DNA from: a virus
Direction: 5' to 3' (one strand)
Length of the DNA: 31,388 nt
Virus record (IMG/VR): IMGVR_UViG_3300020187_000130
Location: 1-31,388 of that record
The position numbers and the translations under genes are program-made. The notes under the pieces were generated by a model, which worked only from the letters and a program-made list of their open reading frames with translations, was not told the origin of the DNA and did no database searches. Positions 1 through 31,388 of the stretch are shown in pieces; positions within the stretch are counted from its first letter, which is position 1, and each line of letters starts with the position of its first letter.

Positions 1-59
1 GCCGAAGTAGTAGGTGCTGTTGCCGCCGTTGAGCGTTTAATCTGAATTACTGTTGCCAT
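1..59 (-). CDS. N-terminus of a virion/fibre-type protein, cut by the window edge
   Basis: An ATG at 57-59 (minus strand) opens a frame that runs off the left edge of the window and reads MATVIQIKRSTAATAPTTS. The IQIKRS...AP...  opening is one I know from many marine T4-like phage structural and fibre proteins, where it is usually followed by L-x-x-GELAYS. A ribosome binding site, GAGGA, sits about nine bases upstream of the ATG. Only 19 residues are visible, so the fold and length are unknown. Its place directly downstream of two other small virion-type genes on the same strand supports a structural role. Confidence 0.6.
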   Translation of the reverse strand, partial: MATVIQIKRSTAATAPTTS

Positions 60-85
60 TTGGCTAATTCCTCTTATCTAAAGTT

Positions 86-107
86 AAAGAAGTTAAAGTA
101 CTTCTTT
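86..107. repeat. 8-bp inverted repeat in the gap between two virion genes
   Basis: AAAGAAGT at 86-93 and ACTTCTTT at 100-107 form a perfect stem with a six-base loop. On the plus strand it is followed by a T-rich run. On the minus strand, the direction in which the flanking genes are read, no U tract follows, so it is not a standard terminator for them. The stem is AT-rich. It could be a weak transcript-processing structure or chance. Confidence 0.35.
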
Positions 108-125
108 TTATTTTTATAATATAAT

Positions 126-353
126 TTAGTAAGTGCCGCCATCAAGTGATGCTAGACTAATAGACGATGAAAGCTCCTGTGCTACCCACTTTCCGGATGC
201 CTCGTCATACACTAGTGTATAACCATCTTCCAAAGTAGTAGAGTCTACATTAGCTAATTGCTCTACTTTGGCTGAAGTTACTCTTTTTGATCCTGTAGCA
301 ACGGTAGAAACTACTCTCGCACTACTAGAAGCAACAGAAACTTTAATTGCCAT
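126..353 (-). CDS. small virion/fibre-associated protein
   Basis: This is a 75-residue protein. Its middle carries the motif L-A-N-V-D-x-T-x-L-E-D-G-Y-T-L-V-Y-D followed by G-K-W-V-A at about residues 33-58. That motif recurs in marine phage tail-fibre and other structural proteins, so I infer a virion location, probably as a fibre segment or attachment adaptor. It has no signal peptide or membrane segment. Its start codon shares one base with the stop of the upstream gene (TAATG), which indicates translational coupling. The molecular role is unknown. Confidence 0.6.
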   Translation of the reverse strand: MAIKVSVASSSARVVSTVATGSKRVTSAKVEQLANVDSTTLEDGYTLVYDEASGKWVAQELSSSISLASLDGGTY

Positions 354-679
354 TATCGTGTTACCTCTGGGGTTACAGTTACAATGCCTTCAATTACTCT
401 TACGGTTTCAGCAGACGATGCCATTTCAACATCATACACATATCTACCAGCTTTTAATGCTGACGTTTGTGCAGGAGTCAAAGAAAGCGTAATTTCGCCT
501 GCTAAATTTGATTTACCTGTTGTAAAGGCTGTATAAGTACTAGTATAATAACTTTTACGAATCTGAGCAGTAATAGTGTAATCAGTCAGATCGGTAGGTG
601 TTCCGTCGTCTGCGGTTACATTAATAGTAAGGTCAAAAGTAGTCCCTTGATCTATAACTATGTTTGTTGTACCGGCCAT
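353..679 (-). CDS. small Ig-like/beta-sandwich virion protein
   Basis: This 108-residue protein is rich in Thr, Val and Asp. It begins with I-D-Q-G-T-T-F-D-L-T-I-N-V, continues with D-G-T-P-x-D-L-T-D-Y-T-I-x-A-Q-I-R-K at about residues 25-42, and ends with V-I-E-G-I-V-T-V-T-P-E-V-T-R. This pattern of alternating strands matches the small BppU-like or Ig-like proteins found among phage baseplate and fibre genes. The family match is by pattern only. The ATG at 677-679 has AGGATA upstream and a late promoter octamer 27 bases upstream. It is the first gene of a minus-strand unit that is divergent from the glycosyltransferase cassette at 731. Confidence 0.6.
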   Translation of the reverse strand: MAGTTNIVIDQGTTFDLTINVTADDGTPTDLTDYTITAQIRKSYYTSTYTAFTTGKSNLAGEITLSLTPAQTSALKAGRYVYDVEMASSAETVRVIEGIVTVTPEVTR

Positions 680-705
680 ATGATTATCCTGTTAGTTTAC
701 TCTTT

Positions 706-713
706 TATTTATA
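706..713 (-). promoter_or_regulatory. T4-type late promoter TATAAATA
   Basis: TATAAATA reads on the minus strand, 27 bases upstream of the ATG at 679, within the divergent gap between 679 and 731. The bases before it are TTGT. Two other intergenic copies in this window (22292-22299 and 27627-27634) are also preceded by TGT. In T4 this octamer is recognised by the gp55 sigma factor with the sliding clamp. Confidence 0.65.
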
Positions 714-730
714 ACAAATCAATATTGAAT

Positions 731-1381
731 ATGAAAACAATTTTGACACTAAAATATGGCAGTAAATACACTGCCGATGATGTGAATCGCATATATGATG
801 CGACTGATGGAAAGTACAATTATGTGTGCGTAACAGATGACACTGCAGGATTGTATGAAGATATTTATACAATCCCAATAGACAAAGAAGTAGAAGGTCA
901 CTGGGAAAAGGTAAAATTATTTAACCTGCATAATTACGGCAAGATACTGTATCTAGACCTAGACATAAGAATACAAAAAAATATAGATCATTTGTTTAAT
1001 TTACTTGACAATACCCCTGTTATTTGCTATACTTATTGGAAAGATAAAAACTTTCCTTATCATAAAGATGCTAGATGGTCTTTTAATTACCTGAGTAACT
1101 TCAACTCAAGTGTAATGTTATGGGAAGATGCTAGACATATATATGATTACTGGGAAGAAAATAAAGACTATTACATGGTTAAATACGCAGGTGATGATAG
1201 ATTTTTATACCATGAAAACTTTACTTTCGAACACTTTCCAAAGAACGAGATATACTCTTTCAAGTTCTCCGGTGGTGATTATAAGCCAGACTACACGATA
1301 GCACTATTAAACGGGCAAGATGACTTTCCCGACATTGAGAAAGATTATGATAAACTTTGTATGTATCAAGTGGGGCGATAA
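731..1381 (+). CDS. GT-A-like glycosyltransferase, paralogue 1 of 4
   Basis: This 216-residue protein is read from the ATG at 731. The longer frame from 647 adds 28 residues that have no counterpart in the three paralogues and overlap the divergent promoter, so I reject that start. It opens with L-K-Y-G-S-K-Y-T-x-D-D-V-N. It has Y-L-D-L-D-I-R-I-Q-K-N-I-D at about residues 74-86, in which D-L-D is the expected metal/nucleotide-sugar DxD motif. It also has N-S-S-V-M-L-W near 125-131 and G-D-D-R-F near 154. These motifs recur in the next three genes. The probable role is sugar transfer from a nucleotide-sugar; donor and acceptor are unknown. It lacks the Y-R-x-[DE]-x-[IL]-x-C tail of the others. 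No clear ribosome binding site is seen. It overlaps the next gene by 35 bases. Confidence 0.7.
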   Translation: MKTILTLKYGSKYTADDVNRIYDATDGKYNYVCVTDDTAGLYEDIYTIPIDKEVEGHWEKVKLFNLHNYGKILYLDLDIRIQKNIDHLFNLLDNTPVICYTYWKDKNFPYHKDARWSFNYLSNFNSSVMLWEDARHIYDYWEENKDYYMVKYAGDDRFLYHENFTFEHFPKNEIYSFKFSGGDYKPDYTIALLNGQDDFPDIEKDYDKLCMYQVGR

Positions 1382-2105
1382 GTACACTCCTGATTATGTA
1401 AATAATCTCTTTCGTATGGTCGAAAGAAACTATACGAAGCCATTCACATTCACATGCTACACAGATGACACTGAAGGTCTAGAGTGTGACACGCATCCTA
1501 TTCCTGATGATGGTGTGCTTCATCCAGATCATTGGTTTGGCAAAGAAGGTTATTGTTGGGATCGTGCCAAGTTTCTTGTATTCAACTCACATGAATGGCT
1601 AGGATATGAAGGCAAGTGGTGCTACTTTGATTTAGATGTTATCATTCAAAACAATATAGATGACATAGATGAACTAGCAGAAAAGCCTCGTATAGCACAT
1701 TCTAAGTGGCAGAATCCGTCTCAGATACACGAAAGACTCTTTATTGAAATGAGAGGCACTTTCTATAACTCTAGTATGATGTTGTGGAATGGCGGACAGT
1801 GCAAACACATTTACCATGATGTTCTGATTAATGATGAGATGGTATTCAAAACATTCTACAAAGGCAGTGACAACTATCACTACTGGAGACAGAGAGACTT
1901 CTGGTCTAACATTCCTTTTGATTGGGTGTATTCATACAATAGAGGTATGACTTATCCTGATGATATAGAACCAAAAACATATAGACCCGATGCTAAGATT
2001 TGTGTTTTCAATACAGACCTAACACCTGATCCGAAAGCAAAGTCACAAATAAAACTTGAAGAACTAGAAGATCCAATCATGTTGACTTTGTGGGAGGGAG
2101 AATGA
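1347..2105 (+). CDS. GT-A-like glycosyltransferase, paralogue 2 of 4
   Basis: This is a 252-residue protein. I chose the ATG at 1347 because the reading M-I-N-F-V-C-I-K-W-G-D-K-Y-T-P-D-Y-V-N aligns with the openings of the next two genes; an upstream ATG at 1320 adds nine unrelated residues. The candidate DxD is in W-C-Y-F-D-L-D-V-I-I-Q-N-N-I-D at about residues 91-105. Other shared motifs are C-Y-T-D-D near 37-41, N-S-S-M-M-L-W, G-S-D-N-Y-H-Y-W, and Y-S-Y-N-R-G in the C-terminal third. It is predicted to be a cytoplasmic sugar transferase with unknown substrates. It ends in an ATGA overlap with the next gene, with GGGAGGGAG just upstream acting as that gene's ribosome binding site. Confidence 0.75.
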   Translation: MINFVCIKWGDKYTPDYVNNLFRMVERNYTKPFTFTCYTDDTEGLECDTHPIPDDGVLHPDHWFGKEGYCWDRAKFLVFNSHEWLGYEGKWCYFDLDVIIQNNIDDIDELAEKPRIAHSKWQNPSQIHERLFIEMRGTFYNSSMMLWNGGQCKHIYHDVLINDEMVFKTFYKGSDNYHYWRQRDFWSNIPFDWVYSYNRGMTYPDDIEPKTYRPDAKICVFNTDLTPDPKAKSQIKLEELEDPIMLTLWEGE

Positions 2106-2920
2106 GAGTAAACTATGTCTGCTGCAAATGGGGAACTAAGTATGGTCCTCACTTTGTAAACAAACTAAAGAATATGGCAAAGCGCCATACTGATCCTGAG
2201 AAGTTTGACTTTCACTTCTATTGCTACACTGAGCATCCTGAAGGTCTTGATGAGGAGATTAAAGTAATTGACTTCCCTGACATTGACAGCATTCATCCTA
2301 AGTATTGGTTTGGTAACGATAATTTTAAATATGGCATGGCTCGTTGTTGGGACCGTCCTAAGACTTTTGTCTTCAACACTCATAATTTTGCTGAAGATAA
2401 ACCTACTGGTCGTTTCGTCTTTCTTGATCTGGATGTTATTATCCAGAATGATATGGAACCTATCATTATATACGATTTAGACCGCCCTACTAAACTGAGA
2501 AGTTGGTGGCAAGATCCTCGTCCTATGACTACACGACAATTCAAACTTGCACACGGTGCTTACACTAACGGTAGCTGTCAAGTTTGGAGTGATGACCAAT
2601 GCGAAGTCATTTGGAAAGATGTACTAGAACACCAAGAAAGAATATGGTTTACCTTCACTGACGGTACAGACAACTATCACAGTTGGCGGTGGGGAGATTT
2701 CAGTGAGGCAAAGTTATGGGGACACTTCCCAAGTTGGATGGCATACTCATACAATCGTGGTCGTTCTTGGGAAGAAGATGATTTAGCAGTAGATACATAT
2801 AGAGAAGATCCTATATTGTGTGTATTTAATATTGACTTGTTGCCTTTTGAAGATAAAAGTAGAGGCAGCACAAAACAAGATGACTTAGCAGACCCTAATT
2901 TATTGGAGCATTGGAGATGA
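2102..2920 (+). CDS. GT-A-like glycosyltransferase, paralogue 3 of 4
   Basis: This 272-residue protein starts at the ATG at 2102, coupled to the preceding stop by ATGA and preceded by a strong GGGAGGGAG. It is the longest of the four paralogues. Key motifs in order are C-C-K-W-G-T-K-Y-G-P-x-F-V-N at 7-20, C-Y-T near 41, W-D-R-P-K-T-F-V-F-N at 83-92, F-L-D-L-D-V-I-I-Q-N-D at 107-117 (DxD), N-G-S-C-Q-V-W, G-T-D-N-Y-H-S-W, Y-S-Y-N-R-G, and Y-R-E-D-P-I-L-C-V-F-N near the end. The 3' end overlaps the fourth paralogue by ATGA. Function is inferred as glycosyl transfer; no substrate can be assigned. The close similarity to its neighbours indicates tandem duplication and divergence. Confidence 0.75.
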   Translation: MRVNYVCCKWGTKYGPHFVNKLKNMAKRHTDPEKFDFHFYCYTEHPEGLDEEIKVIDFPDIDSIHPKYWFGNDNFKYGMARCWDRPKTFVFNTHNFAEDKPTGRFVFLDLDVIIQNDMEPIIIYDLDRPTKLRSWWQDPRPMTTRQFKLAHGAYTNGSCQVWSDDQCEVIWKDVLEHQERIWFTFTDGTDNYHSWRWGDFSEAKLWGHFPSWMAYSYNRGRSWEEDDLAVDTYREDPILCVFNIDLLPFEDKSRGSTKQDDLADPNLLEHWR

Positions 2921-3600
2921 TTAATATTTACACAGTGAAGTGGGGACAAAAATATGGCCCTGAGCATGTGAATAAGATACACGATCAATGCAAAAAGTTT
3001 ATCAAAGAAGACTTTGATTTCTATTGCTTGACTGAACTACCACATGATTTGAATCCAGATATACTTGTGATACCTTTTCCAGAAGATAACTACTACGAGA
3101 AATGGTGGAACAAGCTACATCTTTTTGATCGTAGTGTAGTCAAGCAGAAAGGTGAAAAGATATTTTTTGATTTAGATGTAATTATACAGAAAGATATAGA
3201 TTGTATAGTAGACTATCCGTGCGATGACAATCTTGTTTTTATTAGAACAAGTTGGCACAATATGAGAAAGATGAAAACGGATGTTGTTGATGCTCAGTGG
3301 AAATACACTGACTTAAACTCTAGCGTACTTCGTTGGAATGACAGACTAAATATTGACAAGATTACTAAATTTGTGAAAGACTACCCTTCTCAGATGTTTT
3401 TCTATTACAGAGGACTAGATAATCTTTTTGCACACCAAGGAGATCGTCTACTGAATATAGAATATTTTCCAGACGGTTGGGTGTATAGCTACAACAACGG
3501 TTACGTGTGGCCTACTGATGTGAGAAAGCAGACGTTTAGAGAAGAGCCACTTATTTGTTTATATGATTCTATGGAGCGACCTGAAGATGTTAAGTTATAA
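2917..3600 (+). CDS. GT-A-like glycosyltransferase, paralogue 4 of 4
   Basis: This 227-residue protein is read from the ATG at 2917, which overlaps the preceding stop as ATGA. An in-frame ATG six bases upstream is less likely. It opens M-I-N-I-Y-T-V-K-W-G-Q-K-Y-G-P-E-H-V-N. It has the DxD motif in F-F-D-L-D-V-I-I-Q-K-D-I-D at about 83-95, N-S-S-V-L-R-W, G-L-D-N-L-F-A-H-Q-G-D, Y-S-Y-N-N-G, and the shared tail F-R-E-E-P-L-I-C-L. It is shorter than paralogues 2 and 3 because the loop between the N-terminal motif and the DxD is reduced. The donor and acceptor sugars are unknown. Its end overlaps the following methyltransferase-like gene by 14 bases. Confidence 0.75.
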   Translation: MINIYTVKWGQKYGPEHVNKIHDQCKKFIKEDFDFYCLTELPHDLNPDILVIPFPEDNYYEKWWNKLHLFDRSVVKQKGEKIFFDLDVIIQKDIDCIVDYPCDDNLVFIRTSWHNMRKMKTDVVDAQWKYTDLNSSVLRWNDRLNIDKITKFVKDYPSQMFFYYRGLDNLFAHQGDRLLNIEYFPDGWVYSYNNGYVWPTDVRKQTFREEPLICLYDSMERPEDVKL

Positions 3601-4243
3601 TTTTTTAAATAACTATAAAAATTGGGGTGATGGTTTAGATAAAATTAACCATGAAATGCCTTACAAACAAGAAGATTTTAGAAAGTCTCTCAACCCAAAC
3701 TCTATGGAAGCTGCTATCTGGCTCGTAGAAGAGTTATTAAACCACATAGACAACGAAAAGAAATTAAACATTACAGTGTTAAATTCTTGGTTAGGGTTTC
3801 CTCTCGTTCCGTTGCTATGCGAGAACTTAAATGTTGAGAAGATAAATCTGATTGATGTTGATAATGACGCACTAGAATTGTCTAAAGTATTTAATCGTCA
3901 TTATCGAGAAGAAGGTGTAGATTTGAATCATATCAACTGGGATGTTCCTTTTGCGTTTCACGACATTAATGCAATGGAATCTGATGTAGTAATCTCAATG
4001 TGTGCTGAGACAATGTATCCTTTGAAAGAATTGACTACTGCAAATCCTGATTGTATCTTTGCAATACAGAACTCAAATCTAATTAAAGAGATGTACGGCA
4101 TCAATTGTATGAATAGTATTGAAGAGCATATAGAAAATACAGGCATAAAAAATGTCCAGTATCAAGACTCTATTGAGCAGAAGTACTGGACATTTGATGG
4201 TCTAAACGAGTTCGAACGCTTTATGGCTATTGGAACGAAGTAG
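3587..4243 (+). CDS. class I SAM-dependent methyltransferase-like protein
   Basis: This is a 218-residue protein. The ATG at 3587 is preferred: it overlaps the previous stop by 14 bases and has GGAG about a dozen bases upstream. The upstream frame from 3563 adds only eight residues. A Rossmann-like pattern is visible. N-I-T-V-L-N-S-W-L-G-F-P at 61-72 occupies the place of motif I but lacks the usual G-x-G-x-G. I-N-L-I-D-V-D-N-D-A-L-E-L-S-K at 86-100 supplies the acidic SAM ribose-binding position. D-V-V-I-S-M-C-A-E-T-M-Y-P at 133-145 sits at the motif IV position. It is last in the glycosyltransferase cassette, which suggests methylation of a sugar or sugar acceptor, but that is inference. 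Its 3' end overlaps the convergent gene by 17 bases and contains a 12-bp inverted repeat. Confidence 0.55.
   Translation: MLSYNFLNNYKNWGDGLDKINHEMPYKQEDFRKSLNPNSMEAAIWLVEELLNHIDNEKKLNITVLNSWLGFPLVPLLCENLNVEKINLIDVDNDALELSKVFNRHYREEGVDLNHINWDVPFAFHDINAMESDVVISMCAETMYPLKELTTANPDCIFAIQNSNLIKEMYGINCMNSIEEHIENTGIKNVQYQDSIEQKYWTFDGLNEFERFMAIGTK
4147..4195 (-). terminator. hairpin plus U tract, probable terminator of the 6057-4227 operon
   Basis: AAATGTCCAGTA at 4150-4161 and TACTGGACATTT at 4184-4195 form a perfect 12-bp inverted repeat with a 22-base loop. Read on the minus strand, the hairpin ends in six U (4147-4152) and begins about 32 bases after the stop of the gene at 4227-4883. This is the arrangement of an intrinsic terminator, although the loop is long. 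The element lies entirely inside the coding sequence of the convergent methyltransferase-like gene, where the arms encode N-V-Q-Y and K-Y-W-T-F. On the plus strand no U tract follows. Confidence 0.6.
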
Positions 4244-4883
4244 CGTCTTCTCCTGATATATCTGCAATCATGTCTTGCCACATTTCTAAGTGTGGTATGA
4301 CGAAGCCTAAAGTAAGACGAGCTTCATGAGACCCGGCACAGTGATATACTACTTTGTCGGGTTCTCTACCTTTACCAAAGTATCCTACCTTACAAGTCCA
4401 ACCTGGGCTGTCCTTCATGTTGACTACTTCTTTCGTAATAGGATTTCTGTAGCGAAAGAAGCCATTCCCTTCTTTTGAATATGACAATAGAATATTATAG
4501 CCAGAAGCATTCCAATTATTATGCCAGCCCATGAAACCGCCAGGCGGATAATACACGTTGACTGCTTGGTTACGAGCGCCTAAGTATGAACACAATGTAG
4601 TAGCCATGTCTCTACATTTTTTATTATGTTCAGAAGATACTCGTTCCTCAGATGCAATATCAACTGACATAGTTTTCTCAGGATATCCTATATGTTCACC
4701 ATCTTTAGATATCACTTCTTCTAAGTGTTCAAGACCACAGGCTTTAGGTAGTGTGTATCCCTGATGTCTGCCTTCATGGTTAGATATTTTATCTAACTCA
4801 GATAAGTCTTGCTCAAAGAACCAATCGCTGTAGTCAGTGATAATCTTCAGAATGTCTTCGTTTTTTATGTCAACTAGTTTCAT
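4227..4883 (-). CDS. 2OG-Fe(II) oxygenase-like protein with an altered metal motif
   Basis: This is a 218-residue protein. Residues 111-124 read Y-Y-P-P-G-G-F-M-G-W-H-N-N-W. They are followed by G-Y-N-I-L-L-S-Y and G-N-G-F-F-R-Y-R-N-P, then V-V-Y-H-C at 178-182 and R-L-T-L-G-F-V at 189-195. The layout resembles a double-stranded beta-helix oxygenase: a proximal H-x-[DE] (here H121-N-N123, so the acid is replaced by Asn), a distal His (H181), and an Arg eight residues later (R189) where 2-oxoglutarate would bind. Related sequences are common in marine T4-like phages. With Asn in the triad, activity is uncertain. The start abuts the stop of the upstream glycosyltransferase (TAAATG). The 3' end overlaps a plus-strand gene by 17 bases. 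Confidence 0.5.
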   Translation of the reverse strand: MKLVDIKNEDILKIITDYSDWFFEQDLSELDKISNHEGRHQGYTLPKACGLEHLEEVISKDGEHIGYPEKTMSVDIASEERVSSEHNKKCRDMATTLCSYLGARNQAVNVYYPPGGFMGWHNNWNASGYNILLSYSKEGNGFFRYRNPITKEVVNMKDSPGWTCKVGYFGKGREPDKVVYHCAGSHEARLTLGFVIPHLEMWQDMIADISGEDATSFQ

Positions 4884-5588
4884 TTAGTCTAACTTATCCT
4901 GAGGTATAGTATGATGATACAAAACAACGTCAGTGCCTTGTAGTTCTTCAAAGTGATATCCATTTACAAAATTCCAACGAGCATCTGGTTCTGCTATATA
5001 TCCCCACTTAACATCTTTCTCGCCATAAGTCAACAGCCGCCACATAGTAAATGTGTCCCACTTTCTAGCATCTTCGGGGTAGTGTAACATGTCATAGTCA
5101 GGTTCCCATTGTGCAAGATACTCAGTGTACCAAGCTCCCATGAGATCCATTGTTGCTTCGTTTTTTCTGTAGATAAAGAATCCACAGTGACAAGTCATCT
5201 CTTCGCCCTCTGCCAACTTAGTCAGTTTAGCATTGTATGGACGATTCTTAGTAAATACAATGTCCATATCATCAGGCAACTCGTCCCATACATTCTGAAT
5301 ATCTTCATGTTGACACATCATATCAGCATCTAGATAACAAGTAATGTCGTATGGAGTCTTTTCTAGCGCCCACAACTTAGCACGAATGTGACGAGGAATT
5401 CCTTCAGTCACTACGTTATCAAATAACTCATAGTCTTCTTGTTCAACCCATTCTTCATGGGTAAAGAAAGTGATGTTAGCTTCTGGATAAAAATCTCGTA
5501 CTGATTCTGCTAGTACTTTAGCATAACGATAGAATCCTTTCTTAACAGAAGCAACAATAACAAACCCTTTAGTCTGCTTCTTTGCCAT
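4884..5588 (-). CDS. GT-A glycosyltransferase with DAD motif (GT8-like)
   Basis: This 234-residue protein starts at the ATG at 5588. A TTG two codons upstream is less likely. It begins G-F-V-I-V-A-S-V-K-K-G-F-Y-R-Y-A, typical of the first strand and helix of GT-A enzymes that work on stored donor sugars. It has R-A-K-L-W-A-L at 69-75 and C-Y-L-D-A-D-M-M at 84-91, in which D-A-D is the metal-binding DxD. Further motifs are C-H-C-G-F-F-I-Y at 133-140 and W-N-F-V-N-G near 205. The pattern resembles GT8-type or related transferases. It is not obviously a member of the four-paralogue set on the plus strand. It overlaps the upstream gene by 20 bases and directly abuts the oxygenase-like gene, so the three are probably co-expressed. 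Substrates are unknown. Confidence 0.7.
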   Translation of the reverse strand: MAKKQTKGFVIVASVKKGFYRYAKVLAESVRDFYPEANITFFTHEEWVEQEDYELFDNVVTEGIPRHIRAKLWALEKTPYDITCYLDADMMCQHEDIQNVWDELPDDMDIVFTKNRPYNAKLTKLAEGEEMTCHCGFFIYRKNEATMDLMGAWYTEYLAQWEPDYDMLHYPEDARKWDTFTMWRLLTYGEKDVKWGYIAEPDARWNFVNGYHFEELQGTDVVLYHHTIPQDKLD

Positions 5589-6057
5589 TCTCAAGTTCCT
5601 TCATCAACAAAATAGTAGCATATGCCTGAACTTCCATGATAGACTTAGACTTACGGATTAATCGTTTCATCTCAGTATTTTTAGAATTTTTAATAGCATC
5701 TACTTCAAATGCTTCTAGCTTACAGTTAAATAATGATTCTTGTTTACCACGAACCATCTGAGATTCACGCCTTTCCATTTGGCGCTTGATATTTTCGTTG
5801 CGTCTGTCTAGACCAACTTGTGTGTTGTTATCAATTTCATCTTCGGTATACTGCTCTAGAACAGACTTCATGTCAGGATTAGTGCCATCAGGATCCATTA
5901 TGGAAGCCATACTGCTCTGACCATCAGAATTTTCTATCGTGACGATAAGGTGTCTATTATCTTTGTTGGACCAATAAGGAAAAAGATATTTCTTTTTAGG
6001 TATTTCTGCGGATACTTGTTGCACCGAAGTATCCGCAGAAATTACGAGTTCAGACAT
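5569..6057 (-). CDS. conserved phage protein of unknown function
   Basis: I do not recognise a named family for this 162-residue protein. The N-terminal half contains K-Y-L-F-P-Y-W-S-N-K-D-N-R-H-L-I-V-T-I-E at about 23-42, then M-D-P-D-G-T-N-P-D and L-E-Q-Y-T-E-D-E-I-D-N-N-T at about 67-79. The C-terminal half is basic, mostly helical and coiled-coil-prone, rich in Arg, Lys and Glu. It lies immediately downstream of the Tyr/Gly-repeat fibre gene, a position in which T4-like phages often carry fibre assembly factors. That is only a positional hint. Ribosome binding site GGAG lies about eight bases before the ATG. Confidence 0.5.
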   Translation of the reverse strand: MSELVISADTSVQQVSAEIPKKKYLFPYWSNKDNRHLIVTIENSDGQSSMASIMDPDGTNPDMKSVLEQYTEDEIDNNTQVGLDRRNENIKRQMERRESQMVRGKQESLFNCKLEAFEVDAIKNSKNTEMKRLIRKSKSIMEVQAYATILLMKELENGKEAD

Positions 6058-6071
6058 TGTGTAGCTCCATA

Positions 6072-6100
6072 ATTAAAATAGTGTAATACTATATAGTCAA
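6072..6100 (-). promoter_or_regulatory. possible sigma70-like promoter for the 6057-4227 operon
   Basis: On the minus strand TTGACT (6095-6100) and TTTAAT (6072-6077) are separated by 17 bases, five of six matches to each consensus box. The start codon lies about 15 bases after the -10 box, with GGAG between. The gap is AT-rich, so chance is possible. A short ATAGT/ACTAT inverted repeat lies within the spacer. Confidence 0.35.
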
Positions 6101-6104
6101 AATT

Positions 6105-7361
6105 TTATGCTGTTCTCAGCCAGAGCTTTACAGTTGATACATCTTCAGTAGTGCCTTGAATTGTATCGCCTGCATATGTGCCTGAGAAGTTGTTTGTATA
6201 ATAACCAGTGTAAGTGCCTGAATATGTACCAGAGTACGCAGAAGTTCCTACATAGTTACCACTAAAGTTTCTATTGTATGCACCAGTGTAATAACCAGTA
6301 TAGGTTTTATCACCACTGTAGAAACCGGTATAGAACCCAGTGTAATAACCAGTGTAGTAGTTAGTACCGCCAGCGAAACCTGAATAGAAAAGAGTATATG
6401 CTTCAGTTCTAGCGTAAGCACCTGCATAAGCTCCTGCGTATGCCGAAGTCCCTACATAGTTACCTGCATAGTCGCCTGAGAATGAACCAGTATATGATCC
6501 AGAATATGTTTTGGAACCTACATAAGATCCTACATAGTTACCTGCATAGTCGCCTGAGAAAGCACCTGTATATGTTCCAGTGTAGTTTTGCGATGCTACT
6601 TCTTGGCGAGTATCAATCAACGAATCGCCCATCTGAATCCAAGTACCAGTTCCTGGCGTAGATGTTTGTAGTTTGTATGTACCAATATTATTGTCAATAA
6701 TTCTATTTCTGAAGTTAGGCACTACTTGTTCAATTTCAGCAGCAGACATACCTTTTATATTAGTACCATCTAGTTTCAATGATGTTAAATCAGCATTTGC
6801 AGCAGTAGTCGGAGCAGTTTTTTGCCACAAATATATGTTACTGCTTCCGCCTTGGTTGGAATCTGTTATGGTATATCGTGAGGTCCAAGTGCCACCAGAA
6901 GGCGATGTTGCTGCTAGTGAGTATTGTCCAACAGTGTAAGCAGTACCTGTTACCATGTCTTCGATGACTTTATCCAATACATCAGTATCAAGTGCCGCAT
7001 CCGAAAATTCTTTAGCGCCAGCATCATATCCTACTGGACGATTCGTAATACTTTCTGTCGCAGCAGCAGTAACTTGTTTGAAGTAGTACACAGTATCTGT
7101 AGTTGCACCATCAGTTGGATGGGCACCTATTGCATCATCTCTGATTGTATTTGTCCAGTTACCAATGGTAGTTCCAGATAATGCATTTGAAGTGTCTACA
7201 TTAAGTTCTGCTGTTCCACTACCGTCAGTATCACTGGCAAATTTATTTGTGATGACATATGAAAGATACTGATTAATTTCATTATCTGTCATTTCCTGCA
7301 GACCTTGGAAATTTGCAGACGATGGGGGAGTGCTGGACGCTTTGATTCTTATTGGGCGCAT
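6105..7361 (-). CDS. tail-fibre-like protein with Tyr/Phe-x-Gly tetrapeptide repeats
   Basis: This is a 418-residue protein. The N-terminal region starts M-R-P-I-R-I-K-A-S-S and has a helical stretch Q-E-M-T-D-N-E-I-N-Q-Y-L at about 21-32, then a Thr/Asp-rich beta-type region. From about residue 257 to 403 it becomes a repetitive tract with an aromatic residue and glycine every four positions, for example Y-T-G-T, F-S-G-D, Y-A-G-N, Y-V-G-S. At the DNA level a 32-base unit occurs exactly twice. The end is V-K-L-W-L-R-T-A. Such periodic Gly/aromatic stretches fit a fibrous or beta-structured adhesin, so I infer an outer fibre or adhesin component; receptor and exact fold are unknown. Ribosome binding site AAGGAA precedes the ATG. 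It lies between the fibre-like gene at 7375-7857 and an unknown gene. Confidence 0.65.
   Translation of the reverse strand: MRPIRIKASSTPPSSANFQGLQEMTDNEINQYLSYVITNKFASDTDGSGTAELNVDTSNALSGTTIGNWTNTIRDDAIGAHPTDGATTDTVYYFKQVTAAATESITNRPVGYDAGAKEFSDAALDTDVLDKVIEDMVTGTAYTVGQYSLAATSPSGGTWTSRYTITDSNQGGSSNIYLWQKTAPTTAANADLTSLKLDGTNIKGMSAAEIEQVVPNFRNRIIDNNIGTYKLQTSTPGTGTWIQMGDSLIDTRQEVASQNYTGTYTGAFSGDYAGNYVGSYVGSKTYSGSYTGSFSGDYAGNYVGTSAYAGAYAGAYARTEAYTLFYSGFAGGTNYYTGYYTGFYTGFYSGDKTYTGYYTGAYNRNFSGNYVGTSAYSGTYSGTYTGYYTNNFSGTYAGDTIQGTTEDVSTVKLWLRTA
6451..6560. repeat. exact 32-base direct repeat, spaced 78 bases
   Basis: The unit at 6451-6482 is identical to that at 6529-6560. Both start cctacatagttacctgcata. 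The 78-base offset is 26 codons, so the repeat stays in frame and encodes the F-S-G-D-Y-A-G-N-Y-V-G segment of the fibre-like protein. Identity at the DNA level, not only the protein level, suggests recent duplication or gene conversion. Confidence 0.85.
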
Positions 7362-7374
7362 TTTTTATTATTCC

Positions 7375-7857
7375 TTAATTCAGGCGGGCGCCCGATGAGT
7401 CGAAAATTAGAGTTGGCTGCAATGTCTTCCATTCACTACTAGAAGAACAGACTAAATTATAAGATGCGCCTGCCGCCAAGTCTTTTGCAACATTGACTGA
7501 AAGACTATCTATTTGATCAGATGTAGCAGGATAAATTTTAATATTGACTGACGTTGCATTCAATACGGTACAAGATTTGCCAGTAGCAGCAGAGGGAAGT
7601 TGAACTCCTTGATCTACTGTTGCTGTCGTAACTATATTGTATGTTTTTGTCAATGCAGTAGCATCACCCTGTACAGTACCGGCAGCACTTACAGAGGCTG
7701 ATGTGCTAACAGTAGTCTCACCTGTAACTACCAAATCATCAACACTAACTGAATCTCCAGACTCGTATTTGTCAGTATTCAAATTACTAAAGTTATTATC
7801 AACTTCGGTATTTGTCAAGGGAGTACCTTTAACTGACCTTAATGTTAATGTTGCCAT
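7375..7857 (-). CDS. fibre/virion structural protein with T-L-R-S-V-K-G N-terminus
   Basis: This is a 160-residue protein. It starts M-A-T-L-T-L-R-S-V-K-G-T-P-L-T-N-T-E-V-D-N-N-F-S-N-L-N, an N-terminal module I recognise from many marine phage fibre and virion proteins. It resembles the I-N-E-N-F-D-E-L-Y segment near the start of T4 gp10, which mediates trimer or attachment contacts. The rest is a Ser/Thr/Val-rich beta region with short repeats of T-V-S-T-S-A-S-V type. It is probably a short fibre segment or a capping protein. It is four bases from the coiled-coil gene upstream and 13 bases from the fibre downstream, so it belongs to the same late unit. Confidence 0.65.
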   Translation of the reverse strand: MATLTLRSVKGTPLTNTEVDNNFSNLNTDKYESGDSVSVDDLVVTGETTVSTSASVSAAGTVQGDATALTKTYNIVTTATVDQGVQLPSAATGKSCTVLNATSVNIKIYPATSDQIDSLSVNVAKDLAAGASYNLVCSSSSEWKTLQPTLIFDSSGARLN

Positions 7858-7861
7858 CTAA

Positions 7862-8107
7862 TTATTCCTGAGAATTCATTTTATCTAAAATTAACTTCAA
7901 AGATTCTTTTAAAACTGTTACTTCATCTTTCAATGTATTTATATCATTTTCATATTTAACAATTGACTCGCTAGACTTTTGTCTTTGCCGTCTGGCATTT
8001 TTATATTCTTCCAATGCCCTGTGATCAGTATTCACCAAACCTTTCGAATGTACATCTCTGTAAAAGTTTGGTGAATCTTTTATCTGGACAAACTTATTTA
8101 TGCTCAT
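7862..8107 (-). CDS. short coiled-coil protein
   Basis: This 81-residue protein is read from the ATG at 8105-8107, one base after the stop of the giant virion gene (TAATATG). The longer frame from 8182 would overlap that gene by more than 70 bases and lacks support. The first 30 residues read M-S-I-N-K-F-V-Q-I-K-D-S-P-N-F-Y-R-D-V. The remainder is strongly helical with heptad-like I/L positions (I-N-T-L-K-D-E-V-T-V-L-K-E-S-L-K-L-I-L), so an oligomeric coiled coil is likely. It may be a fibre connector or assembly factor. Function is inferred from position only. Confidence 0.6.
   Translation of the reverse strand: MSINKFVQIKDSPNFYRDVHSKGLVNTDHRALEEYKNARRQRQKSSESIVKYENDINTLKDEVTVLKESLKLILDKMNSQE
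7936..7943 (-). promoter_or_regulatory. candidate internal late promoter TATAAATA
   Basis: An exact octamer on the minus strand sits inside the coiled-coil gene, 79 bases upstream of the next start at 7857. It lacks the TGT that precedes the three intergenic copies. A few chance copies are expected in AT-rich sequence of this length. Confidence 0.25.
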
Positions 8108-8108
8108 A

Positions 8109-11100
8109 TTAAACCTGTAATGCGTATGCTCTGAGACCAGAACTCTTAGGAATTTTTGCAGTATTGTCACTGAGGTGAACAATCTTTATTGCAAAATCTT
8201 TATATCCTTTAAATGTAATTGTCGAAATAGTTACAGTACCAGCAGTCGCTCCAGTTCCATCTCCGCCAGTGAGTGTAGCACTTACAGTACCCGTATCGTA
8301 TCCACGACCAGGATTTGTAATTTTAATTTCAGACACCTCGCCCGCCCCATTTACGACAGCTACAGCAGTTGCACCGTATCCAGTTCCTGCCGAGTGAGTT
8401 AATGTTACTATTGGCTCGCCGCCTTGAGTATATCCAGTACCACCAGCACTGACTGCAATGTTGCTAATCCTACGAACATCATACTCATAAACGCCAGTAC
8501 TACTATCTGTGCCGTATGAGTTTGAACCCTTTGCAGGAATCTTATAAACATACTGTGCAAAATTTTCATTTCTAACTTTAGGAGAAGTTTCAATTTCTAG
8601 TTTGTGCCAGAAAATATCATTTACAAATTCAGCATCGTCTTCTGCATTTCTAAACTTACCGTAAACTTCTACGTCAGCACCTGCGGGGATTTTGTTGTCT
8701 AGGAATACTCTCATATCTTCAGCATCTTGTTTGTCTGCAAGAACTACTTGACGAGAAATATATTTAGCAGATGCATTGCCACCAAATCTGACACTTTCAG
8801 TCACTGGACTTGGATTGTTTATTTTATTTTTGTACATACCCATAGACATTCCAGCAAGATCAACTATCGGGCTAAGATTGTTTAAAGGAGTATTCAATGT
8901 AAATTTAACAAGAGAAGTTTTATTTCCTGCATAATTTCTTTGCTCATTGGAATAGCTGTAAATTGTCTTCTCTTCTTCCAATTCAACTGTTGCATTTGTC
9001 TGCAACGAAGTATGTGTAGTGTTAGCAGAAGCCGCAGCAGTTTTTGTTAGAGCGATACTTTTGGTTATAACACCTTTTTCATTTGGGTTAATCACAGAAG
9101 ATTTCAATACATATGCGTCAACAACTCTGTCGTTAATACTATCTATATTGACAAAATTGATGCCGTCAGATATAAGATCAGACGCTGTGAATTTTCCATC
9201 AGTAACTAGTATTTCCCACGTTTTATAATAAGAATCAAAATATGTTACTTGCCCCCTATTCAATTCAACACTGACTGTTGCTTGCGTTGCTGCTGAGGTA
9301 GGACTGCCAAGTGGTAATGTAATTGTAGGCGCAGAAGTGTATCCATTTCCTGGATTAGTTAGTGTGACTGTGGTCACAATCCCACCCGCAACAACGTATG
9401 TTCCCGCTGCATTTGAACCGCCGCCGCCAGTAAATGTTAGAGCATATGTGCCATCAGTTGCATATTCACCCGCAGTTGCTAATGTGAGTTTGAACCCGTG
9501 GACAAAAGAATTCAGATCAAACTTAGGAGCTTTTACTTTGCCATCAACTACTGTATCGTCCCATGTATTATTGTCTACTTTAATCCAATCAATATTTTTG
9601 TTAGCTGTGTTAAGTACATAATCTGTGTTGGTTTTAAATTTACATCTGTTGACCATAAACATCAAATCTTCTGATTGATGAGCAGACCAACTTCTGTCAT
9701 TAGCAGAAGTAAACAATACACCGCCATGCGCTTGCTTTGTAATTCTATTTGTTGAATTAATTTGCAATTCGCCCAGTTCTGCCACCCAAGCTTCGTATCC
9801 TGGATCATTGGCTTCTGGTCTGAGAACAATACAATACTCTGTATCATTGTTTAGATGTACAAGATGATTGAATCTAAATTTGGTTGATCTAAAATCAACA
9901 CTGCCGTCAGCATTTATTCCAGATGCGTCAACATCTGATCTTCTTAGGAATACTCTACCGTTAGGTACAACTTTTGCAGTAGGATTTCCATTGACAACTT
10001 CTCTAATTTCAAGAGTGACACCATTGTTATTTGCTTCGCTTGATATAGTCTTAAAGAATACGTCAATTGAAGGAACAAACATTCCTCCCGGCATTCCAGT
10101 AACATAGAAAGTTTGTGCCAATGGATCAAATATACAAATGCTATCAGAAATTTGCTGAAATGTCGGAATTTTAAAGATAGGTGCATGATCAAATGCAGCA
10201 GCTGCCGTTGCGACTATGGTATTGGTATTAGCACTTACTGTAGCATCATTAATCGTAGAGGAGAATGGAGTTGTGATCAAATCAACAGTAGCTCCACCAC
10301 TACGAATTAAGTTTTCGGTTGCAACCGCATATCTACCTTCAGTAGTAGTTACTCCTGCTACAAAATCGCTCTCATCTAGACCGTCGGCTACCAAAATTGC
10401 TCCATTTGATAGTGTCACAGTAGTTACACCAGATGCATCACCGCCACTGTTGGTATTTGTAGCAGTATCGAAAATAGAGACCTCAGTTATAATAACATCA
10501 TCAACTGCTTGGAGTAGAGTAACTGCACCAGTAGTAGTATCAACTTCTTCTACTACTTTTTTAGTATCAGTGGTTGGCGTAAGAGCGCAAGTAATCGTAT
10601 CAGTTGCAACAAGTGTGATTTCAGGATTCGATACAGGAGTACATGCAGCACTCGGCGCTTCTACATTATATGTCGTTCCATCATATCTCTGGTAGGTGCT
10701 TATTGAATTTCCAACTGTGCCGTCACCAACACCAAGGGCACAAGAACTAGTTACAAATACATCGTCTACTGGTATCCAATTTGAAACGCCTTCTTCCTGC
10801 ACAGTGGTGATGATAACATCACCTTTTTTTGTCATTGTTCTTCCATCTTCGCCAACTGGAAGTATTTCAGTTTTTGTTTCTTGTAGAGGAATTGCACCTA
10901 CTGGTGGTTCTGGCCATCTGGTAGTAACATAAGTAGTTTGTAAAGTTCTTTTAGTTCCATTTGCACTAAATATTGCTGACGCATAGGAATCAATTCCTGA
11001 TGCTACATTAGAATCAGTAACTTCAACTGTAATGTTTCCACATTTAAATTCGCCTTGATTTACGCTGATAGAAAAAGTAGCTCTACCGTTTGAATTTGAA

Positions 11101-14100
11101 GTTACGCTGCCTTTACTTATGCCGCCCATAGTAATCGCATGCACTGCATTTGGCATCAGACCATCAACAGTGCCACTTATACTAATAGGTCGAACCCATG
11201 CAGCAACTTCAGTATTGATAACTGAGTCGCCAGTAGATTCAGTAACTTCGTCTGGAATAGTTCCGTAGAATATACGAGAGCCAGTTCTTTCCCATGTTTG
11301 CGTATTTTTACCAGCAATCGTTGTAGTTATGTCGTAAAGTTGTCTGCGACCTGTCCATGTCTTTACTTCTGTTTCCCAGTATCCATTTGCTTCTTCTTTA
11401 GTTACAATATCAACTGAACTTGGTGATAAGCCACCACCGAAGCCTTTGGGTGGAATGCCTATTTCGCCTTCAGTTATAGTTGATGTCGCATTAACTATAT
11501 CTTCTGATACTAAATCCCATGCGCCCCATGTTTCTTTCCAGTCGCCTTTTATTTCTAAGTTGTCCCATGAACCCTCTTTATTTTGATATGCAGGCTCAGC
11601 ATATGCATCATCAAACCAAGAATCTTGAGATGGAGAAAGAGTCATCGAACCAGCAAATGGTCCTAGAATTGGAGGGGGAGGAGGTATAATAACCGTAGTA
11701 TCAGATATTGTAACACTAGTACTTAGAGTTCCTTTAGTAGTTCCAGCCAACCCTGTTAGCGTTAATGTAAGTGTTTCATCCACTGTATCAGCATCTGCGA
11801 CAGTATTAAAAGTTACTGATGCGTCTCCAGAAGCATCTAATGTGAAACTACCAGTAAGAGATGCTCCACTTATATCTGCTGAGTCCACACCAGATACTGA
11901 ATAACCTACTGTAGTGCCAAGTGGATTTGGTAGATTTAACACCTCTAACGATATAGTAACCGACTGACCTTCGTTGATCTTATCAGAAGAACGAATCAAG
12001 TTATAATAAACTTCGTTAGCTTTCGGTGGTACCGGAGGTACTACAGGTGTAACAGGAGGCGGAGGAATGATCGGGGGAGGTGCTGGATCAGGTATTGGAT
12101 CAGGAACAACCGGTAATGGCTCTGGATCAGCAAATAACAATTCACTAATTAGATTTTTTGTTTTACTAGCTTGTAGTTGTTTTGTATACACGGCTTCAAC
12201 ATATGGAACATGGAACATGTCGCCCGTTTGTCCCACTGTTGTATCGGTAGCAATTGGTTTAAATGCAATAATACTAGAATCAAATGAGGCTCTTAACTGC
12301 TGTCTCTTTAGATCCAAAGAACATTTATTGTCATCATGACCAACTGCCATGACACCATATGTATTGAATGCGTCTATCATTAATCCATTTTTAAATCTAT
12401 CTACACCAGATGCATCAAGGATTTCTAATGACTTAGATTCTTTTTCTAATAAACTTAAAGCAGTATAGTATTCAAGATTGGCAATTCTTTTTTCTAGTCC
12501 ACCGATATCTTTCATCGTATAACGCTTAGTTCTTACCTGTTCGATGTAAGCCTTTAAGTCTGCTCTTTTATAATAATTAGCAGCCTTTGGCGACAAACAA
12601 GGATACGGAGCAAATATACCTTCAGAAAGCGTCAGTGCATTATCCGGCACTGGTGGAATTTTTGGAAATTCAGCAGAATCTGAGGTCAATACTTTAAATT
12701 CGCCCTCTGCTGTTACTACTACCTTAAATGCTTGTGCCAAATAGTATTCTAGATTTGTATTAAAAGTTGCACTTGGTACTGGATTTGTTAATCCATTAGT
12801 TGGTCTATTGATCACTTCATTTGTACTAGGATTTGCAGCTACCGCATTCAACAGTACTGTTTTACCAGCTGCATCCGCAGCATCGAATGCTGCCTTGTCT
12901 ATCAATTCAGCGGTATCAATTACATACGGTCTAAAGTCTATGCAATTTCTTAAATCAATTATTCTACCTGAAGATGGATAATACAAAGGAATTTCTTGTA
13001 ACGTCATGTCTCCGCCAGCAATTGCAGCAGAATAAGAATCTACACATGCAAATGTTGGTCCAGTAGAACCGTCAGCAGAAATCATATAATCTAATGTTAC
13101 TAGAATATATCTTTTTGTTGCCAAGTCATACGCACTAGTAGCTTTTTGTTTTAATTTAGCAAGACCATAGTAACTATCTCTTTGTCCATTATCAACTATG
13201 AACTCATTTGTAACATTGACTCTATTGGTAACATAATCTGCATTATCAGTTGCAGTAATTGATTTAATTTTAATTAGATCAGAAACACCTAAGCAGTATA
13301 AGTTGCTAGCCAATGATTGTGCGCCGGTCGCTTGTGTATCAATTTTAACTATCTTGTCTTTTGTGTATGTTTTACTAATAGGATTCTTGATGCTGTTTTG
13401 TTGCATATTAACATACGCTTTAAGATCAGCATTGCCACCAGTAGGAGGAGATGAAAATGTTATTGACACTGAGCTTGTTCCAGAACAAGTTACCGTCACA
13501 CTAGAATCTGTTAAATCTACATATTCACCTGCCGCATATGTTTTTGAGCCAATAGTAAACGAGTCAACAGCAATTAGATGAATGTTGCTTGTTATAACAG
13601 AATCTAAAAGCGTTCCAGTTGCAAAGAAAAATGATTGACTACTAGGATCTGATGGAGATAATGCGACTACACCAGTGCTGCCGTTTACTTCGACATCAAA
13701 TTCGTCAATAAATTTAAAATCAAAATTATATGCGCTACTGTTTGCTTTTAATGTTTTTAGACTTGCGTAAGGTAATTCCCATACTAGCCTATTATAGTTG
13801 CCTTCTTGAATTACAGCTTCGCCGCTTACTAGTACAGTATCAGCAACTGCATTCGCAGTACCATTAGTATAGCTTATGCTCTTAACTTCTTTGAATGTGC
13901 CCCTCGACATTTTAATATCGTACATGTATAATCTATATTGCGCCGCAGCAGTTCCAGCATCACCAGAAGCGAGAGAAATATATCTAACTTTTGCCGATCC
14001 TATTTGATTTCCAGCAGCAATCGAAGTAGACGAAAAAGTTCCAGAAGTCACTGAGGTACGTGCAGTATCATACAGCGATACAGTTTCTCCACCGTCAACA

Positions 14101-15326
14101 TCCCAAACACCAGAATTCTCATTAATTAATGTGTAGTTTCCGTAAGCAGTTGATTGTGCTATACTGGTTTCAATTTTGGTGTCGGTAGGTTTATCTATAG
14201 TTATTTTCCAATCTTTATTTTTATTTTCAATTGGATATCCGCCAACATTTGCTTTACCAGGTGTAATTGCAAACACAAACTTATCGGCACTGCCACCTTG
14301 TGCAGCACTAAAGTGGCCTCCGTTACCATCTAGGGCAAGATGTTCGTGAATAACAGTTTGCAATCCAGTTATAGTATAGCTGCCATTTGCATTAAAAGCA
14401 GATTTAGCTATAGCATCGCCTACGCCTGCCAAAGGATTTGTCTTGATTTTGCTTCTTATCATTCCGCCGTTGCGCCAAGTTGCGTACTGATAGAAATTTT
14501 CTGGTAAAGCAGCAGTTTGATAATCGTATGATCTAAGAGATGCAACCAACTGAAGACGATCTGCTCCAGGTGCATTGTGGTTAAAAGAACCTCTAGCAGG
14601 ATCTAAAAGATCGCTGTAGCCTGTATTCGATGATCCGACTACCGCTTCTGAAATATAGAAACCAATATTTTTATCGGAAGCGATAACGAAAGGATCGATG
14701 AAAGCTGCAAGCGAGGTAGTTCTAATAAAAGACCCACGAGCATAAATTATACCAGGACTCAGTTCTATCTTCGGCGCTGATCCTTCATATCTCAATCTTG
14801 AGCCAGTAGGTTCCGAACCAGAATCATATGTGACAAAAGTATGGCCGCTAATCGTATTATTAAGAGAAACTACAGTGAGAGTTTCGCCGATAGCAAAAAC
14901 TTTTCTGGCTGTTCCTGCCCTGTCGTTGTAGTTGAGATATAGAGTTTTTACATTTGCGGTAGCTGGAGTTTCCTCTGCTCCTTGTCTAACTGCAAGTATC
15001 TGTGCCTTTAGTCCGGTAGTACTACCGATTACCTCAGCCCCGATATAATTTGAAAGGTCAATATTGTTGATTACAGTGCCACCTAAATCAGTGTCTTTAA
15101 TCTTAATATATCTAATAGATGAGACTCTCTCCTCACATCCACTGATTATTGCACCATCTTTTAATGTAAAGCTGGATAGTTGAGATAATTGATCGGACAA
15201 TAAAGTCTGAAGTTGAGTAAGCTCCCTGGCTTGCACCGCAACTCCTGGCTTAAACAAAATTCTAGAATAGTTTTTGTTACCGTCAAAATCGTCATAATAG
15301 GGGGAAGAATTTAAATTGAGAGCCAT
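8109..15326 (-). CDS. giant virion structural protein (DUF4815-type N-terminus)
   Basis: This 2405-residue protein is the largest in the window. The N-terminus, S-P-Y-Y-D-D-F-D-G-N-K-N-Y-S-R-I-L-F-K-P-G followed by V-Q-A-R-E-L-T-Q-L-Q, is diagnostic of the DUF4815 structural proteins of marine T4-like phages. A proline-rich linker lies at about residues 1065-1103, then an Ig-like, Calx-beta-type domain to about 1212 (N-E-G-Q-S-V-T-I-S-L, then D-E-T-L-T-L-T-L-T-G). A conserved block near 1742, D-P-L-A-Q-T-F-Y-V-T-G-M-P-G-G-M-F-V-P, is also seen in cyanophage virion proteins. Copies of a G-x-G-Y-T-S-A-P-type repeat occur near 1994 and 2299. It is probably a baseplate-peripheral or fibre-network component. 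It follows the gp8 gene by nine bases. Confidence 0.75.
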   Translation of the reverse strand: MALNLNSSPYYDDFDGNKNYSRILFKPGVAVQARELTQLQTLLSDQLSQLSSFTLKDGAIISGCEERVSSIRYIKIKDTDLGGTVINNIDLSNYIGAEVIGSTTGLKAQILAVRQGAEETPATANVKTLYLNYNDRAGTARKVFAIGETLTVVSLNNTISGHTFVTYDSGSEPTGSRLRYEGSAPKIELSPGIIYARGSFIRTTSLAAFIDPFVIASDKNIGFYISEAVVGSSNTGYSDLLDPARGSFNHNAPGADRLQLVASLRSYDYQTAALPENFYQYATWRNGGMIRSKIKTNPLAGVGDAIAKSAFNANGSYTITGLQTVIHEHLALDGNGGHFSAAQGGSADKFVFAITPGKANVGGYPIENKNKDWKITIDKPTDTKIETSIAQSTAYGNYTLINENSGVWDVDGGETVSLYDTARTSVTSGTFSSTSIAAGNQIGSAKVRYISLASGDAGTAAAQYRLYMYDIKMSRGTFKEVKSISYTNGTANAVADTVLVSGEAVIQEGNYNRLVWELPYASLKTLKANSSAYNFDFKFIDEFDVEVNGSTGVVALSPSDPSSQSFFFATGTLLDSVITSNIHLIAVDSFTIGSKTYAAGEYVDLTDSSVTVTCSGTSSVSITFSSPPTGGNADLKAYVNMQQNSIKNPISKTYTKDKIVKIDTQATGAQSLASNLYCLGVSDLIKIKSITATDNADYVTNRVNVTNEFIVDNGQRDSYYGLAKLKQKATSAYDLATKRYILVTLDYMISADGSTGPTFACVDSYSAAIAGGDMTLQEIPLYYPSSGRIIDLRNCIDFRPYVIDTAELIDKAAFDAADAAGKTVLLNAVAANPSTNEVINRPTNGLTNPVPSATFNTNLEYYLAQAFKVVVTAEGEFKVLTSDSAEFPKIPPVPDNALTLSEGIFAPYPCLSPKAANYYKRADLKAYIEQVRTKRYTMKDIGGLEKRIANLEYYTALSLLEKESKSLEILDASGVDRFKNGLMIDAFNTYGVMAVGHDDNKCSLDLKRQQLRASFDSSIIAFKPIATDTTVGQTGDMFHVPYVEAVYTKQLQASKTKNLISELLFADPEPLPVVPDPIPDPAPPPIIPPPPVTPVVPPVPPKANEVYYNLIRSSDKINEGQSVTISLEVLNLPNPLGTTVGYSVSGVDSADISGASLTGSFTLDASGDASVTFNTVADADTVDETLTLTLTGLAGTTKGTLSTSVTISDTTVIIPPPPPILGPFAGSMTLSPSQDSWFDDAYAEPAYQNKEGSWDNLEIKGDWKETWGAWDLVSEDIVNATSTITEGEIGIPPKGFGGGLSPSSVDIVTKEEANGYWETEVKTWTGRRQLYDITTTIAGKNTQTWERTGSRIFYGTIPDEVTESTGDSVINTEVAAWVRPISISGTVDGLMPNAVHAITMGGISKGSVTSNSNGRATFSISVNQGEFKCGNITVEVTDSNVASGIDSYASAIFSANGTKRTLQTTYVTTRWPEPPVGAIPLQETKTEILPVGEDGRTMTKKGDVIITTVQEEGVSNWIPVDDVFVTSSCALGVGDGTVGNSISTYQRYDGTTYNVEAPSAACTPVSNPEITLVATDTITCALTPTTDTKKVVEEVDTTTGAVTLLQAVDDVIITEVSIFDTATNTNSGGDASGVTTVTLSNGAILVADGLDESDFVAGVTTTEGRYAVATENLIRSGGATVDLITTPFSSTINDATVSANTNTIVATAAAAFDHAPIFKIPTFQQISDSICIFDPLAQTFYVTGMPGGMFVPSIDVFFKTISSEANNNGVTLEIREVVNGNPTAKVVPNGRVFLRRSDVDASGINADGSVDFRSTKFRFNHLVHLNNDTEYCIVLRPEANDPGYEAWVAELGELQINSTNRITKQAHGGVLFTSANDRSWSAHQSEDLMFMVNRCKFKTNTDYVLNTANKNIDWIKVDNNTWDDTVVDGKVKAPKFDLNSFVHGFKLTLATAGEYATDGTYALTFTGGGGSNAAGTYVVAGGIVTTVTLTNPGNGYTSAPTITLPLGSPTSAATQATVSVELNRGQVTYFDSYYKTWEILVTDGKFTASDLISDGINFVNIDSINDRVVDAYVLKSSVINPNEKGVITKSIALTKTAAASANTTHTSLQTNATVELEEEKTIYSYSNEQRNYAGNKTSLVKFTLNTPLNNLSPIVDLAGMSMGMYKNKINNPSPVTESVRFGGNASAKYISRQVVLADKQDAEDMRVFLDNKIPAGADVEVYGKFRNAEDDAEFVNDIFWHKLEIETSPKVRNENFAQYVYKIPAKGSNSYGTDSSTGVYEYDVRRISNIAVSAGGTGYTQGGEPIVTLTHSAGTGYGATAVAVVNGAGEVSEIKITNPGRGYDTGTVSATLTGGDGTGATAGTVTISTITFKGYKDFAIKIVHLSDNTAKIPKSSGLRAYALQV

Positions 15327-15335
15327 TACTTTTTC

Positions 15336-17042
15336 CTAAAAATTTATCAATGCTTTTATTGTTTCGACTTGATCTTCTGATCTAGCGATACTAGTTCTAT
15401 TTTCTATGTAAATTACTTCGCCAAATGCAGTACTTATTTCTGGTTCAGTAACACTATTTATAGCAGGCAAAGCATCGGCTGCCGCTACTGTTTTATTATA
15501 TAATGTACTAGAAGCAGTTATTGTATGTAGTATAGGTTGCAAAAATATGTCATAAGTTGCTGGCGATGCAGTTGTAGTTACTTTTTGTATTACTCTAAAT
15601 TCACCACCACCATCAGTAGTGATAATATCATCTAAATTATAATCTGTAGGATCATTAACATTCACGATGAAAGAGGCAGTACCTGTTACTGGACCATCAG
15701 ATGTTCTGTATATCGCAGTCTCTCCGTAATTATATATATTTTTTACTAATCCTATTTGTCTAAAGTCATTATCTAATATAAGATCACGGTTATCGTTGTC
15801 AGAAAGAGATACAACTACCGCTATTGTAGTGCTAAAAAATTCTTTAACAGGATTGTTTCCATGTCCTTTCAGAGGCGATAATATAGCTCTAGCAGACGCT
15901 TTGTTGGCAGAATCTTCCTCTTCAGTAAAATATTCTACGCCGGCTGAATTTACAAATTTAATATCTGCAAAAGTGTAACCAGAGCCAACATTAGACATGG
16001 TTATTGATGTAATTAATCCAGTACCAGCAGCTACAGTCACTGTTGCTGTTGCTTCTATCTGGCCGTCGCCAACTACACTTACGAAGGTATCTCCGACTAC
16101 ATAATCTCTTCCACCAGAAGCAATGACTATTCTTTCAATCGTTCCTTCGATTGCAGCATCTTCTATTGTTGCTTGTAATACAATTTCGTTGTCTGTGTCT
16201 CCAAGAGAAACAGTGCCTTCAGCTTTATCTGCATCTGGATGTCCTGCTGCAATAAACTCAACAAATGCATAAGAATATCCAGAACCTACACTAGTAAGAG
16301 TCACGCTTGCAACCGATAGTCCATCGGCTGACATTACAGCAGTTCCTTCTGCTCCGACTCCATCTCCCTGTATTACCACTGTGGGAATAGATGAATATCC
16401 AGTGCCGCCTGAAGTAATATTAATAGAATCTATTTCTGCGTTTATGTCACCATAATATGGATTGTCTATAGTTATTTTTCTGACAGGAATATATGAAGCA
16501 TCTAAAAATTTGTTTTGGTCAGAAGAAGAAACTTGAAACATAAATTTCCACTTGTATCCGTCAATAGAACTTTGATATATGTCAGTCGTAGTGTGAACAG
16601 GTTTATCAGTACTTTTAACACCGCCATTATTATCTATACATTTATACACTCTAAAATCATCTGTCATTACATAAAAGGTAGCGTCTGATAATGTAGTAGC
16701 GCCAGATGCAGCGGGATTCGTTGTAGAATAATCATCATCATACGAATCGTATATTGTTTCTCCTGTACTATCCCAATCTCTCCTTGTTATCAAATTACAA
16801 GAATCCGCAACTGTGATTGGTTGAGTAAATAATATATTATTTCTAAACTGTTTCAGATATTTTTCAGAGTCATATGGAACTTCTGGAGTCTCTTCATCTG
16901 CCCATGCAGTTGTCCTGCCAAAGGCAAAATGGTAGTAGTCGAATAACTTATTATTGTCATCGTCTACTACATTTTTTATTTCTCTGAGAAAGGATCTTGC
17001 TAATTCGACCCTAGCCAGTTTAGAAAGTAATATTGTTGCCAC
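15336..17042 (-). CDS. 8: baseplate wedge protein gp8 with an inserted repeat domain
   Basis: This protein has 568 residues against about 334 in T4. The first 200 residues match the gp8 pattern: F-G-R-T-T-A-W at 41-47 (T4 F-G-R-S-E-P-W), R-R-D-W at 87-90, V-Y-K-C-I-D at 132-137, and D-G-Y-K-W-K-F-M-F at 161-169. The C-terminus, G-E-V-I-Y-I-E-N-R at 541-549 and D-Q-V-E-T-I, parallels T4 G-E-M-I-Y-M-E-N-R and D-Q-T-E-E-I. Between them, at about 203-390, is an insertion of G-G-T-G-Y-S-S-I-P / G-S-G-Y-type units not present in T4 gp8, which accounts for the extra length. gp8 joins wedge proteins in the baseplate. It is followed nine bases on by the giant virion protein gene. Confidence 0.85.
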   Translation of the reverse strand: MATILLSKLARVELARSFLREIKNVVDDDNNKLFDYYHFAFGRTTAWADEETPEVPYDSEKYLKQFRNNILFTQPITVADSCNLITRRDWDSTGETIYDSYDDDYSTTNPAASGATTLSDATFYVMTDDFRVYKCIDNNGGVKSTDKPVHTTTDIYQSSIDGYKWKFMFQVSSSDQNKFLDASYIPVRKITIDNPYYGDINAEIDSINITSGGTGYSSIPTVVIQGDGVGAEGTAVMSADGLSVASVTLTSVGSGYSYAFVEFIAAGHPDADKAEGTVSLGDTDNEIVLQATIEDAAIEGTIERIVIASGGRDYVVGDTFVSVVGDGQIEATATVTVAAGTGLITSITMSNVGSGYTFADIKFVNSAGVEYFTEEEDSANKASARAILSPLKGHGNNPVKEFFSTTIAVVVSLSDNDNRDLILDNDFRQIGLVKNIYNYGETAIYRTSDGPVTGTASFIVNVNDPTDYNLDDIITTDGGGEFRVIQKVTTTASPATYDIFLQPILHTITASSTLYNKTVAAADALPAINSVTEPEISTAFGEVIYIENRTSIARSEDQVETIKALINF

Positions 17043-17054
17043 TAGTTTTACCTA

Positions 17055-17498
17055 TTAAGAGATTGTAACGGTCCACGTAACTGTCATAGTATCTGCTGCA
17101 CCCTTATTGATTACTGGAAACACTGTACGGCATAGCATAGTGCCAGCAGATGAAGCATTTAGAATAGCAGCTTCTGTTAGCGCAGCCGTTGCAACGCCTG
17201 CACCGTAAGATGCAACATAAGCAACACTGTTATCAGTGACAGTAGTAGTAGTGAGAGTAACACGAGCCGACTCTGTTCCGAGTGCTGTGTCTCCTGCAGC
17301 AGCAGCAGTTGTGTCTGTACCTACTGCCATGTGAGACATTGCTGTATCAGTCGTATCTTTCATTCTTGAAGCAATGTAATCAAGTCCTGTATCTACTACT
17401 AAATTAGAAACAGTAAAGTCTTGTTTGACTTTTCCATTTACATCGCTTATTACAATATTGACTTTACCAGTCGCTTTTGTATTGTCTTTCTTGATCAT
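17055..17498 (-). CDS. small virion protein of the M-A-V-G-T-x-T-T-A-A type
   Basis: This is a 147-residue protein. It contains the motif L-V-V-D-T-G-L-D-Y-I-A-S-R-M near 32-45, then M-S-H-M-A-V-G-T-D-T-T-A-A, D-T-A-L-G-T-E and A-R-V-T-L at about 54-82. This motif set occurs in small structural or fibre-associated proteins in many tailed phages. The C-terminus is a beta-rich T-M-T-V-T-W-T-V-T-I-S. It lies between gp7 and gp8 and was probably acquired or retained as a peripheral baseplate or fibre protein; exact role unknown. A good ribosome binding site (CGGAG) lies nine bases before the ATG. Confidence 0.65.
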   Translation of the reverse strand: MIKKDNTKATGKVNIVISDVNGKVKQDFTVSNLVVDTGLDYIASRMKDTTDTAMSHMAVGTDTTAAAAGDTALGTESARVTLTTTTVTDNSVAYVASYGAGVATAALTEAAILNASSAGTMLCRTVFPVINKGAADTMTVTWTVTIS

Positions 17499-17516
17499 TT
17501 TATTTCTCCGTATTTT

Positions 17517-19964
17517 TTAAAGATTGCGAGACTCACCAACGTAGTCTTCGCCGAAGTACGTAGGAGCATAGTTTGAAATTGATAGTACACCAGAAGCTGA
17601 TGCGCTAACAGACTCAGTTTTAATTAGTGATAAAGTTTTTACAACTTGTTGACTTACCACAAGGGTTTCTAGTATATCTTTAGATGTATTTATAACACGT
17701 TCAAACACTTCTGTAGTACTTATTAATTCATCAATTGACTTTTCTACTGCTTTGCTCATACCAGAACCAATATAGTATAATGGTACATATCCAGCTTCTA
17801 CATACTCTTGATCATAATCATCAGAAATTGAAACTGTATCAGATATAGGTAAGCCCAAGTCCATCAGATACGTTAATACATCTATAGTTGACACAGCGTC
17901 TGATTCTAATCTAGAAACTCCGGCAGAGAAAATTTCACTTGCAAGTGTAGTATCTGCATGCGATCTATTGTATTGCAATGCAGGAGAGAAAGTATCTATT
18001 GGCGTAGCAGTGTCAATTAAAACTTTTTCTACAAACTTACTTATACCTGCACCGGTATAGTTTAATGGTAAGTAGTCACTCACTACATAATCTTGTATGT
18101 AATCGTCACTTATAACAGAAACGTCTACAATATTTTTACCTATTGTAAAGAATTCGCTGTCACTGTTAGTGGTAACATCATTAAAATCTCTGTACCATTG
18201 AACTACTCGTGTAAATACTTCTGTTCCAGTTACATAATCTTGCAACTCGAAAGTATGAATGTGAAGACCTTCTGAGAATATATTAAAGAATCCCCCCAGT
18301 GCTATATTATTGGAGATAATTAAATCACCAAAAACTTCTAGACCTGCAGGATGCATCAAATCTTTATATCTTTTTTTCCATTCAGTTTCAGCTAATCCTG
18401 TTTTTATTATATAGGAATAACTTTGATATCTGTAGTTATCTTGTATTCTATTAACATTAGATAACTTGCCTCTATCGTCTTTAAATTTTCCTTGTTCTCT
18501 GAATAGATAACCTGTATTTAAAGTTATTACTACAGTCTCTCTTATTCTAGATCCTATAGTTATGTTGAATTGAGATTTTGTGTATCGTCTACCTGGATTA
18601 ATTATAGACCAAGAAGAAGGAGAATTTTTTGCGTCTAACGCATCAATTCTTATTATTGCATTTTGTGAAGTTTGTCCAACTTCGTCTTCGTTCAAGTTTG
18701 TATAAATTTGACCAGTAATGAATCCCGCATTTGACCCTGAATAAGTTCCAGTCGTTACAGACACGATTATTCTGTCAATATATGCTTTTACATTCGACTC
18801 TGCAAGAGATCCACCACGTTCTACAATAAATGTTCTAACAGAATCGGTATTAAAAGTAACAACAGAACTTCCAGTATATCCAGTACCTCCTTTAGTAACA
18901 ACTATAGAAGTTATTACTCCATTACTGACAACCGCTCTACATTCAACACCAGTGCCACCAGAAATCTCAATAACTGGAGCTGCAATATAACCTAAGCCTC
19001 CGTTAGTAACAGTTATTGATGTAATTACACCAGAACTAACTACAACTTCAGCAGTAGCATCTGCTCCTGGTCCTGGAATTTCTGTTATACCCTCTGGTAA
19101 TTTTATAGCTACTTCATAAATTTGAGGCAAAGTATGAGCTATTTTTGAAACTCTGGGAATTGTTATCGGAATAGTTCTTGCAAATGTCACCGATCCAATA
19201 GTCTCATAATATATTATATCAGCTAAGGTGCCGTTTAAGTTTGAAACTTCATAATTATCATAGCCCGCAGACGCCCTAACAGAAGTTTCTTCTGTCCAAA
19301 CTCCATCGGATGCTCTGAGTATATCTCTACTAGGATAATATACGTCAACTTCTTCGTTGTATATTAGCTTGAAGTAAGCCTTAATGGATCGTTCTGATCC
19401 TTTTGACTCGTATATTTTTTTTATGTTTTTTAATAAATTTTTTCTATCTGCAAGAAGAATTTGAGGAAAATCGTTGGCAAGCTCAATGGCTCTTTTGTCA
19501 AGTTCGGCGGCTTCTAAATCATCAATATCTGAATATTTTTTATTAAGCAATAAATTTATAGGGTTGCCAGCAGAATCCATGTATTCATAATATTTTTCAA
19601 TGAATTGTATGAATTTTGAATAGTCATCTCTTATAAATTCTGGTAACGTGTACTTAATACTAGTAGAAGTTTTCTCATCATATATAGTAGGATTTCCAGT
19701 TGCGAACCCCAGAGTCGCTTCCAATACAGCGCCAGATCCAGTTAAGCCAGTAACTGTTATTGTGGGCGCAGATGTATAATTTTCACCTATGTTTGTTAAT
19801 TGTACTGTATGGATTACTCCATCTAGTACATCAACAGTAGCAGTTGCGCCAGTTCCTCCCCCACCTGAAATAGTTATAGTAACAGGAGAGGAGTAGCCAG
19901 AGCCCCCATTAGTAATTTCTATGCTTGCTACATACTTGAGAAAATCTGGAATTTGATTAGACAT
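17517..19964 (-). CDS. 7: baseplate wedge protein gp7 (reduced N-terminus, repeat-rich)
   Basis: This protein has 815 residues against 1032 in T4. The match to T4 gp7 lies in the middle and C-terminal core: K-I-Y-E-S-K-G-S-E-R-S-I-K-A-Y-F-K-L-I-Y at 183-202 with N-E-E-V-D-V following (T4 has S-T-K-G-I-E-A-S-Y-K-F-L-F and Y-N-E-E-V-E-I), and Y-S-Y-I-I-K-T at 516-522 followed by H-P-A-G-L-E-V-F-G (T4 S-Y-Y-V-M-K-I and H-P-V-G-F-G-F-I-A). The beta-propeller-like T4 N-terminus is absent. Instead, G-G-S-G-Y-type repeats occur at about 12-85 and 305-375. The C-terminal tail holds two internal repeats of D-D-Y-x-Q-x-Y-V. gp7 organises the wedge with gp10, gp8, gp6 and gp53. Its start overlaps the gp6 stop (TAATG). 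Confidence 0.75.
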   Translation of the reverse strand: MSNQIPDFLKYVASIEITNGGSGYSSPVTITISGGGGTGATATVDVLDGVIHTVQLTNIGENYTSAPTITVTGLTGSGAVLEATLGFATGNPTIYDEKTSTSIKYTLPEFIRDDYSKFIQFIEKYYEYMDSAGNPINLLLNKKYSDIDDLEAAELDKRAIELANDFPQILLADRKNLLKNIKKIYESKGSERSIKAYFKLIYNEEVDVYYPSRDILRASDGVWTEETSVRASAGYDNYEVSNLNGTLADIIYYETIGSVTFARTIPITIPRVSKIAHTLPQIYEVAIKLPEGITEIPGPGADATAEVVVSSGVITSITVTNGGLGYIAAPVIEISGGTGVECRAVVSNGVITSIVVTKGGTGYTGSSVVTFNTDSVRTFIVERGGSLAESNVKAYIDRIIVSVTTGTYSGSNAGFITGQIYTNLNEDEVGQTSQNAIIRIDALDAKNSPSSWSIINPGRRYTKSQFNITIGSRIRETVVITLNTGYLFREQGKFKDDRGKLSNVNRIQDNYRYQSYSYIIKTGLAETEWKKRYKDLMHPAGLEVFGDLIISNNIALGGFFNIFSEGLHIHTFELQDYVTGTEVFTRVVQWYRDFNDVTTNSDSEFFTIGKNIVDVSVISDDYIQDYVVSDYLPLNYTGAGISKFVEKVLIDTATPIDTFSPALQYNRSHADTTLASEIFSAGVSRLESDAVSTIDVLTYLMDLGLPISDTVSISDDYDQEYVEAGYVPLYYIGSGMSKAVEKSIDELISTTEVFERVINTSKDILETLVVSQQVVKTLSLIKTESVSASASGVLSISNYAPTYFGEDYVGESRNL
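17687..17694 (-). promoter_or_regulatory. candidate internal late promoter TATAAATA
   Basis: The octamer on the minus strand reads GTGTTATAAATAC, matching the TGT-TATAAATA context of the intergenic copies. It lies inside the gp7 gene, 189 bases upstream of the start at 17498, so it could drive the small virion protein and downstream genes. Position within coding sequence lowers confidence. Confidence 0.35.
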
Positions 19965-21877
19965 TAATAACCTGCGACTTCTGTTGTTGCTATTATTTCA
20001 ATTCCTTTTCTTTCACCTGTAATACTATTAAGAGAACTTCGATTCAAAGTTAGTATAGTATTTTTCGCTGGTTTTGCAACAACTGCTCCAGTAGAAACAT
20101 CAGACTGTCTAGTTAAAGTACTTGTAGAAATATCTTTAACATCAGCATGTGGACTGGTTTTAATTTTAAGCGTAGTCTCAGTGCCAAACAATGAAACAAT
20201 TTTCATTGCATTCAACGTAAGTTTTCCTGTATCGTAGTCTATTGTTCCTACACTCTGTATTTTTTTGTTATTTACATCTACTACATTCACAGTTCCAAAT
20301 CCACTGTAAGCTGGAGATACTACATCAGCGTTAGGAACATCTTGTAGTTTAACTTGATAATTTCTGCCGGCTACGTCCAATGTAAACCATGTGCTGTGAA
20401 GTTCTCTTGGCTGAATCTTACTATTAAAAGTAAAACTATAGTTTGCAAATATTCCTAGGTCAGTAAGAAGTCTTTTTTGTAAACTTGGAGATACATTCAC
20501 TGACAATATAGAAGAAGATACTGCTTTAACTACATTATGTATACGAGAATAGTAAAAATTCTTGTTTAGTTGATTCAAGTCAGTAGAAAAATAATTTATG
20601 ATAGCTGAATTAGCTGCTTCTGTCAGTTCGCCTGAAGATAGACTCGTAGTAGATGAATCATATGCTATGCCAACTTTTAGTCCTATATAGGTGTATTCAG
20701 GATCAACAAATTCTGGTAAAACTGCAACAGGGGCTCTGGGTTGAATTATACTAGTTTCAATTGTATTTTTAATATCATCAGTTATGATTTGGCCTTCAAC
20801 CGGATCCAGAGAAATAAACACTTTGCCATATATAGGTGGATCATTGTTTTCTCCTCCCCACACTGAACAAGATTGTATATTAGGATTTGATGCCAATATG
20901 AGACTACGATAATCTGTAGAAGATACTGCCCGTTCTCTTGTTTGATTGAATATTGGTGCTGTTTTTCTGATACTGTCTATGCTTTCCTTTTCAGCACCAC
21001 CAGAAGCGATAACGGTATTTGAACTATCAAAAGATTTTATCTCATCAGTTCCACCCGTCAGTGTAGCAGCTATTGTAAATGTTTTTGCTTTATTCGCCGC
21101 CGAGCCAGATGTAACGAGATAATCAATTAATACAATGTTATCGGTGCTTAATTTTTTACCAAATACGTCATCCCCAAATCGAATAATATATTTACCATCA
21201 ACACCTTCCTCTATAAAGTATGCAGCAGTAGTACTCTTCAAATCCAATACGCCAGTGCTTAATTTATAAGATTCAATAGTCGCATCAGTGCCAGATTTTT
21301 GAACACGCACCCGCAATGTAGTGGTGTCTATATTCATATTTGGAATTGTCAATGGACCAGAACGATTATTCGTGTCGATGATAAATCGATTTGTAACACG
21401 AGTACCTTCTTTAATTGCTAGATTATTGAAAACAAACTTATCTACTCCATTTACTGTTTGTAGAGTAGCAGTAGTATCGGTACTTGGATAAAAAGTAAAA
21501 CTAGCCGAGTCGAGAGCAGAAGTAAATGCAATATTTCTTGATAGAGTAAAGTTTATATCAGTATTTGATGCCGATGGAGTAATAGACAGATCAACATATG
21601 CAGTGGCCGATCTTCTCGATCTTGGAGTGTAGCCCAAACTTTTTGCTATAGACACAACAGAACTTCGCTTAATTGCCGAATCTAAAAAGGATTCATTTGC
21701 CAACATATGAGCAAGAACTGCATTGTAGTGAGTATTATATGATAGGGTATCTAACAATACAGAAAGGGCAGAACCTTCAAAATCGTAGTCACTAAACTCG
21801 CCTGATTCTATCAAAAACGATTTTAACGACTGCTTGATATTATCGAAGTCTAATTCTGATACATTAAGTTGTGCCAT
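19964..21877 (-). CDS. 6: baseplate wedge protein gp6
   Basis: This 637-residue protein is close in length to T4 gp6 (660). The N-terminus carries the gp6/Baseplate_J signature F-E-G-S-A-L-S-V-L-L-D-T-L-S-Y-N-T-H-Y-N at about 54-73, followed by N-E-S-F-L-D-S-A and a Ser/Ala-rich linker to beta domains. I-R-F-G-D-D-V-F-G-K near residue 229 and S-S-T-D-Y-R-S-L-I near 312 are typical of the ring-forming core. gp6 dimers form the inner ring that joins wedges round the hub and triggers sheath contraction. It is followed by gp7 with a one-base overlap and preceded by gp25 at four bases. Confidence 0.9.
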   Translation of the reverse strand: MAQLNVSELDFDNIKQSLKSFLIESGEFSDYDFEGSALSVLLDTLSYNTHYNAVLAHMLANESFLDSAIKRSSVVSIAKSLGYTPRSRRSATAYVDLSITPSASNTDINFTLSRNIAFTSALDSASFTFYPSTDTTATLQTVNGVDKFVFNNLAIKEGTRVTNRFIIDTNNRSGPLTIPNMNIDTTTLRVRVQKSGTDATIESYKLSTGVLDLKSTTAAYFIEEGVDGKYIIRFGDDVFGKKLSTDNIVLIDYLVTSGSAANKAKTFTIAATLTGGTDEIKSFDSSNTVIASGGAEKESIDSIRKTAPIFNQTRERAVSSTDYRSLILASNPNIQSCSVWGGENNDPPIYGKVFISLDPVEGQIITDDIKNTIETSIIQPRAPVAVLPEFVDPEYTYIGLKVGIAYDSSTTSLSSGELTEAANSAIINYFSTDLNQLNKNFYYSRIHNVVKAVSSSILSVNVSPSLQKRLLTDLGIFANYSFTFNSKIQPRELHSTWFTLDVAGRNYQVKLQDVPNADVVSPAYSGFGTVNVVDVNNKKIQSVGTIDYDTGKLTLNAMKIVSLFGTETTLKIKTSPHADVKDISTSTLTRQSDVSTGAVVAKPAKNTILTLNRSSLNSITGERKGIEIIATTEVAGY

Positions 21878-21881
21878 TTTT

Positions 21882-22286
21882 TTACCTTAATCTTTTTAAA
21901 TTTGCTGTAAGTGTTTGAGGGCGAGCAATACCCACAACAAAAAATGTGAGGCTAACCTTATATGAATTTTCATCCAAACTAGGAAAAACTGTCATCGTTT
22001 CTATTCTAACTCTTGGCTCATAGCTCTGTATTAAATTCTGCAAAGTTTTCGAAATAAGATTTGCAGACAGTTTGCTCATGGGTTCGAACAAAAGTCCTCT
22101 CAAATTTGCTCCTTTTTTAGGATCAAACGGCCTCTCGTAGAAGTTAGTAAGCATTAATATTCTTAAAGATTGCTTTACCGCATTCACATCTATTTTTTTT
22201 GCGACATCGCCTGTAGCAGGATTAGCAGTAAAGCTTAAATCCAAGTCTTTATAGAGTCTTGATATTTTTAATGATTCGTTTGCCAT
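21882..22286 (-). CDS. 25: baseplate wedge protein gp25
   Basis: This 134-residue protein is nearly the same length as T4 gp25 (132) and belongs to the GPW/gp25 family. Diagnostic features are the N-terminal Y-K-D-L-D-L-S-F at 12-19, K-Q-S-L-R-I-L-M-L-T-N-F-Y-E-R-P-F-D-P at about 38-56, G-A-N-L-R-G-L-L-F-E-P, and the C-terminal strand. gp25 sits in the baseplate core with gp6 and gp53 and acts as the first sheath-like layer. There is no Shine-Dalgarno stronger than GAG directly before the ATG, and a TATAAATA octamer starts only six bases upstream, so the mRNA start may be close to the start codon. Confidence 0.9.
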   Translation of the reverse strand: MANESLKISRLYKDLDLSFTANPATGDVAKKIDVNAVKQSLRILMLTNFYERPFDPKKGANLRGLLFEPMSKLSANLISKTLQNLIQSYEPRVRIETMTVFPSLDENSYKVSLTFFVVGIARPQTLTANLKRLR

Positions 22287-22291
22287 ACTCG

Positions 22292-22299
22292 TATTTATA
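22292..22299 (-). promoter_or_regulatory. late promoter TATAAATA just before gp25
   Basis: The octamer, read TGTTATAAATAC on the minus strand, fills part of the 22-base gap between the stop of the gene at 22309 and the gp25 ATG at 22286. It ends six bases before the ATG. A 7-bp inverted repeat overlaps it. Confidence 0.5.
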
Positions 22300-22314
22300 A
22301 CAGTTTTGTTATAA
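22295..22314. repeat. 7-bp inverted repeat overlapping the gp25 late promoter
   Basis: TTATAAC at 22295-22301 and GTTATAA at 22308-22314 are perfect inverted copies with a six-base loop. One arm contains part of the TATAAATA box; the other contains the stop codon of the upstream gene. The stem is AT-rich; there is no U run, so it is not an intrinsic terminator. Confidence 0.5.
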
Positions 22315-22938
22315 TCCTATAGAATCTGGTATATTAACATTAATAAAAGATTTGCCCTTTGCTTGTTTGACTGCATCAATTCTATATACAAAATCTTTTA
22401 CTTCTGGTATCTGTATGCCTAATAAATCAGCAATAGCACTCTTTTTTGGAGTAGTGATTGGAGTACCTTTTAAAATGAATCCGGCGCCGTCTTCTTCAAA
22501 ATTTGGTATCTTCTGGCACAGATTGTTTAAGTCTAATGCACCAGTCTTTAACAAATTTGGAATATCATCGATTGCCACATTACCCAAATCTAACCCGCTG
22601 TATTTTGTTTTTAGATTTGACACTTCATTTTTTAAGTCATCTACCGCCAGTTTTGCTGTTAAGATGTCGGACGCAAAAGATTCTATATCAGCTTGCAATC
22701 CTTTTATTTCTTCTGGTAATTCAATCTCAGGTACATATTCTTTTAGCTTAGAAATAACTATAGACTGCAAAGCAGCGGCGTCTGTTGCAAGAAGAGCAAT
22801 TTCAATTGCGTCTTGAATAGACTGGCCCTGCGCTGCCGTTATAGGTAACTTATCGATAGCTTTATCTATCAACTCATCTTTTGTTAAAATACTGTCAGTA
22901 AGCTCTACTAACTTTTCAGTTGCTCCGCATAAACTCAT
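22309..22938 (-). CDS. virion-region protein of unknown function
   Basis: This is a 209-residue protein with no family I can name. It starts M-S-L-C-G-A-T-E-K-L-V-E-L-T-D and is mostly helical. A coiled-coil-like stretch lies at about 83-115 (I-K-G-L-Q-A-D-I-E-S-F through K-N-E-V-S-N-L-K-T-K). The C-terminal part carries G-T-P-I-T-T-P-K-K-S-A-I-A-D-L-L-G-I near 158-175. It is encoded between the gp5 spike (10 bases downstream of that start) and gp25, so a baseplate hub or assembly role is likely by position. It ends inside the late promoter/inverted repeat in front of gp25. Confidence 0.5.
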   Translation of the reverse strand: MSLCGATEKLVELTDSILTKDELIDKAIDKLPITAAQGQSIQDAIEIALLATDAAALQSIVISKLKEYVPEIELPEEIKGLQADIESFASDILTAKLAVDDLKNEVSNLKTKYSGLDLGNVAIDDIPNLLKTGALDLNNLCQKIPNFEEDGAGFILKGTPITTPKKSAIADLLGIQIPEVKDFVYRIDAVKQAKGKSFINVNIPDSIGL

Positions 22939-22947
22939 ATTTTACTC

Positions 22948-24435
22948 CTAAGGTATTGGCGGTGATCCAGACGAAGGATGTTTGTGTGTGCCGAGAACAA
23001 TTGCACCTTGTCTCACAATTGTGCCACTCGCAACACCTATTACAGTATAGTTGCCTGTGTGAATTGTATTGCCAATAATGCTTCTAGCAGGAGAAACTGT
23101 CTGTTGTGCCGTTGATGTTAAAATTTGAGCGCCTATAGAAGAAAGAGTCTGTAAAGATTTTGCTTCTACTAACTGTACAGTGCCTGTAATAGTTTGATTC
23201 AATGTAGCCTTGAGTGACATGTTTAAACTCATAGCTTTAAATGTGCCAATAGGAGAAAGTAACTTCAAATTTCCGGTCGCACTCATTATCTTACAGCCTA
23301 GTATGGAAGTATAATTAGCAGATCCAACCGCTATGGATGTAAGATTTCCGCCAACTGTACCAAATTTATTACCAGCAACAGTTTCTGTTTTATTTTTGAT
23401 GATAGTGTCTGTCTGGTTGCCACCAACTCGCAAAGAATGGTCTCTAGATATATTGCTACTTTGACTAGACAATATTTCTGTCATATCGTTACCAACAATC
23501 TTTGTTATTCGATCACCACCCACAGAAGTGAAAAGATTTCCACCGATCTCTTGATACATGTCACCCGTGACGAGCAATTTCGCATCGCCTCCTATGGTAA
23601 CATCACACGATCCTTTAATGTAGACCTTTTTGTCTTTTAGTGTTATTTCGTATTCGTCACCAACAACCTTTGTTACCTTTGAGCCATCTGCTTGGATTTC
23701 ATAGAAAGTGCCCGCATTGTGATACTCGTGTATTCTGCCATTGTTTGGCGTATCGTCTACTTCAAATACATGACCAGTTTCAGTTTCAGTTACTTTGTTA
23801 TATGGATACGCAGATGTTTTGTTGTCATAATTTGGTTCTTGATTTGCTGCATTATACATCCAACCGTCTTCGCCAAATCTAGCATGCGGTTCTTCCCAAC
23901 TCTCTCTGTCGTACACCGCACCTGCTTTGTCTGATTGAATAGAATCAATATGAGGAGCTGATGCTCTAGGAATTGCCTCTTGTCTTGTTGCTCTTTTGTT
24001 TGTAAGAGTTAAGTGTCCTTCTGCCACAGCATTTCTTGCAAGTCTTGATAGATCGGGTTCTTGTAGTCCGTTGAGGCCACTTTCGCCTTCTCTAGGATAA
24101 ACTCCATTGGGGTCAGCAAATCCTTTATCGCTACTTCTTTTATTTCTTGGTTTGCCTGGCAACGTGCCAAATATTACAGGGACTTGTTCATCTTCTCCAT
24201 CGCTGAAAAAACCAACTACAGTGCTACCCTCTACAAACGAAGGTGTCTCACCTACACCAGAAATACTAGCAGAAGTCATAGGCATAATAGGAACTGCCCA
24301 CGGCAAATCTGTAGTGGGCAAGTCAGCTAAGTTTTCAGTATGATATCCAATGATGCGTACTCTACATCTTCCTAATTGAGCAGGGTCGACTCTATCTTCG
24401 ACTACACCTATCCACCACTTAAAATTAGGATACAT
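22948..24435 (-). CDS. 5: baseplate hub/central spike gp5, no lysozyme domain
   Basis: This is a 495-residue protein. Residues 5-95 form the gp5 OB-fold (W-W-I-G-V-V-E-D-R-V-D-P at 7-18, G-R-C-R-V-R-I-I-G-Y, L-P-W-A-V-P, V-P-V-I-F-G-T-L-P-G). T4 gp5 then carries a lysozyme domain. Here residues 96-215 are a low-complexity linker without recognisable T4-lysozyme motifs. From about 255 the sequence becomes a spike beta-helix with repeating G-G-x-x-x-x-x-V-x-G-x-x units. The C-terminus is L-G-T-H-K-H-P-S-S-G-S-P-P-I-P; the H-K-H at 484-486 matches the HxH metal-binding tip of P2 gpV-type spikes. It overlaps the upstream hub gene by 11 bases. Confidence 0.85.
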   Translation of the reverse strand: MYPNFKWWIGVVEDRVDPAQLGRCRVRIIGYHTENLADLPTTDLPWAVPIMPMTSASISGVGETPSFVEGSTVVGFFSDGEDEQVPVIFGTLPGKPRNKRSSDKGFADPNGVYPREGESGLNGLQEPDLSRLARNAVAEGHLTLTNKRATRQEAIPRASAPHIDSIQSDKAGAVYDRESWEEPHARFGEDGWMYNAANQEPNYDNKTSAYPYNKVTETETGHVFEVDDTPNNGRIHEYHNAGTFYEIQADGSKVTKVVGDEYEITLKDKKVYIKGSCDVTIGGDAKLLVTGDMYQEIGGNLFTSVGGDRITKIVGNDMTEILSSQSSNISRDHSLRVGGNQTDTIIKNKTETVAGNKFGTVGGNLTSIAVGSANYTSILGCKIMSATGNLKLLSPIGTFKAMSLNMSLKATLNQTITGTVQLVEAKSLQTLSSIGAQILTSTAQQTVSPARSIIGNTIHTGNYTVIGVASGTIVRQGAIVLGTHKHPSSGSPPIP

Positions 24436-25795
24436 CTTCTTCTCCGTTTGACTCTACGTTTTCGGGCGAAGAAGAAAGACCATTTTTAATTAGTTCTGTT
24501 TGCATAACATGTCTATCTGCATTAATTTTATGATGTATTGCTGAAATAATATATAGTCCAGATAATAAAGGATCCAATACAGTAGTCAAATCATCAGATG
24601 GTGGCTCTGCTGAAGGATGTAATAAACTTATCACATGACCTACTTGTATGTCAGTTCTTCCTGGTATTGTCATTTCAAATTTATAGTTGTCAAACGAATT
24701 CAAATAGTTTTGTCTGAAAAGAATTCTATCAGCGACATAGCTTGCGGTTGAACCATCTGGCAAATCTTCTTCATCAGACAGTCCATAATCGTTGTACAAT
24801 CCAGAATTGAAAGAATAAAAATCTTTCTTTGTTGCTGGATTGCGCTTTATGTTTTGTGGTAAAATGTTAGTGGGACCAGTCTTGGTAAATTTCCCCATAT
24901 CTTTCACAAAGTCAAAATTTTGTTGAATTATTTTTTTAGTATATAAATCGTAACCGTCCACACTAGAAGCAAATGCTCCTTTATTATTTCCATCGATCAC
25001 ATCTACTGTAGTCAACATTTTCAAGTTTTCAATTTTAGTCATAGAATCTGGCAGTCTATTTCCAACAAAGTCCAAGTCAGTTATTCTTCTTGGCATTTGT
25101 GCGCCGCTTCTTTCTAGAACATATTCGTCAAAAACACCACCGGTTCTTTGTGAGTATATTAAACTTTCGACACTTGCAAAATAAAATGCTTTATTTGATT
25201 CAAAGAAGAGATAATCAGAACCTAATAAAGAATTACCTTTTACTTTCTTTGATACATAATTTATATTTTTTACTGGTGACCAATGATTCGATGTGTATTT
25301 TACTTTTCTTGTATGTGGAGTATCCATTATAACCAGCTGTCTATCATATTTCATGTATTCTTCGTATATACTTGAAACTATATTATCAGTAGTATCATTA
25401 TAAGATTTTGTTATCGTGGCTGTTTGTTGTTCATATCCTTCGATAGACATAAAAGAAATATTGTAAAACTGCGAACGATCATCATTCAGAATTCTATCGT
25501 ATACTGCATACACTTGAAATGTTTTTTCGATTACATTGTTTGGCGTATCTTCTAAGCTAACAGTCCGTATCTTCATTGTGATATATTCGTTACCAAGAAT
25601 AGGTAAATTTGATATCAAGTTTGCAGCATCGGCAAGAATCAAGTTTCCAGTCATGCAAGGCGAAAACAAGTCTTCATACAGATTTATCTCTATCATAAAT
25701 TCTGTAATATCAGCACTGCTTTCTGTACTGAGACTGGTAATAATAAGCTTTTCTATCTTATAATCACCAGCATGTATGAGAACTTCATCTTCCAT
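24425..25795 (-). CDS. 27: gp27-like baseplate hub protein
   Basis: This protein has 456 residues (T4 gp27 has 391). Its N-terminal pattern M-I-E-I-N-L-Y-E-D-L-F-S-P-C-M-T-G-N-L (34-52) parallels the T4 gp27 T-L-T-M-R-D-S-L-Y block. I-S-F-M-S-I-E-G-Y-E-Q-Q is followed by I-V-S-S-I-Y-E-E-Y, matching the second tube-like domain. A long middle region precedes a C-terminal beta domain with F-E-M-T-I-P-G-R-T-D-I-Q-V-G-H-V-I. gp27 forms the trimeric torus that connects the gp5 spike to the tail tube. Its position directly before gp5 agrees. Similarity is by pattern, since the family diverges fast. One base separates it from the gp53 stop. Confidence 0.7.
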   Translation of the reverse strand: MEDEVLIHAGDYKIEKLIITSLSTESSADITEFMIEINLYEDLFSPCMTGNLILADAANLISNLPILGNEYITMKIRTVSLEDTPNNVIEKTFQVYAVYDRILNDDRSQFYNISFMSIEGYEQQTATITKSYNDTTDNIVSSIYEEYMKYDRQLVIMDTPHTRKVKYTSNHWSPVKNINYVSKKVKGNSLLGSDYLFFESNKAFYFASVESLIYSQRTGGVFDEYVLERSGAQMPRRITDLDFVGNRLPDSMTKIENLKMLTTVDVIDGNNKGAFASSVDGYDLYTKKIIQQNFDFVKDMGKFTKTGPTNILPQNIKRNPATKKDFYSFNSGLYNDYGLSDEEDLPDGSTASYVADRILFRQNYLNSFDNYKFEMTIPGRTDIQVGHVISLLHPSAEPPSDDLTTVLDPLLSGLYIISAIHHKINADRHVMQTELIKNGLSSSPENVESNGEEDVS

Positions 25796-25796
25796 G

Positions 25797-26303
25797 TTAT
25801 TGCGCCATCAATGATTTATAAGAAACAATAAACTCTGCTAGAAATTCGGGTTTCAATACAAAGATTTGTCTTTTTTCTTCATTCAATTGAAGTTCATAAT
25901 CTAAATTTGAAACTGCTTCTATTGTGCCAGCGGTTATGGCAGCTGCATCGTGATCTACTATTATTGAAATATCTGACGTAAGCCTATAGTGATGATCTAG
26001 TGATGCATTTCCTACTCCATACTTAGACTCAGTATATGTGAACAATAATTCTTGATTTTTTGGCCACTCTTCATTCACACTTACAATATCATTAACGATG
26101 AGAAGTATCCAATGGTACTTTGAACTACCATAAAAATTATTCGCCAACATGTCTGGCGTTTCTCCATCTTTTATGTAGTATGAATTTACTGCTAGTTTAT
26201 TGTTCTTCTTTCTATCTAACCCGACTCTTCTAAAAATGTCTTTAGTTAGTATTGTTTTATCGCCAGTCTTATACGATATTTTGGGCATTGCTTTAAAAAA
26301 CAT
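25797..26303 (-). CDS. 53: baseplate wedge protein gp53
   Basis: This protein has 168 residues (T4 gp53 has 196). It contains K-D-I-F-R-R at 21-26 (T4 T-D-I-F-R-N), S-Y-Y-I-K-D-G-E-T-P-D-M-L-A-N-N-F-Y-G at 41-59 (T4 Y-Y-I-K-G then P-E-E-L-A-N-A-I-Y-G) and Y-H-W-I-L-L-I-V-N-D at 63-72 (T4 Y-W-V-L-L-M-C-N-D). The C-terminal helix contains N-E-E-K-R-Q-I-F-V-L-K (T4 N-E-K-L-R-Q-I-K-I). gp53 clamps the inner baseplate ring by joining the wedges. The start at 26303 uses a TAATG overlap with the gp48 stop; an internal ATG at 26288 is the alternative. Confidence 0.9.
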   Translation of the reverse strand: MFFKAMPKISYKTGDKTILTKDIFRRVGLDRKKNNKLAVNSYYIKDGETPDMLANNFYGSSKYHWILLIVNDIVSVNEEWPKNQELLFTYTESKYGVGNASLDHHYRLTSDISIIVDHDAAAITAGTIEAVSNLDYELQLNEEKRQIFVLKPEFLAEFIVSYKSLMAQ

Positions 26304-27589
26304 TAGAAACCATCCGCTATTCTGTTGTTCGTTAGAGTTTCGAGTTCAGTAAACGCCAACTCTACATTAATTTCAGCGGGCACACCACCGGTATTTAATA
26401 TAGTGGTAAAAGCGTCTTGATTGCCATACGTGATTTTCATATCAGTAAGCGCACATGCAGATATTTTATTTAAGTGGGGATTAATGTCGCCCTTATAACA
26501 GTATTCTATTTCAAACTCGGAAGGATATTCTAGGAAAAGTCCAGTAGGATCATTTTCAGGATGCATATGATATTTAAAAAGCTCAATGATCCGCTTGACA
26601 TTTTCATACTCTGCATTGTTTCTTGGAGCAAATTTGTAGTTGAACGCAAACTGACGAAAGCCCATACTTGTAAATAGCTGTTCTTTATACGGGTTTGGTG
26701 TTTTTCCTGATGCGAGATCAACCGCTGCTCCAATTTCCCCGGTTATGCCTAGTGCAGACGGTAAAGATGCGGCAGCTTTAATTGCACTTCGTATTCCAAG
26801 CTCACCCACTCCTGTGCCAGTTGACAGTAACTGGCTGTAATCGCTGTCCTGAAATGCATCAATGACAGCACCAGCAGCTCCAGCGAGAGCGCCAAGTTCT
26901 TTGTTTTCCCAGTTAGCACTGTATCTAGCTATTGGTGGTTGAGAAATATATAACTCAATCAAACCAAGAGTTCTTACCGTTCTTACTCTTTCTACTACGC
27001 CTGCTGCAAAACCAGCGCCTGCGCCTGCACCACCAATAAATCCAACAGTACTTCCAATTGCATTTGCACCTTCACCGATACTTCCAGCTAGTTTTACTCC
27101 TAACGCAGCACCGGCGGCGCCGCCTGATAGTATAGCCAAAGCACCGGCTTGATCTGCACTTAATCTATTTTGCTCTGTTCTGTCAACTTGCACTAAACCG
27201 CCATCGTCTAACATGCCGCCAAACTCACTCGCATCTTCCTGTATTGCTGAATTTGTAGCCAACGCCACTCTACTATTTTCTCTTGCAAGAGCAGTAAATC
27301 GAACACTATGAAGATGCTCTGGTTCTGAGTTGTTGGTAGATTCGCCTAAGCGCAAAGGATATTCAAATGCTTTGACGTAAGTATAAACGTATTTCTTTAG
27401 ATTATTTCGATCTTTTTGACTAATATCAGACAGATTTTCAGTGTCATGATTATTTTTTCCGTCAAATATAGTTCCGGAATTATCTTCTGCTTCACTCGCA
27501 GCGTACCTTTGTCTGAGCAAGGCTATGTCTTGCTCGGTTGGGTTGGCACCGGTTGCTCTGAGAGCTGCGAGGTCTGATTCAAATGACAT
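26303..27589 (-). CDS. 48: baseplate tail-tube-cap protein gp48
   Basis: This is a 428-residue protein. The C-terminal block at about 299-420 is characteristic of gp48: N-P-Y-K-E-Q-L-F-T-S-M-G-F-R-Q-F-A-F, then Y-K-F-A-P-R-N-N-A-E, R-I-I-E-L-F-K-Y-H-M, and C-A-L-T-D-M-K-I-T-Y-G-N. The N-terminal part includes F-E-Y-P-L-R-L-G at 75-82 and H-S-V-R-F. Residues 146-197 are a Gly/Ala-rich hydrophobic stretch with GxxxG-type spacing. gp48 caps the hub and starts the tail tube. It is the first gene of the baseplate operon, 38 bases after a TATAAATA late promoter. T4 gp54 is the alternative assignment, but the C-terminal pattern fits gp48 better. Confidence 0.75.
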   Translation of the reverse strand: MSFESDLAALRATGANPTEQDIALLRQRYAASEAEDNSGTIFDGKNNHDTENLSDISQKDRNNLKKYVYTYVKAFEYPLRLGESTNNSEPEHLHSVRFTALARENSRVALATNSAIQEDASEFGGMLDDGGLVQVDRTEQNRLSADQAGALAILSGGAAGAALGVKLAGSIGEGANAIGSTVGFIGGAGAGAGFAAGVVERVRTVRTLGLIELYISQPPIARYSANWENKELGALAGAAGAVIDAFQDSDYSQLLSTGTGVGELGIRSAIKAAASLPSALGITGEIGAAVDLASGKTPNPYKEQLFTSMGFRQFAFNYKFAPRNNAEYENVKRIIELFKYHMHPENDPTGLFLEYPSEFEIEYCYKGDINPHLNKISACALTDMKITYGNQDAFTTILNTGGVPAEINVELAFTELETLTNNRIADGF

Positions 27590-27626
27590 TCTACTTCCCG
27601 TGTAAAGAATTGTGTTTGTTTTTCTT

Positions 27627-27634
27627 TATTTATA
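27627..27634 (-). promoter_or_regulatory. late promoter of the baseplate operon (TATAAATA)
   Basis: Reads CCTGTTATAAATAA on the minus strand in the 64-base gap between the GlcNAc-transferase stop and the gp48 start, 38 bases upstream of the gp48 ATG. It has the same TGT prefix as the copies at 22292 and 706. It separates the modification operon from the structural genes. Confidence 0.75.
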
Positions 27635-27653
27635 ACAGGAATTTAAGGTATTA

Positions 27654-28604
27654 CTAATCTTCTGAGTCCGGTGTGCCAGTTGCATGAGGATCTATAATTT
27701 GACGAGTGAACGCTCTTTCTTCAATTATACAATTTATATAATCTACTCCAGAATATTCATGATATTTTTTTAAGTCTTCTTGCGATATACTCTCTAAGAA
27801 TTTTTTCCAATACACCAATCCCTTTGCCATCATATTCGAATAGTTATTCGTGACAGGATCGATCCAGTGTTTTGTTACATGATTATTTGATCCATCATAA
27901 TGATAGCAATGCATTTCTCTTTGGTGATATAGGTGCCAGCCTTTTATGAAAGATTTCAGTACCATATAATGTTCTTCGCCTTCAAAGAATATTCTAGCAT
28001 CATATCCAACATCATCAACCCACCGTGTAGGAGCAAAAAAATTGCCTGCAAAAAGATGAATAGCTGGCATCACATCATCAGTTTTTGGTATCCATTCGCC
28101 ATGTGCTGCTGGCATTCTGTTATGTTTCTGAAAGGTAAAATACTTAGCAGAAGTAGCAAGAGGGTTATTTTTATCTGACAGTTTATTTGGAATACCATCA
28201 GCATCAAGACTGTAATTGTGACATGCGGAGGTTAGAACTACTCTAGAGCTATTTGTTTTTTGCCTAGCAAGTTCCCAATCTTGTAATAAGTATCTGTCCC
28301 AGTCTTTGTCGTAAACAATATGAGAATCAACTTGATATAAAAAATCTTCATCTTCTATCTGCGCCGCATTTATTTTTCTTGCCCACACTACTCCTGCTGC
28401 GTATTCAGGATCAATTCTTTTGTATCTAATATTATGTTTTTCTATGAGTTCTTTTTCAATAGAAACCAGACTATCTTCTAGTTTTGTTTGTTCAAATATC
28501 CCAATTATAATTTCATTGTCGCCCGACTGTTCTTCTAGTAAGCTTTTAATAGTGTATTTCAGCAAAGGATCTCTAAATGATACTACACTAACAAATATTT
28601 TCAT
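27654..28604 (-). CDS. GlcNAc-transferase of the Skp1-GnT1 family (PF11397-like)
   Basis: This is a 316-residue protein. It opens K-I-F-V-S-V-V-S-F-R-D-P-L-L at 2-14 and carries A-A-G-V-V-W-A-R-K-I-N-A at 69-80, then Y-Q-V-D-S-H-I at 90-96, in which D-S-H is the family's metal/donor motif in place of DxD. F-A-G-N-F-F-A-P at 185-192 and F-E-G-E-E at 207-211 are acceptor-loop and catalytic-region motifs, followed by G-W-H-L-Y-H. This is the pattern of the GlcNAc glycosyltransferase family. In eukaryotes its founding member adds GlcNAc to hydroxyproline of Skp1. It is the last gene of an operon that starts with a prolyl-4-hydroxylase-like gene. It joins the upstream gene through an ATGA overlap. 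Confidence 0.75.
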   Translation of the reverse strand: MKIFVSVVSFRDPLLKYTIKSLLEEQSGDNEIIIGIFEQTKLEDSLVSIEKELIEKHNIRYKRIDPEYAAGVVWARKINAAQIEDEDFLYQVDSHIVYDKDWDRYLLQDWELARQKTNSSRVVLTSACHNYSLDADGIPNKLSDKNNPLATSAKYFTFQKHNRMPAAHGEWIPKTDDVMPAIHLFAGNFFAPTRWVDDVGYDARIFFEGEEHYMVLKSFIKGWHLYHQREMHCYHYDGSNNHVTKHWIDPVTNNYSNMMAKGLVYWKKFLESISQEDLKKYHEYSGVDYINCIIEERAFTRQIIDPHATGTPDSED

Positions 28605-29323
28605 TCTTTTTTATCCAGTTTAAATATTTTTCTAACAGAAAGAAATTTTCTGTAATATTGAGAGTCTCCCCCCAATATAGTATTTCTACTTTTATCTACC
28701 TGTTGATCAGTTCCTGGACCATAGCCAGCTTCTAAATGAGTATTAAGAAATGGTATAATATGTAAAAGTGGTTCGCCAGCTTTGATTATAATTTCGCACT
28801 TACGCTTAGGAGTACAAATCATATTAGCAGTAGTAAAATTTTTGTAGTCAACTACTCCTGGCCAAACATGTAAATCATTGAAAACTTTCGAATGAAAAGT
28901 AGCAGGAAGTATTAATGCAGATATATTTTTATTGACAAAAATGTTCCAAGGTGCACCTATATGCAGAACTGTCAGTGGAACGTCATCTTCTGGCTCAAAT
29001 ATACCATCAACAATAGTTTGATCCATTTTCTTGGGTAGATGAAACCCTCTCGTGCCTCTTTTGTTGTCTCCAATGGTACTTACTACTCCTGCTTTATTTG
29101 CTTTAATACGCATGTCACACCAAGCAGGTATTACATAGCCTAGTTTAGCATAGTCTACCATACCAGGACAATGTACGAATTTGTTGACACCATACTTCTC
29201 TATTCTTTCATCTTTTCCTAGCACAGGAACATCCTTTGCCATCATGATAGGAAAATCTAGATATGCATTTCTAGTTACGTCTACAAACTCAATGTCTTTT
29301 TCTTTTTTAAATATTGAAAACAT
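28601..29323 (-). CDS. unknown protein, paralogue of the upstream gene
   Basis: This is a 240-residue protein. I cannot name the family. The motif C-P-G-M-V-D-Y-A-K-L-G-Y-V-I-P-A-W-C-D-M at 52-71 matches M-P-M-L-D-A-M-T-L-G-Y-V-I-P-L-C-G-D in the gene at 29323-30051. A later G-A-P-W-N-I...L-I-L-P and L-H-V-W-P-G-V-V-D-Y also correspond, so the two genes are a divergent tandem duplicate. There is no signal peptide or membrane segment. It is encoded between the paralogue and the GlcNAc-transferase with overlapping stop/start codons on both sides, so a shared pathway is likely, but the activity is unknown. Confidence 0.55.
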   Translation of the reverse strand: MFSIFKKEKDIEFVDVTRNAYLDFPIMMAKDVPVLGKDERIEKYGVNKFVHCPGMVDYAKLGYVIPAWCDMRIKANKAGVVSTIGDNKRGTRGFHLPKKMDQTIVDGIFEPEDDVPLTVLHIGAPWNIFVNKNISALILPATFHSKVFNDLHVWPGVVDYKNFTTANMICTPKRKCEIIIKAGEPLLHIIPFLNTHLEAGYGPGTDQQVDKSRNTILGGDSQYYRKFLSVRKIFKLDKKE

Positions 29324-30051
29324 TATTTTCTTTTTTCTCTCAACTCATCAGTGTAGACGTTTATTTTATTGGATTGTCTTCTGTGTAAAAGATCAATATC
29401 TTTAAATTCTTTATCCGTCATAGGTCTAGTGACACACTCTCTAGGAACAGAGGATCTCTTTATAGGTATAGCTACAACCAATGGAGTGCCTGATGGTAGA
29501 AAGCCATCAAAATTGGGAGTGTGCCAAATAGCAGGAAAGTTAATTTCTTTTGGATATGTGTCAGTATCTACTAAACCTCCTAAACAGGTAAAGTGGGGGT
29601 TTGCGAGACTATTATTGACTAGAGGTATTATTAAAGTGCTCCAGCCCGGCGCTGTTTTTATCACCCAAGGATTAATAAATTTTACAGGAGGTGCAGGCAT
29701 TCCTGGAGCTTTTGGACCCAATTGATCTAGAGTGTGAAACTCTGCTAATTTAAGTGCATCAGGATTAAAAACTTCAATTGTATTGCAGTCTTCAGAAGAT
29801 TTTAATCCAAGATCACCGCAGAGTGGTATAACATACCCTAGTGTCATTGCATCTAACATTGGCATACATTTTTTTGCAGTCAGACCTTTTCTGTTTCTAG
29901 CATCACGACCAGTCATTGTAGGTGGTATGCTTTTAAACCAATCTGGCACATGTTTGTTTGCTGGCCTGGGAGCTGGAATAGTACCCTCAACATTTGGATG
30001 ACAATAGAACTCAATTATAGGCTTTTCTTTTCTCTTCAAAAAATTAAACAT
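29323..30051 (-). CDS. unknown protein, paralogue of the downstream gene
   Basis: This 242-residue protein is paralogous to the one at 28601. Notable pieces are P-N-V-E-G-T-I-P-A-P-R-P-A-N-K-H-V-P-D-W-F near 19-39, G-Y-V-I-P-L-C-G-D at 72-80, N-P-W-V-I-K-T-A-P-G-W-S-T-L-I-I-P at about 137-153, and G-T-P-L-V-V-A-I-P-I-K-R. Pro-rich beta strands suggest a compact beta fold, perhaps a small-molecule or sugar-binding enzyme; that is a guess. Homologues are, from memory, frequent in marine myoviruses as uncharacterised proteins. It couples to the oxygenase gene by TAATG. Confidence 0.55.
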   Translation of the reverse strand: MFNFLKRKEKPIIEFYCHPNVEGTIPAPRPANKHVPDWFKSIPPTMTGRDARNRKGLTAKKCMPMLDAMTLGYVIPLCGDLGLKSSEDCNTIEVFNPDALKLAEFHTLDQLGPKAPGMPAPPVKFINPWVIKTAPGWSTLIIPLVNNSLANPHFTCLGGLVDTDTYPKEINFPAIWHTPNFDGFLPSGTPLVVAIPIKRSSVPRECVTRPMTDKEFKDIDLLHRRQSNKINVYTDELREKRK

Positions 30052-30641
30052 TACGATTCTCTAGGTCCAGTAACCCAAGTCACAAGTGTATTTCTTTCAC
30101 CAGAAGTTACCGGTAAAACTCGGTGTGGCATCCAAGACGCAAAAAACAGGGCATCACCTTTCAAAGGTTTTAGTTTCTTAATCTCATCTAGATTGCCATT
30201 AGTAACTATTTCAAACTCGCCGCCCTCATAATCTTCTGGCTCATTCAAAAATACTACTACTGATATTTTTCTAGAATTTTTCTGCCAGCCAAAAAAGACA
30301 TCCCAATGCCAAGTATAGTGTCCATCAACTTTATATTTTGTATATTGCATGGGACCAAAGTCATCTACATTATATAAAAAGTGATCGTGGTTAGCTTGCG
30401 CTATAAGGTAGGACATTCTTTGATACAACCAATCAGTATTTTCATCATGGTCCATAAAGAATACATCTGAATCTCTTGCTTTTTTTAAGTCTGTGTCTGT
30501 GAGTTTACTACTGACGGTGCCTTTTTGAAAGCTCTGTAAGTCTTCTATCTCTCGTATCTTTTCGACTTCTTCTTCGGTGAATGCTCGGTTCATGTGAGCA
30601 TAGCATTCGAAATTGCCTATATACTTGTTTATTCCAGTCAT
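30051..30641 (-). CDS. prolyl-4-hydroxylase-like 2OG-Fe(II) oxygenase
   Basis: This is a 196-residue protein. The complete metal triad is visible: H112-W-D114 in G-H-Y-T-W-H-W-D, and the distal H173 in M-P-H-R-V-L-P-V. R183, ten residues after the distal His, is the 2-oxoglutarate-binding basic residue (S-G-E-R-N-T-L-V). The G-G-E-F-E-I and G-D-A-L-F-F-A-S segments are typical of the P4H/PKHD branch. The reaction is hydroxylation of a protein or small-molecule substrate using 2-oxoglutarate and O2. Family members are common in marine T4-like phages, where targets are not known. It is the first gene of the operon, 30 bases after a sigma70-like promoter -10 box. Confidence 0.85.
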   Translation of the reverse strand: MTGINKYIGNFECYAHMNRAFTEEEVEKIREIEDLQSFQKGTVSSKLTDTDLKKARDSDVFFMDHDENTDWLYQRMSYLIAQANHDHFLYNVDDFGPMQYTKYKVDGHYTWHWDVFFGWQKNSRKISVVVFLNEPEDYEGGEFEIVTNGNLDEIKKLKPLKGDALFFASWMPHRVLPVTSGERNTLVTWVTGPRES

Positions 30642-30670
30642 AATTTTTCACTTTTTAAATAATATATACA

Positions 30671-30699
30671 ATTCTACATCATATATAGACGATTGTCAA
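30671..30699 (-). promoter_or_regulatory. strong sigma70-like promoter for the 30641-27654 operon
   Basis: TTGACA (30694-30699) and TAGAAT (30671-30676) on the minus strand are separated by exactly 17 bases: a perfect -35 box and five of six -10 matches. The -35 box overlaps the stop codon of the upstream repeat protein. A start site would be about 20 bases before the ATG at 30641. This differs from the TATAAATA boxes of the structural genes, so early or host-polymerase expression is likely. Confidence 0.75.
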
Positions 30700-31388
30700 T
30701 TGCTTTTTATTACTACATTACCTCCATCGGACACAGTGACTGGATAAGTAGCTGAATCTGGATAATCATAATAAGATACTTTTTGTGGAGGTGTATAAGG
30801 TGCTGGTGTTCCGCCAACATTAGATCCTGGTAAGGTCACTCCCATTGCGCTTGCTGGTGCACCAGCGACTGCTGGCTGAGCAGAGTTATATGTTGCTACA
30901 TTTCCTCCGGCTGGTGCATTATAACTTGCTACATTTCCTCCGGCTGGTGCATTATAACTTGCCACGTTGCCTGCTACGTCTGCATTATAACTTGCCACGT
31001 TGCCAGATGTTGGTGCATTGTATGTTGCAGGATTTCCTGATATTTCTGGATTGTATGATGCAGGATTACTAGAAGCGCCTGAATTGTATGAAGCTACATT
31101 TCCTGGAGTGGGCGCATTATAAGTTGCAGGGCCGCCGTCAATTATTGCATTGTTTGAAGCTACAGTTCCTGGGGTGGGCGCATTATATGACGCAACCGTT
31201 CCTGGTGTAAATGTTGGTGCATTGTATGTTGCTGCTTCGCCGCCGCCAGAAACATTTCCTGAAGTAAATGTTGGTGCATTGTATGTTGCAGGGTTACCAC
31301 CGCCAGAAACATTTCCTGGAGTAAATGTTGGGGCATTGTATGTTGCTGCATTGTATGATGCAATAGTTCCTGGAGTATAGACTGGTGC
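30696..31388 (-). CDS. Asn/Ala/Pro/Thr repeat virion protein, 3' part (5' end outside window)
   Basis: The frame is open from the right edge to the TGA at 30696-30698, giving 230 visible residues. A GTG at 30998 could be mistaken for the start but the repeats continue in frame upstream. The visible part consists of repeats around N-P-A-T-Y-N-A-P-T and G-N-V-A-S-Y-N-A-P, with G-G-G spacers and F-T-P-G-N-V in the upstream units. The C-terminal 55 residues lose the repeat and end V-S-D-G-G-N-V-V-I-K-S-N. Such repeats are typical of fibrous or surface-displayed phage proteins. Exact DNA repeats are 33 and 57 bases long. Proline before Thr or Gly recurs, making it a possible substrate of the neighbouring oxygenase; this is speculation. 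No catalytic motif is visible. Confidence 0.7.
   Translation of the reverse strand, partial: APVYTPGTIASYNAATYNAPTFTPGNVSGGGNPATYNAPTFTSGNVSGGGEAATYNAPTFTPGTVASYNAPTPGTVASNNAIIDGGPATYNAPTPGNVASYNSGASSNPASYNPEISGNPATYNAPTSGNVASYNADVAGNVASYNAPAGGNVASYNAPAGGNVATYNSAQPAVAGAPASAMGVTLPGSNVGGTPAPYTPPQKVSYYDYPDSATYPVTVSDGGNVVIKSN
30901..30966. repeat. tandem 33-base repeat
   Basis: The segments at 30901-30933 and 30934-30966 are identical over the first 29 bases (starting tttcctccggctggtgcatt) and differ only near the end. 33 bases are 11 codons, encoding the G-G-N-V-A-S-Y-N-A-P-A unit of the repeat protein. Confidence 0.85.
31209..31345. repeat. 57-base period repeats in the same gene
   Basis: Near-identical segments beginning aaatgttggtgcattgtatg start at 31209, 31266 and 31323 (the third with one change, ggggca for ggtgca), a period of 57 bases or 19 codons. 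They encode the A-T-Y-N-A-P-T-F-T unit with G-N-V-S-G-G-G spacers. Confidence 0.8.

Follow-up and report, generated by a model that had tools for sequence, protein, structure and literature searches.

The window analysed here, the whole 31,388-nt stretch of the viral record IMGVR_UViG_3300020187_000130, contains four intact ORFs on the minus strand in the order OX-P1-P2-GT, whose junctions overlap as TAATG, TAATG and ATGA (Table 1). The observation behind the initial annotation, an overlap-coupled four-gene operon bracketed by a prolyl-hydroxylase-like oxygenase and a PF11397-like transferase, was thus confirmed. However, the unit does not consist of four genes. A fifth gene, encoding a repeat protein (REP) whose 5’ part is cut off by the end of the record, lies 54 nt upstream of OX and is conserved in this position. 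The gap between REP and OX contains a sigma-70-like promoter motif with 11 of 12 consensus positions, but this is a consensus match only, and 19 promoter-like sites were found in the region against 13.7 expected. Similarly, the T4-late-promoter-like motif downstream of GT is weak evidence, since seven matches were present in the window against 3.9 expected.

Table 1. Positions of the genes and motifs of the cassette in the window.
Feature	Position	Strand	Length	Description
REP	30696..31388	-		Pro/Asn/Tyr/Thr/Ala/Gly-rich repeat protein with conserved C-terminal cap, 5’ end missing; probable fibre and proposed substrate
Promoter-like motif	30671..30699	-		sigma-70-like, TTGACA-17-TAGAAT
OX	30051..30641	-	196 aa	prolyl-4-hydroxylase-type 2OG-Fe(II) oxygenase
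P1	29323..30051	-	242 aa	accessory protein with predicted dUTPase-like fold (phrog_7084)
P2	28601..29323	-	240 aa	diverged paralogue of P1
GT	27654..28604	-	316 aa	PF11397 (GT60-type) glycosyltransferase
Late-promoter-like motif	27627..27634	-		T4-late-promoter-like TATAAATA between GT and the gp48-like gene; probable end of the cassette

OX matches PF13640 with an E-value of 4.4e-20 and contains the complete iron triad and the basic 2OG anchor (H112-W-D114, H173 and R183). In an alignment of 26 relatives H112 and H173 are invariant, and D114 and R183 nearly so. Profile searches returned PiuC/PKHD (1.6e-19), bacterial P4H (3e-15) and PHD2 (1e-11). An AF2 model of OX (pLDDT 91) showed the double-stranded beta-helix fold of the P4H group, with the best structural matches to Pseudomonas PPHD (4iw3; E 7.6e-13, Z 20.8, 179 residues, 3.0 A), human PHD2 (Z about 20), Dictyostelium Skp1-PHD (6t8m; E 3.5e-12) and the chlorella-virus P4H vCPH (5c5t; Z 19.4). 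GT matches PF11397 in two stretches (8.4e-28; 98.3 bits against a gathering score of 21), and this score was also exceeded by its relatives in L025, L062, L161 and L125 (L followed by a number denotes a related stretch of phage or bacterial DNA). Its motifs D93-S94-H95 and E210-E211 are invariant in an alignment of 19 sequences, and it is inferred that they bind metal or substrate. A search by sequence revealed no relative of GT with a solved structure.

P1 and P2 belong to the same PHROG, phrog_7084 (4.9e-22 for P2), and are about 19% identical over their alignment. The AF2 model of P1 (pLDDT 91) resembles trimeric dUTPases (Z about 10, 121 residues, 3.3 A), and a motif-III-like VD (V161-D162) with the motif-III Asp is conserved. 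On the other hand, there was no Pfam dUTPase match, and the motif II Arg and the Gly-rich motif V were not recognisable in an inspection by eye. We considered P1 as a true dUTPase. Near thymidylate synthase in haloviruses, and near phage FtsZ in L114, it may be one, but not evidently here, where the neighbours suggest another role.

To find out whether this arrangement is conserved, contigs were collected in scans seeded independently with OX, GT or the REP caps, and they all led to the same cassette in uncultured T4-like and related phages. REP-OX-P1-P2-GT is syntenic in dozens of uncultured phage contigs. Of 34 OX clusters at 80% identity, 27 have REP immediately upstream, and REP lies within three genes in three or four more (L126/L130 and L128, and L230/L231, the latter being the same contigs as L092/L093). 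Conversely, contigs found with the REP caps that continue past REP all have OX downstream. This was achieved with narrow cap alignments, while a mixed alignment of N-caps gave no searchable stretch. Of 278 GT-related phage stretches the best 80 were analysed, and those GT-seeded contigs which extend upstream all carry OX. The co-occurrence of OX and GT and the placement of the OX model within the P4H group were two points on which the initial annotation could have failed, and both came out in its favour. REP had no match in isolate phages and GT only remote ones, so no cultured phage with the cassette could be named. The GT relative of XacN1 has no oxygenase beside it.

One could argue that 2OG oxygenases and glycosyltransferases are ordinary auxiliary genes that happen to sit in one variable region, since 2OG-Fe(II) oxygenases are widespread in cyanophages (PMC3037559; PMC12774648). 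We consider this very unlikely, because the gene order is kept in different neighbourhoods and in contigs whose OX proteins are only 41-55% identical, and because dN/dS is 0.02-0.10 for all four genes (OX, P1, P2 and GT) against close relatives.

The cassette has several variants. REP-OX-GT occurs without P1 and P2 in L135, L155, L161, L165, L166 and L260, so that substrate (as proposed), oxygenase and transferase form the core. In two clades a sulfotransferase takes the place of GT: a PF03567 sulfotransferase sits between OX and P1, with no GT, in L221/L222 and L232. GT is also absent from L095-L097 and from L092/L093; L092/L093 and L221/L222/L232 have a sulfotransferase or a sulfotransferase-like neighbour. 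In L125, GT is fused to a methyltransferase. In bacteria, a scan with a single GT protein found no relative, while a scan seeded with an alignment did. Domains of PF11397 and PF13640 are fused in four bacterial proteins (L271, L275, L301 and L307) and adjacent, at most 1.6 kb apart, in L270, L281, L298, L333 and L343. This strengthens the functional pairing of the two enzymes, although about 70 of 80 bacterial PF11397 relatives lack a P4H-type gene nearby.

The REP of the window is homologous to the complete, 521-aa REP of L005, and its relatives have conserved N- and C-caps and repeats. REP gave no convincing match to a curated structural family. Large tail-fibre-like genes (phrog_9017) lie upstream, and in this window REP is adjacent to baseplate genes. 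In 64 non-redundant REPs, Pro is enriched at least 1.5-fold in 61, Asn in 61, Tyr in 58 and Thr in only 11. The low number for Thr speaks against it as the acceptor of GT, which we had weighed because of the precedent in T. cruzi. Since Asn and Tyr are as enriched as Pro, it cannot be excluded that OX hydroxylates Asn (or Tyr) of the nearly universal Tyr-Asn repeat, and that GT or the sulfotransferase acts on that hydroxyl or on Tyr/Ser/Thr. In line with this, [YF]N occurs at least five times in 62 of the 64 REPs, the REPs of L126/L128/L130 have only 4-6% Pro against a background of 5%, Asn reaches 24-26% where Pro is not enriched, the sulfotransferase swaps would also suit Tyr, and PF13640 enzymes also hydroxylate other residues. 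However, the best folds and profiles are those of prolyl hydroxylases, the REP of L221 has 32% Pro and almost no YN, and every REP keeps at least 10 Pro. We therefore regard this alternative as unlikely, although it is the strongest of those considered.

Based on these observations, we propose that the locus is a self-contained fibre-maturation cassette. In this view, REP is a long, repetitive, probably tail-associated fibre protein, and OX hydroxylates residues in its repeats, most likely prolines (Pro to 4-Hyp, at the expense of O2 and 2OG). GT would then transfer a sugar, GlcNAc by family precedent, from UDP-sugar onto the new hydroxyls. P1 and P2 would be accessory proteins that may hold or fold the trimeric fibre or bind nucleotide. 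The result would be a densely hydroxylated and glycosylated, extensin-like rod exposed on the virion. Our analysis establishes the gene families, the predicted folds, the synteny, the fusion of the two enzyme types in bacteria and the purifying selection. By contrast, REP as the substrate, prolyl hydroxylation by OX, Hyp as the sugar acceptor, GlcNAc as the sugar, transfer by GT to Hyp or another polypeptide residue, the location in the virion and the role of P1 and P2 are inferred, without biochemical or mass-spectrometric data. We assign this reading a probability of about 0.5.

Two further alternatives separate the enzymes from REP or from each other. First, OX and GT could modify a host protein (EF-Tu-like, as PPHD does) or another phage protein, REP being only a neighbour. 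The top structural match is PPHD solved in complex with EF-Tu, and OX-P1 pairs without REP exist (the L025-type second copy, and L101). This is unlikely in view of the strict adjacency of REP and OX in both directions of the test, and because duplicated REPs come with a second OX in several phages. Second, GT could glycosylate host LPS or DNA, serving superinfection exclusion or anti-restriction, while OX only stabilises the fibre, the two not acting sequentially. Marine T4-like phages carry many LPS-type glycosyltransferases in host-recognition clusters (PMC7029224), and some REP-OX cassettes lack GT (L095-L097). Yet the characterised GT60 members modify polypeptides (PMC6939170), and the bacterial OX-GT fusions and the minimal REP-OX-GT units also make this possibility unlikely.

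The initial annotation had interpreted the operon as a phage hydroxyproline-O-glycosylation pathway by analogy to Skp1 modification, and this interpretation is partly supported by our data. It left the substrate open and missed the linked repeat protein, and the two paralogues, unknown in that annotation, have a predicted dUTPase-like fold. The hydroxyproline-O-GlcNAc chemistry itself remains an inference, since GT60 contains a T. cruzi polypeptide GlcNAc-transferase as well as Gnt1 (PMC6939170). The Skp1 PhyA/Gnt1 pathway of Dictyostelium and Toxoplasma also combines a P4H-type oxygenase with a PF11397/GT60-type transferase. Skp1 is a eukaryotic protein, and neither Skp1 nor a PgtA-type gene for sugar extension was found among the neighbours examined. 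The proposed substrate is a long repeat protein and not one proline in a folded adaptor, and the phage operon has dUTPase-fold partners and sulfotransferase or methyltransferase variants. Thus, the cassette would work like the first two steps of that pathway but is not a member of it.

Among other systems, the hydroxyproline-rich glycoproteins of plants and algae (extensins and arabinogalactan proteins) offer a functional analogy, as Pro-rich repeats are hydroxylated by a P4H and then O-glycosylated (PMC7960765). No homology was shown, the transferase family is different, the phage proteins are cytoplasmic, and their repeats are based on [YF]N and P rather than on Ser-Pro-n. The P4H of PBCV-1, a eukaryotic virus, has the same fold as OX and acts on Pro-containing peptides in vitro, but Hyp was sought and not found in PBCV-1 virions despite the active enzyme (PMC7019647); a linked GT60 or REP is not known for it. 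In cyanophage clusters with tail-fibre, Trp-halogenase and 2OG-oxygenase genes (syn9 gp41-gp54 and S-CREM1 ORF67-80), a P1-like gene lies next to several 2OG oxygenases downstream of fibre or collagen-like genes. There, many oxygenases are present with a Trp halogenase in place of GT, and no REP or PF11397 GT was found.

The cassette is important for several reasons. 2OG-Fe(II) oxygenases are among the most widespread unexplained enzymes of marine phages and were guessed to act in DNA repair or 2OG metabolism (PMC3037559); here a concrete candidate substrate and a partner enzyme are provided. It is tempting to speculate that phages make a bona fide hydroxyproline-rich O-glycoprotein, a dedicated REP fibre whose repeated prolines are hydroxylated by OX and capped with GlcNAc by GT, or with sulfate in sister clades. 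This stronger reading is possible but somewhat less likely than not; it would be the first Hyp-O-glycosylation pathway of a prokaryotic virus, and the bacterial P4H-GT60 fusions would be the free-living counterpart of the Skp1 system. The cassette would extend hydroxylation-dependent O-glycosylation of proteins, a chemistry known until now mainly from eukaryotes, to bacteria and their viruses, and would give small hydroxylase/transferase pairs for making Hyp-glycoproteins in E. coli. Last but not least, it would suggest that phages chemically armour or retune their fibres with O2-dependent chemistry.

The four genes described in the initial annotation are present, intact and overlapping, and thus its observation holds. 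They are all located on the minus strand and are joined by TAATG, TAATG and ATGA, in the order OX, P1, P2, GT (for the coordinates see the table). The product of OX matches PF13640 with an E-value of 4.4e-20 and contains H112-W-D114, H173 and R183, while that of GT matches PF11397 with an E-value of 8.4e-28 (98 bits against a cut-off of 21), and P1 and P2 both belong to phrog_7084. When compared to the close relatives L004 and L005 (numbers preceded by L denote loci retrieved from other records), all four genes show a dN/dS of 0.02-0.10. The record is a 31-kb fragment, in which the genes downstream of GT are T4-type baseplate genes (gp48-like and gp53) and a 2405-aa ORF is found on the minus strand in the structural region. 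The nearest isolates, as judged by a baseplate protein, are T4-like phages of Synechococcus and Pelagibacter at about 37% identity.

Coordinates of the analyzed genes and of additional features in the window and in other records
Feature	Record	Position	Strand
REP (cut by the record end)	window	30696-31388	
OX	window	30051-30641	minus
P1	window	29323-30051	minus
P2	window	28601-29323	minus
GT	window	27654-28604	minus
2405-aa ORF	window	8109-15326	minus
REP split into two ORFs	L004	6485-7909	
PF11397/P4H-type fusion	L271	1132-2997	
PF11397/P4H-type fusion	L275	3944-11302	
PF11397/P4H-type fusion	L301	1-4881	
PF11397/P4H-type fusion	L307	4241-9214	
OX-P1-Trp halogenase(s) cassette	L101	4857-9331	
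OX-P1-Trp halogenase(s) cassette	L099	3519-9523	
Trp halogenase/2OG oxygenase cluster	L012 (S-CREM1)	15302-24781	
Trp halogenase/2OG oxygenase cluster	L013 (syn9)	6768-16947	
Two P1-like genes upstream of ftsZ	L114	4923-7371	
Genes downstream of GT	L045	13568-15542	
Second P1-OX pair	L025	9104-10416	minus

The initial annotation missed the gene upstream of OX, which encodes a low-complexity protein that we named REP. In relatives, in which it is complete (about 215-884 aa), this protein consists of an N-cap (..LEKTW..G.GTTTFN.PGNI.IPYGRN..), repeats such as VPGNLNYNPL, TNGPQNFNAP or ASYNTVPGNTNPTNYPYTP, often a central CP..[YF].C insert, and a C-cap (GVTFPGS..VSYYDYPD..YPVTVPPGG). Analysis of 27 REPs (10,308 core residues) revealed that the repeat cores contain 16.6% Asn, 12.6% Tyr, 11.9% Ala, 11.7% Pro and 0.2% Lys, while background proteins of the same contigs contain 5.0% Pro, 6.7% Asn, 4.1% Tyr and 4.6% Lys. 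In L004, a close relative of the window phage, REP is split into two ORFs of 232 and 176 aa, which could be due to a frameshift, a repeat-driven rearrangement or an assembly error.

To test whether these genes belong together, viral contigs were scanned with three different seeds, namely OX, GT and the REP caps. All three scans converged on one cassette with the order REP-OX-P1-P2-GT. Among 34 OX clusters at 80% identity, 27 have REP directly upstream, and three or four more have it within three genes: L126/L130 and L128, and L092/L093, whose contigs carry a 215-aa REP at this place (L230/L231). Further, all GT-seeded loci whose contig extends upstream carry OX, and all REP loci that continue downstream carry OX; the exceptions end at contig edges. 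Large tail-fibre-like proteins (phrog_9017) are encoded upstream. Several variants of the cassette are informative. The arrangement REP-OX-GT-REP-OX-P1-P2 in L135, L155, L161, L165, L166 and L260 shows that the minimal core is REP, OX and GT. In L221/L222 and L232 a PF03567 sulfotransferase gene is located between OX and P1 and GT is absent, while in L126, and weakly in L128, a sulfotransferase is present together with GT. In L125, GT is fused to a methyltransferase. In one clade (L045), a fatty-acid-desaturase-like gene and a weak sulfotransferase-like gene follow downstream of GT, and a second, diverged P1-OX pair without REP or GT exists in the same phages (L025).

An AlphaFold2 model of OX based on 26 sequences (pLDDT 91) best matches the P. 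putida P4H/PPHD (4iw3, Z 20.8), PHD2 (Z about 20), the chlorella-virus vCPH (5c5t, Z 19.4) and the Dictyostelium PHD (6t8m, Foldseek E 3.5e-12, Z 17.8). In line with this, a sequence profile search yielded PiuC/PKHD (1.6e-19), bacterial P4H (3e-15) and PHD2 (1e-11). Thus, the predicted P4H fold is well supported, although proline as the substrate is an inference based on the family. In GT, D93-S94-H95 and E210-E211 are invariant in 19 relatives, and a sequence search of the PDB revealed no relative. The model of P1, of which P2 is a diverged paralogue, has a pLDDT of 91 and a dUTPase-like fold (Z 10.5 over 121 residues at 3.3 A). The motif-III-like VD is conserved, but no dUTPase family is matched. 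P1 relatives also occur beside 2OG oxygenases and Trp halogenases in cyanophages and uncultured phages, near thymidylate synthase in haloviruses, and in L114, where two P1-like genes lie directly upstream of a phage-encoded FtsZ (PF00091 and PF12327), so their role here is uncertain. In the cyanophages S-CREM1 and syn9, a Trp halogenase gene, a P1-like gene and a run of 2OG-Fe(II) oxygenase genes are clustered downstream of fibre or collagen-like genes.

Independent support comes from bacteria. Of 80 bacterial-genome loci with a GT relative, four encode PF11397 and P4H-type 2OG-Fe(II) domains in one polypeptide: L271 (621 aa), L275 (2452 aa, with four GT and two oxygenase domains), L301 and L307. 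Of these, L275 and L307 additionally carry an AhpC/TSA-like domain. In five further loci (L270, L281, L298, L333 and L343) a P4H-type gene is located within 1.6 kb, and L264 is a phage-like contig carrying OX-P1-P2-GT. No P4H-type gene was found farther than 1.6 kb from a GT, although most of the inspected windows reach 7 kb. Conversely, about 70 loci have none, so PF11397 alone does not imply a hydroxylated acceptor.

Some of the components have counterparts among known systems. Gnt1 of Skp1 is a GT60 enzyme specific for hydroxylated proline, and GT60 also contains a T. cruzi polypeptide GlcNAc-transferase (PMC6939170). Phage 2OG oxygenases resembling human EGLN3 are reported to be widespread (PMC12774648), and viral P4H was suggested to act on collagen-like fibres (PMC9301287). 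The P4H of PBCV-1 hydroxylates peptides, but Hyp was not detected in virions (PMC7019647). In our literature searches, which did not cover most of the subscription journals, we found no report of a phage P4H-GT60 pair or of the repeat protein described here.

Based on these observations, the hydroxylation and glycosylation pathway proposed in the initial annotation is partly supported. Most likely, REP is hydroxylated on repeat residues by OX, and the hydroxyls are then capped by GT. While the gene families, the gene order and the bacterial fusions were found directly, the role of the cassette, the sugar, the modified residue and the location of REP in the virion are inferred. Pro is the favoured residue, given the predicted P4H fold of OX, the enrichment of Pro in 61 of 64 REPs with at least 10 Pro residues in every one of them, and the 32% Pro in the REP of L221, which almost lacks the YN motif. 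Thr, an alternative acceptor for GT60-type enzymes, is enriched in only 11 of the 64 REPs. However, Asn and Tyr are enriched as widely as Pro, and a few REPs (those of L126, L128 and L130) have background Pro content. Therefore, modification of Asn or Tyr remains possible. The sister cassettes in L101 and L099 contain OX, P1 and one or more Trp halogenase genes downstream of genes for proteins of 900-1300 aa, and in L099 a PF11397-like GT follows the halogenases. This suggests oxidative or halogenating modification of other phage proteins. For the putative fibre itself, the substitution of GT by a sulfotransferase suggests that different groups are placed on it.
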